64,000 nucleotides of DNA from Solimonas variicoloris DSM 15731. Lineage in GTDB: Bacteria > Pseudomonadota > Gammaproteobacteria > Nevskiales > Nevskiaceae. Below, piece after piece: positions 1-64,000 of this stretch. The notes below the pieces were generated by a model. That model saw only the letters and a list, made by a program, of their open reading frames with translations, did no database searches and had not been told where the DNA came from. Location of the stretch: positions 1 through 64,000 of the forward strand of contig NZ_KB907942.1 in the NCBI RefSeq assembly GCF_000382285.1, given 5' to 3'. Position 1 is the stretch's first letter, and each line of letters begins with the position of its first letter. Made by a program: the position numbers and the translations under genes.

Positions 1-83
1 TCTCCGAAACCGACCGAATAGGCCGCCACGATCGAGTCCTTGTGAACGTCCAATCCCACAAAGACGGTGCTATCGTTTGCCAT
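1..83 (-). CDS. IS110-family transposase, N-terminal fragment cut by the window edge
   Basis: Only the first 27 codons lie in the window; the frame is open to base 1. The protein begins MANDSTVFVGLDVHKDS. The VGLDVHKDS segment is the signature start of IS110/IS1111-family DEDD transposases, and its first Asp is the expected first catalytic residue of the RuvC-like domain. The ATG at 83 has a GGAGG ribosome binding site five bases upstream (bases 93-89). These transposases move by site-specific recombination, usually without target duplications, and some are guided by a bridge RNA made from the element's own non-coding end. The integron-like cassettes next door fit the known attC preference of some IS1111 elements, but the subgroup cannot be decided from this fragment. 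Confidence 0.85.
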   Translation of the reverse strand, partial: MANDSTVFVGLDVHKDSIVAAYSVGFG

Positions 84-186
84 GCTGACCTCCGCTAAAG
101 GAAACCGATCCATGAGCGTAGTGCTTACTCGCTCCTGCGGCTCTGGCGCTTCGCTAACCCGCGTTACGGCCTTTGCGGAGGTCAGC
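84..186 (-). promoter_or_regulatory. Structured leader of the IS110-family transposase; stem covers its ribosome binding site
   Basis: Bases 84-101 and 170-186 are inverted copies of each other, 17 paired bases with one bulged base, enclosing about 68 bases. In the minus-strand transcript the 3' arm contains the GGAGG ribosome binding site and ends directly before the ATG, so a folded leader would hide the start. The position, between the element end and the transposase, is also where IS110-group elements encode their bridge RNA. The pairing is seen; repression of translation or a bridge-RNA role is inference. Confidence 0.55.
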
Positions 187-230
187 GCCTCTGACTGCGG
201 AAGTCATACTGTCTGGGCCTAAACGAACAG

Positions 231-551
231 ATGAGAAAGCTCATTCCATTTCTCCTGGCTTTCGCGGCGTCGGTCATTAGCGCGGTTTTCTGGGCAACCA
301 TCTTTGAGGGTGATCGGTGCGCTGACGCCGGCGGTGCATTCAACCTCACAGGCTGGTCCTGCTCAGTGGCTAGCGGTGAGGCCTACGTTCCTCTCTTTTC
401 GCGGCCCGGCCTTTATGTCTTCTGGGCTTTGTTCGCATTGCTTGTAGCAGTTCCCGGTTGGCTCACCTTTCTTTTCACTCGTAGGACTGTGCTTGGCCCA
501 ACCAAAGCTTCAAGCGGACGGGCCATAAAGCCGGCCCGCCGCTTAAGCTGA
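231..551 (+). CDS. Small membrane protein, probable integron gene-cassette product
   Basis: A 106-residue protein of unknown function. Residues 3-23 form a signal-anchor or signal peptide, and residues 57-82 a second hydrophobic segment followed by positively charged residues, so it is probably an inner-membrane protein with a Cys-containing loop outside (Cys at about 30 and 44). Codon use and base composition are clearly less GC-rich than the chromosome. The C-terminus is encoded inside the attC-like site at 496-560, as is common for cassette genes. No convincing ribosome binding site precedes the ATG. I recognise no family. Confidence 0.6.
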   Translation: MRKLIPFLLAFAASVISAVFWATIFEGDRCADAGGAFNLTGWSCSVASGEAYVPLFSRPGLYVFWALFALLVAVPGWLTFLFTRRTVLGPTKASSGRAIKPARRLS

Positions 552-560
552 GCGTTGCCC
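496..560 (+). other. attC-like integron recombination site
   Basis: The site has the attC order: GCCCAAC (R'', 496-502), CAAGCGG (L'', 511-517), an inner palindrome CGGGCC...GGCCCG, CCGCTTA (L', 539-545) and GTTGCCC (R', 554-560). L'' and L' are complementary apart from the last base, and R'' pairs with the GTT side of R'; the last bases of R' would come from the next cassette. It sits between two small ORFs and overlaps the end of the first one. Confidence 0.7.
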
Positions 561-571
561 CCCACAAAAGC

Positions 572-895
572 ATGGTATCTGAGCGCACATTCATACGGTG
601 GTTTCGGCTCTCGCTTGTCTTCGCGTGTGGCTGGCTCTTCGTTGCTGCTCTTTTGCTCGTTCAGTTTTGGCCGTCCATTCCTCAAACCAAAACTCAATGG
701 GCGCTGTTCATCGCTTTTGCTCCACCGTCGTATTTTTTGGTGGAGTTCGTCATGGAAAAAATCCTTCCAGCAGAGCACGGCTCTCACATTGCACCAGAGG
801 GTTTTTCTTTCAAGCGTGTCTTTGTTGCGCTGTCTGTCGTCTTTGCCTTTCTTGCCGTCGTTTTGGGTGTTACATGGCTGCTTGCTCGGCAATAG
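572..895 (+). CDS. Small membrane protein, second probable cassette product
   Basis: A 107-residue protein with three hydrophobic segments at about 11-32, 44-62 and 84-104, separated by short charged loops; probably an inner-membrane protein. The ATG lies 12 bases after the attC-like site, the usual layout of a cassette gene. Base composition matches the preceding gene and differs from the rest of the window. It resembles no family I can name. The ORF stops five bases before a GCCCAAC core-like heptamer. Confidence 0.6.
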   Translation: MVSERTFIRWFRLSLVFACGWLFVAALLLVQFWPSIPQTKTQWALFIAFAPPSYFLVEFVMEKILPAEHGSHIAPEGFSFKRVFVALSVVFAFLAVVLGVTWLLARQ

Positions 896-899
896 TCAG

Positions 900-969
900 G
901 CCCAACAACGCGTACATGGACTCCTCCCGCAAGCCCGCAGGTGAAGTGAAACGCTGATCGCGGCGTGCG
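900..969 (+). other. Possible decayed attC site
   Basis: GCCCAACAACGCGT directly after the second cassette gene looks like the 5' half of an attC. A weak L'' (CAAGCCC, 930-936), L' (CGCTGA, 952-957) and R' (GCGTGCG, 963-969) follow, but they pair poorly. It marks the likely boundary between the cassette island and the high-GC chromosome. Confidence 0.3.
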
Positions 970-1382
970 AAGGTGGTTGCAGTCGTACATTCGGCTTCGT
1001 CGAGGGCCGGCGATGCAGGCAGAGCCTTCCTGGGAATCCGCGCCGGGAAGGCCACACGTTCGCAACGAGCTTTGCCTCGCTCACGCTGGTTATCGGCTTT
1101 GTTTCCCGGACGGTCCGACCGTCTACGCCATGATCCCGCCTCCGGCAGTTCTGCCGCTGAACCTGGACGTCGCGGAGCCTCGCCGATCCGTCATGCCATC
1201 TCGATAGATCTCACGTCGAGCCCCGTCGACACGCCGGGACCGCGAACGCGTCCATGTCGCTGTGCGAAATCAGCGCGCGCCCTTGTCACCCGGACGCGCA
1301 ACACTGGAGCGGACCGACGAACGGTGCCGCGCGAACGCATTCGCTGACTATCGTGGCGCCGCATTCCGGCCGGAAGCCCCGC
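970..1382. other. Intergenic region without a supported gene
   Basis: About 410 bases of high-GC sequence. Short open frames exist on both strands but none has a ribosome binding site or a recognisable product. A short palindrome (GACGGTCCGACCGTC) is present near 1111-1125. The frame of the following gene is open upstream to a possible ATG at 1254, but that stretch does not look like protein and the signal peptide begins at 1383. Confidence 0.5.
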
Positions 1383-3038
1383 ATGCGCCAGCTCGTGTTC
1401 GCCTTCGCCCTCCTGTCGCTGGCGCTGGCGACCGCTGCGCCGGCGGCGGCGGGCGCGATCTGCACCGAAGCGCTCGACGTCGCCGCTCCCGTGCTCGCCA
1501 ATGGCTTCGCCGCCGACCGGCGCAACACGCGGCGCTATGCCTCGGCGATCACCGCGGACAATGTGGCGACACTGCAACTCGCCTGGGTCGACGTCGCCGC
1601 TGGCAGCACCGAAAAGCGCGGCACGCCGGCCGTCACCGAGCAGGCGGTGTTCTTCTCGGCCGGGCGGCGGATCGTCGCCGCCGACCGGCGCAGCGGCTGC
1701 CGCTATTGGGAGTACGAGATTCCGGCCAAAACCACGCCGCTGGTCGGCAGCAACGCAGTGCGCTCGTCGGCGATCTACTTCGTTGCCCCCGACGGCGACC
1801 GGCCGGCGCTGGTCCTGGCCGGCGACTTCTACGGCAACTTCTACGCGCTGAACGCTGCCGACGGCCGCCTGCGCTGGTCGCGCTTCCTCGGCACCGAGCG
1901 CGATCACCACATGATCACCGGCGCACCGCAACTCGCCGACGGCAAGCTGCTGGTGCCGGTATCGAGCAAGGAAGTGCTGTCGACGATCGTCGAACTGCTG
2001 CGCCCCTGCTGCAGCAGCCACGGTCTGCTGCAGGCGCTCGACCCGTACACGGGCACGACGCTGTGGACCTACCACGCCACCGCCGACGCGAGATACCAGT
2101 TCGGCAGCGGCAAGATGGCGCCGAACGGCGTCAGCCTCTGGGGCACGCCGGCCGTCGATCTCGCGCGGCGCCGCGTCTACGTCGGCACCGGCCAGAACCT
2201 GACGCCGCCGACGACCGACAACAGCGACGCGGTGCTCGCGCTCGATCTCGACAGCGGCGCGCCGCTGTGGACGTTCCAGGCCACCGCCGGCGACGCCTTC
2301 AACGTCGGCTGCGAACTCAACGCGCTGCTCGGTTTCGACTGCGTGCGTCCGGGCGGGCCGGACTTCGATTTCGGCGCGCCGCCGATGCTGGTGCACACGA
2401 GCGCCGGCGACGCGGTGATCGCCGGCGCCAAGAACGGCGTCGTCTACTCGCTCGATCCGGACCGCGGCACGCCGAACTGGTCGCGCCGCGTCGGCGCCGG
2501 CGGCACGCTCGGCGGCATCCACTGGGGCATGGCCAGCGACGAGGCGCGCGTCTACGTCGCGGTCAGCGACGTCACCACGCGCAAAAGCTCGGGCCTCAGC
2601 ATCGGGCAGCGGCTGGAAAAGGCGCAGATCACGCCGGTCGAGGGCGCGCGGCCGGGCATCTACGCGCTCGACGCGGCCAGCGGCGCCTTGCTGTGGGAAA
2701 CGCATCCGACGCATCCGGCCGACGGCGTGCCGACCCCGTCGATCTATTCGGCGGCGCTGAGCCTGAGCAATGACCTGCTGTTCGCCGGCGCACTCGACGG
2801 CGAGCTGCTCGCCCTGCGCGCCAGCGACGGCGCCGAGCGCTGGCGCCACGCGAGCGCGGTGCCGGTCACCGGCGTCGACGGCAGCGCCGGCAACGGCGGC
2901 ACGATCGATTCGGTCGGGGCGATCGCCGCCGGCGACAGCCTGTTGCTGAACTCCGGCTACGACACCTTCGGCAGCCGCAACGCCCACCAGGCCGGCCCCG
3001 GCAACGCGCTCTACGTGTGGCGCCTGCCGCCGCCGTAG
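1383..3038 (+). CDS. Secreted PQQ-type beta-propeller protein, polyvinyl-alcohol-dehydrogenase-like
   Basis: A 551-residue protein with a Sec signal peptide ending around AAAGA. The body is built of repeated propeller blades with the quinoprotein pattern ALDxxTGxxLW (for example ALDPYTGTTLW, ALDLDSGAPLW, ALDAASGALLW). A vicinal Cys-Cys pair (PCCSSHG), the disulfide ring found in PQQ alcohol dehydrogenases, is present, as is the GDAFNVGC...GPDFDFG segment typical of polyvinyl alcohol dehydrogenases. No CxxCH heme motif is seen, so electrons would go to a separate cytochrome. It probably oxidises an alcohol in the periplasm with PQQ, though a non-catalytic binding role is possible. The start was chosen at 1383 because the signal peptide begins there. 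Confidence 0.75.
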   Translation: MRQLVFAFALLSLALATAAPAAAGAICTEALDVAAPVLANGFAADRRNTRRYASAITADNVATLQLAWVDVAAGSTEKRGTPAVTEQAVFFSAGRRIVAADRRSGCRYWEYEIPAKTTPLVGSNAVRSSAIYFVAPDGDRPALVLAGDFYGNFYALNAADGRLRWSRFLGTERDHHMITGAPQLADGKLLVPVSSKEVLSTIVELLRPCCSSHGLLQALDPYTGTTLWTYHATADARYQFGSGKMAPNGVSLWGTPAVDLARRRVYVGTGQNLTPPTTDNSDAVLALDLDSGAPLWTFQATAGDAFNVGCELNALLGFDCVRPGGPDFDFGAPPMLVHTSAGDAVIAGAKNGVVYSLDPDRGTPNWSRRVGAGGTLGGIHWGMASDEARVYVAVSDVTTRKSSGLSIGQRLEKAQITPVEGARPGIYALDAASGALLWETHPTHPADGVPTPSIYSAALSLSNDLLFAGALDGELLALRASDGAERWRHASAVPVTGVDGSAGNGGTIDSVGAIAAGDSLLLNSGYDTFGSRNAHQAGPGNALYVWRLPPP

Positions 3039-3081
3039 CCGCGCCTTGCCGCAGCGCGCGCGGCTCGCGGACAATGCGCCG

Positions 3082-3351
3082 ATGCGCACCCCCTGTCTCA
3101 TCTACCGCTGTGCCAAGCAGGACGAGATGTATCTCTACCTGCGCGCCGATCTCAGCCTCGACGACGTCCCGGAAGCGCTGCGCCAGCGCACCGGCCGGCT
3201 GACCGAGGTGATGAAGCTGGAGCTGACGCCGGAGCGCCGGCTCGCGCGCGCCGATGCCGCGACGGTCATCGAACGTCTGCGCGAAACAGGCTACTACCTG
3301 CAGATGCCGCCGCAGGCGCAGATCAAGGCGCAGCTCTACTTCGGCGACTGA
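3082..3351 (+). CDS. YcgL domain-containing protein
   Basis: An 89-residue protein that matches the YcgL family over its whole length: MRTPCLIYRC at the start, then KQDEMYLYL and a C-terminal YYLQMPPQ...YFGD. The family is small, cytoplasmic and largely confined to gammaproteobacteria; its biochemical role is unknown, although YcgL-family genes often lie near RNase D. The ATG at 3082 gives the family's usual length; an in-frame alternative upstream would add 12 residues without similarity. Confidence 0.85.
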   Translation: MRTPCLIYRCAKQDEMYLYLRADLSLDDVPEALRQRTGRLTEVMKLELTPERRLARADAATVIERLRETGYYLQMPPQAQIKAQLYFGD

Positions 3352-3451
3352 GCACGGCGTCGCGCCGCGACTTGCGGAGGCCGGCGTTTGCCGGAACACT
3401 GCGGACGTCACCGGCCATCGTTCCGCCCGGCCGGTCCGCCAGGAGACTCGC

Positions 3452-3736
3452 ATGCCGCGCGCCCAGATCATCGTCCACCTGCCCTCGCACCGGCGCACCG
3501 CGCTGAAGATCGAGGGCGATACCCGCGAAGCTGAAGAAACCTACGACGGCCAGATCGGCGCCTATCTGGAATTCCTGAAGCGCGAGGCGCTGGCCGCCGG
3601 CTTCCAGATCGAGACCGACGAGCGCGACTGGGGCCCGGTCTTCACCATCGACGAGCTCGACCACGACGCCAAGAAGGCCGCGCACGACTGGCTGAACACG
3701 CAGCCGGACTTCTGGAACTGGCTGCCGTCGGCGTGA
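3452..3736 (+). CDS. Conserved small hypothetical protein coupled to a glutathione transferase
   Basis: A 94-residue soluble, acidic protein with a strong AGGAG ribosome binding site seven bases upstream of the ATG. It has an N-terminal beta-strand segment (QIIVHLP), an acidic helix and an aromatic C-terminus (DFWNWLP). I do not recognise a named domain. Its stop codon overlaps the GTG start of the following glutathione transferase by four bases, so the two are probably translated together and may act in the same process. Confidence 0.7.
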   Translation: MPRAQIIVHLPSHRRTALKIEGDTREAEETYDGQIGAYLEFLKREALAAGFQIETDERDWGPVFTIDELDHDAKKAAHDWLNTQPDFWNWLPSA

Positions 3737-4401
3737 TCGTCGTCCACCACCTCAACAACTCGCGCTCGCAACGCGTGCTGTGGCTGCTCGAGGAACTCGG
3801 GCAGCCGTACGAGGTGCGGCACTATCAGCGCGATCCGAAGACCCTGCTGGCGCCGCCGGCGTTGCGCGCCGTGCATCCGCTCGGCAAGTCGCCGGTCATC
3901 ACCGACGGTCAGGTCACGCTGGCCGAGACCGGTGCGATCATCGAATACCTGCTCTCGCGCTACGGCAACGGCCGTCTGCAGCCGGCAGCCGGTTCGCCGG
4001 AATGGCTGCGCTACCTGTACTGGATGCACTACGCCGAAGGCTCGCTGATGCCGCTGCTGGTGATGCGCCTGGTGTTCGGGCGCATCGCACCCCGCACACC
4101 GGCGCTGCTGCGGCCGGTGGCGCGCCTCATCGTGCGCGGCGTCGAGCAGGCTTTCATCGCACCGAATCTCGACACGCATCTGGCCTACGTCGACCGCGAG
4201 CTCGGCCGCGACGGCTGGTTCGCCGGCAAAAAGTTCAGCGCCGCCGACATCCAGATGAGCTTTCCGTGCGAGGCCGCCGCCACGCGCGGCGGCTTGCGCG
4301 ACCACCGCCCGCACATCGCCGACTTCCTCGAACGCATCCATGCGCGGCCCGCCTATCTGCGCGCGCTGGATCGTGGCGGGCCGTACACGCTGCTCGATTG
4401 A
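3733..4401 (+). CDS. Glutathione S-transferase family protein
   Basis: A 222-residue two-domain GST. The N-terminal thioredoxin-like half starts VHHLNNSRSQRVLWLLEEL, where the Ser of NNSRS is in the position of the activating residue; the glutathione-contacting segment GKSPVI(T)DG...AETGAI (residues 55-75) is clear. A helical C-terminal domain follows with the conserved FSAADIQMSFP. It likely conjugates or reduces electrophiles with glutathione in the cytoplasm; the substrate is unknown. The start is GTG, overlapping the stop of the upstream gene (GTGA). Confidence 0.85.
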   Translation: MIVVHHLNNSRSQRVLWLLEELGQPYEVRHYQRDPKTLLAPPALRAVHPLGKSPVITDGQVTLAETGAIIEYLLSRYGNGRLQPAAGSPEWLRYLYWMHYAEGSLMPLLVMRLVFGRIAPRTPALLRPVARLIVRGVEQAFIAPNLDTHLAYVDRELGRDGWFAGKKFSAADIQMSFPCEAAATRGGLRDHRPHIADFLERIHARPAYLRALDRGGPYTLLD

Positions 4402-4469
4402 GGCAGCGGCCCGCCGGTACGGCCCGACCATGCGCGACGCCGTCGCGCACGGTCGGCCGCGGCGCGGCT

Positions 4470-4841
4470 TCAGCCCTTCATGCAGAAGAAGTTCAGCTTG
4501 TTGCCGTCGAGGTCGCGGAAATAGCCGGCGTAGAAGCCGCCGCCGCGATCGCCCGGCGCGCCTTCGTCGCGGCCGCCGAGTTCGAGCGCCTTGCGATGCA
4601 GGCGGTCGACCGTCGCCGGCGAATCGGCGGCCAGGCCGATCATCGTGCCGTTGCCGACCGTCGCCGCCTGGCCGTCGTACGGCTTGGTGACGCCGAAACC
4701 GGGCGCCTCCCTGCTGGTTCCCCAGGCCACGAAACGCTCGGTCTGCATCGTCCGCCGTGCGCCGAGTTCGGCGAACAAGGCGTCGTAGAACGCCGCCGCG
4801 CGGTCGAGATCGTTGGTGCCGAACAGGGTGTAGCCGATCAT
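4470..4841 (-). CDS. VOC-fold (glyoxalase/bleomycin resistance-like) protein
   Basis: A 123-residue protein with the paired beta-alpha-beta-beta-beta modules of the vicinal oxygen chelate fold: N-terminal YTLFGTNDLDRAAAFYDALF and C-terminal YFRDLDGNKLNFFC. Proteins of this size are mostly uncharacterised lyases, dioxygenases or binding proteins; the DPDGN-like DLDGNK motif carries one expected metal ligand region. The ATG at 4841 has an AGAGGAG ribosome binding site; an upstream in-frame extension has no similarity. The gene is monocistronic, between a convergent GST and a persulfide dioxygenase. Confidence 0.8.
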   Translation of the reverse strand: MIGYTLFGTNDLDRAAAFYDALFAELGARRTMQTERFVAWGTSREAPGFGVTKPYDGQAATVGNGTMIGLAADSPATVDRLHRKALELGGRDEGAPGDRGGGFYAGYFRDLDGNKLNFFCMKG

Positions 4842-4924
4842 GGAAGCTCCTCTGGTGGTCTTTAATCGTGTGATGCCGCCGCAGCGGCGGGCGCCATCGT
4901 AGCAGGGCGCCCGCCGCGCGCCGC

Positions 4925-5629
4925 TCAAGCCGCCTTCGGCTGTCCGCAGGCGAGATTGGCCGGCACGGCTATGTCCATCAGCTTCGGGCTGGCGAGCTTG
5001 AGCCCGCGCATCAGCGCGACGTAGTCGGCCTCGCCGCGGCCGGCGATGCGCGGGTTGTAGCGCTTCTCCTCACCGATCGACGACACCGTCCAGCCCTTGT
5101 AGTCGTGCGCCGGATAGACCAGCGTCTCGTCGGGCAGACGGAACAGGCGGTTGACGATCGAATCCCAGGAGCGCTGCGGATCGCCGTTCTGGAAATCGGT
5201 GCGGCCGGTGCCGCGGATCAGCAGCACGTCGCCGGTGAACACGGCGCGCGGCCGGCCGGGGTCGAGCACGAAGCTGAACGAATCGTCGGTGTGGCCGGGG
5301 GTGTAAAGCGCCTGCAGACGCAGGCCGTCGACTTCCAGCAGCTCGCCGTCGCAGACGCGCTGCGACACGCATTCGGCGCGCGTCTGCGCACCCATGACGG
5401 TGACGCAGCCGCTGGCGTCGCGCAGATCGCCGAGGCCGGTGATGTGGTCGGCATGCGTGTGCGTGTCGATCGCGCGCACCAGGTGCAGGTCGAGCTGCTC
5501 GACCGCCTGCAGATACTGCGGCACCTGCTCCTTGACCGGATCGACGATCAGCGCCTCGCGTCCCGGAGCGGACGCCAGCAGATAGGTGTAGGTCGAGGAA
5601 AGCGGATCGAAGAACTGGCGGAAGAGCAT
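4925..5629 (-). CDS. Persulfide dioxygenase-like MBL-fold protein (ETHE1 type)
   Basis: A 234-residue metallo-beta-lactamase fold protein. It has the metal-binding THTHADH at about 58, PGHTDDS at about 114, the family-specific GDVLLIRGTGRTDFQNGD and a C-terminal YPAHDYKG followed by EEKRYNPR. These match ETHE1/Blh-type mononuclear iron persulfide dioxygenases, which oxidise glutathione persulfide to sulfite during sulfide detoxification. No rhodanese domain is fused or adjacent. An in-frame GTG three codons upstream (5638) is an alternative start. Confidence 0.85.
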   Translation of the reverse strand: MLFRQFFDPLSSTYTYLLASAPGREALIVDPVKEQVPQYLQAVEQLDLHLVRAIDTHTHADHITGLGDLRDASGCVTVMGAQTRAECVSQRVCDGELLEVDGLRLQALYTPGHTDDSFSFVLDPGRPRAVFTGDVLLIRGTGRTDFQNGDPQRSWDSIVNRLFRLPDETLVYPAHDYKGWTVSSIGEEKRYNPRIAGRGEADYVALMRGLKLASPKLMDIAVPANLACGQPKAA

Positions 5630-5800
5630 GCACGGCACTCGCGGGAACCGGCGCGACGGCCGGCAGGGGCACCGATCATCGCAGCCGCATCCGCCGCCGC
5701 ACGATAGGCGATCCGCCGACGTCGGCGTCGGCGGATCGCCATCGGCGCGGGTGCGCCGCTCACCTGCGGTCGATCGCGCGGGTTTGCGCGCAGCCGGTCC

Positions 5801-6394
5801 TCAGAAATTGAACTGCAGGTTCAGCGACGCCGCGTCGATCCGCGTCTCGACGTGATCGCCGTCGAGATCGTAGCGCTCGTATTCGGCGCGCAGGTCGACC
5901 GCCTCGCCGAGCGGCACACGCAGGCCAAGACCCCAGAAGAAATCGGTGCCGTCGTCGCTCGCACGCAGCGTGTCGCTCAGGCCACCGCGCACGTGCGCGT
6001 CGGTGTTCCAGAACAGCGCGCCGGCCTTGGCATACGGCTGCACGTAGCGCAGCGGCAGGTCGGCGACCAGCGCCGCTGTCCAGCCGTCGGCCTCGGCGCG
6101 CGCCGTATTGCTCTCGGCGTCGCCGAAATCGACGTACTGGCCCTCGATCGACAGCACCGGATTTAAGCGGAAGCCGGCGAGCGCCTTCCACGACACGCGC
6201 TCGTCGTCGAAGTCCTCGTCGTCACTCGGAAAGTCCGCGGTACTGTAGAACTCGTTCCTGGCACGCGTGTAGATCGCGCCGCCCCCGGCGAAAAAGCCAG
6301 GCTCCTTCTGCGCGTAGTCCTGAGCGGCGGCGGGCAGCGCGACGGCGGCGCCGCCGAGGGCGAGCAGCGGCCAGATCAGCTTGGACGACTTCAT
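5801..6394 (-). CDS. Outer-membrane beta-barrel protein
   Basis: A 197-residue protein with a Sec signal peptide cleaved after LPAAAQ. The mature part shows alternating hydrophobic strands (VLSIEGQYVDFGDA, TAALVADLPLRYVQPYAKAG, DFFWGLGLRVP, VDLRAEYERYDL) and ends LNLQFNF with the terminal Phe needed for BAM-dependent insertion. It is like the small eight-stranded OmpA/OmpW-type barrels. A strong AAGGAGG site precedes the ATG. A TTCAG direct repeat 77 bases upstream of the start suggests control with other envelope-stress genes in the window. Confidence 0.8.
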   Translation of the reverse strand: MKSSKLIWPLLALGGAAVALPAAAQDYAQKEPGFFAGGGAIYTRARNEFYSTADFPSDDEDFDDERVSWKALAGFRLNPVLSIEGQYVDFGDAESNTARAEADGWTAALVADLPLRYVQPYAKAGALFWNTDAHVRGGLSDTLRASDDGTDFFWGLGLRVPLGEAVDLRAEYERYDLDGDHVETRIDAASLNLQFNF

Positions 6395-6471
6395 GGGCAG
6401 ATTCCTCCTTGAACCGGAATGACGAAACGCGCTCCGCACGCGAAGCGCCGGATCACCTTGGCCCGCCGGCT

Positions 6472-6487
6472 CTGAATCGACCCTGAA
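6472..6487 (-). promoter_or_regulatory. TTCAG-N6-TTCAG direct repeat upstream of the outer-membrane barrel gene
   Basis: On the coding strand the two TTCAG half-sites start 11 bases apart (spacer GGTCGA), 77 bases before the ATG at 6394. The same arrangement occurs at 16575-16590, 46289-46304 and 25559-25574. Eleven-base direct repeats are typical of OmpR/PhoB-type response regulators. Confidence 0.5.
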
Positions 6488-6632
6488 CTCGCCGCGTCGC
6501 CGCGCTTGTCGCACAGATGCATGACAGGCGCAGAAGCCATGCATGCAGCATGCGATGTGCCTGTGATCGACTGCGCGGCGCGGCGCGCGCGCTCCCCTGT
6601 GCGACCGCCATCGGGGCTGGCACACTGTGGCG

Positions 6633-7706
6633 ATGCCGCACTCCTCCACCCACGCGCGCGACGCCGACGCCGACGAACGACGCTTCGCGCAGCGCGTCTA
6701 CCGGCTGCGCGTGCTCGGCCTCGGCCTCGGCGCCTGCGCGGTCGCCACCGCCTTTCACGAGATCGGCGCCGGACTGCTGAGCTGGGCCGGCATGCTCGCG
6801 CACGGATTGATCTGGCCGCATCTGGCGGCCTGGCGCTCGCGCCACGCCGCCCAGCCGCAGCAGGCCGAGTTCCAGAATCTGCTCGTCGACTCGGCGCTCG
6901 GCGGCGTGTGGATCGCGACCATGCATTTCATGCTGCTGCCGAGCGTGCTGCTGGCGACGATGCTGTCGATGGACAAGCTCGCGGTCGGCGGCTGGCGCTT
7001 CCTCGCGCGCACCGCCGCGGCGCAGTTCACCTGCGCCGCGATCGCCGGCGTGCTGCTCGGCTTCCCGTTCGAGCCGCAGACGCCGCTGATGGTCGTGGTC
7101 GGCTGCCTGCCGCTGCTGATGGCCTATCCGCTCGCCGTCAGCTCCGCGACCTACGGCCTGGTGCACAAGGTGCGCCGCCAGAACCGGCAGCTCGCCGAGC
7201 AGAGCCGCCACGACGCGCAGACCGGCCTGCTGAACCGCTCGCACTGGGAGGACGCCGTCGAGGCCGAGCTCGAGCGCATGCACCGCCATGGCGGCACGGC
7301 GTCGCTGCTGATGATCGACATCGACCTGTTCAAGAACATCAACGACCGCTACGGTTCGGCCGCCGGCGATCAGGTCGTGCGCGGCGTCGCCACGATCGTG
7401 CGCGACAGCATCCGCAGCGTCGACGTCGCCGGCCGCTACGGCGGCGACGAGTTCGCGGTGATCCTGGTCGGCACGCCGCTCGCGGGCGCGCTGCAGGTCG
7501 CCGAGCGCATCCGCCACCGCGTCATCGAAACCAGCTTCGACGCGACGCTCAAGGCCAGCTGCACGGTCAGCATCGGCGTCGCCGAGGTTGACGGCGCGAC
7601 TCACAACACGCGCGCCTGGGTGCGCCACGCCGACGCCGCGCTGTACCAGGCCAAGACACACGGCCGCAATTGCGCGAGCGCGATCGCCGCGCCGATCGCC
7701 GCCTGA
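6633..7706 (+). CDS. MASE2-GGDEF diguanylate cyclase
   Basis: A 357-residue inner-membrane protein. The N-terminal half (about 20-160) carries hydrophobic segments and the MASE2 sensor pattern LIWPHLA...LLVDSALGGVW...LLPS. The C-terminal GGDEF domain (about 190-345) has DAQTGLLNR, the metal-binding LLMIDIDLFKNIND and an intact RYGGDEF active site, so it should make cyclic di-GMP from GTP. RSVD lies five residues before GGDEF, the place of the product-inhibition I-site. The architecture is that of AdrA/DgcC. ATG 6633 was chosen over an in-frame GTG at 6627. Confidence 0.9.
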   Translation: MPHSSTHARDADADERRFAQRVYRLRVLGLGLGACAVATAFHEIGAGLLSWAGMLAHGLIWPHLAAWRSRHAAQPQQAEFQNLLVDSALGGVWIATMHFMLLPSVLLATMLSMDKLAVGGWRFLARTAAAQFTCAAIAGVLLGFPFEPQTPLMVVVGCLPLLMAYPLAVSSATYGLVHKVRRQNRQLAEQSRHDAQTGLLNRSHWEDAVEAELERMHRHGGTASLLMIDIDLFKNINDRYGSAAGDQVVRGVATIVRDSIRSVDVAGRYGGDEFAVILVGTPLAGALQVAERIRHRVIETSFDATLKASCTVSIGVAEVDGATHNTRAWVRHADAALYQAKTHGRNCASAIAAPIAA

Positions 7707-7794
7707 GGCGGCCCGTCCGTTCGCACGAGGCGGCCGTCGCCGCCGCTGCGCAGGATGCGCCCGCGCATGTGCGCGCCCCGCTACGGATCCGCCG

Positions 7795-8703
7795 ATGTCG
7801 CGTTCCTGGTCACCGTCCGACATTCCGCCGCTCGCCGGCCGCATCGCCGTCGTCACCGGCGCCAATCGCGGCATCGGCCGCGAGCTCGCGACCGCACTGG
7901 CGCGCGGCGGCGCGACGGTCATCGCCGGCTGCCGCGATCTCGCGCGCATGGAAGCCACGATCGCCGCGATCCGCCGCACCGTGCCGCAGGCGCGGCTGCT
8001 GGCGCTGCCGCTCGATCTCGCCGATCTCGCCTCGGTGCGCGCGTTCGCCGCACGCGTGCTCGCCGAGCATCCGCAGCTCGATCTGCTGTGCCACAACGCG
8101 GCGGCAATCATGGTGCCGCAGGGCCGCACGCGCGACGGCTTCGAAACCCATCTCGGCACCAATCAGCTCGCGCCGTTCGCGCTGACCGGCCTGCTGCTCG
8201 ACGCGCTCGGCCGGGCGCCGGCGGCGCGCGTCGTCAGCACCGGCAGTCTCGCCCACCGCCTGACGCCGGGCCTCGATCTCGACGACCCGTATTTCGAGCG
8301 GCGGCCGTACCGCGAGATGGACGCCTACGGCGCCAGCAAGCTCGCCGCGCTGGTCTGCACGTTCGAACTCGAGCGGCGCCTGCGCCGCGCCGGATCGCCG
8401 GTGATCGCGCTCGCCGCGCATCCGGGCTACACGGCGACCAATCCGGACTTCGGTTCGTTCTTCATGCGCCTGTCGACACGCCTGTTCGCGCAGCCGCCGG
8501 CGGCCGGCGTCCTGCCGGCGCTGTACGCGGCGACCGCCGCCGACGTGCGCGGCGGCGACTATTTCGGCCCGTCCGGCTTCAAGGAACTGCGCGGCGCGCC
8601 GGGCCGCGTCGCAGCGCGCGCCGAGGCTCACGACGCCGCGCTCGGCGCGCGTCTCTGGCAGTGGTCCGAACAGGCCACCGGCGTGCGCTACCTGGACGTC
8701 TGA
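7795..8703 (+). CDS. Short-chain dehydrogenase/reductase
   Basis: A 302-residue NAD(P)-dependent Rossmann-fold oxidoreductase. Visible motifs are TGANRGIG (cofactor binding, about residue 20), CHNAA in place of NNAG, the STGS serine segment and YGASK with the catalytic Tyr and Lys. The C-terminal part (AAHPGYTATN) resembles retinol dehydrogenase/WW-oxidoreductase-type SDRs. Arg in the CRDL segment after the second strand suggests NADP(H). The substrate is unknown. It follows the diguanylate cyclase gene by 88 bases. Confidence 0.85.
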   Translation: MSRSWSPSDIPPLAGRIAVVTGANRGIGRELATALARGGATVIAGCRDLARMEATIAAIRRTVPQARLLALPLDLADLASVRAFAARVLAEHPQLDLLCHNAAAIMVPQGRTRDGFETHLGTNQLAPFALTGLLLDALGRAPAARVVSTGSLAHRLTPGLDLDDPYFERRPYREMDAYGASKLAALVCTFELERRLRRAGSPVIALAAHPGYTATNPDFGSFFMRLSTRLFAQPPAAGVLPALYAATAADVRGGDYFGPSGFKELRGAPGRVAARAEAHDAALGARLWQWSEQATGVRYLDV

Positions 8704-8789
8704 GCCGCACCTTGCGCGGACCCGCGGCGCACAGGCTATAGTGCGCGCCACGGCGCCCTTCGGCGCCGTTGCCGTTTTGGAGGTCTGTC

Positions 8790-9245
8790 ATGCATCTGTC
8801 ACTTCGCGCCGGCCTCGCCGCCGCGCTCTGCATGCTGTCCTGCGCCGTCGCGGCCAGCGAGCCGCGCAGCCCGCGCGAGGACGTCGCCGACACCGAGCGC
8901 GCGTTCGCGCGCACGATGGCCGACCGCGACTTCGCCGCGTTCGGCAGCTTCCTCGCCGACGACGCCATCTTCTTCGGCAATGGCTGCGAGCCGCTGCGCG
9001 GCAAGGCTGCAGTGCTGGCCGGCTGGAAAGCCTACTTCGACGAAGCGGTCGCGCCGTTCTCGTGGCAGCCGACGCAGGTCGAGGTGCTCGCGTCCGGCAC
9101 GCTCGCCATGAGCCGCGGACCCGTGCATGATCCCGACGGCAAGCGCATCGGCGGCTTCAGCTCGGTCTGGCGCCGCGAAGCTGCCGGCGTCTGGAAGATC
9201 GTCTTCGACCAGAGTCTGGCGCTGGCACGTTGCCCCGAATCCTGA
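8790..9245 (+). CDS. Exported NTF2-like (DUF4440/SnoaL-type) protein
   Basis: A 151-residue protein with a Sec signal peptide (to about residue 22, VAAS). The mature part fits the cone-shaped NTF2-like fold: an N-terminal helix with ERAFARTMADRDFAAF, then FLADDAIFFGNG and a final strand VWKIVFDQS. Members bind small ligands or act as isomerases; no function can be assigned. A GGAGG site lies seven bases before the ATG. It is 17 bases upstream of the TM2 protein gene and probably co-transcribed with it. Confidence 0.75.
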   Translation: MHLSLRAGLAAALCMLSCAVAASEPRSPREDVADTERAFARTMADRDFAAFGSFLADDAIFFGNGCEPLRGKAAVLAGWKAYFDEAVAPFSWQPTQVEVLASGTLAMSRGPVHDPDGKRIGGFSSVWRREAAGVWKIVFDQSLALARCPES

Positions 9246-9262
9246 CCACCACGGAGAACGCC

Positions 9263-9661
9263 ATGAACGACTCGAAGAGCCATAGCCTGCTGCTCGGCTA
9301 CGTCCTGTGGATCTTCGGTTTCATGGGCGCGCACCGCTTCTACTACGGCCGCCAGATCAGCGGCACGATCTGGTTCTTCACGCTCGGCCTGTTCTTCGTC
9401 GGCTGGATCGTCGACCTGTTCCTGATTCCCGGCATGGATCGCGACGCCGACATCCGCTACCGCAGCGGACCGAAGGACTACTCGGTCGCCTGGCTGCTGC
9501 TGACTTTCCTCGGCGTGTTCGGCATCCACCGCTTCTATCTCGGGAAATGGGTCACCGGTCTGATCTACCTGTGCACCGTCGGCCTGTTCGGCATCGGCAT
9601 CCTCTACGACTACTGGACGCTCAACGGCCAGGTCGACGAGATCAACGCGCACGGCGGCTGA
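9263..9661 (+). CDS. Double TM2-domain membrane protein
   Basis: A 132-residue protein with four predicted membrane segments arranged as two TM2 modules. Each module has the TM2 hallmark: GAHRFYYGR in the first and GIHRFYLGKW in the second, each followed by a Gly-rich helix. TM2 proteins are small inner-membrane proteins of unknown role. The two modules look like an internal duplication. A GGAG site precedes the ATG. Confidence 0.85.
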   Translation: MNDSKSHSLLLGYVLWIFGFMGAHRFYYGRQISGTIWFFTLGLFFVGWIVDLFLIPGMDRDADIRYRSGPKDYSVAWLLLTFLGVFGIHRFYLGKWVTGLIYLCTVGLFGIGILYDYWTLNGQVDEINAHGG

Positions 9662-9809
9662 GCGCGCGTCCGGTTCGCGCATTCGCGGCGGGGAAATCCC
9701 CCAGGCGCGCGCCGAAGGCCTCATCACCGCGGCGAGCCATGACACAATCGGCGCCATTGCAGCCGCCTGCCGGCCGCGTTCCGACTGCATCCGATTGGGA
9801 GTGAAAATA

Positions 9810-11744
9810 ATGAGCGCACCCGCGCCGGCCGTTCCGCAGCTCACGCTGCGCGCGGTCATCCTGTCCATGATCCTGGCGATGATCCTCGCCGCCGCCAACG
9901 CCTATCTCGGCCTGTTCGCCGGCCTGACGATCGCGACGGCGATCCCGGCGGCGGTAGTGTCGATGGCGGTGCTGCGCGTGCTCGGCGGCGGCTCGATCCT
10001 CGAAAACAACATCGTGCAGACCGGCGCCTCGGCCGGCTCGTCGATCGCCGCCGGCGTGATCTTCACGATCCCGGCGCTGATCATTCTCGGCTACTGGCAG
10101 GACTTCAAATATTCGTGGGTGCTGGCGATCGCCGGCCTCGGCGGCCTGCTCGGCGTGCTGTTCTCGGTGCCGCTGCGCCGTTCGATGATCGTCGAGGAAC
10201 CGCTCGCCTTCCCCGAAGGCAAGGCCGCCGCCGAAGTGCTGAAGGCCGGCGAGAATCCGGGCCCCGGCATCCGGATCCTCGCGCTCGCCGGCGCGATCGG
10301 CGCGCTGGTCAAGCTCGCCGCCGCCTCCGGCCTGCGCGCGATCCCGGACGCCGCGATCGGCGCCACGTTCTTCGGCCGCTACTTCGCGTTCATGGGCACC
10401 AATCTGTCGCCGGCGCTGCTCGGCGTCGGCTACATCGTCGGCCTCAATGTCGGCATCGTCGTGGTGTCCGGCTCGATCCTGTCCTGGCAGTTCGCGATCC
10501 CGATCTATCACGCCTTCTTCCTCGACAGCGACCCGGCGCTCGCCGCGCGCATCGCCGGCGCCGACGCGGAAACGGTCGGCTACGCGATCTGGTCGGCGAA
10601 GATCCGCTACCTCGGCGTCGGCACGATGCTGATCGGCGGCATCTGGACGCTGTTCTCGCTGCGCAAGTCGCTGGTCTCCGGCATCCGCTCCGGCCTCGCC
10701 GCCGCGCGCAAGGGCAGCGGCGCCGTCATCGCCGAAACCGAGCGCGACCTGCCGATGAAATGGATGCTGGTCGCGCTGGTGCTGTTCGTGCTGCCGCTGG
10801 CCTTCCTCTACCAGCAGATCGTCGGCCAGTGGTCGGTCGCGATCCCGATGACGATCATCATGATCGTCGCCGGCTTCCTGTTCGTGTCGGTGTCCGGCTA
10901 CCTCGCCGGTCTCGTCGGCTCGTCGAACAATCCGGTCTCCGGCATCACCATCGCCACCATCCTGTTCGCCTCGCTGGTCCTGCTGCTGCTGCTCGGCCGC
11001 GGCTCGCCGATCGGCGCCGTCGCCGCGATCATGATCGGTGCCGTGGTCTGCTGCGCGGCCGCGGTCGGCGGCGACAATCTGCAGGACCTCAAGGCCGGCT
11101 ACATGGTCGGCGCGACGCCGTGGAAGCAGCAGCTGATGCTGGCGATCGGCGCGTTCTCGTGCGCGCTGGTGATGGCGCCGGTGCTGAACCTGCTGGCCGC
11201 CGCCTACGGCATCGGCGCGCCGACGCCGGAACACCCGAATCCGCTCGCCGCCCCGCAGGCGACGCTGATGGCCTCGGTCGCCAAGGGCCTGTTCGGCGGC
11301 CAGCTGCCGTGGACGATGATCGCGATCGGCGCCGTGATCGGCGCGCTGGTCATCGCCCTCGACGAATTCCTCAAGGCGCGCGGCACGCACTTCCGCGTGC
11401 CGGTGCTCGGCGCCGCGATCGGCATCTACCTGCCGCTCGAACTGATGGTGCCGATCTTCCTCGGCGGCCTGCTCGCGCATCTGGTCGAGCGCAAGCACGG
11501 CGTGCGCATCGACGATCACGACGCCAGGGATCGCATCCACCGGCCGGGCACGCTGTTCTCGGCGGGCCTGATCACCGGCGAGGCGCTGACCGGCATCCTG
11601 ATCGCGATCCCGATCGTCGTCTCCGGCCGCGCCGACGTGCTGGCCCTGCCGGCCGGCCTGCAGTTCGGCCAGGCGGTCGGCCTCGTCGTGCTCGCCGCCG
11701 TCGCCTGGCTGCTGTACCGCACCGCCGCCAGGACCAGGCTCTGA
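9810..11744 (+). CDS. OPT-family oligopeptide/metal-chelate transporter
   Basis: A 644-residue polytopic inner-membrane protein with about 14-16 hydrophobic segments. It matches the prokaryotic OPT family: LGLFAGLTIATAIPAAVVSM near the N-terminus, NIVQTGASAGSS, EPLAFPEGKAAAEVL, SGSSNNPVSGI-like GSSNNPVSG and QDLKAGYMVGATPW. OPT proteins import small peptides or peptide-metal complexes with protons. The ATG at 9810 follows GGGAGTGA; an in-frame TTG at 9795 is less likely. A long GC hairpin follows the stop. Confidence 0.9.
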   Translation: MSAPAPAVPQLTLRAVILSMILAMILAAANAYLGLFAGLTIATAIPAAVVSMAVLRVLGGGSILENNIVQTGASAGSSIAAGVIFTIPALIILGYWQDFKYSWVLAIAGLGGLLGVLFSVPLRRSMIVEEPLAFPEGKAAAEVLKAGENPGPGIRILALAGAIGALVKLAAASGLRAIPDAAIGATFFGRYFAFMGTNLSPALLGVGYIVGLNVGIVVVSGSILSWQFAIPIYHAFFLDSDPALAARIAGADAETVGYAIWSAKIRYLGVGTMLIGGIWTLFSLRKSLVSGIRSGLAAARKGSGAVIAETERDLPMKWMLVALVLFVLPLAFLYQQIVGQWSVAIPMTIIMIVAGFLFVSVSGYLAGLVGSSNNPVSGITIATILFASLVLLLLLGRGSPIGAVAAIMIGAVVCCAAAVGGDNLQDLKAGYMVGATPWKQQLMLAIGAFSCALVMAPVLNLLAAAYGIGAPTPEHPNPLAAPQATLMASVAKGLFGGQLPWTMIAIGAVIGALVIALDEFLKARGTHFRVPVLGAAIGIYLPLELMVPIFLGGLLAHLVERKHGVRIDDHDARDRIHRPGTLFSAGLITGEALTGILIAIPIVVSGRADVLALPAGLQFGQAVGLVVLAAVAWLLYRTAARTRL

Positions 11745-11752
11745 TGCCGCGC

Positions 11753-11783
11753 CCCGCGCCGCCGCGTTCAGCGGCGGTGCGGG
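11753..11783 (+). terminator. GC-rich hairpin after the OPT gene, possible terminator
   Basis: Two 13-base arms (11753-11765 and 11771-11783) pair with one mismatch around a five-base loop. No T-run follows, so it is not a classical intrinsic terminator; it may stabilise the 3' end or attenuate read-through into the next gene, whose ATG is 22 bases downstream. Confidence 0.4.
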
Positions 11784-11805
11784 CACGCCCGGCACACTGC
11801 GCGCG

Positions 11806-12585
11806 ATGAACCTCCGCGCCCTCCTCGCCGCCGCCCTGCTCGGCGCCGCTCTCGCCCCGTCGGCACAGGCCGACGCCACGCTCGATTACGTCGACGCCGG
11901 CAACGACGCGCCGCAGGGCCGCCTGTTCGTCGGCGGCGGCAAGCTGCGCATCGACATCGCCTACGCGCCGGGCCATCACTACGTGGTCGTCGACCCGTCG
12001 GCGCGCACGCTGACCCAGATCAACCCGCAGACGCGGACCCTGGCGACGGCCACCGCCGAACAGGCGCAGCAGCTGATCGCCGGAATCGACGGCGCCGCCG
12101 ATCCGGCGGCGCAGCCGCTGCTGCAGCTGGCGCTCGGCGGTCTCGATGCCGAGCAGCGCGCGCAGGCCGAAGCCCTGCTGCGCCAGTCGCGGCGCGAGGC
12201 TGCAATCCCGTACGCGAAGACCGGCGCGCGCGAACGCGTCGCCGGCATTGCCTGCGACGTCTACACGCAGAAACTCGACAGCGGCGAGCCGCGCAGCTTG
12301 TGCCTCGCGCACTACGCGGACCTCGGCCTCGACACCGCCGACGCGCGCACGCTGCAGGCGGCGATCGAGCTGCTGCGCCAGACCGGCGGACCGTGGCTGC
12401 CGCTCGCCAGACTGCCGGGCCTGCCGCTGCGCTACGCCGGCAGCTTCGGCGATCCGGCCTATGCCGGCGCCGGCCGTCTGCGCGCGATCTCGCGCCAGCC
12501 GCTGTCCGCCGCCGTGTTCGCCGACCCGCCCGCTTACCGCATCATTTCGCTGTTCGAGATGCTGGCGCTGCTCGGCGCGCGCTAG
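11806..12585 (+). CDS. Exported hypothetical protein
   Basis: A 259-residue protein with a clear Sec signal peptide ending SAQADA. The mature part begins with a beta-rich segment (LDYVDAG...LFVGGGKLRIDIAY), contains two Cys residues (IACDVY and SLCLAHY) that could form a disulfide, and is otherwise helical and Leu/Ala rich. It somewhat resembles DUF4412-type periplasmic proteins, but I cannot assign a family with confidence. It ends 10 bases from the convergent patatin gene. Confidence 0.65.
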   Translation: MNLRALLAAALLGAALAPSAQADATLDYVDAGNDAPQGRLFVGGGKLRIDIAYAPGHHYVVVDPSARTLTQINPQTRTLATATAEQAQQLIAGIDGAADPAAQPLLQLALGGLDAEQRAQAEALLRQSRREAAIPYAKTGARERVAGIACDVYTQKLDSGEPRSLCLAHYADLGLDTADARTLQAAIELLRQTGGPWLPLARLPGLPLRYAGSFGDPAYAGAGRLRAISRQPLSAAVFADPPAYRIISLFEMLALLGAR

Positions 12586-12595
12586 CCAGGCGCGC

Positions 12596-13561
12596 TCAGG
12601 CCGGCGGCGACGCGCCTGCCGCCGGCGCCGCGGCCGCAGCGCCGCCCGCCGCAACGCCGGTCCACGCGCGAATTTCCGCTTCGTGCGCGCGCACCAGCCG
12701 CCGCCCCTCGTTGATCGCCTCGTCGGCGCGATGAAAGTCCATCAGCGCGAAGTCCTCGAGCCGCGGCTGCAGCGTCACCTCCGGCGGATCGCCGGCCATG
12801 CGCGAGCGCGTCAGGCGGTCCTGCATGATGTTGACGCTGGAGGCGACCGCGTCGAAGAAGCTCGGCGTGTCGCCGCTGCTGCTCTGCAGATAGGTGACGA
12901 CCTTGTGCCAGAAGCTGCGGTTCTTCTCGTCGCGCCGCTCTTCCTCGCCGGCCTCGCGCTGCGCTTCGAGCCGGCTCGCCGCCGACATGTGGCTGCCGAT
13001 CAGCTGCGTGTTGAGATTGACGGCGATGACGACGTCGGCGCCGAGCGCGCGACAGGCCGAGACCGGCACCGGATTGACGAGGCCGCCGTCGAGCATCCAG
13101 CGCTCGTTGTGCTTGACCGGCGTGAACAGGCCGGGAATCGCACAGGACGCCCGTGCCGCCGCCCACACCGGGCCGCGCGTGATCCAGATTTCGCGGCCGC
13201 TCTTCATCTCGGTGGCGACCGACACGAAGCGCTGCGCGAGATCCTCGATGTTCGGATTGGCGTGCTGCTCGTTGAAAAAGCCGAACAGGCGCTCGCCCTT
13301 GACGAAGCCGCCGGAGAACGTGAAATCCATCAGGCCGACGACGTCGCGCACGCTGAGCTTGCGCACCCAGTCGGCGAATTCGCGCAGCTGGCCGGCCACG
13401 TAGACACCGCCGACCAGCGCGCCGACCGAGGTGCCGGCGACGACCTGCGGACGAATGCCCATTTCCTCGAGTTCGAGAATGATGCCGATGTGCGACCAGC
13501 CGCGCGCCGAGCCGCTGCCGAGGGCCAGACCGACGACCGGGACCTGATGTTCGGATTTCAT
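12596..13561 (-). CDS. Patatin-like phospholipase (RssA/NTE type)
   Basis: A 321-residue protein with the patatin fold: oxyanion-loop LALGSGSARGWSHIG at 12-26, nucleophile Ser45 in GTSVG, and the catalytic Asp in DGGLVNP near residue 168. These make up the Ser-Asp dyad of patatin lipases. It hydrolyses acyl chains of phospholipids or related lipids at the inner face of the membrane. A charged, Arg/Glu-rich insert follows the catalytic core and the C-terminus is an Ala-rich tail. No signal peptide is seen. Confidence 0.85.
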   Translation of the reverse strand: MKSEHQVPVVGLALGSGSARGWSHIGIILELEEMGIRPQVVAGTSVGALVGGVYVAGQLREFADWVRKLSVRDVVGLMDFTFSGGFVKGERLFGFFNEQHANPNIEDLAQRFVSVATEMKSGREIWITRGPVWAAARASCAIPGLFTPVKHNERWMLDGGLVNPVPVSACRALGADVVIAVNLNTQLIGSHMSAASRLEAQREAGEEERRDEKNRSFWHKVVTYLQSSSGDTPSFFDAVASSVNIMQDRLTRSRMAGDPPEVTLQPRLEDFALMDFHRADEAINEGRRLVRAHEAEIRAWTGVAAGGAAAAAPAAGASPPA

Positions 13562-13610
13562 GCGCGGATACCGGCGAAGACACTGAGCCTATTGAAACAG
13601 AAAGCCGCGC

Positions 13611-14711
13611 TCACGAGGCTTGCGCGCCGAACAGGTCGGGCTGCAGCTTCGGATCGTCGGCCTCGTGGAAGTTGGCGAGACCGACACCGACCAGCCGGTA
13701 CAGCGTGTCGGGCGCCACGGTCGGATCCTCGGCGATGCGCTCGCGCAGCAGCAGCGCGCAGGCCAGCAGATCCTGCGCCGACGCCGGCGGCTGCGGCGGC
13801 GTCAGGCTGCGCGTGAGGATGCGGAACTCGCGCGTCTTCAGCTTCAGCACCACGGTGCGCGCCACGCGCTCGGTCTTGCGCGCCGCCGTCCACGCCTTGT
13901 CGGCGAGCCGCGCGACGTGCGTGTCGAGCGCCGCCAGCGGCAGATCCTCGGCGAAGGTGTCCTCGGCCGACACCGATTGCGTCGGCCGGTCCGGCTGCAC
14001 CGGCTGATCGTCGATGCCGCGCGCCAGCTCGGCGAGGCGGCGGCCGTAGCGGCCGAAGCGCGCTTCGAGCTGCGCGGCCGGCAGCGCGCGCAGTTCGGCG
14101 ACGCTGCGCACGCCGAGCGCGGCAAGACGTTCGTCCATCACTTTGCCGACACCGGGCAGGCGCGCCACAGGCAGCGGCGCGAGGAAATCGAGCACTTCGC
14201 GCGGACGGACCACGAACAGGCCATCGGGCTTTTTCCAGTCGGACGCTATCTTGGCGAGAAACTTGTTCGGCGCGACGCCCGCCGACGCGGTCAGCGCCAG
14301 GCGTTCGCGGATCTCGGCGCGGATGCGCTGCGCGACTTCGGTCGCCGACGCCAGCTGCTGCTTGTTGTCGGTGACGTCGAGATAGGCCTCGTCGAGCGAC
14401 AGCGGCTCGACCCGATCGGTATGCGCGAGCATGATCTCGCGCACCTGCCGCGAGACGTTGCGGTAGCGCGTGAAGTCCGGCGCCACGAACACCGCCTGTG
14501 GGCACAGGCGCTCGGCGCGCACCGCCGGCATCGCCGAGCGCACGCCGTAGGCGCGTGCCTCGTACGAAGCGGCGCAGACCACCGAGCGCGCGCCGCGCCA
14601 GGCGACGACGACCGGCCGTCCGCGCAGCGCCGGATCGTCGCGCTGTTCCACGGACGCGTAGAAAGCGTCCATGTCGACGTGAATGATCTTGCGGGCACGA
14701 ACCTCGGACAT
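13611..14711 (-). CDS. dinB: DNA polymerase IV
   Basis: A 366-residue Y-family polymerase. The first metal-binding site HVDMDAFYASVEQRDDP and the second, LSLDEAYLDVT, are intact, followed by the thumb with LPGVGKVMDERL and a complete little-finger domain. It carries out error-prone bypass of damaged templates. ATG 14711 gives the normal N-terminus (MSEVRARKIIHVDMD); an ATG seven codons upstream exists. No LexA box is obvious upstream. The C-terminus ends QPDLFGAQAS, near a beta-clamp-binding type QxxLF. Confidence 0.95.
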   Translation of the reverse strand: MSEVRARKIIHVDMDAFYASVEQRDDPALRGRPVVVAWRGARSVVCAASYEARAYGVRSAMPAVRAERLCPQAVFVAPDFTRYRNVSRQVREIMLAHTDRVEPLSLDEAYLDVTDNKQQLASATEVAQRIRAEIRERLALTASAGVAPNKFLAKIASDWKKPDGLFVVRPREVLDFLAPLPVARLPGVGKVMDERLAALGVRSVAELRALPAAQLEARFGRYGRRLAELARGIDDQPVQPDRPTQSVSAEDTFAEDLPLAALDTHVARLADKAWTAARKTERVARTVVLKLKTREFRILTRSLTPPQPPASAQDLLACALLLRERIAEDPTVAPDTLYRLVGVGLANFHEADDPKLQPDLFGAQAS

Positions 14712-14805
14712 GCGCGCGTATGATGCCCGCATCGTTGCGATTCAGGAACGAGACATCGCGCCGGCATCAGGGTATGCAGCGCACAGGCCAGCAGGAAATC
14801 GACGG

Positions 14806-16002
14806 ATGCGGCGACACCGGACGGACGTGAAGCGGACAGCGACGGCAGGCCCATGGCGCGTACTCGCGTTCGGCCTGCTCGCCTGCGCGCTCGGCGCCTG
14901 CGCCGGCCCGCGGCCGCGGCCGACGCCCGCACCCGCATCAGCACCCGCGCCGGCGCCGGCGCCCACGGACACCACGGCCGGTCCGCCGGCGCCCACGGTG
15001 TACGAAGCCGACGTGCGCGGCGAGGTGCCGGCCAGCGGCGTCGTACCCAAGGCCGAGCGCGCCGCCGACGACACCGCGCTCGACCCGACGCATCTCTGCG
15101 ATCAGCGCCCGCCGCAGCTGGAACAGGCGATCGACACGGCGCGGCGCCGCGTCGAGGAAATGGTGTGCAGCGCCTCGACCTGGTTCGACGGCCTGTTCGG
15201 CGACCGCTACTACCTGCACGAGTCGCGGCGCGTCTACGGCAGCATCGAGCTGGCGGAGAACTACTCGCAGTTCTACGGCAACAAGGTGCGCCTGCGCTTC
15301 GATGCGCGCGTCGACCTGCCGAACCTCGACAAGCGCCTGTCGGCCTTCATCGGCCGTGACGACGAGGAAGCCTTCATCAGCGACCGCTTCGACAATACCG
15401 CGCTGCGCAACAACTTCCCGCAGGTCCGCGACCACGACCGCATCTTCGCCGGGCTCGGCTACGCCCTGCCGAGCAACCGCCTGCTGCAGACCAGCTTCCG
15501 CGTCGGTGTGCGCGGGCTCGCCAGTCCGGAAGCCTTCGTGCAGGGCCGCGTGCGCTACCTGCCGTATTCCGACGACCGCAACCTGCTGCAGTTGCGCGCG
15601 ACGCCGTTCTGGACGACCAGCGATCATCTCGGCATCACGCTCGGCGTCGACTACAGCCACGTCCTCGCCGAGAACTACCTGGCGCGCTGGAGCAACGTCG
15701 GCACGTTCTCGCAGTCGATCCATGGCTTCGGCTGGCGCACGACCTGGACGCTGTACCAGGCGCTGCGCTCGATCAAGAGCGGCCTGGCCTACGAGCTGTT
15801 CGTGCGCGGCGAGACCGGCGACGACGTGCCGCTGCACGAGTACGGCGTGCAGACCACGCTGCGCCACCCGCTGCTGAACGAACGCCTGTACCTCGAATGG
15901 GTGCTCGGCTACAGCTTTCCGCGCGAGGACGTCGACGACGACCGCCGCGGCTCGGTGCTGCTCGGCGCCGGCGTGCAGATGCCGTTCGGACAGCGTCGCT
16001 AG
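14806..16002 (+). CDS. Outer-membrane lipoprotein, probable beta-barrel
   Basis: A 398-residue protein with a lipoprotein signal peptide (lipobox LGAC, Cys near residue 32) and then a long Pro/Ala linker. The C-terminal two thirds are beta-rich with repeated amphipathic strands (NKVRLRFDARVDLP, TSFRVGVRGLA, LGITLGVDYSHVL, RLYLEWVLGYSF) and a final GAGVQMPF strand, suggesting an outer-membrane barrel or porin-like surface protein. I do not recognise a named family. The gene is convergent with DUF1328, separated by two strong hairpins. Confidence 0.7.
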   Translation: MRRHRTDVKRTATAGPWRVLAFGLLACALGACAGPRPRPTPAPASAPAPAPAPTDTTAGPPAPTVYEADVRGEVPASGVVPKAERAADDTALDPTHLCDQRPPQLEQAIDTARRRVEEMVCSASTWFDGLFGDRYYLHESRRVYGSIELAENYSQFYGNKVRLRFDARVDLPNLDKRLSAFIGRDDEEAFISDRFDNTALRNNFPQVRDHDRIFAGLGYALPSNRLLQTSFRVGVRGLASPEAFVQGRVRYLPYSDDRNLLQLRATPFWTTSDHLGITLGVDYSHVLAENYLARWSNVGTFSQSIHGFGWRTTWTLYQALRSIKSGLAYELFVRGETGDDVPLHEYGVQTTLRHPLLNERLYLEWVLGYSFPREDVDDDRRGSVLLGAGVQMPFGQRR

Positions 16003-16019
16003 GATCTTCGAGCGGCGGT

Positions 16020-16069
16020 GCCCCGCGCGACGCGGGGCGGTCCGCGGGATGCTCACGCACCCCGCGGAC
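16020..16069. terminator. Two consecutive perfect hairpins between convergent genes
   Basis: Arms GCCCCGCG/CGCGGGGC (16020-16027 and 16031-16038, three-base loop) are followed directly by GTCCGCGGG/CCCGCGGAC (16040-16048 and 16061-16069). They lie between a plus-strand gene ending at 16002 and a minus-strand gene ending at 16090, so they could end transcripts from both sides. There is no T-run, and they might instead be a REP-like element. Confidence 0.45.
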
Positions 16070-16089
16070 GCTCCGCTGTCAGGACATTT

Positions 16090-16254
16090 TCAGGAAGTAC
16101 GGCGACGGCCGAAGATCAGCGAGCCGACGGCCAGTACCAGGAAGACGAGGAACAGGATCTTGCCGATCGACGCGGCGCCGGCGGCGATGCCGGAGAAGCC
16201 GAGGAACGCGGCGATCAGCGCGATCACGAAGAACAGCAGGGCGTAATGCAACAT
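16090..16254 (-). CDS. DUF1328 small membrane protein
   Basis: A 54-residue protein starting [19 protein letters not shown] and ending LIFGRRR. It has two hydrophobic segments with a Gly/Ala-rich turn ([16 protein letters not shown]), the full DUF1328 (YtjA) pattern and length. Such proteins are inner-membrane and stress-associated; the function is unknown. It lies 18 bases after the CsbD gene and is almost certainly in the same operon, a common pairing. Confidence 0.85.
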
Positions 16255-16272
16255 GGCGCTCGGCCCTGCCGT

Positions 16273-16491
16273 TCAATGCCGGCGCGGCGGCTCGTCGGCC
16301 GCATCGAGGAAGCGGTCGATCTGGCGCTCCGCCTCGTCGCGGGTCAGGCCGTAGCGCTCCTGCACCAGCCCCGACAGCCGCTCGGCGCTGCCTTCGATGC
16401 GCATCAGTTCGTCGTCGGTGAGCTGGCCCCAGGTCTCCTTGGCACGGCCCTTGAGCTGCTTCCACTGCCCTTTGAGCGTATCGCGGTTCAT
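16273..16491 (-). CDS. CsbD-family stress protein
   Basis: A 72-residue hydrophilic protein starting MNRDTLKGQWKQLKGRAKETWGQLTDDE, the hallmark of CsbD-like general-stress proteins, followed by a longer C-terminal helix seen in proteobacterial members. CsbD proteins are abundant under envelope or osmotic stress; their activity is unknown. GGAGG precedes the ATG. A TTCAG direct repeat lies 83 bases upstream. Confidence 0.9.
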   Translation of the reverse strand: MNRDTLKGQWKQLKGRAKETWGQLTDDELMRIEGSAERLSGLVQERYGLTRDEAERQIDRFLDAADEPPRRH

Positions 16492-16574
16492 GCTGCCTCC
16501 TTTCGCCGGATGGCGATGTGATGGCGAATGTGACGGCGTGTGTGTCCGCCGCGATCTACCTTCGGCGCACGGCA

Positions 16575-16590
16575 CTGAACTCGTCCTGAA
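16575..16590 (-). promoter_or_regulatory. TTCAG-N6-TTCAG direct repeat upstream of CsbD-DUF1328
   Basis: Perfect 10-of-10 match on the coding strand, spacer GACGAG, ending 83 bases before the CsbD ATG. The flanks (GAG before, GCCG after) also resemble those at 6472-6487 and 46289-46304. Confidence 0.55.
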
Positions 16591-16667
16591 CTCCGGCGTC
16601 GACATCCGTCGACAAATGTTCATAATGCGGTTCGCTCGCCTGCGACGACATCGCCCCCGCATTGATC

Positions 16668-16943
16668 ATGTCCTCGACGATCCGCTCCCGCGCCACGCTC
16701 TCTTTCCTGCTCGCCGCCGCCTGCGCCGCGCTCGCCGCCTGCGCCTCGGCGCCGCCCGCGTCGGTCGCGCCGTGCGCCGGCGAATGCAGCTCGCACGACG
16801 ACGGTTATCAGTGGGCGATGCGCGGCACGCTCGACGACGCGCGGGTCTGCGACGAGCAGAAGGCGACGCCGGAGTTCATCCGCGGCTGCAAGGACGCCGT
16901 CAACGACTTCAGCCAGATGCGGCCGGCATCGACCGGCCTCTGA
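16668..16943 (+). CDS. Small lipoprotein of unknown function
   Basis: A 91-residue protein with a lipoprotein signal peptide and lipobox (LAACASAPP, Cys near residue 25). The mature part holds five Cys residues after the lipid Cys region (APCAGECSSH, RVCDEQ, RGCKD), which suggests disulfides in the periplasm. No family is recognised. It is divergent from the CsbD operon, sharing a 176-base intergenic region. Confidence 0.65.
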   Translation: MSSTIRSRATLSFLLAAACAALAACASAPPASVAPCAGECSSHDDGYQWAMRGTLDDARVCDEQKATPEFIRGCKDAVNDFSQMRPASTGL

Positions 16944-16977
16944 GCCGGCATCCGCGCCGGCGACGGCGCACGCGCCT

Positions 16978-17871
16978 TCAGTTCACCGCCGCCGGCGGCA
17001 GCGCGCGCAGGAACATCCACAGCGCGCGCAGCTCGGTCTCATCCATCTTCGCGAAGGCCGGCCACGGCATCACCTCGGGCCGCAGCGCGCGGCCTTCCGG
17101 CGTACGCCCCTCGCGCATCACGGTCAGGAAGTCCGCTTCACTCCAGTCGCGCAGCCGGCCGGCCGGCGTCAGGTTGGCCGATGCAGGCGTGCCCGGCGGA
17201 CCGTTGACGATGCCGCCGGCGAAGTGGCCGCCGTGACAGGTCAAGCAGGTCGACGCGACATAGCGGCCGTAGTCGACGCTCGCAGCCGCCGCCGGCACCG
17301 CCGCGCGCGGCGCGGCATGATCGATCGTCTCCGCCGACAGCCACGGCGCGCCGGCATAGGCCAGCAGCACGCGCGCGGGCAGATGCAATTGCGAGCCGCC
17401 GAGCACGCGATCGACCGGAGACAGCTGGCGCAGGTAGGCGATCAGCGCCGCGACGTCCTCGTCGCCGAACGGGTAGTAGTCCGCCGTCGGCATCAGCAGC
17501 AGCGAGCGGCCGTCGCGACGCAGGCCGTGGCGGATCGCGCGCGCCAGTTCGGCGTCGCTGTAGGCGCTCAGCACGCCGCCCTGCCCGGCCGTCAGGTTCG
17601 ACGCGACGATGCGCGCCGTCGGATCGTCGACGAGAACCCGGCCACCGAGATCGGCGCCATGGCAGTCGTTGCAGCCGCGCGTGGCGGCCAGATGCGCGCC
17701 GCGCGACGCGCGCGAATCGTCGGCGCCGATCGCGAGCGGCATCGCCGCCACATCCCAGCTGCGCGTCAGCCGCGCGTCGACCTGGAACCCGGCGTACGCC
17801 AGCGCCACGCCGAGCAGCGCGAGCACGACGAGCAGTACCGCGCCGGCACGGCGCAGGATTTTCTTCCACAT
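16978..17871 (-). CDS. Membrane-anchored diheme cytochrome c
   Basis: A 297-residue protein with an N-terminal membrane anchor (residues 8-30) and two cytochrome c domains, each with a CxxCH heme site (CNDCH near 68 and CLTCH near 210) and a downstream Met candidate (LLMPTADYYPF and EVMPWPAF). It resembles the cytochrome subunits that accept electrons from periplasmic dehydrogenases. No dehydrogenase gene is adjacent; the PQQ-propeller protein at 1383 lacks its own heme and could be a partner, but that is speculation. Confidence 0.85.
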   Translation of the reverse strand: MWKKILRRAGAVLLVVLALLGVALAYAGFQVDARLTRSWDVAAMPLAIGADDSRASRGAHLAATRGCNDCHGADLGGRVLVDDPTARIVASNLTAGQGGVLSAYSDAELARAIRHGLRRDGRSLLLMPTADYYPFGDEDVAALIAYLRQLSPVDRVLGGSQLHLPARVLLAYAGAPWLSAETIDHAAPRAAVPAAAASVDYGRYVASTCLTCHGGHFAGGIVNGPPGTPASANLTPAGRLRDWSEADFLTVMREGRTPEGRALRPEVMPWPAFAKMDETELRALWMFLRALPPAAVN

Positions 17872-17988
17872 GTTGAATCACCCCGGAAAAACGAAGGCGC
17901 GGATTATTCGCAGCCGCGCGGCGCCGGAACGTGAAATCGATCATGCGGCGCCGGCGGCGAGCGCGGCGACGAGCGCTGCTTCGCAGTT

Positions 17989-18780
17989 TCAGGCGAAGGC
18001 GACGACGCTCTGCCGGCTGTAGGCGATCGCGCGGCGGTCCGGGCTCCAGAGGGTCGCGGTCTGGCTCAGGTAACCGCTGTGCGCCGCGCTGACTTCGGCG
18101 TCGATCAGCCACCAGCCGTCGGCGCTGCGCTCGTATTCCGGATGCAGGAATTCGAGCATCCAGGTCAGCGAGCTGGCGGCCGCCGGCTTCTTCAGCATCG
18201 ACAGGGCCGGGCTCGGGATCGTGTCGGCGAGCGCGATCAGCTGCAGCTCGCCGATCTCGGCCGCGTCCTTGAGGCGCACGTAAATCTGCGTGCGCGGCTC
18301 GCGCGCGCCGGAGAACGGAAAGCCGCCCTGCGCCCAGCGAAAGCCGACGTTCTGCGTGAACGCCGGCGTCACGCCCTCGATGTACGGCAGCTCGCGCGCC
18401 GCGTCGGCGGCGAGCGGCACGGCCGGCATCGCCGGCGCCAGCGCCAGCGCCGATTCGCGCGGCAGGCCGAAGATGCCGAGCGTGCGGCAGGCCAGCTGCT
18501 CGCCGTCGTAGAGATCGGCCTCGACATGCGTCGCCGACTTGCCGCTGCGCAGCACGCGCGCGGCGACGCGCAGCTCGCCGGCCGGCGCCGGCGCGATGAA
18601 GGTCGCCTGCAGGGTGCGCAACGGCGCCGCGGCCGGCAGCAGGGCCCGCATCGCACGCACGGCGAGCGCCGCCTGCAGGCCGCCGAACACGGTGCGGCCC
18701 TGCAGCCAGTTGTCCGGAACGGGCGCGCGCCAGTCGCCGCCCTCACCGCGCATCGCGGCGATGACTTCAGAAAACCGCAT
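17989..18780 (-). CDS. Acyl-CoA thioesterase family protein (TesB-like, double hotdog)
   Basis: A 263-residue protein with two hotdog modules. The N-terminal one has LQGRTVFGGLQAALAVRAM and the second ends TATLWSPDRRAIAYSRQSV, as in TesB/YbgC-type thioesterases of this size. It likely hydrolyses acyl-CoAs in the cytoplasm. The gene lies downstream of a strong terminator that closes the dcp transcript, so it has its own promoter. Confidence 0.8.
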   Translation of the reverse strand: MRFSEVIAAMRGEGGDWRAPVPDNWLQGRTVFGGLQAALAVRAMRALLPAAAPLRTLQATFIAPAPAGELRVAARVLRSGKSATHVEADLYDGEQLACRTLGIFGLPRESALALAPAMPAVPLAADAARELPYIEGVTPAFTQNVGFRWAQGGFPFSGAREPRTQIYVRLKDAAEIGELQLIALADTIPSPALSMLKKPAAASSLTWMLEFLHPEYERSADGWWLIDAEVSAAHSGYLSQTATLWSPDRRAIAYSRQSVVAFA

Positions 18781-18840
18781 CGGAATCTCCAGGAGCCTGA
18801 AAAGGGATGCCGCGATTGTGAAGCAAGCGCGCGCCCGACA

Positions 18841-18866
18841 AAAAGGCCGCCCGAGGGCGGCCTTTT
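18841..18866 (-). terminator. Intrinsic terminator of dcp
   Basis: GGCCGCC and GGCGGCC arms with a four-base loop, followed on the minus strand by a run of T residues. It lies 20 bases after the dcp stop and separates it from the thioesterase gene. Confidence 0.85.
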
Positions 18867-18886
18867 CGAGATCCGGGAAAGCCCGA

Positions 18887-21025
18887 TTACGGCGACTTCG
18901 GCAGCGTCAGTCCGCGCCGTTCGAGCAGCGGCGCGATGTCCGGGGCACGACCGCGGAAGTTGCGGAACAGCGTCATCGCCTCCTCGCTGCCGCCGCGCGA
19001 CAGCAGCGCGGCGCGGAAGCGGTCGCCGTTGGCGCGCACCAGGCCGCCGTTCTCCTCGAACCATTTCACGGTGTCGGCGTCGAGCACTTCGCTCCAGATG
19101 TACGCGTAGTAGCCGGCGTCGTAGCCGCCCGAGAACACGTGCGCGAAATAGGTGCTGCGATAGCGCGGCGGCACCTGCGGCAGGTCGACGCCGGCATCGT
19201 GCAGCGCCGCCGCCTCGAAGGCATTGACGTCGGCGACCTCGGCGCGCTCCGGCGGCAGCTGGTACCAGCGCTGGTCGAGCAGCGCCGCCGCGAGGTATTC
19301 GGTGGTCGCGAAGCCCTGGTTGAACTTCTGCGTCGCCAGCACCTTGTCGACCAGCGCCTTGGGCATCGCCGCGCCGGTCTTGTAGTGACGCGCGTAGTGC
19401 TTCAGCACTTCGGCGTCGGTCGCCCACATTTCGTTGACCTGCGACGGGTATTCGACGAAGTCGCGCGGCACGCTGGTGCCGGCGAACATCGGGTACTTCA
19501 CGTTCGAGAACAGGCCGTGCAGCGCGTGTCCGAACTCGTGGAACATGGTGGTGACCTCGTCGAAGGTCATCAGCACCGGCTGGCCGGCCGAAGGCTTCGG
19601 GATGTTGAGGTTGTTGACGACGACCGGCTTGCTGCCGAACAGCGCCGACTGCGAGACGAACTCGTTCATCCACGCGCCGCCGCGCTTGGCGTCGCGCTTG
19701 AACGGATCGAGCAGGAACAGGCCGAGCGGCGAGCCGTCCTCGTTGAAGACCTCGAACACGCGCACGTCCGGGTGGTAGACCGGCAGATCCTTGCGCTCCT
19801 TGAAGTCGAGGCCGTACAGGCGGTGCGCGGCATAGAACACGCCGTTCTGCAGCACGCTGTCCATTTCCAGATACGGCTTCATCTGCGCTTCGTCGAAGTC
19901 GTAGCGGGCCTTGCGCACCTTCTCGGCGTAATAGGCCCAGTCCCAGGCGGCGAGCGCGAAGCCGCCGTGCTGCCGGTCGATCAGCTTTTGCATGTCGGCG
20001 ATCTCGCGCCGGGCATTGGCGACCGCCGCCGGCGCCAGGCGCCCGAGCATGCCGTTGACCGCCTCGGTGGTGCGCGCGGTCTCGTCGGCGAGCACGTAGG
20101 CGGCGTGGTTCGGGTAGCCGAGCAGCGCGGCGCGACGGGCGCGCAGCGCGACGATCTGCGCGATCACCGCCTTGTTGTCGTAGTCGTTGCCGTTGTTGCC
20201 GCGGCTGATCGAGGCCTTGAAGATGCGCTCGCGCAGCGCGCGGCTGGTGAGGCTGGTCAGCGGCGGCTGGCCGGTGGTGTTCATCAGCGTGATGACGAAC
20301 TTGCCGTCGAGGCCGCGCGCCTTGGCGGCTTCGGCCGCGGCGGCGATCTCCTCGTCGCTGAGGCCGTCGAGCTCGGCGCGCGTGTCGACCACCACCGCCG
20401 AAGCGTTGGTGTCCTTCAGCAGATTCTGCTCGAACTGGGTGTCGAGCTTCGACAGCGCCTCGTTGATCTTGCGCAGCTCGTCCTTCTGCACCTCGCTCAG
20501 CTGCGCGCCGGCGCGCACGAAGTCGGTGTGGTAGCGCTCGAGCAGGCGCAGCGATTCGGCATCGAGGCCGAGCAGCCGGCGCGTGTTGTACAGCGCCTGG
20601 ATGCGCGCGTAGAGGCGCGGGTTGAGGAAGATCGCGTCGCGGTGCGCGGCGAGCTGCGGCGCGAACTCGGCCTGCAGCTTTTCCAGCGTGTCGTTGGTGT
20701 TCGACGAGGTCAGATTGAAGAACACCGTCGACACCCGCGCCAGCAGGCGGCCGCTCTTCTCGAGCGCGACGATGGTGTTGTCGAAGCCCGGCGCTTCCGG
20801 GCTGTTGGCGATGGCGTCGATCTCGCGGCGCTGCTCGGCCATGCCGGCAGCGAAGGCCGGCGCGAAGTCGGCGTCGTGGATGCGATCGAAGGGGGGCAGC
20901 TCGTAGGGCAGCGTGCTAGGCTGGGCAAACGGATTGTCGGCAGTCATGGTGTCGGTGGTCGCGGCGTAGGCGCCGGACGCGAACAGCAGGCCGGCGGCGA
21001 GCGCCAGTGTAGCGGGGGTTTTCAT
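18887..21025 (-). CDS. dcp: Peptidyl-dipeptidase Dcp, exported M3 metallopeptidase
   Basis: A 712-residue zinc peptidase that removes C-terminal dipeptides. A Sec signal peptide (GAYAAT) precedes the mature enzyme, so it acts in the periplasm. The zinc motif HEFGH (in MFHEFGHALHG) is intact, with the third ligand Glu in the following EYPSQVNEMW. The full M3 domain runs to the C-terminus with GGYDAGYYAYIW. A strong terminator follows. It is divergent from the glycolipid operon, and a palindrome lies between them. Confidence 0.93.
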   Translation of the reverse strand: MKTPATLALAAGLLFASGAYAATTDTMTADNPFAQPSTLPYELPPFDRIHDADFAPAFAAGMAEQRREIDAIANSPEAPGFDNTIVALEKSGRLLARVSTVFFNLTSSNTNDTLEKLQAEFAPQLAAHRDAIFLNPRLYARIQALYNTRRLLGLDAESLRLLERYHTDFVRAGAQLSEVQKDELRKINEALSKLDTQFEQNLLKDTNASAVVVDTRAELDGLSDEEIAAAAEAAKARGLDGKFVITLMNTTGQPPLTSLTSRALRERIFKASISRGNNGNDYDNKAVIAQIVALRARRAALLGYPNHAAYVLADETARTTEAVNGMLGRLAPAAVANARREIADMQKLIDRQHGGFALAAWDWAYYAEKVRKARYDFDEAQMKPYLEMDSVLQNGVFYAAHRLYGLDFKERKDLPVYHPDVRVFEVFNEDGSPLGLFLLDPFKRDAKRGGAWMNEFVSQSALFGSKPVVVNNLNIPKPSAGQPVLMTFDEVTTMFHEFGHALHGLFSNVKYPMFAGTSVPRDFVEYPSQVNEMWATDAEVLKHYARHYKTGAAMPKALVDKVLATQKFNQGFATTEYLAAALLDQRWYQLPPERAEVADVNAFEAAALHDAGVDLPQVPPRYRSTYFAHVFSGGYDAGYYAYIWSEVLDADTVKWFEENGGLVRANGDRFRAALLSRGGSEEAMTLFRNFRGRAPDIAPLLERRGLTLPKSP

Positions 21026-21153
21026 GTCATCTCCCGAAGCGGCAGGGGGCCTGCGCGGCCCCCGGGGTGCGGATCAGCGGGCGATCGTTTCACAGCGACG
21101 CACGCCGGAACAAGCCGGATTCTTCACCAGAACGGCGCCGTCACGGCGCTTTC

Positions 21154-21177
21154 ATGACGCTGTCGCGACAGCATCAT
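21154..21177. promoter_or_regulatory. 24-base palindrome between dcp and the glycolipid operon
   Basis: ATGA-C-GCTGTCG is mirrored by CGACAGC-A-TCAT with one mismatched pair. It sits 25 bases before the GTG of the first operon gene and 128 bases before dcp, a good position for a dimeric regulator of the operon. Confidence 0.45.
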
Positions 21178-21202
21178 CGCGCGGCCCTAGATTGCGCGCG
21201 CC

Positions 21203-22144
21203 GTGAATCCCGCCGCCCCCCGCCTGCGTCCGTCCCGCCGCCAGCTCGTTCTCTTGCTGCTGATCGCGGCCCTCTACGTCGCCGCCGTCGAATGGCTGTG
21301 CGGCTGGCGCCGCCTGTCCGAAGCCTGGTCGACGCTGCCGTGGCGACTCGTGCTCGCCTTCGTCGCGGCGATGCTGGCGAGCTACGCGCTGCGCGCCTGG
21401 CGTCTGTATCTCGGCGCGCGCGACGTGCTGCCGGCCGGCAGCTACGGCACGACGCTGCGCCTGCTGTGGCTGCACAACGCCGCCAACCTGCTGCTGCCGG
21501 CGCGGCTCGGCGAGTTCACGCTGCCGTGGATGCTCGGCCGGCGCTTCAAGGTCGCCTGGGCACACGGCGGCGGCCTGCTGGTCTGGCTGCGCGTGCTCGA
21601 TCTGCACTGCGTCGCCGCGCTGGCGCTGGCGGCGCTGGCGCTGCGCCTGCGCCACCTGCTCGGCCCGGCCTGGCTGGCGATGGCCGTCGCCGTCGCCGCG
21701 CTGCCGCTGGCGTTCTATCTGCTGCGCGCGCCGCTGGCCGCGCGCCTGGCCGCGCGGCCGCGCTGGCGCGACGCGCTGCGCGCGGTGCCGCAGGGCGTGC
21801 CGGCGCTGCTGCGCGATCTGGCGCTGACCTGGCTGGCCTGGCTGCTCAAGCTCGCGGTGTTCGCCGCCGTGCTGCACGCGCTCGCCGGCGTGCCGGCCGC
21901 GGTCGCGCTGCTCGGCGCGATCGGCGGCGACGCCAGCACGCTGCTGCCGCTGCACGCGCCGGCCGGCGCCGGCACCTTCGAGGCCGGCGTGCTGGTCGGC
22001 CTCGGCGACGGCCTGTCCGGCGACGCGCTGCGCGCCGCGATCACCCTGCACCTGCTGCTGCTCGGCAGCGCGCTCGGCGGCGCGCTGCTGGCGCTGCCCG
22101 AACTTCCCGTCCTGATGCAAGGCCATGATGCCGCTGCCCACTGA
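21203..22144 (+). CDS. Flippase-like (UPF0104/AglD-type) membrane protein
   Basis: A 313-residue protein with about eight hydrophobic segments and the lysylphosphatidylglycerol-synthase transmembrane/flippase-like pattern: RAWRLYLGARD, LLWLHNAANLLLPARLGEF, and GGDASTLLPLHAPAGAGTFEAG near the C-terminus. Such proteins accompany glycosyltransferases that use polyprenyl-phosphate sugars. The start is GTG. It overlaps the next gene by 20 bases, so the operon is translationally coupled. Confidence 0.8.
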   Translation: MNPAAPRLRPSRRQLVLLLLIAALYVAAVEWLCGWRRLSEAWSTLPWRLVLAFVAAMLASYALRAWRLYLGARDVLPAGSYGTTLRLLWLHNAANLLLPARLGEFTLPWMLGRRFKVAWAHGGGLLVWLRVLDLHCVAALALAALALRLRHLLGPAWLAMAVAVAALPLAFYLLRAPLAARLAARPRWRDALRAVPQGVPALLRDLALTWLAWLLKLAVFAAVLHALAGVPAAVALLGAIGGDASTLLPLHAPAGAGTFEAGVLVGLGDGLSGDALRAAITLHLLLLGSALGGALLALPELPVLMQGHDAAAH

Positions 22145-23159
22145 AACCATTGCCACTGCTCCCAGCACGACGGCCACCGGCCGCGCGCCGAGCCTGTCGG
22201 TCGTCGTGCCGGTCTACAACGAAGAGGACAACGTGCTGCCGCTGGTCGCGCGTATCCACGAAGGCCTCGCCGACTATCGCGGCCGCTGGGAGCTGCTGCT
22301 CGTCGACGACGGCAGCAGCGACCGCAGCGCCGCGCGCATGGGCGAGGCGATCGCCGCCTACGGCGCGCACGTCAAGCGCATCCGCCTGGCGCGCAACAGC
22401 GGCCAGACGGCGGCGATGCAGGCCGGCATCGACCACGCCCGCGGCGAGCTGATCGCCACGCTCGACGGCGACCTGCAGAACGATCCGGCCGATATCCCGC
22501 GCATGGTCGACGAGCTGGTCGCCGGCGATCTCGACCTGCTCTGCGGCCTGCGCCTCGACCGCAAGGACGCCTGGCTGTCGCGCAAGCTGCCGTCGCGCAT
22601 CGCCAACCGCTTGATCGCGCGCGTCACCGGCGTGCGCCTGCACGACTACGGCTGCAGCCTCAAGCTGATGCGCCGCGACGTCATCCGCCAGGTGCGCCTG
22701 TACGGCGAGATGCACCGCCTGATCCCGGTCTGGGTGGCGACGGTGACGGCGCCTTCGCGCATCGCCGAAACGCCGGTGCGCCATCACCCGCGCCTGCACG
22801 GTCGCTCGAAGTACGGCCTGTCGCGCACCTTCCGCGTGCTGCTCGACCTGCTGACCGCGTTCTTCTTCCTGCGCTTCCAGGCGCGCCCCGGACACTTCTT
22901 CGGCGCGATCGGCCTGGTGGTCGGCGCGCTCGGCTCGGTCGCGATGCTGCATCTGGCCTTCGTCAAGTTCGTGCTCGGCGAGTCGATCGGCGGCCGTCCG
23001 CTGCTGCTGATCGCGATCCTGATGATGATGTTCGCGGCACAGTTCATCACCACCGGCATCGTCGCCGAGATCATGACGCGCGTGCTGCACACGCCGCTCG
23101 CCGAACGCCACGCCAGCGCCGACCGCGCCTCCGACGCCTGGAGAGAACCGCATGCCTGA
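22125..23159 (+). CDS. Family 2 glycosyltransferase, polyprenyl-phosphate sugar synthase type
   Basis: A 344-residue protein. The GT-A domain has LSVVVPVYNEEDNV, DDGSSDRS and the nucleotide/metal motif TLDGDLQNDP, then YGCSLKLMRR. Two C-terminal membrane segments follow (about 245-315). This is the ArnC/DPM1 layout: transfer of a sugar from a nucleotide donor to undecaprenyl phosphate at the inner membrane. It is followed with an eight-base overlap by an ArnT-like enzyme, the natural user of its product. Confidence 0.88.
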   Translation: MMPLPTETIATAPSTTATGRAPSLSVVVPVYNEEDNVLPLVARIHEGLADYRGRWELLLVDDGSSDRSAARMGEAIAAYGAHVKRIRLARNSGQTAAMQAGIDHARGELIATLDGDLQNDPADIPRMVDELVAGDLDLLCGLRLDRKDAWLSRKLPSRIANRLIARVTGVRLHDYGCSLKLMRRDVIRQVRLYGEMHRLIPVWVATVTAPSRIAETPVRHHPRLHGRSKYGLSRTFRVLLDLLTAFFFLRFQARPGHFFGAIGLVVGALGSVAMLHLAFVKFVLGESIGGRPLLLIAILMMMFAAQFITTGIVAEIMTRVLHTPLAERHASADRASDAWREPHA

Positions 23160-24687
23160 GCGCGCCTGGCTGGTCGTCTTCGCCGCGCTCGGCTTCCTGC
23201 TCGGCGCTTGGCAGGTGCCGCTGTTCGATCTCGACGAAGGCGCCTTCAGCGAAGCGACGCTGGAGATGATCGACAGCGGCAACTACGTCAGCACCACGCT
23301 CAACGGCGAGCCGCGCTACGACAAGCCGATGCTGAGCTACTGGCTGCAGGCCGCCTCGGTGCACCTGCTCGGCCGCACCGAGCTGGCCTTCCGCCTGCCG
23401 TCGATCCTGTGCGCGACGCTGTGGATGTGGCTGATCTACGGCTTCGCCCGCGAGCGCGAACGTGAACGCGGCGAGGCGCTGGTCGCCGCCGGCGCCGTCG
23501 CCTTCGGCCTGATGAGCAGCCTGATCGGCCACGCCGCGACCGCCGATGCGCTGCTCAACCTGCTGATCGCGTCCGCCGGCCTCGACATCTTCCGCTGGTA
23601 CGAACGCCAGCGCCGCGCGACGCTGCTGCGCGTGTACCTGGCGATCGGCCTCGGCCTGCTCGCCAAGGGCCCGGTCGCGCTGGCGATTCCCGGCGCCGCC
23701 TCGCTGCTGTTCTTCGTCTGGCAGGGCCGCTTCGGCCTGTGGCTGCGCGCGGTGCTCGATCCGCGCGGCTGGCTGCTGATGATCGCCATCGTCGCGCCGT
23801 GGGTGCTGGCCTCGATCCATCACGACGGCGGCGCTTTCCTGCGCCACTTCCTGCTCGACCACAATGTCGGCCGCTACACCGAGACGATGCAGAACCACGG
23901 CGGCCACTGGTGGTTCTATCTGGCGACGCTGCCGCTGATCGTGCTGCCGTTCACCGGCGTGCTGCGCGCCGCGTTCGCCGGCGCCTGGCGCGAGAGCGAG
24001 CCGTTCGACCGCTACGCGCTGGTCTGGTTCGCGCTCGTGCTGCTGCTGTTCTCGGCCTCGGCGACGCAGCTGCCGCACTACCTGCTGTACGGCTGCACGC
24101 CGCTGTTCGTGCTGTTCGGCCGCCATCACGCGCGCGTGCGCTGGCGCCGCGTCGCGCTGCTGCCGCCGCTGCTGCTGGCCATCGTGCTGTGCCTGCTGCC
24201 GTGGCTGCTGCCGGCGCTGGCGGCCCAGGCGCATCGCGCCTACGAACGCGGCGTGCTCGAACTGGCGGTCGGCCAGTTCGGCGCAACCTACCGCGTCTGG
24301 GCGCTCGCCGCGCTGCTGGCGATGCTCGTCGCCTTGATCGTCGCGCCGCGCCGCTGGCCGGCGGCGCTGCTGCTGGCCGGCGGCGTGCAGGCGGCGCTGC
24401 TCTGGGGCGTGGCGCTGCCGGCCTTCGCCGAGGCCTACCAGCGGCCGACGCAGCTCGCCGCCTACAAGGCCCGCGCGCTCGGCCTGCCGACGGTGATGTA
24501 CCGAACGTACCTGCCGACCTTCAGCGTCTATCGTGGAGCCCCGACGCCGCAGCGCGCGCCACAACCGGGCGAGCTGGCCTTCATCCGCGCCGACCGCCTG
24601 CCTACGCTCCAGAAAGAGTTTCCGCAAGCCGAACTGTCAATGGAATTTCAAATGGGCGGCGTACTCTTGATACGACGCCGTTCCTGA
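23152..24687 (+). CDS. ArnT-like family 39 glycosyltransferase
   Basis: A 511-residue inner-membrane GT-C enzyme with about 12 hydrophobic segments. The first periplasmic loop carries the catalytic acid pattern LFDLDEGAFSEATLEM, followed by YDKPMLSYWL, both typical of ArnT/PMT proteins. It should move a sugar from a lipid carrier to lipid A or another envelope acceptor on the periplasmic side. With the upstream GT2, flippase-like protein and downstream PAP2 phosphatase it forms a glycolipid-modification operon. Confidence 0.88.
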   Translation: MPERAWLVVFAALGFLLGAWQVPLFDLDEGAFSEATLEMIDSGNYVSTTLNGEPRYDKPMLSYWLQAASVHLLGRTELAFRLPSILCATLWMWLIYGFARERERERGEALVAAGAVAFGLMSSLIGHAATADALLNLLIASAGLDIFRWYERQRRATLLRVYLAIGLGLLAKGPVALAIPGAASLLFFVWQGRFGLWLRAVLDPRGWLLMIAIVAPWVLASIHHDGGAFLRHFLLDHNVGRYTETMQNHGGHWWFYLATLPLIVLPFTGVLRAAFAGAWRESEPFDRYALVWFALVLLLFSASATQLPHYLLYGCTPLFVLFGRHHARVRWRRVALLPPLLLAIVLCLLPWLLPALAAQAHRAYERGVLELAVGQFGATYRVWALAALLAMLVALIVAPRRWPAALLLAGGVQAALLWGVALPAFAEAYQRPTQLAAYKARALGLPTVMYRTYLPTFSVYRGAPTPQRAPQPGELAFIRADRLPTLQKEFPQAELSMEFQMGGVLLIRRRS

Positions 24688-24699
24688 GTCCTCCAGCCG

Positions 24700-25524
24700 A
24701 TGAATACCACCGACTCCCGATCACAGGACACGCCGCTGGTCGCCGGGCGCTGGCTGCTGTGGACAGCGGCCGCGTTCGCCGTCGCGGCCGCGCTGCTGCT
24801 GATCGGCGGCGGCTACGAGGCCGGCTTCTTCGCGATCAACGACGCGGCACGCGTGCTCAGCGACGGCGAGCTGTCGCGCCTGACCCAGCTCGGCGACTCG
24901 CTGACCGCGCTGAGCCTGTTCCTGATCTTCGCCTGGCGCTATCCGCGCGCGCTGTGGCTGGCGGTGCTCGGCGCGCTGATCGCGACGGCGCTGTCGCACG
25001 GCATCAAGCCGATCGCCCACCTGTCGCGTCCGCCGGCAGTGCTCGACCTCGAGCTGTTCCGCCATCTCGGCCCGCTGTGGAAGCGCGACAGTTTTCCGTC
25101 CGGGCACACGGTGACCGCCTTCGTGGTCGCCGGCGCGCTCGCCTGCGAGCTGCGCGTGACCGGCCGCGTGCTGCTGCTCGGCGCCGCGCTGCTGGTCGGC
25201 CTGAGCCGGGTCGCCGCCGGCGTGCACTGGCCGGTCGACGTGCTCGCCGGCGCCGCGCTGGGCCTGGTCTCGGTGCGTCTCGGCGGCCTGCTGATGCAGC
25301 GCTGGCGCTGGGGGCTGCGCCCGTTCGGCCATCGCCTGCTGGTGCTCGCGCTCGCCGGCTGCGCGATCGCCGACTTCATCCGCGTACCGTCCTACCCGGG
25401 AGCGCACGGCCTGACGCGGCTGATCGCGGTGCTCGGCCTGGCGCTGAGCTTCTTCCACTACGTGATCCTACCGCGCCTGCAGGCGCGCATGCACGGCGCA
25501 CGCGCGGCGACGCAGCCGCACTGA
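24700..25524 (+). CDS. PAP2-family membrane phosphatase
   Basis: A 274-residue protein with six or more hydrophobic segments and the three phosphatase motifs in order: KPIAHLSRP, FPSGH and SRVAAGVHWPVD. It probably dephosphorylates an isoprenoid or lipid pyrophosphate; in this operon it could recycle the undecaprenyl carrier or act on lipid A phosphate (LpxE/F-like). Twelve bases separate it from the ArnT-like gene. Confidence 0.88.
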   Translation: MNTTDSRSQDTPLVAGRWLLWTAAAFAVAAALLLIGGGYEAGFFAINDAARVLSDGELSRLTQLGDSLTALSLFLIFAWRYPRALWLAVLGALIATALSHGIKPIAHLSRPPAVLDLELFRHLGPLWKRDSFPSGHTVTAFVVAGALACELRVTGRVLLLGAALLVGLSRVAAGVHWPVDVLAGAALGLVSVRLGGLLMQRWRWGLRPFGHRLLVLALAGCAIADFIRVPSYPGAHGLTRLIAVLGLALSFFHYVILPRLQARMHGARAATQPH

Positions 25525-25558
25525 AGCGGCGCCGGCCCGACCGTTCCGGGCGCGGCAG

Positions 25559-25574
25559 TTCAGTCCGGGTTCAC
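25559..25574 (+). promoter_or_regulatory. TTCAG-N6-TTCAC direct repeat upstream of the LpxO-like gene
   Basis: Nine of ten half-site bases match the sites at 6472, 16575 and 46289; the spacer is TCCGGG. It is on the coding strand, 95 bases before the ATG at 25670. The spacer differs from the other three, so it is the weakest of the four. Confidence 0.35.
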
Positions 25575-25669
25575 CGCGAATCGCCAAGCTGCGGACACGC
25601 CCGGCCGGCGCTTTCGCGCGCCAGCCGGCGACGGCAGAATGCCGCGACAAGAACGAATCGGTCCGCGCC

Positions 25670-26470
25670 ATGAACGACACGCCGCCCGCGGCTTTCGCTC
25701 CGCCTTCCGCGGACCTCAACACACGCGCCCATACGCTCGGCCCCTCGCGCGGCGTGTTCGCGCGCCTCGGCATCGGCGCGCAGACGCGGCTCGAGAACTT
25801 CGTCGCCCGCGTCTCGCGCTTGCCGGATGCGCCGGTCTACGACCAGCGCGACTTCGCGTGGACGCGGACGCTGGAGGCGCACTGGCCGGCGATTCGCGCC
25901 GAGCTCGACCAGGTGCTGCAGATGCGCGATCAGCTGCCGGCCTTCCACCAGATCCTCGACGAGGTGCGCACCATCACCAGCGACGACCGCTGGAAAACCT
26001 ACTGGCTGCTCGCCGCCGGCGTCGACTGCCGCGAAAACCAGGCGCGCTGCCCGCAGACGACGGCGCTGCTGCGGCAGATTCCCGGCGTGCTGACGGCGTT
26101 CTTCTCGATCCTCGCACCCGGCAAGAAGATTCCGCCGCACCGCGGCGCCTACAACGGCATCCTGCGCTGCCACCTGGGCCTGATCGTGCCGGAGCCGGCC
26201 GAACGGGTCGCGATCCGCGTCGGCAACCGCATCTGCCACTGGCGCGAGGGCGAGACGCTGATCTTCGACGACAGCTTCAATCACGAAGTCTGGAACGACA
26301 CCGACGGCTGGCGCGTGGTGCTGTTCATCGATTTCGCGCGGCCGCTGCGCCAGCCCTGGCACGCGCTGAACCGCCTGTTCCTCGGCATCGCCCGCTTCCT
26401 GCCGCTGCTGCGCCGCGCCAACCGCCGTCACCGCGACTGGAAGCGCGCGTTCTACGCGCCGCGTCCGTAA
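25670..26470 (+). CDS. LpxO-like aspartyl/asparaginyl beta-hydroxylase family protein
   Basis: A 266-residue Fe(II)/2-oxoglutarate oxygenase. The core shows KIPPHRGAYNGILRCHLGL and FDDSFNHEVWN, with His residues in the positions of the iron ligands, followed by a hydrophobic/basic C-terminus that could attach it to the inner membrane. Family members include LpxO, which 2-hydroxylates lipid A acyl chains, and the location directly after a glycolipid operon supports an envelope-lipid substrate. A peptide substrate cannot be excluded. Confidence 0.8.
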   Translation: MNDTPPAAFAPPSADLNTRAHTLGPSRGVFARLGIGAQTRLENFVARVSRLPDAPVYDQRDFAWTRTLEAHWPAIRAELDQVLQMRDQLPAFHQILDEVRTITSDDRWKTYWLLAAGVDCRENQARCPQTTALLRQIPGVLTAFFSILAPGKKIPPHRGAYNGILRCHLGLIVPEPAERVAIRVGNRICHWREGETLIFDDSFNHEVWNDTDGWRVVLFIDFARPLRQPWHALNRLFLGIARFLPLLRRANRRHRDWKRAFYAPRP

Positions 26471-26489
26471 GGACGCCGCCGACGCCCGC

Positions 26490-27689
26490 TCAGCGGGCCG
26501 CGGCCGCCGCGCCGGTCGCGTGCGGCGCGTCATCGTCATCGGCCGCGCCCAGTTCGTGCACGACCGGGCGCAGCGTCAGCGCGATCAGCCGGTAGAAGTA
26601 CGACCAGTCGAAATGCTTGGCGTGCGACTGCTGGCCGTTCGCGGCGAGCCAGGCCGGAATCTCCTCGGGCCGGTCGTAGAGCGCCAGCGGAATGCCGGCC
26701 GCGGCGCTCTTCTGCGCGGCCAGATCGACGACGACGCGGACGATGAACCACGGCACGCCGTGCTCCTCGCTGGCCAGCACCGCGGCGAAATCCTCCTGGT
26801 CGACGACGAAGCGCGGCGGCGGCGGCAGGCCGAGGCGCTGCGCGGCCAGCGCCATGCGCCGCTCGATCGTGCTGCGCGCGTGATGGCTGGTGACGAACTG
26901 CGAGCCGCTCGCCGACCAGCCGTCGAGCCACAGCGCGGGCCGGTACGGCGCGACGCCGTGGAAGGCGGCGACCTCGTCGCCGATCGGCGGCAGTTCGAGT
27001 CCGGCGACGCTGCGGCCGATGCGCGCCAGCAGCGCCGGATCGGGCTGCAGCACCAGCCGCGCGACGCGGCCGGCGTCGGACAGCAGCGGCTGGCCGCGCA
27101 TCTGCCAGCTGAGGCCGGCGAAGGTCTGGCCGCCGTCGAGCGCGAAGTCGTACCAGTTGCCCTGATCGTGCTGCACGGCGGCGGCCGCGACGATCACGTC
27201 GCCAACGCGGGTCGCGCCGCCGCCGCCGGCGATGCCGACGAAGCCGAGCGCGCGCACGTTGAAGTGCTGCAGCAGCACGGTGGCGCCGATCGCGGCGTTG
27301 TCCATGTTGCCGCCGGCGACGGCGGCGATGATGTTGGCGCCGGCCCAGCGGCCGACGTGGAACTCGCGACCGACGATGCGATACACGGCGTCGATCTGCG
27401 CGTCCTCGACGATCGCCGAAATCTCCTGATAGGCCGAGGCCAGCAGCGCGATGCTCGGCGCATCCGGCAGGCGCGCCGCATCGGGCAGGCGCACCCAGCC
27501 GCGCGCCGCGTCGAGGCCCGGATTGGCGGCGCGCAGCGCGGCGACGCTGACGCCGTGGCGCAGCGCGATGCGCGCCCAGCTGTCACCGTCGGCGGCGCGG
27601 TACGCGACCGACACGCCGGCCCAGGCCGGCAGCGCCGCCGAAAGCCCGAGCAGCAGCGCCAGCAGCAGGCCGCCCGCCGCCCGCCGCAT
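26490..27689 (-). CDS. Exported LysM plus MTA/SAH-nucleosidase-like protein
   Basis: A 399-residue protein with a Sec signal peptide (PAWAGV), a LysM-like module at about 28-75 (DGDSWARIALRHGVSVAALRAANPG) and a nucleoside phosphorylase-superfamily domain. The latter has GIAGGGGATRVGDVIV and VVDQED...RVVVDLA. Compared with E. coli MTA/SAH nucleosidase, the residues equivalent to Glu12 (AYQEI), Glu174 (DQED) and Asp197 (VVVD) all appear present, so N-glycosidic bond cleavage is plausible. An exported version is unusual. It is the last gene of the amidase operon, 23 bases after amidase 5. The ATG at 27689 begins the signal peptide. Confidence 0.7.
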   Translation of the reverse strand: MRRAAGGLLLALLLGLSAALPAWAGVSVAYRAADGDSWARIALRHGVSVAALRAANPGLDAARGWVRLPDAARLPDAPSIALLASAYQEISAIVEDAQIDAVYRIVGREFHVGRWAGANIIAAVAGGNMDNAAIGATVLLQHFNVRALGFVGIAGGGGATRVGDVIVAAAAVQHDQGNWYDFALDGGQTFAGLSWQMRGQPLLSDAGRVARLVLQPDPALLARIGRSVAGLELPPIGDEVAAFHGVAPYRPALWLDGWSASGSQFVTSHHARSTIERRMALAAQRLGLPPPPRFVVDQEDFAAVLASEEHGVPWFIVRVVVDLAAQKSAAAGIPLALYDRPEEIPAWLAANGQQSHAKHFDWSYFYRLIALTLRPVVHELGAADDDDAPHATGAAAAAR

Positions 27690-27712
27690 CACCGTTCCTG
27701 GCCGGAGCGTGC

Positions 27713-29263
27713 TCACAGCGGCGGCCGCGTCCAGCCGCCGCTGCGGCCTTCGATGTAGCGCGCGACGGCCAGCGCCACATCCTCGCGCCACGGCGGCGCG
27801 ACGACCTGGATGCCGATCGGCAGCCGGCCGTCGGCCGAAGCCCCGCAGCGCACGACGACGACCGGCCAGCCGGTCGAGTTGAAGACGCCGACGTCGCTGA
27901 GCATGCCGCGATAGTCGCCGGGCACCGACGGGTCCCAGTCGATCGGCGTCGCCGGTTCGCCGGCGACCGGACACAGCAGCACGTCGTACTGCGCGAACCA
28001 GCCGAGCAGGCGCGACTTCGCCGCGTCCGACTGCTCCCAGGCTTCGACGAATTCCGAGGAGCGCAGCGGCTTGATGGCGCGGATCGACTCGTCCATCGTG
28101 CCGGACAGGTGGTGCGTGCCCCACTTCTGCGCGAGCCGCTGGTACCAGGCCCAGCCGTCGCCCATCGACAGCTTGCCGCGCATCTCATGCAGCACGGCGA
28201 GATCGGCGGTCGGGCAGTCCTGGCGCACGTCGGCCGCCACCTCGCCCAGCCAGGCGGCCGCCTGGCGGATCAGCCGCTGCGTGTCGGCGTCGACCTTCGA
28301 CAGCCCGTTCTCGGGCCAGAACACGACCTTGAGCGCGGCCAGATCGACGCCGTCCGGATCGGCCCAGGCGATCGGCACGCAGGCCGCGTCGCGAAAATCC
28401 GGGCCGCTGATCAGCGGCGCGATCAGCGCGAGATCCTTGACCCGCCGCGCCAGCGGACCGATCTGCTGCCAGGAGTCGAGCACGCCGCCGTAATCGACGA
28501 TGTGGCCGGTGCGCGGCACGCGCCCGGCCGTCGTCTTGAGACCGGCGACGCCGTTGACGTGCGCCGGCAGGCGCAGCGAGCCGCCGATGTCGGAGCCGAC
28601 GTCGAAGGCCGCGCCGCCGGCGGCGACGTTGGCGCCGGCGCCGCCCGAGGAGCCGGACACGGTGCGCGTCAGGTCATAGGGATTGTGCGTCGAGCCGTAC
28701 AGCATGTTGCTCGTGGTGTTGATCGCGCCGACGCCGCCGACCGTGAACTCCGGCGTGTTGGTCTTGCCGAGCAGGATCGCGCCCTGCGCACGCAGGCGGC
28801 GGACCACGGTCGCGTCGCGCGGCGGCACGTACTGCTGGCGGCCGTAGGTGCCGCCGGTCGAGATCACGCCCTCAGTATCGAACGAATCCTTGATCGTCAT
28901 CGGCACGCCGTGCAGCGCGCCGGCGAAGTCGCCGCGCGCGGCGCGCTGGTCGAGCGCGCGCGCTTTGGCGCGGGCGCGCTCGTAGCAGTTCATGACCACG
29001 GCGTTGAGGCGGTCGTCGATCGCGAGCTGGCGCGCGATGTAGGCGTCGACCACTTCCAGCGCCGACAGCTGGCGCGCGCGCAGCAGGTCGGCGAGCTTGC
29101 TCGCCGACATGTAGAGGATCTCGTCGGAATCGACGTCGGCGGCGACGCGGGCGACCGCCTTGGCGCTGACCCGGCTGCTCGCCGCCAGCGCCGCGGCGCT
29201 GGCCGCGCCGCGCAGGAAGACGCGTCGCGAGACACGGGCGGCCGAAGAGGAAATCGCGGGCAT
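27713..29263 (-). CDS. Tat-exported amidase-signature enzyme (amidase 5 of the cluster)
   Basis: A 516-residue amidase. The N-terminus has a twin-arginine signal (SRRVFLRG). The Ser-cisSer-Lys triad is visible: Lys in GVPMTIKDSFD, cis-Ser in GSSGGAGA and nucleophilic Ser in GSDIGGSLRLPA. The family hydrolyses carboxylic amides from very varied substrates, so specificity cannot be read from sequence. It is the most divergent of the three Tat-type paralogues and lies 14 bases after amidase 4. Confidence 0.88.
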   Translation of the reverse strand: MPAISSSAARVSRRVFLRGAASAAALAASSRVSAKAVARVAADVDSDEILYMSASKLADLLRARQLSALEVVDAYIARQLAIDDRLNAVVMNCYERARAKARALDQRAARGDFAGALHGVPMTIKDSFDTEGVISTGGTYGRQQYVPPRDATVVRRLRAQGAILLGKTNTPEFTVGGVGAINTTSNMLYGSTHNPYDLTRTVSGSSGGAGANVAAGGAAFDVGSDIGGSLRLPAHVNGVAGLKTTAGRVPRTGHIVDYGGVLDSWQQIGPLARRVKDLALIAPLISGPDFRDAACVPIAWADPDGVDLAALKVVFWPENGLSKVDADTQRLIRQAAAWLGEVAADVRQDCPTADLAVLHEMRGKLSMGDGWAWYQRLAQKWGTHHLSGTMDESIRAIKPLRSSEFVEAWEQSDAAKSRLLGWFAQYDVLLCPVAGEPATPIDWDPSVPGDYRGMLSDVGVFNSTGWPVVVVRCGASADGRLPIGIQVVAPPWREDVALAVARYIEGRSGGWTRPPL

Positions 29264-29277
29264 GGGCAAGCTCCGGT

Positions 29278-30804
29278 TCAGATCGGGGGACGGCGGTAAC
29301 CGCCGGTATAGGCTTCGATGTGGCGCAGCGCCGCGATCAGCTGGTCCTCGCGCCAGGGCCGCGCGATCAGCTGCACGCCAACCGGCAGCGCCGGCTCGCC
29401 GGCGGCGCTGCCGGCGCGCACGACACCGGCCGGCCAGCCGTTGGTGTTGTAGATGCCGAGGTAGTACGGGCTCATCCGCCGCCGCGGCGCGGGCGCGGCC
29501 GCCGGCGCCTGCTTCGCCGCCGGCGGCAGCGGCGTCGGCCGCTCGCCGATCGGCAGCGCCGCGCGCGTGCTGGCCGGGCACAGGATCAGGTCGTACTGCT
29601 CGAACCACGCCAGCTGCTCGCTGCGCACCGCGTCGAGTTCTTCGGCATAGCGCGTGAAATCGGCGCTGGGCAGCTCGTCGCCGCTGGCTGGCGGCAGGCT
29701 CGGATACGGCGTCGCGGTACCGGCGCGCTGCAGCAGGCTGCGCGTCAGATAGCCGCCGGCGGCGCCGCTGTAGGCACCGCGCAGGCCGGCCAGCTCGCCC
29801 ATCTTCGGCGGCATGTCCTCGCGCACGCGGCAGCCGGCCTCGGCCAGCGACTGCGCGCAGCGCCGCACCAGTTCCTGAATCTCGGCGCTCGGCGGGTTCT
29901 CGCCGTTCGTCGCGTAGACGGCGACGCGCAGGCCGCGCAGGTCGACGGCGTCGGCATCGCCGAGCGGCACCGGCTGCACCGCCGCGTCGCGCGCGTCGGG
30001 GCCGGCGATGATCGGCAGCAGCAGCGCCAGATCCTCGACGCGGCGCACCAGCGGGCCGATGCCCTGAAAACTGTCGTAGGCGCCGCCGTAGCCGATGATG
30101 TGACCCGTGCGCGGCACGCGGCCGTGCGTCGGCTTGAGGCCGACGACGCCGCAGGCATGCGCCGGATCGCGGATCGAGCCATAGAAGTCCGAGCCGAGAT
30201 CGAAGCTCGCGCCGCCGGCGGCGACATTGGCCGCCGAGCCGCCCGACGACGCGCCCGGCTGGTAGTCGGGATGGTAGGGATTGCGGGTGACGCCGTAGAC
30301 CAGGTTGTCGGTGCCGCGCGGACCGACACCGAGCGTGAACTCCGGCGTGTTGGTCTTGCCGAGCAGGATCGCGCCGGCGGCGCGCACGCGGGCGACGACG
30401 GTGGCGTCCTGGCCGGGGATGAAATGCGCGCGGCCGAGCGTGCCGCCGGTCGACACCAGGCCTTCCGTGTCGAACGAATCCTTGATCGTCATCGGCACGC
30501 CGTGCAGCGGCCCGAGCGGCTTGCCCCTGGCCTGCGCGGCATCGGCCTCGCGCGCTTCGTACAGCGCGCGCTCGAAGCATCGCGCGACCACCGCGTTGAG
30601 GCGCGGATGGAGCGCTTCGATGCGGGCGATGTGCAGGCGCACCGCCTCGCTCGCCGACAGCTGGCCGGCGCGGATCAGGCCGGCGAGCTTGGTCGCCGAC
30701 ATGAACAGCGGATCGTCGCTGCTGTCGCTCGACACGCGGTAGCGCGGCGCGGCGGCCGGCAGCGGCGCGGCGCCGAGCAAGGCGCGGCGGGTCGGCGCGG
30801 GCAT
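29278..30804 (-). CDS. Exported amidase-signature enzyme with altered GGS motif (amidase 4)
   Basis: A 508-residue amidase with a short, Tat-like N-terminus (PTRRALLGAA). Lys (GVPMTIKDSFD) and cis-Ser (GASSGGSAA) are present. The nucleophile segment reads GSDFYGSIRDPA: the Ser is kept but the first Gly of the usual GGS is Tyr, next to the oxyanion hole, so activity or specificity may be changed. It is very similar to amidase 3, including an identical 40-base stretch around the catalytic Lys. A Pro/Ala-rich insertion lies near residue 425. It starts 11 bases after the amidase 3 stop. Confidence 0.85.
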   Translation of the reverse strand: MPAPTRRALLGAAPLPAAAPRYRVSSDSSDDPLFMSATKLAGLIRAGQLSASEAVRLHIARIEALHPRLNAVVARCFERALYEAREADAAQARGKPLGPLHGVPMTIKDSFDTEGLVSTGGTLGRAHFIPGQDATVVARVRAAGAILLGKTNTPEFTLGVGPRGTDNLVYGVTRNPYHPDYQPGASSGGSAANVAAGGASFDLGSDFYGSIRDPAHACGVVGLKPTHGRVPRTGHIIGYGGAYDSFQGIGPLVRRVEDLALLLPIIAGPDARDAAVQPVPLGDADAVDLRGLRVAVYATNGENPPSAEIQELVRRCAQSLAEAGCRVREDMPPKMGELAGLRGAYSGAAGGYLTRSLLQRAGTATPYPSLPPASGDELPSADFTRYAEELDAVRSEQLAWFEQYDLILCPASTRAALPIGERPTPLPPAAKQAPAAAPAPRRRMSPYYLGIYNTNGWPAGVVRAGSAAGEPALPVGVQLIARPWREDQLIAALRHIEAYTGGYRRPPI

Positions 30805-30815
30805 GGATGTGGCAC

Positions 30816-32345
30816 TCAAAGCGGAGGTCTCCGGTAGCCGCCGGCGCGGCGTTCGATATGGGCCATCGCGGCGAGCACGAGCTCGTCGCGCCAGGGCTGG
30901 CCGACGACCTGAATGCCGAGCGGCAGGCCCGGATCGAGGCTCGACGTGCCGGTGCGCACGACGCCAGCCGGCCAGCCGTTGTTGTTGAATACGCCGAGAT
31001 AGGAAATGCCGGCGACGCGCGGCCCCGGCGGCGGCGGCAGGCGTTCGAGATCGATCGGCAGCGCCGCGCGCGTGCCGGCCGGACAGAGGATCAGGTCGTA
31101 GCGCTCGATCCACGCGAGCTGCTCGCTGCGGATCGCATCGAGTGCTTCGGCGGCGCGCGTCAGCTCGGCGACCGGCGCTTCCTCGCCGCCGAGGTAGAGG
31201 CCCGGCGAAGCCTGGGTCGTGCCGCTGGCCGCCAGCAGGCGCCGCATCGGATCGCTGCCGGGCGCACCGGCGTAGGCGAAGCGCGCCGCCGACAGCGCCG
31301 CCATCTTCGGCGGCATATCCTCGACCACGCGGCAGCCGAGTTCGCGGAACCAGGCCGCGGCCTGCCGCACCAGCGCCTGGTTCTCCGCCGTCGGCGCGTT
31401 GAGGCCGTTGCTCGCGAACCAGGCGACGCGCAGGCGCGACAGCTCGACCGCGGCCGGATCGCCGAGCGGCACCGGCTCGATCACCGCGTCCTGACGGTCG
31501 GGGCCGGCGATGATCGGCAGCAGCAGCGCCAGATCCTCGACGCGGCGCGCGATCGGGCCAATGCCCTGGAAACTGTCGTACGGCCCGCCGTAGCCGATGA
31601 TGTGGCCGCTGCGCGGCACGCGGCCGTGCGTCGGCTTGAGCGCCGCCAGCCCGCAGGCGTTGGCCGGTCCGCGCAGCGAGCCGCCGAAATCGGAACCGAT
31701 ATCGAAGCTCGCGCCGCCGGCGGCGACGAGCGCCGCCGCGCCGCCCGACGAGGCGCCCGGCTGATAGTCGGTGTCGTAGGGATTGCGCGTCAGGCCGTAG
31801 ACCAGATTGTCGGTGCCCTTCCAGCCGCCGCCGAGCGTGAACTCCGGCGTGTTCGACTTGCCGAGCAGGATCGCGCCGGCGGCGCGCGCGCGGGCGACGA
31901 CGGTGGCGTCGCGCTTCGGCACGAAATCGCGCCGACCGAGCGTGCCGGCGGTCGAGATCACGCCCTCGGTGTCGAACGAATCCTTGATCGTCATCGGCAC
32001 GCCGTGCAGCGGGCCGCAGCGCGCGCCGCGCGCCAGCGCCGCGTCGGCGGCCGCCGCTTCCTGCAGCGCGCGCTCGAAGCAGGTCGCGCCGAGCGCGTTG
32101 AGGCGCGGATTGACCGCTTCGAGCCGCGCGATGTGCAGACGCACGACCTCGCTCGCCGACAGCTGCCGAGCGCGGATCAGCGCCGCCAGCCGCGTCGCCG
32201 ACATGAACAGCGGATCGTCGTCGCCGGGCGCCGCCGCGGCCGGCACCGCGGCCCGCGTCGCCGCCGGCGCGGCGATGCCGGCGACGGCACCGCCGAGCAG
32301 CTGGCGGCGGCTCAGCCGCGACGGCGGCGCAGGCGGGGTCGTCAT
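30816..32345 (-). CDS. Tat-exported amidase-signature enzyme (amidase 3)
   Basis: A 509-residue amidase with a typical twin-arginine signal (LSRRQLLGG) and an Ala-rich linker. The triad is intact: Lys in GVPMTIKDSFD, cis-Ser in GASSGGAA, nucleophile in GSDFGGSLRGPA. The mature N-terminus DDPLFMSATRLAALI is nearly the same as in amidase 4, which points to tandem duplication. Its ATG overlaps the stop of amidase 2 (ATGA), so the pair is translationally coupled. Confidence 0.88.
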   Translation of the reverse strand: MTTPPAPPSRLSRRQLLGGAVAGIAAPAATRAAVPAAAAPGDDDPLFMSATRLAALIRARQLSASEVVRLHIARLEAVNPRLNALGATCFERALQEAAAADAALARGARCGPLHGVPMTIKDSFDTEGVISTAGTLGRRDFVPKRDATVVARARAAGAILLGKSNTPEFTLGGGWKGTDNLVYGLTRNPYDTDYQPGASSGGAAALVAAGGASFDIGSDFGGSLRGPANACGLAALKPTHGRVPRSGHIIGYGGPYDSFQGIGPIARRVEDLALLLPIIAGPDRQDAVIEPVPLGDPAAVELSRLRVAWFASNGLNAPTAENQALVRQAAAWFRELGCRVVEDMPPKMAALSAARFAYAGAPGSDPMRRLLAASGTTQASPGLYLGGEEAPVAELTRAAEALDAIRSEQLAWIERYDLILCPAGTRAALPIDLERLPPPPGPRVAGISYLGVFNNNGWPAGVVRTGTSSLDPGLPLGIQVVGQPWRDELVLAAMAHIERRAGGYRRPPL

Positions 32346-33919
32346 GGCGTCTCCGCGTAGTCGAAGCGCTCGCCGGGCAGCGCCGGCGTCAGCGGCGGCG
32401 CGCGGCGGCGCTGCGTGCGCGCCTCGTAGCCGCTGGCCAGCCGGATCAGCGTCGGCTCGGCGAACGGCCGGCCGATCAGCTCGATCGAGAACGGCATGCC
32501 GTCCGGCTCGAAATAGCCGCCGGGCACCAGCACCGCCGGCAGGCCGGTATACGCGTGCAGGCCGTTGCGCATCTCGCGCCGCGCCGTGCCGCCGAGGCTT
32601 TCGTCGACACCCGGCGCCGTCACCGTGCGGTACGGCAGCACCAGCGCGTCGAGGCGGTGGCGCTCCATCAGCGCGAGCAGCGCATCGCGCAGGCGCGCCT
32701 GCTCGCGCAGCGCGGCGAGAAACGGCGGGTAGCGGTCGAGCGAGCGGATCGCCGCGACTTCGCGCAGGTACGGATCGACGGCGTCGCCGCCCTTGCGCAG
32801 CATCTCGTCGAGCGAGCGCATCGGCGCGCCCGGCGGCAGGCTGCGCAGATAGGCATCGGCGGCGATGCCCTGCTCGTAGGTGGCGCTGCTGGCCGCGCCC
32901 TGCGCCTGCGGCAGATCGATGCCGCTCAGCAGCGGATCGACGAGCACCGCGCCGGCCGCGGCCATGGCCTTGAGCTCGCGCTCGAACAGCGCGCGCCCGG
33001 CGGCGTGCGCCGGACCGCCGCGCACCATCTCGCGCAGCACGCCGATGCGCGCGCCGCGCAGGCCCTGCGCATCGACGTACGACGCGTACGGCCGCTCGGG
33101 CAGACGGCCGAGACCGGCCAGCGTGCTGAGGTCATCGGGATCGAAGCCGGCGATCGCGTCGAGCACGGCGGCCGCGTCGTAGACGCTGCGCGTCATCGGC
33201 CCGGCCCGCTCCTGCACCGGCGAGTTCCACATCATGCCGCGGCGGCTGACCAGGCCGCGCGTCGGCACGATCGCGACCACGGCATTGAGCGCCGCCGGAA
33301 TCAGCAGCGAGCCGCCGGTGTCGCTGCCGAGCGCGACACTGCCGAACCAGGCGGCGGCGGCGACGCCGGAACCGGAGCTCGACGCGCCCGGATAGCGCGT
33401 GAGGTTGTACGGGCTGCGCACCGGCCCGCCGAGCGAGCTGCCGCTGCCCGACGCGCTGCCGTACCAGTCGGCGAGATTGAGCTTGGCCAGCACGATCGCG
33501 CCGGCCGCGCGCAGACGCTCGACGACGAAAGCGTCGCGCGCCGGCTGCGAAGTCGCCATCGGCGCGAAGCCGCCGGTGGTCGGCAGATCGTGGGTGTCGA
33601 AGACGTCCTTGACCACCACGACGACGCCGTGCAGCGGTCCGCGCGGGCCCTGGCGCCGACGCTCGGCGTCGAGCGCGCGCGCCTCGTCGAGCGCGCGCGG
33701 ATTGAGCGTGAGCACGGCGCCGAGCCGCGGTCCGTCGTGGTCGTAGGCGGCGATGCGCGCCTGGTACAGCTCGACCAGGCGCTCGGAGCTGAGCGCGCCG
33801 GCCGCGAACGCGGCGTCGAGATCGGCGACGGTCGCGGTCGACAGCTCGAAGTGCGCGGCCTCGGCCGGAACGAGCGCGCCGGCCAGCAGCGCGGCGCAGA
33901 GGAATCGTGGCAGGCGCAT
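32342..33919 (-). CDS. Sec-exported amidase-signature enzyme (amidase 2)
   Basis: A 525-residue amidase with a Sec signal peptide (PAEAAH). Catalytic Lys is in GVVVVVKDVFD, cis-Ser in GASSSGSG and the nucleophile in GSDTGGSLLIPA. The mature start FELSTATVADLDAAFAAG and the C-terminal LPGERFDY pattern are shared with amidase 1, so these two form a subgroup distinct from amidases 3-5. It begins five bases after the amidase 1 stop. Confidence 0.88.
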   Translation of the reverse strand: MRLPRFLCAALLAGALVPAEAAHFELSTATVADLDAAFAAGALSSERLVELYQARIAAYDHDGPRLGAVLTLNPRALDEARALDAERRRQGPRGPLHGVVVVVKDVFDTHDLPTTGGFAPMATSQPARDAFVVERLRAAGAIVLAKLNLADWYGSASGSGSSLGGPVRSPYNLTRYPGASSSGSGVAAAAWFGSVALGSDTGGSLLIPAALNAVVAIVPTRGLVSRRGMMWNSPVQERAGPMTRSVYDAAAVLDAIAGFDPDDLSTLAGLGRLPERPYASYVDAQGLRGARIGVLREMVRGGPAHAAGRALFERELKAMAAAGAVLVDPLLSGIDLPQAQGAASSATYEQGIAADAYLRSLPPGAPMRSLDEMLRKGGDAVDPYLREVAAIRSLDRYPPFLAALREQARLRDALLALMERHRLDALVLPYRTVTAPGVDESLGGTARREMRNGLHAYTGLPAVLVPGGYFEPDGMPFSIELIGRPFAEPTLIRLASGYEARTQRRRAPPLTPALPGERFDYAETP

Positions 33920-33924
33920 CGGGA

Positions 33925-35586
33925 TCAGTAGCGGAAGCGCTCGCCGGGCAGCGGCGGCGTGTGCGTCGGCAGCGGCAGCGGCGGACCGCCGTGCTCGTAG
34001 GCATCGGCCACGCCGATCAGCAGCGGCTCGCTGAAGGCCGGACCGACGAAGGAGATCGAAATCGGCAAACCGTCGCGGCTGAGGCCGGCCGGCGCGACCA
34101 GATCGGGAAAGCCGGTGATGTTGCCGATGTTGGTCAGGCCGACGCCGATCGACTTCACGCCCGGCGGTGGCGGCGGCACGCCGCGTCCGGTCAGCGGCTC
34201 GTCGGCGATGATGCGGTGCGGCGGCCGCGGCCGCGTCGGGTAGACGAGTACGTCGACGCGCTGCTGCTCGAAGACGCCGAGCACGCCGTCGGCAACCATG
34301 GCGACGCCGTGCTCGCGCGCCGAGCGGTAGGCGAGCGAACTCATGCCCTGCCCGCTCGTCACGCGCTTGGCGAGCCCTGCGTAGACGACCGGATACGGCG
34401 ACCACGTACCCTGCGGCGCGCGCAGCGCCAGGCCGCGCTCGGCCAGTTCGGCCAGCGTCTTCGGATAGCCCGGCGCGAGGCGGCCGAGGTAGGCGTCGAA
34501 ATAGACCGCCTTCTCGGTGTCGCAGACGACCTTGACGATCGCACGGCGCGTCGCCGGATCGACGACCTGCGGCGGATAGGCGACGTCGACCAGCTCGGCG
34601 CCGAGCTTGCGCAGACGCTCGAGCGCTTGCGCGAACGCGGCGTCGACGTCGGCATCGGCGCCGCTGCCTTCGCGCAGCACGCCGATGCGCAGGCCGTCGA
34701 GCGAGCGGCGGCCGAGGAAGACACGGTAGTCACGATGCGTCTTGCCGAGGCTGTCGGCGGTATCGGCGTCGCCGGGCTCGTAGCCGGTCATCGGGCCGAG
34801 CATCGCCGCCAGATCGCTGACGTGGCGCGCCATCGGTCCGGCAGCATCGTAGCTGTAGCAGGTCGGGATGATGCCGTCGCGCGACAAAAGGCCGCGCGTC
34901 GGCTTCAGGCCGTAGACGCCGCCGACCGAGGACGGACTGCGCAGCGAGCCGCCGGTGTCGGTGCCGAGCGCCAGCGGCGCCAGCCAGGCGGCGAGCGCGG
35001 CGCCGGAACCGCCGGACGAACCGAGCGGCGTGAAGTCCGGATCGTAGGGATTGCGCGTCTGGCCGTGGATCGAGCTGAAGCCGGCGCCGCCGGCGGCGAA
35101 GTCGTCGAGATTGACCTTGGCGAGAATGATCGCGCCGGCCTCGCGCAGGCGGCGGATGATCGGCGCGTCGGCCTGCGGCTGCGCGCCGGCGAGCACGAAC
35201 GAGCCGCCGGTGGTCGGCATCTCGACGGTGTCGATGTTGTCCTTGACCACGACCGGAATGCCGTGCAGCGGCCCGCGCGGGCCCTTCTGCCGGCGCTCGC
35301 GGTCGAGCGCGCGCGCCTCGTCGAGCGCGTGCGGATTGAGCGCGATCACCGCGTTGATGCGCGGCCCGGCCTGGTCGTAGGCCTGAATGCGCTGCAGATA
35401 GAGCGAGACCAGCTGCTCGGCGCTGAGCGTGCCGGCCGCGTAGGCGGCGCCGATGTCGGCGACGCTGGCGCGCGACAGCTCGACGCTGGCGGCGCCGGCG
35501 ACGGGCGCGGCGCCGAGCAGCGCCGCACCGAGCCACAGCGCAGCGCCGGCCGCGCGCGCCGCCGTGCCCGCGTTCAGAAGCGCCAT
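33925..35586 (-). CDS. Sec-exported amidase-signature enzyme (amidase 1)
   Basis: A 553-residue amidase, the first after the TonB-dependent transducer. It has a Sec signal peptide (APVAGAAS), Lys in GIPVVVKDNID, cis-Ser in GSSGGSGAA and nucleophile in GTDTGGSLRSPSS. The C-terminus LPGERFRY matches amidase 2. Its start codon lies 13 bases inside the end of the transducer gene, so the two are coupled, which ties the enzyme to whatever the receptor imports. Confidence 0.9.
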   Translation of the reverse strand: MALLNAGTAARAAGAALWLGAALLGAAPVAGAASVELSRASVADIGAAYAAGTLSAEQLVSLYLQRIQAYDQAGPRINAVIALNPHALDEARALDRERRQKGPRGPLHGIPVVVKDNIDTVEMPTTGGSFVLAGAQPQADAPIIRRLREAGAIILAKVNLDDFAAGGAGFSSIHGQTRNPYDPDFTPLGSSGGSGAALAAWLAPLALGTDTGGSLRSPSSVGGVYGLKPTRGLLSRDGIIPTCYSYDAAGPMARHVSDLAAMLGPMTGYEPGDADTADSLGKTHRDYRVFLGRRSLDGLRIGVLREGSGADADVDAAFAQALERLRKLGAELVDVAYPPQVVDPATRRAIVKVVCDTEKAVYFDAYLGRLAPGYPKTLAELAERGLALRAPQGTWSPYPVVYAGLAKRVTSGQGMSSLAYRSAREHGVAMVADGVLGVFEQQRVDVLVYPTRPRPPHRIIADEPLTGRGVPPPPPGVKSIGVGLTNIGNITGFPDLVAPAGLSRDGLPISISFVGPAFSEPLLIGVADAYEHGGPPLPLPTHTPPLPGERFRY

Positions 35587-37697
35587 TCGGCGCCGCCGTA
35601 GACGCCGCGCGGCAGCGCGCGATAGCCGTAGACCTGGTCGTAGCTGCGATCGAAGAGGTTCTCGACGCGCAGCTTCAGCGTCAGCTGATCCCAGAGCTTG
35701 TAGCTGGTGTAGACGCGCGCGACCAGATAGTCGTCGGCGCGGCCGGTGCTCTCGATGCTGTCGTAGGCCGCGTTGGCGCCCATGCCGACGGTCCACACCG
35801 GCAGGAGGTCGAGCGAGGTCGAGGCGTCGATCGAGTGTCGCGGACGGCGCGTCAGGCGCGCGTCGGTGGTGCTGTCGGTGGCGTCGAGGTAGGTGTAGCC
35901 GAGGCGCAGATTCCAGATCGAGGTCGGGCGCAGCGTCACGCCGAACTCGGCGCCCTGGGTCTCGGCCTTGGCGCGGTTGACGTACATGCCGGCGTAGGTC
36001 GTCAGATCGGTGTACTCCCAGTCGATCAGATCGCGGAAACGGTTCTGGAAGTAGGTGGCGCTGAGCGTCGCCATGCCGTCGAACAGCGACTGGTCGACAC
36101 CGACGTCCCAGCCCTTCGACTTCTCCGGCTGGATGTCCGGATTCGGCTGCTGGTTCCAGGCCGGCACGCCGTAGCGGTCCGACGAGCCCGGCGCGGCGAA
36201 GCCGGTGCCGTAGGTCGCGCGCAGCTTGGTCTTCGGCAGCACCATCCAGGCCAGGCCGGTGCGCCACGTCGTCGCGCCGCCGACGGTGTCGTAGTCGTCG
36301 CGGCGCAGGCCGGCGTTGAGCGTCAGCGTGTCGGTGATCTGATAGGTGCCGGACAGGAAGCCGGCGACGATCGTGTCGTCGCTGCTCGTCGCGTTGATGT
36401 CGTACTTGGACGATTCGTAGTTCGCGCCGGCGACCAGTTCGAGCCCGTCGAGCGCCTTCCACGCCGTCTGCCAGTCGACGATCGTGCGGCGGTTGGCGAG
36501 ATCGCTCTTGCCCCAGGAATCGGTCCAGGTGTAGTCGCGCCGGTGCAGCGCCGCCGAGACGTGCGAGGTCACGCTGTCGCTGGCGCGCCACTCGGCGTAG
36601 ACGGTGCCGAGATAGTTCGCCGAATCGACGACGCCGGGCGCGAAGTAGTAGCGCGAGCCGTTCGAGTGATACTCGCCGGACTGGCCGCGAAAGGTCGCGC
36701 CGATGTCCCAGTCCGGATCGAGCGCGTACGACAGGCGCGCCGAATAGTTCTGGCTGTCGTAGTCGTTGTTCGGATCGTGATTGTCGGTCTGGTAGTGGTT
36801 GAACGAGGCGCTGTAGCCGAGATCGCCACTGCTGCCGGTGGTCGCCAGCGAGGCCGAGAAGGTATCGAAGGAGCCGCCGGTGACCGACACGCCGCCGGCC
36901 GGCTTGGCCGAACCTTCGGCGGTGTTCATCAGGATCACGCCGCCGATCGCGGCGCTGCCGTACATCGTGCTTTGCGGGCCGCGCAGGATTTCGACGCGGT
37001 CGAAGCCGGACAGATCGGCGCCGCCGAGAAAGTTGTCGTAGGTCGCGGCGCGGTCGTTCATGCGCACGCCGTCGACGATGAACAGCGTGTGGTGCGGATA
37101 CGCGCCGCGGATGTAGACCGCCGACTGGCCGCCGACCGCGCCGGTGTTCATGACCGAGACGCCGGGCTGCGCGGCGAGCGCGCTCTTCAGATCGTCGACC
37201 TGCGCCTTCTTCATGTCGGCCAGCGAGACCACGCTGACACTGCTCGAAGTGTGGCGCGCCGACTGCGGCGTGCGCGACGCCGACACCACGATCGTGTCGA
37301 TGCCGTCGTCGAGCGCCGCGCCCTTGTCGGCCGCCGGCTCGACCGTCTTCGCCGGCGCCGCCGGAATGATGCCGACCGTCTTGTCGCCGACGGCGTGGAA
37401 CGCAAGCGGGCTGCCGTCCAGCATCGCCGCCAGCGCCTGGCTCAGCGGCATGCGGCCCTGCACCGGTTTGCTGGTCTGACCGTTGACCAGATCCGAGGGC
37501 ATCAGGATCTGCACGCCGCTCTGCTTGGACAGCGCGATCAGCGCGCTGGTCAGCGACTGCGCCGGCACGTTGACCTCGACCGGCTTGGCCAGCACGCCTT
37601 CCTGCGCCCCGGCCACGCCCACGCCCGCCACACTCAACGCCAGCACGATACCGGCCGACGAACTCATGCCCGCCGCGCCCCGCCAGAACCTACGCAT
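35574..37697 (-). CDS. TonB-dependent transducer with N-terminal STN domain
   Basis: A 707-residue outer-membrane receptor. After the signal peptide (AGAQEG) comes an STN signalling domain (about 40-115, PAQSLTSALIALSKQSGVQILMP), a TonB box-like IDTIVVSASRTP, a plug domain with VYIRGAYPHHTLFIVDGVRM and EILRGPQSTMYGSAAIGGVI, and a 22-strand barrel ending GAEWRF. The STN domain marks FecA-type transducers that signal to a FecR-like anti-sigma factor, here encoded just upstream. The plug and barrel are somewhat BtuB-like, but the ligand is unknown; the five amidases downstream suggest an amide compound. Confidence 0.92.
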   Translation of the reverse strand: MRRFWRGAAGMSSSAGIVLALSVAGVGVAGAQEGVLAKPVEVNVPAQSLTSALIALSKQSGVQILMPSDLVNGQTSKPVQGRMPLSQALAAMLDGSPLAFHAVGDKTVGIIPAAPAKTVEPAADKGAALDDGIDTIVVSASRTPQSARHTSSSVSVVSLADMKKAQVDDLKSALAAQPGVSVMNTGAVGGQSAVYIRGAYPHHTLFIVDGVRMNDRAATYDNFLGGADLSGFDRVEILRGPQSTMYGSAAIGGVILMNTAEGSAKPAGGVSVTGGSFDTFSASLATTGSSGDLGYSASFNHYQTDNHDPNNDYDSQNYSARLSYALDPDWDIGATFRGQSGEYHSNGSRYYFAPGVVDSANYLGTVYAEWRASDSVTSHVSAALHRRDYTWTDSWGKSDLANRRTIVDWQTAWKALDGLELVAGANYESSKYDINATSSDDTIVAGFLSGTYQITDTLTLNAGLRRDDYDTVGGATTWRTGLAWMVLPKTKLRATYGTGFAAPGSSDRYGVPAWNQQPNPDIQPEKSKGWDVGVDQSLFDGMATLSATYFQNRFRDLIDWEYTDLTTYAGMYVNRAKAETQGAEFGVTLRPTSIWNLRLGYTYLDATDSTTDARLTRRPRHSIDASTSLDLLPVWTVGMGANAAYDSIESTGRADDYLVARVYTSYKLWDQLTLKLRVENLFDRSYDQVYGYRALPRGVYGGAEWRF

Positions 37698-37761
37698 ATG
37701 CCCCCCGAAAATGGATGGATGCCGAATTGGTTTTCCGGTAGCTATGACGTACGAGTCCGGC

Positions 37762-37789
37762 GCGGCGGCGCTCGCCGCCGCATTTTTTT
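37762..37789 (+). terminator. Hairpin followed by T-run on the plus strand in the transducer leader
   Basis: A nine-base-pair stem (GCGGCGGCG/CGCCGCCGC, 37762-37781) is followed on the plus strand by A and seven T. No plus-strand gene ends here, so it may block antisense transcription or act as a leader hairpin in the minus-strand mRNA. Confidence 0.4.
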
Positions 37790-37822
37790 CGCGCAACGGA
37801 GCGCTATCGCTATGGCAGACAC

Positions 37823-37849
37823 AAAAAAGGCGCCGCGAGCGGCGCCTTT
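37823..37849 (-). terminator. Intrinsic terminator after the sigma/anti-sigma pair
   Basis: GGCGCCGC...GCGGCGCC stem followed on the minus strand by TTTTTT, 17 bases after the anti-sigma stop. It separates regulatory genes from the structural operon, so the transducer-amidase operon needs its own promoter, presumably read by the ECF sigma factor. Confidence 0.85.
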
Positions 37850-37866
37850 GGCAGACAAGCCCTTGT

Positions 37867-38973
37867 TCAGTCGCCGTGCGCGGCGCCGGCGCGCGCCTGG
37901 ATCACGATGCCACTGCCCTGCTGCAGCACCTCGACCGGGAACTCGCTCGGCAGTGCGCGCAGCCATTCGTCGGTCGCGGACGTCAGCAGCGTGCCCGAGA
38001 AGCGCAGCTTGCCGACGTCGCCGTGGATGAAGACCGGGCGTCGCGTGTAGCGATTGAGATCGGCGATGACAGCGCCGAGCGGCTCGTTGTTGTATTCGAG
38101 ACGGCCCTCGCGCCAGCCGAGCACCGCCTGCGGGTCGACGGCACCGACCGTCGGATCCTTCTGCCCCTCGTCCCAGCTGACCTGGCCGCCGGCCGAGACG
38201 ACGACGGCATCGCCTTCCGCCACGGCCGCGGTCTGCGCGCCGGTGCGATAGACCTTGACCACGCCTTCGGTGACGGTGACGACGACCCGGTCCGCCGCAT
38301 GGCGCACGTTGAACGCGGTGCCGACCGCGCGAATGCGGACGTCGCCGGCGGCGACGATGAACGGCCGCCGCGGATTGTGCGCGACCGAGAAGAATCCCTC
38401 GCCACTGTCCAGGCTCAGATTGCGCTGCGCCTCGTCGTAGTGCACGGTCACCAGCGAATTGGCCGCCAGCTCGACGCGCGAGCCGTCCGACAACGTCGCC
38501 GCGTGCACGGTTTCCGTGCTGGGCGCGACGACGGCATCGTCGTCGAGCAGCGACGGCTCCGACTGGTCGCGCAGCGTCCAGCCCAGGCCAAGTGCCAGCA
38601 CGCAGGCGCAAGCCGCGCCGAGCACCGCGACGCGGCGGCGGCGCACGCTCAGCGGCTCGAAGAAATCGAGGGTCGTGGCGACCAGCGTGCCACGCGCGCG
38701 GCGCAGCGCGCCGGTGCGGCGCCGCGGTGCCGCCGGCCGGGCGGCGAGCAGCTCGCCGTCGACGACCTCGTCGGCCAGACCACCGCTCAGCGTCCACAGC
38801 TCGCGCACACGTTCGTAGGCCTGCTGGTTGCGCGCGTCGGCTTCGTACCACTGCACCCAGCTGACGATCTCGGCCTCGCTCGCCGCGGCGTCGCGCAGGC
38901 GCTCCATCCACTCCGCCGCCGCCTCGAGGCGCTGCGCGTCGATCTGACTGTGCCGGCGGCCGTCAGGCTTCAT
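37867..38973 (-). CDS. FecR-like anti-sigma factor
   Basis: A 368-residue single-pass protein. The cytoplasmic N-terminus (DUF4880-like, AEWMERLRDAAASEAEIVSWVQWYEADARNQQAY broken by conserved Trp residues) binds the sigma factor; one membrane segment lies at about 120-135; the periplasmic part has a FecR domain (LSDGSRVELAANS, DVRIRAVGTAFNVR) and a C-terminal STN-like module. It relays ligand binding from the transducer's STN domain. Its ATG overlaps the sigma stop (ATGA). Confidence 0.9.
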   Translation of the reverse strand: MKPDGRRHSQIDAQRLEAAAEWMERLRDAAASEAEIVSWVQWYEADARNQQAYERVRELWTLSGGLADEVVDGELLAARPAAPRRRTGALRRARGTLVATTLDFFEPLSVRRRRVAVLGAACACVLALGLGWTLRDQSEPSLLDDDAVVAPSTETVHAATLSDGSRVELAANSLVTVHYDEAQRNLSLDSGEGFFSVAHNPRRPFIVAAGDVRIRAVGTAFNVRHAADRVVVTVTEGVVKVYRTGAQTAAVAEGDAVVVSAGGQVSWDEGQKDPTVGAVDPQAVLGWREGRLEYNNEPLGAVIADLNRYTRRPVFIHGDVGKLRFSGTLLTSATDEWLRALPSEFPVEVLQQGSGIVIQARAGAAHGD

Positions 38974-39566
38974 TGAAATATCCGTTCCTTTGCTTCTGCG
39001 CTCGTCAGGCCATCCAGCCGCAGGCGGCAGTAGGCTACGACACGGCGCAGGTATTTTCTGGTCTGGCTGTCACGCAAGCCCAGCTCCTCGCCGATTTCCT
39101 CGACGCTCTTCTCCTCGATCCGCGACAGCAGGAACGCCCGGCGATAACGCTCGGGCAGCTCCAGCAGCGCCTGCCGTACGATAGCCAGATCCTCGCGCGC
39201 CGCATACAGCCGGTCGGGGCTGAGCGTATCGGTCAGCTCGTCGAGATCGTAGACCTTCTCGATCTGCTCGCCGCGAATCCGGTGCCGCAGGCGATCCTGG
39301 GCGATGTTCACCGCGGTGCGGAACAGGTACGCGCGCAGATAGCTGACCGCGCCCGGTTCGTGCAGCTGCAGCATGCGCACGTACGCTTCCTGCGCGACCT
39401 CGCGGGCCTCGGCCTCGGTGCCGAGCCGGTGCTGCAGCATCGACACCAGAGTGCGGTTGTGGCGCTCGAACAGCTCCGCCAGTTCCGATGCGCGCGGCGG
39501 CGCGTCCGCGCGCCGCTCGTCTCCCGAGGACGGCTCCTCGAGGAGGAAAACACCGTTGATAGCCAT
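38970..39566 (-). CDS. FecI-like ECF sigma factor
   Basis: A 198-residue ECF sigma factor (FecI group). Region 2 contains AREVAQEAYVRML...YLRAYLFRTAVNIAQDRLR, and region 4 contains LPERYRRAFLLSRIEEKSVEEIGEELGLRDSQTRKYLRRVV. It should direct transcription of the transducer-amidase operon when the surface signal arrives. ATG 39566 follows GGAG; a GTG at 39578 is possible. A perfect 10-base-pair hairpin lies upstream at 39611-39633. Confidence 0.92.
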   Translation of the reverse strand: MAINGVFLLEEPSSGDERRADAPPRASELAELFERHNRTLVSMLQHRLGTEAEAREVAQEAYVRMLQLHEPGAVSYLRAYLFRTAVNIAQDRLRHRIRGEQIEKVYDLDELTDTLSPDRLYAAREDLAIVRQALLELPERYRRAFLLSRIEEKSVEEIGEELGLRDSQTRKYLRRVVAYCRLRLDGLTSAEAKERIFQ

Positions 39567-39610
39567 GGACTCCAGCACTGAGGATGAGGCCCCGATCTGG
39601 ATAAGACGTC

Positions 39611-39633
39611 CGAGCGCCGCTTTGCGGCGCTCG
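39611..39633 (-). promoter_or_regulatory. Perfect hairpin in the upstream region of the ECF sigma gene
   Basis: CGAGCGCCGC and GCGGCGCTCG pair perfectly around a three-base loop, 44 bases before the sigma start codon. There is no T-run on either side, so an operator or leader structure is more likely than a terminator. No clear Fur box was found nearby. Confidence 0.4.
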
Positions 39634-39804
39634 CCAACGCAAATCAGCGGAGCGATTGCACTGGCGAATCCATAGTCAAGAATCGTGCCTTGCGCCGCGC
39701 GCGGGCCTGCGCCGCGGCCACGCGATCCACGGCGCCGGCGGCGCGGACTGCGCGCCGGTCGCGCGCGCTTCGGGGCCTCGGCCGACGCCGCGCGACGCGC
39801 CGGC

Positions 39805-40443
39805 TCAGCCCGGGCAGCGCACCGCGGCGCGATCGCGCTGCGCGGCCTCGACCACGCCGGCGATGTCGGCGGCGAGCCGGGCCAGGCCGGCCTGGGCGCC
39901 GTTGACCAGCGCGTCGTAGCCGGCGCCGACCGGCGCCGTCACCTGTGTCGAGCAGGTCCAGCGCGCCTTCAGCGTGCCGGGGGCGCTGACGTCGAGCACG
40001 GTCCAGACCGCGTCGAGGCGCACGCTGGTGGCGAGCCGGGCGTCGAGACGCTGCACGTCGACGAGCACGCGATAGACCGGCGCGCCCGGCGGCGGCGCGA
40101 CCCGCGAGACGTCCTGCGCCCCGAGCGCGGCGCCGAGCTCGGCGACCAGCGCGCCGCGCACCTCGTCGGGCAGCGGCGCGATCCAGCGCCGCGTCTCGAC
40201 CAGCGCGACCTCGCCGTTGCCCTGGCGCACGACCAGCTCCGGCTGATTGACCTGCGCCGGCACCCGCACCGGCTGCACGTCGATCGCGAATGCCGCCTGG
40301 CCGGCGGCGAGCGGCGCCAGCGGCGTCGGCCGCACCAGCGTGTAGAAACGCGTCGGCGCCTCGCCGCCGCAGGCCGTCACCGCAAGCGTGGCGAGCGCGA
40401 ACGCGCCGAGTCCCCGCAGATTCCGCTGCTGTGCGCTGCGCAT
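39805..40443 (-). CDS. pqiC: PqiC-type ABC-transport auxiliary lipoprotein
   Basis: A 212-residue outer-membrane lipoprotein with lipobox VTAC and the family pattern RFYTLV...IDVQPVRVPAQVNQPELVVR, then RWIAPLPDEVRGAL. PqiC forms the outer-membrane end of the Pqi lipid-transport tunnel. Its ATG overlaps the pqiB stop (TGATG), so it completes the pqiA-pqiB-pqiC operon. Confidence 0.88.
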   Translation of the reverse strand: MRSAQQRNLRGLGAFALATLAVTACGGEAPTRFYTLVRPTPLAPLAAGQAAFAIDVQPVRVPAQVNQPELVVRQGNGEVALVETRRWIAPLPDEVRGALVAELGAALGAQDVSRVAPPPGAPVYRVLVDVQRLDARLATSVRLDAVWTVLDVSAPGTLKARWTCSTQVTAPVGAGYDALVNGAQAGLARLAADIAGVVEAAQRDRAAVRCPG

Positions 40444-42098
40444 CACTTGCCCTCCTGCTGTCCGTTCTCGCGCGGCTCGGCGGCTTCCGGCGCGCCGAAC
40501 ACCATCGACTGCGGATGCCGCTTCAGATAGTCGGCGAGCTCGCGCATCGAGCGAGCCATGCGCTCGACCGAGTCGAGCGTGGCCTGCGCATTGCGCTGCA
40601 GCGGCGACTCGCCGGCGATGAAGTTCTGGTTGGCGGCGTCGACCGCCTGGCGCGCGTCGCGCAGCAGGCCGGTGGCTTCCGGCGCCAGCTTGCCGTCGAG
40701 CTGCCGGAGCAGACTGTCGGCGCTCTGCAGCGTGCTGTTGAGATTGTGGCCGATCTCGCCGAACGGAATCTCGTCGAGCTTGTTGACGATGCTGGCGATC
40801 TGCTGCTGGATCTCCTCGAGCCCGCCGGTCACGGTCGGCAGCTCGAACGGGCTGGCCTGGGCATCGACCTTGACCGGCGCCGCCTTGCGCTCGAAGTCGA
40901 GCGAGACATAGAGCTGGCCGGTCAGCAGATTGCCGGGTCGCAGCTGCGCGCGCAGGCCGTAGCCGATCATGCGCGTGAAGAATTCGCGGCCGGCGCGCGC
41001 CTCGTCGCCGGACTGATGGATCTGGCGCTGGAACATGCGGCCGAGGCGTTCCGGGTAGATGCGCGCGTCGACCACCGCGTAGAGCTTGCGCGCGTCGCGG
41101 TCGTAATCGAGCGCGGCGGCGGTGACGTTGCCGAGCACGACGCCGCGGAAGTCGATCGGCGCGCCGACCGACAGACCGCGCATCGACTGGTTGAAGTACA
41201 TGCGCACGTCCATCGCCAGCCCGTCGGCCGGCGCCAGCGCCGTGCTGCGGTCGTCGAACAGCGTGAAGCGCGCGTTCTCGTCGACCACGCGGCCGGCGTC
41301 CTCGAGCGGCGGCACCTCGAAGGCGATGCCGCCGGCGACCACCGCCGCCAGCGATTCGGTGTCGAGCTTGAAGCCGGACGCGTTGACGGTGACGTCGACG
41401 CCGCTGGCGTTCCAGAAGCGCGTGTTGAGGGTCACGAAGCGGTCGAACGGCGCGTCGACGAAGATTTCCAGCGTCACGCCGCGGCCGTCGGCGCGCAGCT
41501 GGTGGCCGACCACGCGGCCGACCTGGGTACGGCGGAAATACAGCGGCGAGCCGATGTCGAGCGAGCCGAGGTCGCTGGCCTCCAGGTAGTAGCGCCGGCC
41601 CTGCTGGTCGTTGGTCACCGCCGGCGGCACTTCGAGGCCATCAAACTCCTTGCGTTCCTCGTGCGAGGCGCCGAGGTCGACGCCGATGTACGCGCCGGAC
41701 AGCAGCGTGGTCAGGCCCGACACGCCGCCGAGACCGACGCGCGGCCGCACCACCCAGAACTTCGAGTCCTGCACGGCGATGTTGGAGGCGTCGTTGGTCA
41801 GCTCGACCTTGACCAGCACGCTCTGGCGGTCCTCGCTGAGCTGGATGCGGCGCACCTGGCCGACCACCACGTCCTTGTAGCGCACCTCGGTCTTGCCCGC
41901 TTCGAGCCCTTCGGCAGTGTCGAAACGGATCGTGATCAGCGGGCCCGAGGCGAGCCAGGCGCGGAGCACCAGGATCACGCCGGCGAGCGCCGCCACCGCC
42001 GGCACCAGCCAGATCAGCGACAGGCTCCAGCGTTGTCCGCGCCGCACGTCCGGCTTCGGCAGCGCCGCCACGTCGGGCACGGTTTCGTTCTCGTTCAT
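40443..42098 (-). CDS. pqiB: PqiB, intermembrane lipid-transport MCE protein
   Basis: A 551-residue protein with one N-terminal membrane anchor (about 27-47) and three consecutive MCE domains, recognised by repeats such as TIRFDTAEGLEAGKTEVRYKDV, then YFRRTQVGRVVGHQL and IDFRGVVLGNV. A long helical C-terminus follows. PqiB hexamers form a needle across the periplasm for lipid transport between membranes. The gene starts 22 bases after the second PqiA-like gene. Confidence 0.92.
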   Translation of the reverse strand: MNENETVPDVAALPKPDVRRGQRWSLSLIWLVPAVAALAGVILVLRAWLASGPLITIRFDTAEGLEAGKTEVRYKDVVVGQVRRIQLSEDRQSVLVKVELTNDASNIAVQDSKFWVVRPRVGLGGVSGLTTLLSGAYIGVDLGASHEERKEFDGLEVPPAVTNDQQGRRYYLEASDLGSLDIGSPLYFRRTQVGRVVGHQLRADGRGVTLEIFVDAPFDRFVTLNTRFWNASGVDVTVNASGFKLDTESLAAVVAGGIAFEVPPLEDAGRVVDENARFTLFDDRSTALAPADGLAMDVRMYFNQSMRGLSVGAPIDFRGVVLGNVTAAALDYDRDARKLYAVVDARIYPERLGRMFQRQIHQSGDEARAGREFFTRMIGYGLRAQLRPGNLLTGQLYVSLDFERKAAPVKVDAQASPFELPTVTGGLEEIQQQIASIVNKLDEIPFGEIGHNLNSTLQSADSLLRQLDGKLAPEATGLLRDARQAVDAANQNFIAGESPLQRNAQATLDSVERMARSMRELADYLKRHPQSMVFGAPEAAEPRENGQQEGK

Positions 42099-42120
42099 GG
42101 TGCGCTCTTCACAGGCGGGT

Positions 42121-42798
42121 TCATCGTTCCGGCTCGTCCCAGATCAGGCGCGGATCGAAGCTCATCGAGGCCAGCATCGTCAGCACGACGACCGCGCCGA
42201 ACGCGATCGCGCCGGGTCCGGCGCGCACCTCGGCGATCGACTGGAAATTGACCAGCGCCACCAGCAGCGCGACGACGAAGACGTCGAGCATCGACCACTG
42301 GCCGACGAATTCGAGGAGCCGGTACAGGCGCGCGCGCTCGCGGCGGCGCCAGCGCGAATGCCGCTGCGCGCTGAGCAGCAGCACGACCAGCGCCACCATC
42401 TTCAGCAGCGGCACGCAGATGCTGGCGATGAACACGATCAGCGCCAGATCCCAGGAGCCCGACAGCCACAGCACGCGCACGCCGCCGAGGATGGTGTCGT
42501 TCTCGTTGTAGACGAGCGTCGCGGTCTGCATGATCGGCAGCGCGTTGGCCGGCACGTACAGCAGCATCGCGGCGATCAGGAACGCCCAGGTGCGGCGCAG
42601 GCTGTCCGGCTTGCGCGCGTGCAGCGGCGCCTCGCAGCGCGGACAGCTCGCGCCGTCCAGGCCGGGTGCCTCGCGGCAGACGAAGCCGCAGGCGTCGCAG
42701 GGCAGCAGGCCGAGCGCGCGCGCGCTCGGCGGCTCGGCCACGGCCGGCGCGGCGTCGCGCGCCTGGCGCCGGTCGAACGCGTCGGCCCGGGCGCTCAT
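42121..42798 (-). CDS. PqiA-domain membrane protein, second half
   Basis: A 225-residue protein with an N-terminal zinc-ribbon-like pair (CDACGFVC, CPRCEAPLH) and four membrane segments of the PqiA type (PANALPIMQT, FVGQWSMLDVFVVALLVALV). E. coli PqiA is one protein with two such halves; here they are separate, and this gene overlaps the first half by four bases (ATGA). Confidence 0.88.
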   Translation of the reverse strand: MSARADAFDRRQARDAAPAVAEPPSARALGLLPCDACGFVCREAPGLDGASCPRCEAPLHARKPDSLRRTWAFLIAAMLLYVPANALPIMQTATLVYNENDTILGGVRVLWLSGSWDLALIVFIASICVPLLKMVALVVLLLSAQRHSRWRRRERARLYRLLEFVGQWSMLDVFVVALLVALVNFQSIAEVRAGPGAIAFGAVVVLTMLASMSFDPRLIWDEPER

Positions 42799-43403
42799 GC
42801 GTCGAGCGCCTCGCGCGCATCCCACAGCAGGCGCAGGTCGAAGGAGTTGATGACCGTCAGCAGGATGGTCAGGACCGCGAACGCGAAGATGCCGACCTCC
42901 GGCTTGACCGAGGCCATGCCGGCGATCTTCACGACCGACACCAGGGTGCCGAGCATGAACACCTCGACCATGCTCCACGGCCGCATCAGGCGCAGCGCAT
43001 GCATGAGATCGACGAAGCCGCGCGGCACGCGCCGGCGCAGCAGCGCGCCGAGCACGTAGCCGAACATCACGATCTGCGCGAGCGGAAAGAAGAACACCGT
43101 CAGCGCCGCGAGCACCGCGACCGGGCCGACGCCGGTGTCCCAGGTGGCGCGGATCGCGCCCCACAGCGTGGTGCCGCTCGACACGCCCTGCAGCTGGAGC
43201 GTGACGATCGGATAGACGTTGGCGATGACGAAGACGATCAGGCTGGTGACGGTCAGCGCCAGCATCGTTTGCAGGTCGGCGAGCTGATCGCGGTACAGCT
43301 CGGCGCCGCAGCGCAGGCACAGCGCACGCTCGCTGCGGCGCAGTGGCCGGCGCGTGTAGACGGCATCGCAATGTTCACAGACGACGTATGGGCTGGCGTG
43401 CAT
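42795..43403 (-). CDS. PqiA-domain membrane protein, first half
   Basis: A 202-residue protein with a zinc-ribbon-like CEHCDAVY and CLRCGAEL pair and four membrane segments, including IANVYPIVTLQLQG and RPWSMVEVFMLGTLVSVVK, characteristic of PqiA. It starts the pqi operon. Together with the next gene it equals one full-length PqiA, so the two probably form a heterodimer that energises or feeds the PqiB needle. Confidence 0.88.
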   Translation of the reverse strand: MHASPYVVCEHCDAVYTRRPLRRSERALCLRCGAELYRDQLADLQTMLALTVTSLIVFVIANVYPIVTLQLQGVSSGTTLWGAIRATWDTGVGPVAVLAALTVFFFPLAQIVMFGYVLGALLRRRVPRGFVDLMHALRLMRPWSMVEVFMLGTLVSVVKIAGMASVKPEVGIFAFAVLTILLTVINSFDLRLLWDAREALDA

Positions 43404-43503
43404 CGCGTGACGGCGGGAGTCCCCGCCCGGCTTTCCCTGCGGACGCTGGCAGTCTAGAGCCTGGCCGCGCGTTTGGCACCGTCGCCGAAGCCGCCTGCCG
43501 TGC

Positions 43504-43890
43504 TCAACCCTCGCGGTTGCGCATCCAGTCGGCGACCGGCACCAGCGCCTCGTGCAGCTCGCGGGCCAGGACCGGCTCGATGCCGCTGTCGCGCAGCGCG
43601 TCGGCCATGCAGGCCAGCCACTGGTCGCGCTCGCGGCTGGCGATCGCCACCTGCAGATGCCGCGCGCGCAGCCGCGGGTGTCCGAAGCGCGCCACGTAAT
43701 GCGGTTCGCCGCCGGTCCAGCCGCAGAGGAACCAGTACAGCTTGTCGCGCGAACCGTCGAGGCTCGGCGGATGCAGGGCGCGCAGCTCGGCATAGGCCGG
43801 GTCGCGGTCCATGCGGTCGTAGAAGGCGTCGACGAGACGGCGGATGGTCGCCTCGTCGCTGCCGAGGCGTTCGTAAAAGCTGGTGATCAT
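43504..43890 (-). CDS. Group II truncated hemoglobin
   Basis: A 128-residue truncated globin. It starts SFYERLGSDEATIRRLVDAFYDRM, and has the group II Trp-containing segment WFLCGWTGGEPHYVARFGHPRLRARH; the proximal His is in FGHPRLRARH. These proteins bind oxygen or nitric oxide in the cytoplasm. It lies 24 bases after the TlpA-like gene on the same strand and may be co-transcribed with it. Confidence 0.88.
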   Translation of the reverse strand: MITSFYERLGSDEATIRRLVDAFYDRMDRDPAYAELRALHPPSLDGSRDKLYWFLCGWTGGEPHYVARFGHPRLRARHLQVAIASRERDQWLACMADALRDSGIEPVLARELHEALVPVADWMRNREG

Positions 43891-43914
43891 CGTGCGCCCA
43901 TCATCGCACGCCGC

Positions 43915-44496
43915 TCACGATGCCGGCGACGCGCCGGCCGGCGCCGGCCCTGCGGACGGCAGGCGCGGCAGCAGGCGGTTGATCTCGTCGACGAGGCGCG
44001 GCAGCGAGGTCTCCGGGTCGTAGCCGGTATGCGTGTAAGCGACGCGGCCGTCGGCGTCGACGAGGAACAGGCGCGGGATCGCCTCGACGCCGTAGCGCGC
44101 GCCGATGCGGCCGCGCGGATCGTGGGTCAGCGTCAGCTGCAGGCCGGCGAGGCGGCGCAGGATCTCCTGGTAACGGGCGCGGTCTTCCTTCCAGTTGACG
44201 CCGACCACGGCCAGGCGCTCGCGGCCGACCACCTGCTGCAGGCGCTCGAGCAGCGTCAGCTCGCGCAGGCACGGCCCGCACCACGACGCCCAGAAGGTGG
44301 TGATGAGAATGCGGCCGCGAAAGTCGCTGGCGCGCACCGCCTGCCCGTCGCGATCGTCGCCGAGCGCGTCGGGCGGCAGCTCGCCAACCGCCGGCGCCGC
44401 CGCCGCCGGACCGGCGAGCAGCGCCGCCGTCATCAGGAGCGCCGCAACCGCCCGCGCCGGGCGGCGGAACAAGGGCGGGCGCGGGCATCCGATCAT
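43915..44496 (-). CDS. TlpA-like periplasmic thioredoxin
   Basis: A 193-residue protein with a hydrophobic signal sequence (residues 13-34) and a thioredoxin fold with active-site WCGPC in TTFWASWCGPCLREL, then YGVEAIPRLFLVDADG with the cis-Pro. It probably keeps thiols reduced in the periplasm, for example for cytochrome c maturation. The C-terminus is Pro/Ala rich. Confidence 0.88.
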   Translation of the reverse strand: MIGCPRPPLFRRPARAVAALLMTAALLAGPAAAAPAVGELPPDALGDDRDGQAVRASDFRGRILITTFWASWCGPCLRELTLLERLQQVVGRERLAVVGVNWKEDRARYQEILRRLAGLQLTLTHDPRGRIGARYGVEAIPRLFLVDADGRVAYTHTGYDPETSLPRLVDEINRLLPRLPSAGPAPAGASPAS

Positions 44497-44534
44497 CGGC
44501 CAAGCTTAGCGGAAGCGCCGGCGGCTGCGATTTG

Positions 44535-44552
44535 GTTATTTGCTTATAACCT
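44535..44552. promoter_or_regulatory. AT-rich inverted repeat upstream of cysH
   Basis: GGTTAT and ATAACC are separated by six bases in an otherwise GC-rich region, 120 bases before the cysH start. The embedded TATAAC could be a -10 element. It might be a LysR-type (CysB-like) site or a promoter; both are inference. Confidence 0.4.
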
Positions 44553-44671
44553 TCCGTGCGAGCGCGGTGCCGGCCCCGACCCTTTCCCTTAAAATCGGCG
44601 CCCCGGGGAACCGCTGGCGCGCGCTGCATCGTGCCGGCAGCTCCTCATCGCCGAACCGCAGGAAGTCCCAC

Positions 44672-45379
44672 GTGTCGATCGCCCCAGCCGTCATGCCGAG
44701 CCCCGAGGGTGCGGCGCTCAGCCCGGACGACATCGCCGCGCTCAACGCCCGCTATGCTCCGCTCGATTTCGAGCAGCGCATCCGCCAGCTGTACCGCGAA
44801 TTCGACGTCGACCGGGTGCTGGTCACCTCCTCGTTCGCGGCGACCTCGGCCTACTTCCTGCACCTGATCTCGACGATCGAGCCGCGCCAGAAGTTCGCCT
44901 TCATCGATACCGGCTACCACTTCCCGGAAACGCTGGCCTACCGCGACTACCTGATCGAGCTGTTCAAGCTGAACGTGTTCAGCGTGCGCGCCGAGGACTG
45001 GAAGCACCAGTTCACGAGCGACGACAAGACCTACGAGCGCGATCCCGACTTCTGCTGCGCGATCAACAAGGTCGAGCCGCTCGACGCGATCAAGCCGAAC
45101 TACCGGATCTGGGTGTCGAGCCTGATGCGCGCCGACACCGAGCACCGCGCCCAGCTCGACATCTTCGAAGTCCGCAACGGCATCGTGAAGTTCAATCCGA
45201 TGATCGACGTCACGCACGAAACGCGCGACGCCTACATCCGCGAGCACGCGCTGCCGTTTCACCCGCTGGTCGCGCGCGGCTACCAGTCGATCGGCTGCAT
45301 CCACTGCACGGTGCCGGGCGAAGGCCGCAGCGGCCGCTGGGTCGGCAAGCCGAAGACCGAGTGCGGGCTGCACCGCTGA
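44672..45379 (+). CDS. cysH: Adenylyl-sulfate (APS-type) reductase with iron-sulfur cysteines
   Basis: A 235-residue reductase of the assimilatory sulfate pathway. The four Cys of the [4Fe-4S]-binding APS-reductase type are present as a Cys-Cys pair (DFCCAINK) and CIHC, and the catalytic Cys is in the C-terminal ECGLH. The substrate-binding DTGYHFPET and VTSSF are also seen. Reduction of APS (or PAPS) yields sulfite. The GTG at 44672 has an AGGAAG ribosome binding site; the ATG at 44693 has none. No other sulfate-assimilation genes are adjacent. Confidence 0.9.
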   Translation: MSIAPAVMPSPEGAALSPDDIAALNARYAPLDFEQRIRQLYREFDVDRVLVTSSFAATSAYFLHLISTIEPRQKFAFIDTGYHFPETLAYRDYLIELFKLNVFSVRAEDWKHQFTSDDKTYERDPDFCCAINKVEPLDAIKPNYRIWVSSLMRADTEHRAQLDIFEVRNGIVKFNPMIDVTHETRDAYIREHALPFHPLVARGYQSIGCIHCTVPGEGRSGRWVGKPKTECGLHR

Positions 45380-45404
45380 AAGCGGCCGCGGTACGATCTC
45401 GCCG

Positions 45405-45791
45405 ATGAGCGAATCCGTCCGTCTCGACCAGTGGCTGTGGGCCGCGCGCTTCTTCCGCACGCGCACGCTGGCCAAGGAAGCAATCGAAGCCGGCCACGTG
45501 CGCTGCGCCGGCGAGCGCTGCAAGGTCGCCAAGGACGTGCGCATCGGCATGCCGCTGACAGTGCGCCGCGCCGGCGAGGAATTCGAGATCGTCGTCGACG
45601 GCCTGTCGGTGCAGCGCGGCGGTGCGGCCGAGGCGCAGCGCCTCTATCACGAGTTGCCGGAAAGCCTGACGCGCCGCGAGCAGGCGCGCACCGCCCGCCA
45701 GCTGGCGGGTCAGGCCGTCAGCAGCGAACGGCCGAGCAAGAAGGGCCGGCGCATGCTCGAGCGCTTCAAGCGCAGCCTCGGCGTCGATTGA
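45405..45791 (+). CDS. hslR: Hsp15, S4-domain ribosome-recycling heat-shock protein
   Basis: A 128-residue RNA-binding protein beginning RLDQWLWAARFFRTRTLAKEAIEAGHV, the S4 domain, with a basic C-terminal tail (SKKGRRMLERFKRSLG). Hsp15 binds 50S subunits that carry a stalled nascent chain with tRNA. It starts 25 bases after cysH and may be read from the same promoter. Confidence 0.9.
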   Translation: MSESVRLDQWLWAARFFRTRTLAKEAIEAGHVRCAGERCKVAKDVRIGMPLTVRRAGEEFEIVVDGLSVQRGGAAEAQRLYHELPESLTRREQARTARQLAGQAVSSERPSKKGRRMLERFKRSLGVD

Positions 45792-45819
45792 TCGGCCGAA
45801 CAGAGGCGGGCGGCGACGC

Positions 45820-45850
45820 AAAAGGCCCCGCCGCGCGGCGACGGGGCCCC
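45820..45850. terminator. Hairpin terminator between hslR and the BON gene
   Basis: GGCCCCG/CGGGGCC arms with TTTT on the minus-strand side. It lies between the convergent hslR and BON genes and should end the BON transcript; it may also stop the hslR transcript. Confidence 0.75.
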
Positions 45851-45867
45851 TCTCGATAGCGACGACC

Positions 45868-46203
45868 TCACTCGATCGCGGTCTTCAGGCGCAGGTCGTT
45901 CTTGACGTCCTTCACGCCCTTGACGTGACGCGCCACATCGACGGCCTGGTCGATCTGCGCCGACGAGGTCACGAAGCCCGACAGCTGCACCATGCCGTTC
46001 TCGGTCTCGACGCTGATGTCGGTGGACTTCAGGCCCTTCTCGGCGAGCAGCGCCGTCTTCACCTTGGCAGTGAGCGCCGAGTCGGACACGTATTGGGACG
46101 CTTCGTTCTTCTGCGCCGGCGCGGTGCCGGACTGAGCCTGGGCCATCAGCGGCGCGGAACCGAGCGTGATCATCGCGGCGACGAACAGGGGTTTCATCTT
46201 CAT
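45868..46203 (-). CDS. Periplasmic BON-domain protein (OsmY-like)
   Basis: A 111-residue protein with a Sec signal peptide (MAQAQS) and one BON domain at about 42-108 (DSALTAKVKTALLAEKGLKSTDISVETENG then QLSGFVTS and VKGVKDVKNDL). OsmY-like proteins bind phospholipids and rise under osmotic or envelope stress. AAAGGAG precedes ATG 46203; an in-frame ATG at 46218 is less well placed. A TTCAG repeat lies 85 bases upstream. Confidence 0.9.
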   Translation of the reverse strand: MKMKPLFVAAMITLGSAPLMAQAQSGTAPAQKNEASQYVSDSALTAKVKTALLAEKGLKSTDISVETENGMVQLSGFVTSSAQIDQAVDVARHVKGVKDVKNDLRLKTAIE

Positions 46204-46288
46204 GACGTCTCCTTTCATGGCGGGGCGCGCCGGGCGCCCTCTCGCTGATCCGGATCATTCCGGACGCCCTCCATCCTCCGCGCCGGCC

Positions 46289-46304
46289 GTGAACTCGCCC
46301 TGAA
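46289..46304 (-). promoter_or_regulatory. TTCAG-N6-TTCAC direct repeat upstream of the BON gene
   Basis: Nine of ten half-site bases match, spacer GGCGAG, 85 bases before the ATG. A third TTCAG lies two bases further upstream (46307-46311). The spacer and flanks are very close to those of the CsbD site. Confidence 0.5.
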
Positions 46305-46361
46305 CCCTGAAGCCGCGCCGTTCATCGCTCGCTCAGGCGCGTCGACGTCGCCGGCCGCAAC

Positions 46362-46387
46362 AAAAAAGCCCCGCATGAGGCGGGGCC
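46362..46387 (-). terminator. Intrinsic terminator of the transaldolase gene
   Basis: GCCCCGC/GCGGGGC stem followed on the minus strand by TTTTTT, 22 bases after the stop codon. Confidence 0.85.
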
Positions 46388-46409
46388 GGTCCGAAACCGC
46401 GCCGCCGTT

Positions 46410-47537
46410 TCAGCCGCGCATCGCGTCGCGTTTCTTCGCCACCGCGGCGAGCAGCTTGTCGTCGGCATCGACGAACAGCTGTACGCCGTCGACGACCAGG
46501 CGTTCGATGATCTCGGTGAACGGCAGCTGCAGCGCGCCGATCGTGTCGAACACCTCGCGCGCCTCGCCGAGCGCGTACTCGAGCCGCGAGCGCGCCTCGC
46601 CGTGATCACGGAAGGCATCGAGCGTCGCCGGCGGCACGGTGTTGACGGTGTCGACGCCGATCAGCTCCTCGACGTAGAGCGTGTCGCGGTACGCCGGGTT
46701 CTTGGTGCCGGTGCTCGCCCACAGCAAGCGCTGCGGACGCGCGCGATGCTGCTGGGCGAGCTGCTGCCAGCGCGGCTCACCGTAGAGCGACTTGTAGTCC
46801 TGATAGGCGAGCCGGGCATTGGCGATGGCGACCTTGCCGACCAGCGTCTGCAAACGCTCGGTGTGCACGGCGCCGTCGGCGATGCGCCGCAGCAGCTCGG
46901 CGTCCATCGCCGCGTCGATGCGGCTGACGAAGAAGCTGGCGACGCTGGCGACGCTGGCGGCGTCGCCGCCGCGCTGCGTCCATTGTTCGAGGCCGTCGAT
47001 GTAGGCCAGCGCCACGTCGCGGTAAGCCTCGCGCGAGAACAGCAGCGTGACGTTGACGTTGATGCCCTCGCCGATCAGCGTGCGCAGCGCGTCGACGCCG
47101 GCCGGCGTGCCGGGCACCTTGATCATCAGGTTGGCGCGGCCGACCGCCTGCCACAGGCGCCGCGCCTGGGCGACGGTGCCGTCGGTGTCGTGCGCCAGCC
47201 GCGGCGAGACTTCGAGACTCACATAGCCGTCGGCGGCGCGCGTGCGGTCGTAGACCTTGCGCAGCTCGTCGGCGGCGAGGCGGATGTCCTCGATCGCGAT
47301 GTGCTCGAACAGCTCGGCCGGATCGTCGACGCCGGCCCGCACCAGCGCGCGCAGCGCCTCGTCGTACTCGCTGCTGCCGCCGATCGCCTTCTCGAAGATC
47401 GCCGGGTTCGAGGTCAGGCCGCTGATCGCGTCGTCCTCGATCATGCGCCGCAAGCCGCCGCCGCTGAGCAGATCGCGGCGGATGTAGTCGAGCCAGAGCG
47501 ACTGGCCCAGCGCGTGGACGGCCTGGAGGCGATTCAT
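46410..47537 (-). CDS. tal: Transaldolase
   Basis: A 375-residue transaldolase of the longer (TalC/Tal2-like, about 370 residue) class. The signature GLTSNPAIFEKAI is near residue 37 and the Schiff-base Lys is in NLMIKVPGTPAG near 137; KNPAYRDTLYVEELIG follows. It moves dihydroxyacetone units in the non-oxidative pentose phosphate pathway. The gene stands alone, with its own terminator and an unusual triple repeat in its leader. Confidence 0.93.
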   Translation of the reverse strand: MNRLQAVHALGQSLWLDYIRRDLLSGGGLRRMIEDDAISGLTSNPAIFEKAIGGSSEYDEALRALVRAGVDDPAELFEHIAIEDIRLAADELRKVYDRTRAADGYVSLEVSPRLAHDTDGTVAQARRLWQAVGRANLMIKVPGTPAGVDALRTLIGEGINVNVTLLFSREAYRDVALAYIDGLEQWTQRGGDAASVASVASFFVSRIDAAMDAELLRRIADGAVHTERLQTLVGKVAIANARLAYQDYKSLYGEPRWQQLAQQHRARPQRLLWASTGTKNPAYRDTLYVEELIGVDTVNTVPPATLDAFRDHGEARSRLEYALGEAREVFDTIGALQLPFTEIIERLVVDGVQLFVDADDKLLAAVAKKRDAMRG

Positions 47538-47579
47538 GGTCCTGGTGGCGGTAATCGTGAGTGGAAAAATTAGATCAGG

Positions 47580-47604
47580 CACAGATTACACAGATTTCAC
47601 AGAC
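47580..47604 (-). repeat. Three TCTGTG units at 9-base spacing in the transaldolase leader
   Basis: On the minus strand TCTGTG recurs three times with a 9-base period, separated by AAA and TAA, in an AT-richer patch ending 42 bases before the tal ATG. Similar intergenic strings occur in other bacteria; a regulator site is possible. Confidence 0.5.
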
Positions 47605-47672
47605 GGGCAGCAGCGCAGCGCTGCGCTGCGCAGTTGTCGAGCGGCGGGACTCGCCGCAAGCGGCGCCAGGCT

Positions 47673-49478
47673 TCACGCGACCAGCTGCAGGCTCGCGAGC
47701 CGGGCGTAGAGGCCGCCGCTGCGCGCGAGCTCGGCCGGCGTGCCGGTCTCGACGATGCGGCCGTGTTCGAGCACGACGATGCGATCGGCGCGCTGCACCG
47801 TCGCCAGGCGATGCGCGATCACCAGCGTCGTGCGCCCCTGCATCGCCGCCTCGAGGCCGCGCTGCACCAGCGCCTCGCTCTCGGCGTCGAGCGCGCTGGT
47901 CGCCTCGTCGAGCAGCAGCAGCGGCGGGTTCTTGAGGATCGCGCGGGCGATGGCGAGGCGCTGGCGCTGGCCGCCGGACAGGCGCACGCCGCGCTCGCCG
48001 ACGAAGGTCTTGTAGCCCTCGGGCAGGCGGGCGATGAACTCGTCGGCAAGCGCGGTGCGCGCCGCGGCGATCACGTCCTCGTCGCTGGCGCCGGGGCGGC
48101 CGTAGCGGATGTTCTCGAGCGCGTTGGCCGAGAACACCACCGCCTCCTGCGGCACCACGCCGATCTGCGCGCGCAGCACGCGCGGGTCGAGCTCGCGCAG
48201 GTCGACGCCGTTGAAGCGGATGCCGCCCTCGCCGACATCGTAGAAGCGCTGCAGCAGCTGGAACGCGGTGGTCTTGCCGGCGCCGCTCGGGCCGACCAGC
48301 GCGACCGTCTCGCCTTCGCGTACGTCGAGGTCGAAGTCGGCCAGCGCCGGCGTCTGTGGCCGCGACGGATAGCGGAAGCCGACATGCTCGAAGCGGACGT
48401 GCGCGCGCTGCGTCGCCGGCAGTGGCTGCGGCTGCGGCGGCGCGGCGATCGTCGGGCGCGCCGACAGCAGCTCCATCAGGCGCTCGGTCGCGCCGGCGGC
48501 GCGCATCACGTCGCCCCAGACCTCGGCGAGCACGCCGACGCCGCCGGCGGTGATCGCCGCGTACATCACGAACGAAGCCAGCGCGCCGGCCGTCATCTGC
48601 CCGGACATTACCGCCTGCGCGCCGAGCCACAGCACGAAGACGATCGAGCCGAACACGCCGGCGATGATGCCGCCGGTCAGCAGCGCGCGCATGCGCGTGC
48701 GGCGGATCGCCGACGCGAAGCTGCGCTCGACGGCGGCGTCGAAGCGCTGCCGCTCGTACGGCTCGTTGGTGTAGGCCTGCACGGTCGGGATCGCGTTGAG
48801 CACCTCGCCGGCGACCGCCGAGCTGTCGGCGATGCGGTCCTGCGATTCGCGCGACAGCTTGCGCACGCGGCGTCCGGCCCAGATCAGCGGCACGATGACG
48901 GCGGCGAGCAGCACCAGCGTGATCGCGAACAGCTTGGCGCTGGTCAGCGCCAGCATCACCAGGCCGCCGGCGAACTGGAAGGCGCTGCGCAGGCCCATCG
49001 ACAACGAGGAACCGACCACCGTCTGCACCAGCGTGGTGTCGCCGGTCAGGCGCGACAGCACCTCGCCGGTCTGCGTCGTCTCGAAATACTGCGGCGACTG
49101 CTCGAGCATGCGCCGGTAGACGGCGCTGCGCAGGTCGGCGGTGACGCGCTCGCCAATCCAGCTGACCTGGTAGAAGCGCCCGGCGGTCGCCAGCGCCCAC
49201 AGCACGGCGATGCCGAACAGGCCGAGGAAGTGTCCGCCGATCGCCCCGCCGCCGACGAAGCCGTGGTCGATCAGGCCGCGGAACGCGAGCGGCACGACGA
49301 GGAAGGTCGCCGAACTGACGCAGAGCAGCGCGAAGGCGGCGAACAGGCGCCGGCGGTACGGGCGCAGAAACGGCAGCAGCCCGCGCAGCGCGCCGAGCCG
49401 GCGCCGCGACGCCGACGCTGCGGCGTCCTCCAGCGCGGTCGCCACGCCGCTCGCGGGATCGGCGTCCGCCGCGCTCAT
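47673..49478 (-). CDS. MsbA-like ABC exporter (half transporter)
   Basis: A 601-residue protein with six membrane segments (about 38-320) and a C-terminal ATPase. Walker A is GPSGAGKTT, the signature LSGGQRQRLAIARA and Walker B LLLLDEATSALD, with the H-loop in IAHRLATV. It exports lipids or drugs as a homodimer. The N-terminus before the first membrane segment is Ala/Asp-rich. Its ATG overlaps the stop of the upstream lipoprotein hydrolase (ATGA), so the two form an operon. Confidence 0.9.
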   Translation of the reverse strand: MSAADADPASGVATALEDAAASASRRRLGALRGLLPFLRPYRRRLFAAFALLCVSSATFLVVPLAFRGLIDHGFVGGGAIGGHFLGLFGIAVLWALATAGRFYQVSWIGERVTADLRSAVYRRMLEQSPQYFETTQTGEVLSRLTGDTTLVQTVVGSSLSMGLRSAFQFAGGLVMLALTSAKLFAITLVLLAAVIVPLIWAGRRVRKLSRESQDRIADSSAVAGEVLNAIPTVQAYTNEPYERQRFDAAVERSFASAIRRTRMRALLTGGIIAGVFGSIVFVLWLGAQAVMSGQMTAGALASFVMYAAITAGGVGVLAEVWGDVMRAAGATERLMELLSARPTIAAPPQPQPLPATQRAHVRFEHVGFRYPSRPQTPALADFDLDVREGETVALVGPSGAGKTTAFQLLQRFYDVGEGGIRFNGVDLRELDPRVLRAQIGVVPQEAVVFSANALENIRYGRPGASDEDVIAAARTALADEFIARLPEGYKTFVGERGVRLSGGQRQRLAIARAILKNPPLLLLDEATSALDAESEALVQRGLEAAMQGRTTLVIAHRLATVQRADRIVVLEHGRIVETGTPAELARSGGLYARLASLQLVA

Positions 49479-50224
49479 GCGCCGCTCTCCGCGAAGATGC
49501 CGGCCGCGGCTGCGCTCCAGACGCTCCAGCGGTGGCCGCCGTCGCGCTCGCGGTAATGGCCCTCGGGCAGCAGCGGCGCGATCATTCGCGCCGCCGTCAC
49601 GAAGCCGTCGTCGCGGCCGCAGACCAGCCAGACGCGACGCGCGTCCTGCGGCTGCCGGGCCCAGTCGTGGACGACGCGCCAGGCCTCGCGCGGCGGGTTG
49701 TCGGCATCGAGCTGCGCCGGCCGCGGGCCCGGCTGCCACGCCGCCGGCCCGCCCGCCGCCTGCACGTCCTCGATGAGCGCGCCACCGCCCATGTACGGCG
49801 CGAGCAGCAGCAGGCCGTCGAGCTGGCCCGGATGCTCACGCTCGTAAAGCAGCGCGCCGAGACCGCCCAGCGACGCGCCGACCATCCAGACCTCGCGGTA
49901 GCGGCTGCGGGCCGGCTCGATGAGCGCGTGCAGACGCTCGATCAGACGACCTTCGAAGTAGTACGGCAGCGTCGCGCCGGCGAGCAGCACGTCGGCGTCC
50001 GGCCGGCCGCCCTGGATCGCCTCGACGATGCCGGACGCGCGCAGTCCGGCCAGATCGTCGCCGCGCCCCGGCAGCACCACGACCAGCATCTGCGCCGGCG
50101 CCCGCGCCGGCACCTGCTGCGTCGGCATCACCGCCGCCGGCCGGCCCGGCAGACAGGCGGCCAGGCCGAGCAGCGGCAGCACCGACAGCGCAACGCGCAG
50201 GCCCCGCGCCAGCCTTCGTTTCAT
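49475..50224 (-). CDS. Lipoprotein alpha/beta hydrolase
   Basis: A 249-residue alpha/beta hydrolase with a lipobox (LAAC, Cys near 24). The nucleophile elbow GASLGG, an Asp candidate in GRDDGF and His in GGHRW form the triad. It probably hydrolyses esters at the envelope. ATG 50224 was preferred because GGAGAAG precedes it; an ATG four codons upstream is also open. It is coupled to the ABC exporter gene. Confidence 0.8.
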   Translation of the reverse strand: MKRRLARGLRVALSVLPLLGLAACLPGRPAAVMPTQQVPARAPAQMLVVVLPGRGDDLAGLRASGIVEAIQGGRPDADVLLAGATLPYYFEGRLIERLHALIEPARSRYREVWMVGASLGGLGALLYEREHPGQLDGLLLLAPYMGGGALIEDVQAAGGPAAWQPGPRPAQLDADNPPREAWRVVHDWARQPQDARRVWLVCGRDDGFVTAARMIAPLLPEGHYRERDGGHRWSVWSAAAAGIFAESGA

Positions 50225-50340
50225 CGGCTTCTCCATACGCGTCGCATCGTCGCCCGCGCGCGCGGGCGCGTCAAAGCGCGGGTTTGGCCGGCCCGGCGCC
50301 GGGCGCGATAATGGCGGACGTCCCCCGCCCGAGCGCCGAG

Positions 50341-51690
50341 ATGAAGATCGTCGATGCCGTCACCGCCGTCGTCACCTGCGGTGACGAACTGCTGATGGTG
50401 CAACGCCAGCCGTTCCTCAAGTCCTTTCCGGGCTTCCACGCCTTCCCGGGCGGCAAGATCGACGCCGAGGACGCCGACGGCGCGCCGCTGCCGGACTGCT
50501 GCGCGGGCCACGAGCCGCGCCTGCTGCGCGGTCTGCTGCGCGAGCTCGTCGAGGAACTGGCGCTCGATCTGACGCCGTTCGCGGCGCTGCAGATCCGCGC
50601 ACTCGGCGTCGCGCTGACGCCGCCGACGATGCCGGTGCGCTTCAACACCTATTTCTATCTCGTCGACCTGCCGCAGCGGCCGCCGCTGACGGTCGACACG
50701 CGCGAGATCGCCAGCGCCGAATGGGCGCATCCGCGCGAGTGGCTGGCGCGCTTCCGCGCCGGCGAGCTGCTGCTGGCGCCGCCGACGCTGGCGGTGGTCG
50801 AGGCGCTGGCGGCCAACCCGCAGGCGCCCGAGGTGCCGGGGCTCGATTTCCGCACGCGCGTCGACTACGAGCTGCCGGTGATCGAGCACGTCTACGGCGT
50901 GCGCAACATCCTGGTGCGCTCGCACACCCTGCCGCCGGCCCAGCACACCAACTGCTTCCTGCTCGGCGACGCGCAGTCGCACCGCGTGCTGGTCGACCCT
51001 TCGCCGGCCGACGCCGATGAGTTCGAGAAGCTCTGCAGCCTGGTGCCGCGCTTCGGCATCCACGAGGTATTCCTGACGCACCACCATCCGGACCATCACC
51101 AGCAGGCGCCGGAACTGGCGCGCCGCTTCGGCGTGCCGATCGGCATGTCGGAGGACACGCACCGGCGGCTGCTCGACAAGAAGGGCCACGACTACTTCCA
51201 CGATCTGGCGATCCACCACTACCGCGAGGGCGACACGCTGTGCCGCTGGCTCGACCGGCCGGTGCGCGTGCACGAGGTGCCGGGGCACGACGAAGGCCAG
51301 CTGGCGCTGATGCCGGAGAACCGCGCCTGGTGCATCGTCGGCGATCTGATCCAGGGCATCGGCACGGTCGTGATCGCCAAGCCCGAGGGCGACATGCGCA
51401 AGTACTACGCGACGCTGGAGCGGATGATCGCGCACGCCCCGCGCGTGATCATGCCCTCGCACGGCATCGCGCTCGGTTCGGTCTACCGCCTCGAGGAAAC
51501 GCTCAAGCACCGCCGCCTGCGCGAACAGCAGGTGCTGAGCCTGTGGCGCGAGGGCCACGATCTCGAATCGATGCTCAGGCTGATCTACGCCGATCTCGAT
51601 CCGCGCCTGCTCGGCCTGGCGCGGCTGAACATCGAAAGCCACCTCGACAAGCTGCGCATCGAAGGGGTGCTTGACGGTGCGACGGCCTAG
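50341..51690 (+). CDS. Nudix hydrolase fused to an MBL-fold hydrolase
   Basis: A 449-residue two-domain protein. The N-terminal Nudix domain (to about 175) has FPGGKIDAED and RELVEEL but with an insertion between the two halves of the Nudix box, like NUDT7/19-type acyl-CoA diphosphatases. The C-terminal metallo-beta-lactamase domain has THHHPDHH near 246, VPGHDEGQ and PSHG, followed by a LACTB2-like winged tail. The ATG at 50341 was preferred because GATAAT at 50306-50311 resembles a -10 box; the ATG at 50311 would add 10 residues. The physiological substrate is unknown. Confidence 0.85.
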   Translation: MKIVDAVTAVVTCGDELLMVQRQPFLKSFPGFHAFPGGKIDAEDADGAPLPDCCAGHEPRLLRGLLRELVEELALDLTPFAALQIRALGVALTPPTMPVRFNTYFYLVDLPQRPPLTVDTREIASAEWAHPREWLARFRAGELLLAPPTLAVVEALAANPQAPEVPGLDFRTRVDYELPVIEHVYGVRNILVRSHTLPPAQHTNCFLLGDAQSHRVLVDPSPADADEFEKLCSLVPRFGIHEVFLTHHHPDHHQQAPELARRFGVPIGMSEDTHRRLLDKKGHDYFHDLAIHHYREGDTLCRWLDRPVRVHEVPGHDEGQLALMPENRAWCIVGDLIQGIGTVVIAKPEGDMRKYYATLERMIAHAPRVIMPSHGIALGSVYRLEETLKHRRLREQQVLSLWREGHDLESMLRLIYADLDPRLLGLARLNIESHLDKLRIEGVLDGATA

Positions 51691-51728
51691 GGCCGGCTAA
51701 CACCCATGGCGGCGCGCCGCGCCGGCGC

Positions 51729-52481
51729 TCACTTCGGGCCGAGCAGCGCCATGCGCAGCTCGACCTTGCCCTTGTTGATGTGCTCGATCTTCACCGGCAC
51801 GAAGTGGCGCGACGGCGCCAGCCAGTAGCGGTACGACTTCTTCGGGTTGTCGACGCGCGCGACGCGAATCGTCTCGAAGCGCCCGGCCGGCGTCTGCACC
51901 GTCTCGCGCCCCTGGATCTGGAAGCGATAGAGGCGCAGCTTGTCCTCGTCGATGAACGAGAACTCTTTCTCGGCGCCGATGCGCTCGGCGTTGCCGGCCG
52001 CCCACAGGCGCACCGCCTCGCGGATCGAGAAGCGGTCGTAAGCCGGCGTCGGCGCCTTGATCTCGACGATGTTGCCGCCGCGGATCATCTTGGCGCGCTC
52101 GCTGGCGGGATCGAAGTCGAGCGTGAAATTGTCGCCGCTGCGCTTGTCGTTGCGGTACTCGAAATGGCGCGGCTGCACGACGCCGTCGACGATGCAGAAC
52201 GCGCTGCTCTCGCGCGGCGAGCCGTAGGTCCAGCGCACCAGCGCGATCGGATCGGTCGTCGAGCTGTAGTCGAAGCAGCCGTCACCGCGCGGCTTGAGCG
52301 CAATGGTGCCCTCGCCGAGCGAGATGTCGCCCCACTCGACGCTGTAGCGGTCGGCGCGCGCCGCCCAGAAACCGGCGTCCACCGCCGCTGGCGCCGGAGC
52401 CTGCGCCGCCGTACCGCCCGCCGCCGCCAGCAGCAGCAAGGCCATCAGGTGCCGCAGACCGCCGCCCGCCCGGATCTTCAT
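51729..52481 (-). CDS. DUF3108 periplasmic protein
   Basis: A 250-residue protein with a Sec signal peptide (TAAQAP) and the beta-rich DUF3108 domain: YSVEWGDISLGEGTI, FEYRNDKRSG, TVQTPAGRFETIRVARV and YWLAPSRHFVPVKIEH. The function is unknown. Its start overlaps the purN stop (ATGA), a pairing often kept in gammaproteobacteria. GGAGG precedes the ATG. Confidence 0.88.
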   Translation of the reverse strand: MKIRAGGGLRHLMALLLLAAAGGTAAQAPAPAAVDAGFWAARADRYSVEWGDISLGEGTIALKPRGDGCFDYSSTTDPIALVRWTYGSPRESSAFCIVDGVVQPRHFEYRNDKRSGDNFTLDFDPASERAKMIRGGNIVEIKAPTPAYDRFSIREAVRLWAAGNAERIGAEKEFSFIDEDKLRLYRFQIQGRETVQTPAGRFETIRVARVDNPKKSYRYWLAPSRHFVPVKIEHINKGKVELRMALLGPK

Positions 52482-53140
52482 CGAAAGGCCTCCTCGACCG
52501 CGTCCATCCCGACTGGAGCCGCCAGTATGCGCCCCCGCAGCTCGACGCCACGCGACGTCAGCGCCAGTTCGCCGCGCGCCATCCAGGCGACCGCCTGCGG
52601 ATAGATCTTGAGCTCGATCTCCGCCATCACCCGGGCCGCCAGCGTCTGCGGCGTATCGTCCGCCCGCACCTTGAACTGCCCCTGAATGACGCGCGGCCCG
52701 CCGTCGAGCTCGTCGGTCACGAAGTGCACCGTGGCGCCGTGCTCGGCGTCGCCGGCGGCGAGCGCGGCTTCGTGCGTGTGCAGCCCCGGATGGCGCGGCA
52801 GCAGCGAGGGGTGGATGTTCAGCATGCGACCGGCGTAGGCGCCGATGAACAACGGCGTGAGGATGCGCATGAAGCCGGCGAGCACGACGATGTCCGGCCG
52901 GTAGGCGGCCAGGCGCGAGACCAGCGCCGTGTCGTAAGCCTCGCGGCTGGCGTAGTCGCGATGCGACAGCAGCTCGACGGCGATGCCGGCGCGCAGCGCG
53001 CGGGCGATGCCACCGGCATCGGCACGATTGCTGAGCACGACGACGATGCGACCATCGATGCGGCCGGCGGCGCAGGCATCGATCAGCGCCTGCAGGTTGC
53101 GGCCCTCGCCGGAGATGAGGACGGCGATGCGCGCCGTCAT
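52478..53140 (-). CDS. purN: Phosphoribosylglycinamide formyltransferase
   Basis: A 220-residue formyltransferase of purine synthesis (GAR to FGAR with 10-formyl-THF). Motifs: ISGEGRNLQALID at the start, LAGFMRIL, the catalytic NIHPSLLPRHPG and HFVTDELDGGPRV with the Asp. ATG 53140 gives the normal N-terminus. It lies 150 bases after purM on the same strand. Confidence 0.93.
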   Translation of the reverse strand: MTARIAVLISGEGRNLQALIDACAAGRIDGRIVVVLSNRADAGGIARALRAGIAVELLSHRDYASREAYDTALVSRLAAYRPDIVVLAGFMRILTPLFIGAYAGRMLNIHPSLLPRHPGLHTHEAALAAGDAEHGATVHFVTDELDGGPRVIQGQFKVRADDTPQTLAARVMAEIELKIYPQAVAWMARGELALTSRGVELRGRILAAPVGMDAVEEAFR

Positions 53141-53290
53141 GCGCACGCCCCGCAGGGCCGGCGCCACGTCGCGCGCGAAGGCCGTCGGTGCGCGCGCAGA
53201 ACGGCCAAGCCGACACGGCCATGGCCGTGCGCGGCCATCGCGGACGGCGCCGTGGCGCGCGCGGCCCGGCGCAGCAGCTTCAGCGACGCC

Positions 53291-54322
53291 TCAGGCAAAG
53301 CGGACGTCCTGCTTGCCCTTGACGATCTCGCCCATCAGGAACGGCTTGGCGCCCGACTTCTTCAGCGACTTGAGCGCCGCGTCGGCCTCCAGGCGCGGCA
53401 CCACGAGGATGAAACCGACGCCGCAGTTGAACACGCGCCACATCTCGTCCTGCTCGACGCCGCCCTGCGCCTGCAGCCAGTCGAAGATCGCCGGGCGCTG
53501 CCAGGACTCGGTGTCGACGACGGCGGCGATGCCCTTGGCGAAGCAGCGCGGCAGATTGCCGACGATGCCGCCGCCGGTGATGTGCGACATGCCGCGCACC
53601 TTGATGCCCTGTTCGAGCAGCTTGAGCACCGGCTTGACGTAGATGTGGGTCGGCGCGAGCAGCGCGTCGGCCAGCGTGCCTTTGCCGAACGGCGCATCGA
53701 GATCGGCCTTGGCGCGCTCGAGGATCTTGCGCACCAGCGAGTAGCCGTTCGAATGCGGGCCCGACGACGGCAGGCCGATCAGCACGTCGCCGACCTTGAT
53801 CTTGCTGCCGTCGATGATCTTGCTCTGCTCGGCGACGGCGACGCAGAAGCCGGCGAGGTCGAAGTCGCTGCCGTGGTACATGCCCGGCATCTCGGCGGTC
53901 TCGCCGCCGACCAGCGCGCAGCCGGCCAGCTTGCAGCCCTGGGCGATGCCCTTGATGACCTGCGCGGCGTTCTTCTGGTCGAGCTTGCCGGTCGCGTAGT
54001 AATCGAGGAAGAACAGCGGCTCGGCGCCGGACACCAGCACGTCGTTGACGCACATCGCGACCAGATCCTGGCCGAGGCCCTGCACGCGGCCGGTGTCGAT
54101 GCCGAGGCGCAGCTTGGTGCCGACGCCGTCGGTGCCGGACACCAGTACCGGCTTCTTGTACTTCTTCGGCAGGCCGACCAGCGCGCCGAAGCCGCCGACG
54201 CCTGCCAGCACCTCAGGCCGCCGCGTCGACTTGACGATCTTCTTGATGTCGTCGACCAGCGCGTCGCCGGCGTCGATGTCGACGCCCGCATCGCGGTAGC
54301 TCAGCCCGCTGCTCTTCTTCAT
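53291..54322 (-). CDS. purM: Phosphoribosylformylglycinamidine cyclo-ligase
   Basis: A 343-residue AIR synthetase with the substrate-binding [43 protein letters not shown] and [13 protein letters not shown]. It makes aminoimidazole ribonucleotide from FGAM with ATP. It is divergent from the DUF2066 gene and precedes purN. Confidence 0.95.
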
Positions 54323-54493
54323 TCGCTTTGCCTTGTGTGCCTGAATGGGAATGCGCCGGCCCGGAGCCGGCGCGATCCGGCTATTTTAGCGGGACGCCCC
54401 GGCGCTCCGCAGGCGTGCCGGCGATCCACCCCGCCGCCGCCCTGTATCATTTCGCCGGCCCCGCGCCCTTTCGCCCGACGATCCGACCCGCCG

Positions 54494-55120
54494 ATGACCC
54501 GACTCGCCCGCCTGCTGCTGCCCACCTTCGTGCTCGCCGCCGCGCTGGCCGCGCCCGTGGCCGCGCAGACTGGGCCGGTGGCTGATCCGTACGAGGGCCG
54601 CGCGACGGTCGCCGACCAGAGCGCCGCCAGCCGCGACCAGGGCCTGCGCGGCGCCCTCGCCGAAGTCGTCGACCGCGTCAGCGGCCCCGGCGCGGCCGGC
54701 GGCGCCGCGGCGCCGCTGCTGGCGCGCGCCGGCCAGTTCGTGCAGCGCTACGCCTACGTGCCGGACGCCGGCGCCGGTCTGCAGCTGGTCGCACGCTTCG
54801 ACCAGAACGCGGTCGACGGCCAGCTGCGCGCGCTCGGCCTGCCGGTCTGGGGCTACAGCGCGGCGCCGGCCGAGGACATTGCCGTCAGTGTCGGCGGCGT
54901 GCGCTCGGCGGCCGACTACGCGCGCGCGCTGGCGACGCTGCGCGCCACGTCCGGCGTGCGCAGCGTCGCCGTGCGCGGCACCGACGCCGATCGCCTGCAG
55001 CTCGCGGTACGCGCCGACGGCGGCGCCGCGCGTCTCGCCGCGACGCTCGCCGGCCAGCGCGCGCTGCGCGTCGAGCCCGGCGCGCCCGCCGACGGCCTCG
55101 CGCTGCAGCTGGCGCACTGA
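54494..55120 (+). CDS. Short DUF2066 exported protein
   Basis: A 208-residue protein with a Sec signal peptide (PVAAQT) and the DUF2066 start (YEGRATVADQSAASRDQGLRGALAEVV) and middle (FDQNAVDGQLRALGLPVWG). Family members are usually longer; the central portion after the LPVWG block seems to be missing here, and the C-terminal GVRSAADYARAL part follows directly. Its stop overlaps the next ATG (TGATG). The neighbourhood purM - DUF2066 - PerM - hda is conserved in related bacteria. Confidence 0.8.
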   Translation: MTRLARLLLPTFVLAAALAAPVAAQTGPVADPYEGRATVADQSAASRDQGLRGALAEVVDRVSGPGAAGGAAAPLLARAGQFVQRYAYVPDAGAGLQLVARFDQNAVDGQLRALGLPVWGYSAAPAEDIAVSVGGVRSAADYARALATLRATSGVRSVAVRGTDADRLQLAVRADGGAARLAATLAGQRALRVEPGAPADGLALQLAH

Positions 55121-56235
55121 TGGACGGCCTCGACGACATGGATGCCTCGCTGCGCCGGCACTGGCCGTGGTATGCCGGCGCGCTGGCGGCGCTGGCGCTG
55201 CTGTGGGTCCTGACGCCGATCCTGGCGCCGTTCGTGATCGGCGCCGGTATCGCCTACCTCGGCGATCCGGTCGCCGACCGTCTCGAACGGCTCGGCCTGT
55301 CGCGCGCCGCCTCGGTCAGCATCGTCTTCACGGCCTTCGCGTTCGCGCTGCTGCTGCTGCTCGTGCTGCTGGCGCCGATGCTGTATGCGCAAAGCGTCGC
55401 GCTGATCCACAACATCCCGAGCTGGATCAACTGGATTCTCGACACCGGCCTGCCGAAGCTCGGCATCGACATCGGCACGCGGCTCGACGCCGACGGCCTG
55501 CAGCAGATCGTCAGCGAGCACTGGTCGGAAGCCGGCGACATCGTCAAATCGCTGTGGCTCCGCGTCTCCGAGTCCGGCAAGGCGTTCGTGACGATGGCCG
55601 CGAACCTGCTGATGATCCCGATCGTCAGCTTCTATCTGATGCGCGACTGGGATCGCCTGGTCGCCTGGATCGGCACGCTGATCCCGCCGCGCCTGCTGCC
55701 GCAGGCGAGCGGCTTCGCGCGCGAGGCCGACGAGGTGCTCGGTTCGTTCATCCGCGGCCAGCTACTGGTGATGGCGGCGCTGGCGACGATTTACTCGGCC
55801 GGCCTGACGCTGATCGGCCTGAAGCTCGGCCTGATCATCGGCGTGATCGCCGGCCTGCTCAGCTTCGTGCCCTATCTCGGCTTCGCGGTCGGCTTCGGCG
55901 CAGCGCTGATCGCGATGCTGGTGCAGTCGCACGAATGGCTGCCGCTGGTCTGGGTCTGCCTGGTGTTCGGCCTCGGCCAGGTGCTCGAAAGCGCGGTACT
56001 GACGCCGATCCTGGTCGGCGACAAGATCGGCATGCATCCGGTCGCCGTGATCTTCGCGGTGATGGCCGGCGGCCAGCTGTTCGGCTTCATCGGCGTGCTC
56101 ATCGCGCTGCCGGCGTCGGCGGTCATCGCCGTGGCGCTACGCCACGCCAAGGCGCAGTGGCTGCTGAGCCCGCTGTACCGGCACGGCGCGCCGACCGAAG
56201 CGCAGGCCGCCGACGAGCGCCAGCCGCCGGCATGA
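55120..56235 (+). CDS. AI-2E/PerM-family membrane protein
   Basis: A 371-residue inner-membrane protein with about eight hydrophobic segments and the AI-2E transporter-family patterns LWVLTPILAPFVIGAGIAYL, GQLLVMAALATIYSAGLTLIGL and VLESAVLTPILVGDKIGMHPV. Some members export autoinducer-2 or are Na+/H+ antiporters, so a substrate cannot be assigned. It overlaps genes on both sides by one and four bases. Confidence 0.88.
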   Translation: MDGLDDMDASLRRHWPWYAGALAALALLWVLTPILAPFVIGAGIAYLGDPVADRLERLGLSRAASVSIVFTAFAFALLLLLVLLAPMLYAQSVALIHNIPSWINWILDTGLPKLGIDIGTRLDADGLQQIVSEHWSEAGDIVKSLWLRVSESGKAFVTMAANLLMIPIVSFYLMRDWDRLVAWIGTLIPPRLLPQASGFAREADEVLGSFIRGQLLVMAALATIYSAGLTLIGLKLGLIIGVIAGLLSFVPYLGFAVGFGAALIAMLVQSHEWLPLVWVCLVFGLGQVLESAVLTPILVGDKIGMHPVAVIFAVMAGGQLFGFIGVLIALPASAVIAVALRHAKAQWLLSPLYRHGAPTEAQAADERQPPA

Positions 56236-56959
56236 GAGGCCGCCAGTTGCCGCTCGCCGTGCAGTTGCGCGACACGGCGAGCTTTTCGAGCTATTGGGCC
56301 GGCGGCAACGCCGAGACGGTCGCCGCGCTGCGCGCCCTGCGCCACCCGACGCTGCTCTACGGTCCGGCCGGTTCGGGCCGCACGCACCTGCTGCAGGCGC
56401 TGTGCCGCGAGCAGGGCGGCGCCTATCTGCCGCTGACCGAGATCCGCGCCTACGGCCCCGAGGCGCTCGACGGCTTCGATGCCAGCCCGCTGCTGTGCCT
56501 CGACGATCTCGACGCGGTCGGCGGCGACCGCGACTGGGCGCTGGCGCTGCTGCGCCTGATCGATCGCCGGCGCGCCGCTGCCCTGCCGTTCGTGTTCTCG
56601 GCGCTGGCGCCGCCGGAACACCTGGCGCTGGCCCTGCCCGACCTGCGCACGCGGCTCGCCGCCTGCGTCGTGCTCGGCCTGCTGCCGCTGAGCGACGCCG
56701 AGCGCGCCGAGCTGCTGCGCGACCGCGCGCAGGCACGCGGTCTGGCGCTGCCGGCGGAAGTCGCGCGCTGGCTGCTGCAGACGCAGGGCCGCAGCAGTGG
56801 CGCGCTGGTCGAAGCGCTCGAGCGCCTCGATCGCGCCTCGCTCAGCGAGAAACGGCGGCTGACGCTGCCGTTCGTGCAGGCCGTGCTTGGCCGGCCAAGC
56901 GCCGAGCGCCGCGCCGGCGACGACACGGCAGACGCCCAGCGCGGCGACGACAGCGGCGC

Positions 56960-56963
<4 letters not shown>
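56232..56963 (+). CDS. hda: DnaA inactivator Hda
   Basis: A 243-residue AAA+ protein related to DnaA domain III. LYGPAGSGRTHLLQAL is the Walker A loop with Arg in place of Lys, as in other Hda proteins; LLCLDDLDAVGGD is Walker B. The QLPLAVQLRD N-terminus is the beta-clamp-binding motif. Hda with the clamp stimulates ATP hydrolysis by DnaA after initiation. A C-terminal acidic tail (about 15 residues) is longer than usual. It overlaps the upstream stop (ATGA). Confidence 0.9.
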
Positions 56964-57936
<973 letters not shown>

Positions 57937-57987
57937 CTAGAAGCCCGCGGCGGCGCACCGCTGCGCGCACCGCCACCGGAGACGACG

Positions 57988-58452
57988 ATGCACCCGAATG
58001 CGCAGACGATCGAAACCTTCTACCGCGCCTTCCAGCAGCGCGACGCGGCGGCGATGGCCGCCTGCTACCACGAGCAGGCGCGTTTCTCCGATCCGGTGTT
58101 CCCCGATCTCGACGCCGGCGGCGTGCGCGCGATGTGGGCGATGCTGCTGGCCGGCGGCAAGGACCTGCGCCTGGAGTTCAGCGGCGTCGAGGCCGACGAC
58201 CAGCACGGCCGCGCACACTGGGACGCGCGCTACACCTTCTCGGCGAGCGGGCGGCCGGTGCTGAACCGCATCGACGCCGAATTCACGTTCCGCGACGGCC
58301 TGATCGTGCGTCACCAGGATCGTTTCGACTTCCACGCCTGGGCCACGCAGGCGCTGGGCCTCGGCGGCCGCCTGTTCGGCGGCAGCGCCTGGCTGCAACG
58401 CAAGGTGCAGGCCCAGGCCGCGCAGCGCCTCGCCGCCTGGCGGCGGCGCTGA
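57988..58452 (+). CDS. NTF2-like (SnoaL-type) protein
   Basis: A 154-residue soluble NTF2-like protein, starting TIETFYRAFQQRDAAAMAACYHEQARFSDPVFPDL and then DARYTFSASGRPV and DRFDFHAWATQALGLGG. Such proteins are often steroid-isomerase-like or ligand-binding; no function is assignable. There is no signal peptide. A CCGGAGAC site precedes the ATG. Confidence 0.8.
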   Translation: MHPNAQTIETFYRAFQQRDAAAMAACYHEQARFSDPVFPDLDAGGVRAMWAMLLAGGKDLRLEFSGVEADDQHGRAHWDARYTFSASGRPVLNRIDAEFTFRDGLIVRHQDRFDFHAWATQALGLGGRLFGGSAWLQRKVQAQAAQRLAAWRRR

Positions 58453-58566
58453 ACGGCGACGCCCGGCCGACGAGCGCGGGCCATCATCGTTTGTTCATCT
58501 GCCATTGACCGCGCATTGACAAAACCTGTGCTGCAGTGCGGACGTCCGTTTCCGCCCGTCACGTCC

Positions 58567-59181
58567 ATGGCCTCCCTCGCCCTTGCCTCCCGCCTGCGCA
58601 TTCCGCTGTCGCGGGCCCTCGTCGCTGCGCTCGCGGTCGTCATCCTGTTCAATGGCAGCTACTGGGCGCAGGAAGGGCTGATGGTCGGCGACCTGCTGAC
58701 GAGCCTGGGCCTGGTGCTGATCGGCATCGCCACCGTCGGCCGCCTGTGGTGCAACCTCTACATCGTCGGCTACAAGAACAACACGCTGCTGACCACCGGG
58801 CCGTACTCGATCTCGCGCAATCCGCTGTATTTCTTCAGCAGCCTCGGCGCCGTCGGCGTCGGTCTGACCAGCGAGAGCCTGCTCGTCACGGTGACGATCG
58901 CACTGCTGTTCGCGGCGACCTATCCGGGCGTGATCCTGGCCGAGGAGAAGCGCCTCGCCGGCCTGCACGGCCAGGCCTGGACGGATTACGTCGCCCACGT
59001 GCCGCGCTTCTGGCCGAAGTTCGGCCAGCTCAGCGAGCCGGACCGCTACACCGTGCATCCGCAGCAGTTCCGCCGCCACCTGTCCGATGCGCTGTGGTTC
59101 GCGTGGGCAGCGGCGATCGTGCAGCTGATCCAGACGCTGCACGACAGCGGCTGGCTGCCGGCCTACTGGCACGCCTTCTGA
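58567..59181 (+). CDS. Isoprenylcysteine/phospholipid methyltransferase-like membrane protein
   Basis: A 204-residue inner-membrane protein with about four hydrophobic segments. YSISRNPLYFFS is the conserved core of the ICMT/PEMT superfamily, followed by EEKRLAGLHGQAWTDYVAHVPRFWP, the C-terminal signature for SAM binding. It may methylate a lipid or small molecule. A start 17 codons upstream (58516) is possible but has no typical sequence. Alone on its strand. Confidence 0.82.
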   Translation: MASLALASRLRIPLSRALVAALAVVILFNGSYWAQEGLMVGDLLTSLGLVLIGIATVGRLWCNLYIVGYKNNTLLTTGPYSISRNPLYFFSSLGAVGVGLTSESLLVTVTIALLFAATYPGVILAEEKRLAGLHGQAWTDYVAHVPRFWPKFGQLSEPDRYTVHPQQFRRHLSDALWFAWAAAIVQLIQTLHDSGWLPAYWHAF

Positions 59182-59365
59182 AAATTCCTCGGCGCGGTTC
59201 GCACGCGACCGCGTCCTTGCGCCCCGCCGATGCCGCGCGTGGCGCGGCGCACCACCTGCAGCGGGATCTGTGGACCGTGCGGGAAGTGCGCCACGGCGCC
59301 GGCGCACGGACCAGGGCCCTGCACGACCGCATCGGGTCGCTTCCGGACTGCTGACGGCGGCGCCG

Positions 59366-59950
59366 TCAGCTGCGGTACCAGCGCCGATTCAGCGCGTTGA
59401 CGACCAGCATCGGATAGTCCGGTTTGCCGTAGCTGCCGTTGTAGCGGCCGAGCGCGCCGACCAGATTGCCGCGTTCCTTGTCGAGATAGAACTTGAGGAT
59501 CGTGCAGCCCATGCGCAGATTGGTGCGCGCATGGAACAGATTGTCGTCCGGCTTGCCGATTTCCTTGAGCCAGAACGGCATGATCTGCATCAGGCCCTGG
59601 GCGCCGGCGCTCGACACGGCGTAGCGGTTGAAACCGCTCTCGACCTCGATCACCGCCAGCACCAGCTCCGGCGCCAGCTTGGCGCGGCGCGACTCGCTGT
59701 GCACGAGGCGCAGCAGCTCGAGGCGCTGCGCGGCGTCCGGCATGAAGCGCTGCAGGCGACCCGACATGTCGAGCAGCCAGACCTCGGCGTCGAAGCGATG
59801 CTCGAAGCTGTCGGCGGCGCCGATGTTCTTCGCCAGCAGCGCACGCAGCTCCGGCTCCGGCTCGCCGGTCGGGCCGGCATGCGCCGGCAGCGCCAGCGTC
59901 GCCGCCAGCACTGCCGCCGCCCGCGCCGCCGTGGCCGCGCTTCCCTTCAC
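59366..59950 (-). CDS. Lytic transglycosylase, SLT domain
   Basis: A 194-residue peptidoglycan enzyme with a Sec signal peptide (PAHAGP). The SLT domain has the catalytic Glu in VIEVESGFNRYAVS, then AGAQGLMQIMP and GRYNGSYG. It cleaves the glycan strand to 1,6-anhydro-muropeptides. It starts nine bases after proS and is likely co-transcribed with it. The upstream 59182-59365 gap holds no gene. Confidence 0.92.
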   Translation of the reverse strand: MKGSAATAARAAAVLAATLALPAHAGPTGEPEPELRALLAKNIGAADSFEHRFDAEVWLLDMSGRLQRFMPDAAQRLELLRLVHSESRRAKLAPELVLAVIEVESGFNRYAVSSAGAQGLMQIMPFWLKEIGKPDDNLFHARTNLRMGCTILKFYLDKERGNLVGALGRYNGSYGKPDYPMLVVNALNRRWYRS

Positions 59951-59959
59951 GCGCGCGGC

Positions 59960-61663
59960 TCAGGCCGACAGGCGCTCGAGCACGGCCGCGCTCGTCGCCG
60001 CGATCATCTCGGCCTTCTCGGCGCGGCGCTGCTTGTACTCGAACTGCGCGTTGGCCAGGCCCTTGTCGCCGATGACGATGCGGTGCGGAATGCCGATCAG
60101 CTCGGCGTCGGCGAACATCGAGCCCGGGCGGTTGCCGCGATCGTCGAGCGCGACGTCGATGCCGGCGGCGAGCAGATCCTTGTAGAGCGTCTCCGCCGCG
60201 TCCTTGACCGCCGCCGACTTGTCGCTGCCGATCGGGCAGATGATGACGCGGAACGGCGCGATCGCATCCGGCCAGATGATGCCGTTGGCGTCGTGGTTCT
60301 GTTCGATCACCGCGGCGACGAGGCGCGTCACGCCGATGCCGTAGCAGCCCATCTCCGGCGTCACCGCCTTGCCCTCGGCATCGAGCACGCTGACGTTCAT
60401 CGCCTTCGTGTACTTGGTGCCGAGCTGGAAGATGTGGCCGCCCTCGATGCCGCGGTAGAACTTGATCGTGCCGACGCCGTCCGGGCTCGGATCGCCCTCG
60501 GCGATCATGCGCAGGTCGGCGGTCTCCGGCTCGGCGCAGTCTCGGCCCCAGTTCACGCCCGACAGGTGGTGATCGTTCTCGTTGGCACCGCAGACGAAGT
60601 CCGCGACTTCCGCGGCGGCGTAGTCGGCGACCACCGGAATCGGACAGTTCACCGGACCGAGATAGCCGACCTCGCAGCCGAACACCTTCAGCACATCTTC
60701 CGGCGCCGCCATCGTCAGCGGGCTCGCCACCTTCGGATGTTTGGCGGCCTTGATCTCGTTGAGCTGGTGATCGCCACGCAGCGCGATGCCGACCAGACCG
60801 CCGTCGGCGCCCTTGACCACCAGCAGCTTGACCTTGCCGGTCAGCGGCACGTTCATGAACTTCGAAACCTGCTCGCAGGTCTTCTGGCCCGGCGTCGCGA
60901 CCTTCTCGACACTCTTCGTCGCCGCCGCGCGCGGCGTGCCGCTCGGCCGGGTTTCCGCCGCCTCGACGTTGGCCGCATAAGTGCCGCCCTGCGCGACCGC
61001 GAGCAGGTCCTCGCCCGAGCCGGCGAGGATGTGGAATTCCTCCGACAGCGCGCCGCCGATGTTGCCGGAGTCCGCCTTCACCGGACGGAACTCGGCACCG
61101 AGGCGCGTGAAGATGCGGACGTAGGCCTCGCGCATGTTCAGGTATTCGCGATGCAGGTCTTCCGCCGTCATGTGGAACGAATACGCGTCCTTCATCAGGA
61201 ATTCGCGCGAACGCATCACGCCGAAGCGCGGCCGGCGCTCGTCACGGAACTTGGTCTGGATCTGATAGAAGTTGACCGGCAGCTGGCGATAGCTGCGGAA
61301 GTCCTGACGGAAGTGGTAACAGATCACTTCCTCGTGCGTGGGGCCGAGGCAGAAATCGTTCTGGTGGCGATCCTTGAAGCGCAGCATCTCGGCGCCCATC
61401 TGCTCCCAGCGCCCCGACTCCTGCCACAGCTCGGCCGGCTGCACCGACGGCATCAGCAGTTCGAGCGCACCGGCGCGATTCATCTCCTCGCGCACGATCG
61501 CCGCGATCCGGGTCAGCGTGCGCAGACCGATCGGCAGCCAGGTGTACAGGCCGCTGCCGAGCTGGCGGATATAGCCCGCGCGCAGCATCAGCTGATGGCT
61601 GATGACCTGCGCGTCGGCGGGCGTCTCTTTGGTCGTGGACAGCGGAAATTGCGAAAGGCGCAT
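59960..61663 (-). CDS. proS: Prolyl-tRNA synthetase, bacterial type
   Basis: A 567-residue class II synthetase. Motif 1 region ([26 protein letters not shown]), motif 2 ([25 protein letters not shown]), an INS editing domain inserted in the middle (about 225-385) and motif 3 ([17 protein letters not shown]) are all visible, followed by the anticodon-binding domain. It charges tRNA-Pro. ATG 61663 gives the canonical [15 protein letters not shown] start. Confidence 0.96.
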
Positions 61664-61994
61664 GGCGGAATCGTTCGTGTACGGAAGGCGCGGATTGTAC
61701 CTGCGAGCGCGTCGCGCGGTGCCACGCCGCCGAACGTACGGCCGTGTCGGCACGACTGCCGCACGCTGCCGTCGACGTCGCCGATCACATCACCTTCGTG
61801 TCGCGACACGCGCTGCGCTGCGTACGAGGACTTTGCTTACGTCGCGACGATACGATAGCTTTCGCTCGCTGTGTGGTGTTGCGAACGCGCGGACTCGACG
61901 TTGTGCGGTATCGGCGGCGAAATCGGAGCGGTCGGCATGCACTCAAACAGGACGTTCTGAAGACCACAGTTGCACAACTCGAGGGAGTTCATCG
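61664..61994. other. Divergent intergenic region between proS and the histone-like gene
   Basis: 331 bases, less GC-rich after 61830, holding the promoters for proS (minus) and the histone H1-like gene (plus). A GAGGGAG ribosome binding site lies at 61981-61987. I see no gene, tRNA or clear operator. Confidence 0.5.
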
Positions 61995-62318
61995 ATGGGT
62001 ACCGAAAGCACGCCGGGACCGGCGAAAGCCGCTCCGACCATGGCCGAACCGGCGAAGCCGGCGAAGAAGGTCGTCAAGAAGGCGAAGAAGGCGATCAAGA
62101 AGGCTGTGAAGGCCGTGAAGAAGGCGGCGAAGAAGGCTGCGGCGAAGAAGCCGGCCGCCAAGAAGGTCGCCAAGAAGCCGGCCAAGAAGGTGGCGAAGAA
62201 GGCGACGAAGAAGGTCGCCAAGAAGGCTGCGGCGAAGAAGCCGGCCGCCAAGAAGGTTGCCAAGAAGGCCGCCAAGAAGGCCGTGAAGAAGGCGGCCAAG
62301 AAGGCGAAGAAGAAGTAA
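61995..62318 (+). CDS. Histone H1-like Lys/Ala-rich protein
   Basis: A 107-residue basic protein. After an 18-residue Pro/Ala-rich start it is made almost wholly of repeats of the type KKVAKKA, KKAAKKA and KKPAAKK, the C-terminal-tail composition of histone H1, bacterial HctB and AlgP. It probably binds and compacts DNA non-specifically. Such repeats vary in number between strains. A strong terminator follows. Confidence 0.9.
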   Translation: MGTESTPGPAKAAPTMAEPAKPAKKVVKKAKKAIKKAVKAVKKAAKKAAAKKPAAKKVAKKPAKKVAKKATKKVAKKAAAKKPAAKKVAKKAAKKAVKKAAKKAKKK

Positions 62319-62321
62319 GCG

Positions 62322-64000
62322 CTACGGCGTCGCCGCGAGCGGCGGACCTTTCGGGTCCGCCGCTTTTTTTTGGTCCGCGGCACGGCACGCGCGCGCGTCG
62401 ATCGCGCGCGGCGCCACGGCGCCATCGGCGACGCGCCAGGCCGAGCGGCAGGCGAGCCGCGCGGCGATCGTCGCCGGATCGCGTTGCTCCAGCGTCAGGG
62501 GCCACAGGCGCGCGACGCCGTCGCGGCCGCTGGTGAAGAACGCCGCGCCGTCCGGAGCGAAACGCGCACGCCGCCACGGAATGACGCCGTCGTGCGCCAT
62601 GAAGGAGTCGAGCAGCTCGCCGTCGCCGGCGTCCCAGAGCTTGACCACGCCGTCCTGGCCGGCGCTCAGCAGCAGCGCGCCGGACGGATCGAAGCCCACC
62701 GAGTCGACCGACGCGGTATGGCCGGGCAGCGTGCGCAGGCGGTTGTCGGCGAGGCGCCACAGGCGCGCCGAGTTCGACCAGTCGCCGAGCGCCACCTGGG
62801 TGCCCTGCGCATTGAAGGTGCCGACGTTGAAGTAGGCCGAGGACGGATCGTCGATCCGCTGCAGGATCCGGCCGTCGGCGGCGTCGAGGATGAAGGCCCG
62901 CGCGCGCTGCGCCGTCGCCAGCAGCCGTTGGCCGTCGCCGCTGAATGCGAGCACGGTGACGTTGGCGTCGGCCTCGTTGTCGATCGGCAGCGTCACCGTC
63001 CAGCGCTCGGCGCCGCTGTGCACGTCGTAGAACCGCACGACGCCACGCTGGCCGAGCGCGAGCAGCGGCGCCACCGGCGAAAACGCCGACGCATGGACCT
63101 CGCCGGGACCGTAGCGCAGCAGCGCGGCGCCGCTCGTCGTATCCCAGAGTTGCAGGCCATCGCCTTCGATATCGGCGGCGAGATAGCGGCCGGAAAGATC
63201 GAACTGCAGTGCGGTCGGACGCCCGCCGACCTCGGCATAGCGATGGCGCACGCGCCCCGCCGGCAACTCGACGATCGCCACCGCGCGTCCGTACGAGCCG
63301 GTCGCGAGCAGCGACTGGTCGCGACTCAGCGCCGCAACACTGAGCACGCCCTCGTCCTGCGCATAGTCGCCGAGCCGGCGCAGCGGCTGACGCTGCCACA
63401 AGGTGCCGCCGCCGCGCGCCTCGCCGACGAACAGACGATCGCCGGCGGCGTTGAAGATCGCGGCCGGTGCGACATCCGGCGGCGCCGAGCCGAACTCGGC
63501 CGGCGCCAGATCCGGCAGCGCCCAGACCACCAGCGCGCCGTCGGCGCCGCCGCTGATCAGCCGTGGCGCATCGGCGGCGAAATGGAACGTGTTCGGCGCG
63601 CCGAGATGGCCGTCGAGGGTGTAGGCCTCCAGCCCGGCGCGGGCGTCGAGGATCGACAGCCGCCCTTCGAGGATCTGGCCGAACTGGCGCCCGTCCGGAC
63701 GCAGCGCCACGACGTTGCCCTTGCCGCCGAAGAACTTGCTGGCGTAGAGCAAGGCGCCGTTGTGGCCGTTCCAGATGCCGGCGGCGCCGCGCGACAGACT
63801 CAGCAGCCGTGAACCGTCGCGGCTGAACATGAGATCGGTGACCGACTTGCGATGGCCGGAACTCATCAGCACGTTGCCGGACGAGCCCTCCCAGACGCGC
63901 ACCGCGCCGGCGACCGTGCCGGCCGCGAGCAGGGCGCAGCCGGCCGTCGATGCGAGCATGGTCGGCCGCTCGCGCAGACCTTCGTAGCGGCGGCGCGGCG
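62322..64000 (-). CDS. WD40-repeat protein, N-terminus outside the window
   Basis: At least 559 residues; the frame stays open to the window edge and reads RYEGLRERPT before the first Met (63959), so the gene starts outside. The visible part is a series of WD-like blades (for example GHRKSVTDLMFSRDGSRLLSL, GHLGAPNTFHFAADAPRLISG and GHTASVDSVGFDPSGALLLSA), enough for one or two propellers. Bacterial proteins of this kind are often fused to a kinase or protease domain, which cannot be seen here. Partners are unknown. The last 15 or so residues are encoded by the neighbour's terminator. Confidence 0.8.
   Translation of the reverse strand, partial: PRRRYEGLRERPTMLASTAGCALLAAGTVAGAVRVWEGSSGNVLMSSGHRKSVTDLMFSRDGSRLLSLSRGAAGIWNGHNGALLYASKFFGGKGNVVALRPDGRQFGQILEGRLSILDARAGLEAYTLDGHLGAPNTFHFAADAPRLISGGADGALVVWALPDLAPAEFGSAPPDVAPAAIFNAAGDRLFVGEARGGGTLWQRQPLRRLGDYAQDEGVLSVAALSRDQSLLATGSYGRAVAIVELPAGRVRHRYAEVGGRPTALQFDLSGRYLAADIEGDGLQLWDTTSGAALLRYGPGEVHASAFSPVAPLLALGQRGVVRFYDVHSGAERWTVTLPIDNEADANVTVLAFSGDGQRLLATAQRARAFILDAADGRILQRIDDPSSAYFNVGTFNAQGTQVALGDWSNSARLWRLADNRLRTLPGHTASVDSVGFDPSGALLLSAGQDGVVKLWDAGDGELLDSFMAHDGVIPWRRARFAPDGAAFFTSGRDGVARLWPLTLEQRDPATIAARLACRSAWRVADGAVAPRAIDARACRAADQKKAADPKGPPLAATP
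62338..62371 (+). terminator. Intrinsic terminator of the histone-like gene, inside the end of the WD40 gene
   Basis: Eleven-base arms AGCGGCGGACC/GGTCCGCCGCT with a five-base loop and a run of eight T. It lies within the last codons of the convergent WD40 gene, whose C-terminus it encodes. Confidence 0.9.

What the first reader, a model, noticed from the sequence alone, without database searches (positions are those of the whole stretch)
26490..39566. Surface-signalling operon: FecIR, TonB transducer, five exported amidases and an exported nucleosidase
Nine adjacent minus-strand genes make one system. An ECF sigma factor and FecR-like anti-sigma factor (overlapping by four bases) are followed by a terminator, then a TonB-dependent transducer with an STN domain, five paralogous amidase-signature enzymes and a LysM-nucleosidase. 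Spacings in the structural part are -13, +5, -4, +11, +14 and +23 bases. All six enzymes carry export signals, so the product of outer-membrane uptake would be hydrolysed in the periplasm. Known FecIRA systems import iron chelates without such enzymes. The combination suggests a scavenging or detoxifying system for an amide-containing, perhaps nucleoside-linked molecule (for example a peptidyl-nucleoside antibiotic, or an N-acyl signal, since some amidase-signature enzymes cleave acyl-homoserine lactones). The ligand is inference.
Basis: partly seen in the sequence, partly recalled or inferred. Interest (0 to 1): 0.85.

Follow-up and report, generated by a model that had tools for sequence, protein, structure and literature searches.

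The report
Sensor-linked operon of exported amide-cleaving enzymes
A Solimonas bacterium carries a block of nine genes that looks built to sense a molecule outside the cell, pull it through the outer membrane and cut its amide bonds in the periplasm; similar enzyme blocks occur in unrelated bacteria, but what they feed on is not known.

Summary
Nine minus-strand genes at 39566-26490 (a Solimonas species) encode an ECF sigma factor, FecR, a TonB-dependent receptor with an STN domain, five amidase-signature enzymes with intact Ser/Ser/Lys residues, and a LysM-nucleosidase; spacings are as stated. The block sits where three of six other Solimonas genomes examined have its two flanking genes side by side, occurs in 2 of 11 genus genomes, and is under purifying selection. 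One amidase (A4) has only a weak export signal. An A3-type/A5-type pair recurs, often with asparaginases or formamidase, and in 15 of 33 array loci beside a TonB receptor or SusC/D. Four other gammaproteobacterial loci repeat FecI-FecR-STN receptor-amidases, with non-orthologous receptors. Best explanation: an uptake and periplasmic amide-hydrolysis locus under cell-surface signalling, an analogue of polysaccharide utilisation loci. Substrate unknown. The 'nucleoside-linked' part rests on a gene with no close homologue outside two sister species. Lasso-peptide isopeptidase clusters already pair FecIR and a TonB receptor with a hydrolase, so this is a variant, not categorically new.

The parts
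38970..39566 (-). ECF sigma factor, FecI-like, 198 aa (P0001)
   Evidence: Sigma70_r2 and r4_2 over cut-off; identical protein in G038
37867..38973 (-). FecR-like anti-sigma regulator, 368 aa (P0002)
   Evidence: FecR 71.5 bits, DUF4880 30.3 bits; hydrophobic segment VAVLGAACACVLALGLGW read by eye
37826..37849 (-). terminator-like hairpin between fecR and the receptor gene
   Evidence: 10-pair stem then T run (5 sites found against 3.8 expected); seen in sequence
35574..37697 (-). TonB-dependent receptor with N-terminal STN domain, 707 aa (P0003)
   Evidence: STN, Plug, TonB_dep_Rec over cut-off; best NCBIfam models are B12-receptor models but far below cut-off; best PDB sequence BtuB
33925..35586 (-). 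amidase A1, Sec-type signal (by eye), 553 aa (P0004), group a1
   Evidence: PF01425 329 bits; best PDB sequences are peptide amidases 5ac3/1m21; tree group
32342..33919 (-). amidase A2, Sec-type signal (by eye), 525 aa (P0005), group a2
   Evidence: PF01425 250 bits; tree group
30816..32345 (-). amidase A3, Tat-type signal (SRRQLLGG, by eye), 509 aa (P0006), group b3
   Evidence: PF01425 295 bits; tree group
29278..30804 (-). amidase A4, sister of A3, uncertain export signal, 508 aa (P0007), group b3
   Evidence: PF01425 315 bits; sister of A3, support 0.99
27713..29263 (-). amidase A5, Tat-type signal (SRRVFLRG, by eye), 516 aa (P0008), group g5
   Evidence: PF01425 297 bits; tree group
26490..27689 (-). 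exported LysM + PNP/MTAN-family nucleosidase, 399 aa (P0009)
   Evidence: PNP_UDP_1 61 bits, LysM 23 bits; E89, E299, R318 invariant and D322 aligned with the MTAN Asp in a 3-sequence alignment (catalytic roles recalled)
26471..39804 (.). block absent between the same two neighbours (gene 25670-26470 and pqiC-like 39805-40446) in G041, G045, G040

Best explanation
A substrate-induced uptake and degradation locus for an amide-rich molecule too large for porins. The receptor binds it outside; its STN domain signals through FecR, freeing the sigma factor, which raises transcription of the receptor-enzyme operon. TonB-driven import delivers the molecule to the periplasm, where Sec- and Tat-exported amidases of four distinct types (a1, a2, b3, g5) cut different amide bonds or strip amide nitrogen, giving ammonia and acids for growth; in this lineage a LysM-anchored nucleosidase may act on one component or product. 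It is the amide analogue of a polysaccharide utilisation locus: a conserved enzyme core coupled to interchangeable transporters and sensors. Shown: gene content, domains, conserved catalytic residues, recurrence of the enzyme core, linkage to TonB receptors. Inferred: signalling, import, export, activity, nutritional purpose. Unknown: the substrate.
For: Domains and order. Block at a junction intact in three other Solimonas, receptor and nucleosidase in 2 of 11 genus genomes, purifying selection. Four amidase groups shared across two (a1, a2) or three (b3, g5) phyla; 25 of 27 arrays in the tree set have both b3 and g5; b3 directly followed by g5 in 23 of 27 versus a mean of 8.8 (maximum 15) in 2000 within-locus label shuffles. 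Exported-type N-termini in 126 of 153 checkable array amidases versus 15 of 153 shuffled (own heuristic). TonB receptor or SusC/D beside the array in 15 of 33 array loci; asparaginase-family genes in 19 of 33 versus 0 of 41 other loci; FmdA in 13 of 33 versus 2 of 41 (Pfam on examples). FecI-FecR-STN receptor-second receptor-amidases in L119-L122.
Against: No inner-membrane importer lies in the operon, so what crosses further is unknown. The window's receptor, FecR and sigma are not close to those of L119, L121 and L122 (receptor similarity limited to the STN/plug part, FecR 23-26%, sigma 31-32%), so the ligand may differ. The locus is rare: in the order only the sister genome shares the nucleosidase (2 of 85), and 0 of 369 sampled class genomes hit the Cellvibrio-type receptor (two candidates scored per genome, no positive control). 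17 of 33 array loci show no receptor in the stretch held. Export-like N-termini are also common in amidases outside arrays (18 of 25 checkable). Tandem arrays could serve general amide-nitrogen release without a specific imported ligand. Loci are not independent (seven are Cyclobacterium-like).
Confidence: 0.5

Rival explanations
1. Detoxification: the operon senses an amide-containing antibiotic or toxin that enters through the receptor and destroys it in the periplasm.
For: Inducible regulation and periplasmic hydrolases fit. RND-type efflux genes lie in 10 of 33 array loci. The nucleosidase could attack a nucleoside antibiotic (inference).
Against: Deliberate TonB import of a toxin to destroy it seems uneconomical; sister arrays carry asparaginase and formamidase genes, which fit nitrogen release. 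No efflux gene among the nine window genes.
Confidence: 0.13
2. Xenosiderophore or metallophore use: the receptor imports a chelate and the amidases break its amide bonds to release the metal.
For: FecIRA-type regulation classically serves iron carriers (PMC9249621: start of abstract and one passage seen). The two receptors of L122 hit siderophore and heme receptor models weakly.
Against: No reductase, ABC or iron-storage gene among the nine; five amidases, and asparaginase or formamidase companions in sister arrays, exceed what a chelate needs (inference).
Confidence: 0.13
3. Broad periplasmic amide-nitrogen scavenging: the amidases act on whatever small amides diffuse in; the receptor and FecIR are only loosely linked.
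For: 17 of 33 array loci have no receptor in the stretch held. Asparaginase and formamidase companions suggest small amides.
Against: Receptor and A1 genes overlap by 13 bases; receptor or SusC/D adjacency in 15 of 33 loci in three phyla.
Confidence: 0.17
4. Corrinoid deamidation: a BtuB-like receptor brings in cobamides whose several carboxamides and nucleotide loop are cut by the amidases and nucleosidase.
For: Best named relatives of the receptor are BtuB/TonB-B12. Corrinoids carry several amides and a nucleoside (recalled).
Against: TIGR01779 score 242.4 against a cut-off of 599.7. No Rfam hit in the window; the only cobalamin riboswitch found in the genome is elsewhere. Five TonB-type receptors beside other arrays score 37.5 bits or less, or nothing, with the B12 model.
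Confidence: 0.03

Closest known systems
FecIRA-type cell-surface signalling
   Same: ECF sigma + FecR + STN receptor, in that order
   Different: downstream genes are exported amidases, not iron-carrier transport genes
Lasso-peptide isopeptidase clusters (astexin, sphingopyxin, benenodin, rubrinodin)
   Same: sigma/anti-sigma pair and TonB receptor linked to a dedicated amide-bond hydrolase (PMC9266682, passages read)
   Different: the hydrolase there is prolyl-oligopeptidase-like and acts on a peptide made by the same cluster; here five amidase-signature enzymes, and no isopeptidase-type hit among the nine proteins
Polysaccharide utilisation loci (SusC/D; described from recall)
   Same: TonB-linked import plus a battery of exported hydrolases; in the Cyclobacterium-like arrays the importer is SusC/D
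   Different: amide hydrolases; no carbohydrate-active enzyme among the nine
Peptide amidase (PDB 5ac3, 1m21)
   Same: best-matching solved sequences for A1
   Different: here one of a tandem set of amidases behind a receptor gene
MTA/SAH nucleosidase
   Same: sequence family and aligned catalytic residues
   Different: exported, LysM-bearing, 24-27% identical to the two compared homologues, below the cut-off of each of the five NCBIfam models hit

Membership tests
FecIRA-type cell-surface signalling system | ECF sigma factor next to FecR-type regulator | tested here: met
   4-base overlap
FecIRA-type cell-surface signalling system | TonB-dependent receptor with N-terminal STN domain nearby | tested here: met
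   STN 38.4 bits against 28.4
FecIRA-type cell-surface signalling system | ligand-dependent induction through FecR | not testable with these tools
   needs a reporter assay
Amidase-signature family | PF01425 over cut-off and Ser-cisSer-Lys triad | tested here: met
   five of five (triad identity recalled)
Polysaccharide utilisation locus | carbohydrate-active enzymes in the locus | tested here: not met
   none among the nine proteins
Lasso-peptide isopeptidase cluster | prolyl-oligopeptidase-like isopeptidase in the cluster | tested here: not met
   no such Pfam hit among nine proteins
Lasso-peptide isopeptidase cluster | precursor peptide gene | not tested
   short precursor ORFs were not searched for
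BtuB vitamin B12 receptor | TIGR01779 above curated cut-off | tested here: not met
   242.4 against 599.7
BtuB vitamin B12 receptor | cobalamin riboswitch upstream (common, not universal; recalled) | tested here: not met
   no Rfam hit in the window; the genome's single hit is on contig C1
MTA/SAH nucleosidase | NCBIfam equivalog cut-off | tested here: not met
   69.7 against 169 for the best model
Exported enzyme set | Sec or Tat signal on every enzyme | tested here: inconclusive
   clear by eye for A1, A2, A3, A5 and nucleosidase; A4 weak

The most novel reading that the evidence does not exclude
The window shows one member of an undescribed class of 'amide utilisation loci': a conserved core of a b3/g5 pair of exported amidases plus accessory amidases, asparaginases and formamidase, spread between Gammaproteobacteria, Verrucomicrobia and Bacteroidetes and coupled independently to different TonB receptors, SusC/D pairs and FecIR sensors, which degrades a common amide-rich natural polymer or oligomer and so opens a TonB-dependent route into dissolved amide nitrogen.
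Probability: 0.4. Interest if true: 0.8.

Novelty: new variant of a known kind. Interest (0 to 1): 0.62.

Why it matters
TonB-linked loci are known for iron carriers, vitamins, glycans and peptides (recalled). A recurrent version devoted to amide hydrolysis would suggest how some environmental bacteria reach amide-bound nitrogen in large molecules, supply a defined set of exported amidases with possibly matched specificities for amide and urethane chemistry, and give a FecIR sensor whose ligand could be found by induction screens. The enzyme core is concrete enough to test in laboratory E. coli.

Tried and rejected
Housekeeping or chance: rejected (selection; recurrence). Plasmid or viral origin: no support; the nucleosidase has no match in 72,556 plasmid records and the viral-contig scan gave no relative; plasmid matches of A5 and of the receptor are all below 60% identity, best listed 39.1% and 32.0%. 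Corrinoid reading: tested with Rfam, a whole-genome riboswitch search and NCBIfam, not supported. First signal-peptide script failed because the domain envelope already held the N-terminus; it was replaced, whose 'TAT' label for A4 matches sequence upstream of the gene, so that one of its 126 is known to be false and others may be. Gene calling merged some adjacent amidases in G+C-rich loci; amidase counts come from the HMM pass. Receptor and nucleosidase searches of the class scored only 2-5 candidates per genome, so absences there are soft. One search also gave one partial hit outside the order (G375, 31% over 100 residues, an ordinary MTAN-like protein), and one search gave other weak partial matches. 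Rows dropped: the tree used 154 domains of at least 330 aa from 35 loci, leaving out five Cyclobacterium loci (L064, L065, L067, L068, L072), L045, the four loci replaced by L119-L122 and most single-amidase loci; one search dropped L045 and the same four, and counted L085 (three amidases far apart) with the 41 other loci. Group a1 was taken at a node of support 0.69 and b3 at one of 0.31. For the 20 array genomes without FecR beside the array I compared coordinates by eye only, since contigs there are unnamed (4 of the 24 had no FecR match). Literature: eight searches on the subject listed at most 20 papers each, of up to 181 that held the terms; none of the listed titles and abstract starts describes such arrays. 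Subscription journals and preprints were not held.
Full report
What is there. The minus strand from 39566 to 26490 holds nine genes: ECF sigma factor (198 aa), FecR (368), TonB-dependent receptor (707), amidases A1 (553), A2 (525), A3 (509), A4 (508), A5 (516) and a LysM-nucleosidase (399). Third-position G+C and reading frames support them. Between fecR and the receptor gene lies a terminator-like hairpin (37849-37826), so sigma/FecR and the receptor-enzyme part may be two transcripts (inference). The amidases keep Lys, Ser and Ser in all five. Among solved structures A1 is nearest to bacterial peptide amidase and A5 to urethanases, GatA and related amidohydrolases; A2-A4 were not searched there. 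The nucleosidase is a remote MTAN relative with the aligned catalytic residues kept. A4's export signal is doubtful; the others look clear by eye.

The host and the block. A contig scan names the sister genome: L045 is Solimonas flava DSM 18980, whose contig has the length of the G038 contig that carries the operon, so the window is a Solimonas. Receptor and nucleosidase occur in 2 of 11 genomes of the genus and the nucleosidase in 2 of 85 of the order. Of six other Solimonas genomes whose pqiC side I fetched, three (G041, G045, G040) have the two flanking genes as direct neighbours; in G037 pqiC adjoins the next gene of the row; in G039 and G042 the far side is not conserved. In G041 9 bp separate the two stops. 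The 13-kb block therefore probably came or went as a unit. Comparison with S. flava gives dN/dS of 0 (sigma), 0.12 (FecR), 0.10 (receptor), 0.32 (A1), 0.13, 0.15, 0.17, 0.09 (A5) and 0.11 (nucleosidase): all nine look kept as working genes.

Relatives. The sample is thus the nearest relatives of A5, not a census. By an amidase HMM, 34 of 74 hold three or more amidase genes, 4 hold two and 36 hold one; some loci end at contig ends. Arrays occur in Solimonas, Nevskia, Hydrocarboniphaga, Cellvibrio-like and other gammaproteobacterial genomes, Opitutaceae and other Verrucomicrobia, and Cyclobacterium and a Flammeovirgaceae genome (Bacteroidetes). A FastTree of 154 domains from 35 loci gives groups a1 (A1) and a2 (A2), each in Gammaproteobacteria and Verrucomicrobia, and b3 (A3, A4) and g5 (A5), each also in Bacteroidetes; many inner nodes have support of 0.97-1.0, but the nodes used are weak for b3 (0.31) and a1 (0.69). 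A3 and A4 are sisters (0.99). Of 27 loci with at least three tree members, 25 have both b3 and g5, and b3 is directly followed by g5 in 23, against a mean of 8.8 and a maximum of 15 in 2000 within-locus shuffles.

Company kept. In 33 array loci (28, the window and four extended stretches) I found a TonB receptor or SusC in 16, beside the array in 15; FecI and FecR in 5; asparaginase-family genes in 19; FmdA/AmdA in 13; RND pump genes in 10; ExbB in 2. In the 41 other loci: receptor 2, asparaginase 0, FmdA 2, FecI 2, ExbB 1. Pfam on examples confirms asparaginase, FmdA_AmdA, SusC/D and receptor. The array amidases carry Tat- or Sec-like N-termini in 126 of 153 checkable cases (25 of 178 were cut or unanchored); shuffled N-termini give 15 of 153; amidases from the other loci give 18 of 25 checkable, so export is not special to arrays (own heuristic).

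The same regulatory layout elsewhere. A FecR search of 24 array genomes placed FecR just upstream of the array in four: those of L052, L105, L048 and L056 (two unnamed gammaproteobacteria, a Thalassocella and a Cellvibrio genome from metagenomes). Fetched (L119-L122), they read FecI, FecR, STN receptor, second receptor, one or two a-type amidases, A3-type, A5-type, with one more amidase at the end of L122. Pfam confirms sigma, FecR and Plug in all four; STN is over its cut-off in L121 and L122 and just under it in L119 and L120 (26.8 and 28.1 against 28.4). Their receptors are related over most of their length to receptors beside three verrucomicrobial arrays (28-33% identity), but to the window's receptor only in the STN/plug part; sigma is 31-32% and FecR 23-26% identical to the window's (L119, L121, L122). 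So the enzyme core is shared while sensor and transporter were apparently coupled to it more than once (inference).

How it most likely works. Ligand binding at the receptor, STN-FecR contact, release of the sigma factor, more receptor and enzymes, import, and stepwise amide cutting in the periplasm. Only gene content and homology are shown; every dynamic step is inferred from the FecIRA paradigm. The substrate is not identified. Companion asparaginases and formamidase in sister arrays argue for release of amide nitrogen. In one Cyclobacterium array the SusD partner matches SusD-like_2 and a 'SusD and RagB' Pfam family, a faint hint at peptides (RagB as a peptide binder is recalled). The nucleosidase is a local addition, so I do not infer a nucleoside-linked ligand.

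Known or new. FecIR with a TonB receptor and a dedicated amide-bond hydrolase is known from lasso-peptide isopeptidase clusters (PMC9266682, passages read). The logic of polysaccharide utilisation loci is known. Exported amidase-signature arrays coupled to TonB uptake were not seen in the rows listed by eight searches of the held library. I rate it a new variant of a known kind.

Noticed in passing
L049 1834-4061, also L047, L050, L051, L055, L069, L070, L071, L073, L087: Two different asparaginase genes with signal-like N-termini lie in tandem near b3/g5 amidase pairs in Gammaproteobacteria and Verrucomicrobia.
   Followed up: partly
L050 2976-4781 and relatives in L049, L051, L055, L069: A membrane-type protein of about 600 aa without any Pfam hit recurs near amidase arrays (5 of 33 loci).
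   Followed up: no
L047 990-3223, L070 2196-3947: ExbB/ExbD/TonB-like genes (named by eye) lie near the receptor-amidase array, as if the locus brings its own TonB motor; a TonB-like and a TPR-like gene also precede FecI in L119 (by eye).
   Followed up: no
L027 (own genome, contig C16), 396-4344: Another amidase gene is followed at once by a TonB-dependent receptor gene without an obvious STN domain (by eye).
   Followed up: no
search of the order with PF01425: Amidase gene counts are uneven: 70 of 85 genomes have 1-9 matches, 15 have 10-18, with up to 40 first-look candidates in one (at most 17 candidates were scored per genome).
   Followed up: no
L014 1414-2250: A signal-peptide-bearing MTAN-family homologue in the order has Asn where MTAN has its catalytic Asp.
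   Followed up: no
window 12577-12670 and 15734-15806: ARAGORN calls a tRNA-Arg and an odd tRNA here; both may be false positives, as they overlap or abut likely coding sequence, and the Rfam scan reported nothing.
   Followed up: no
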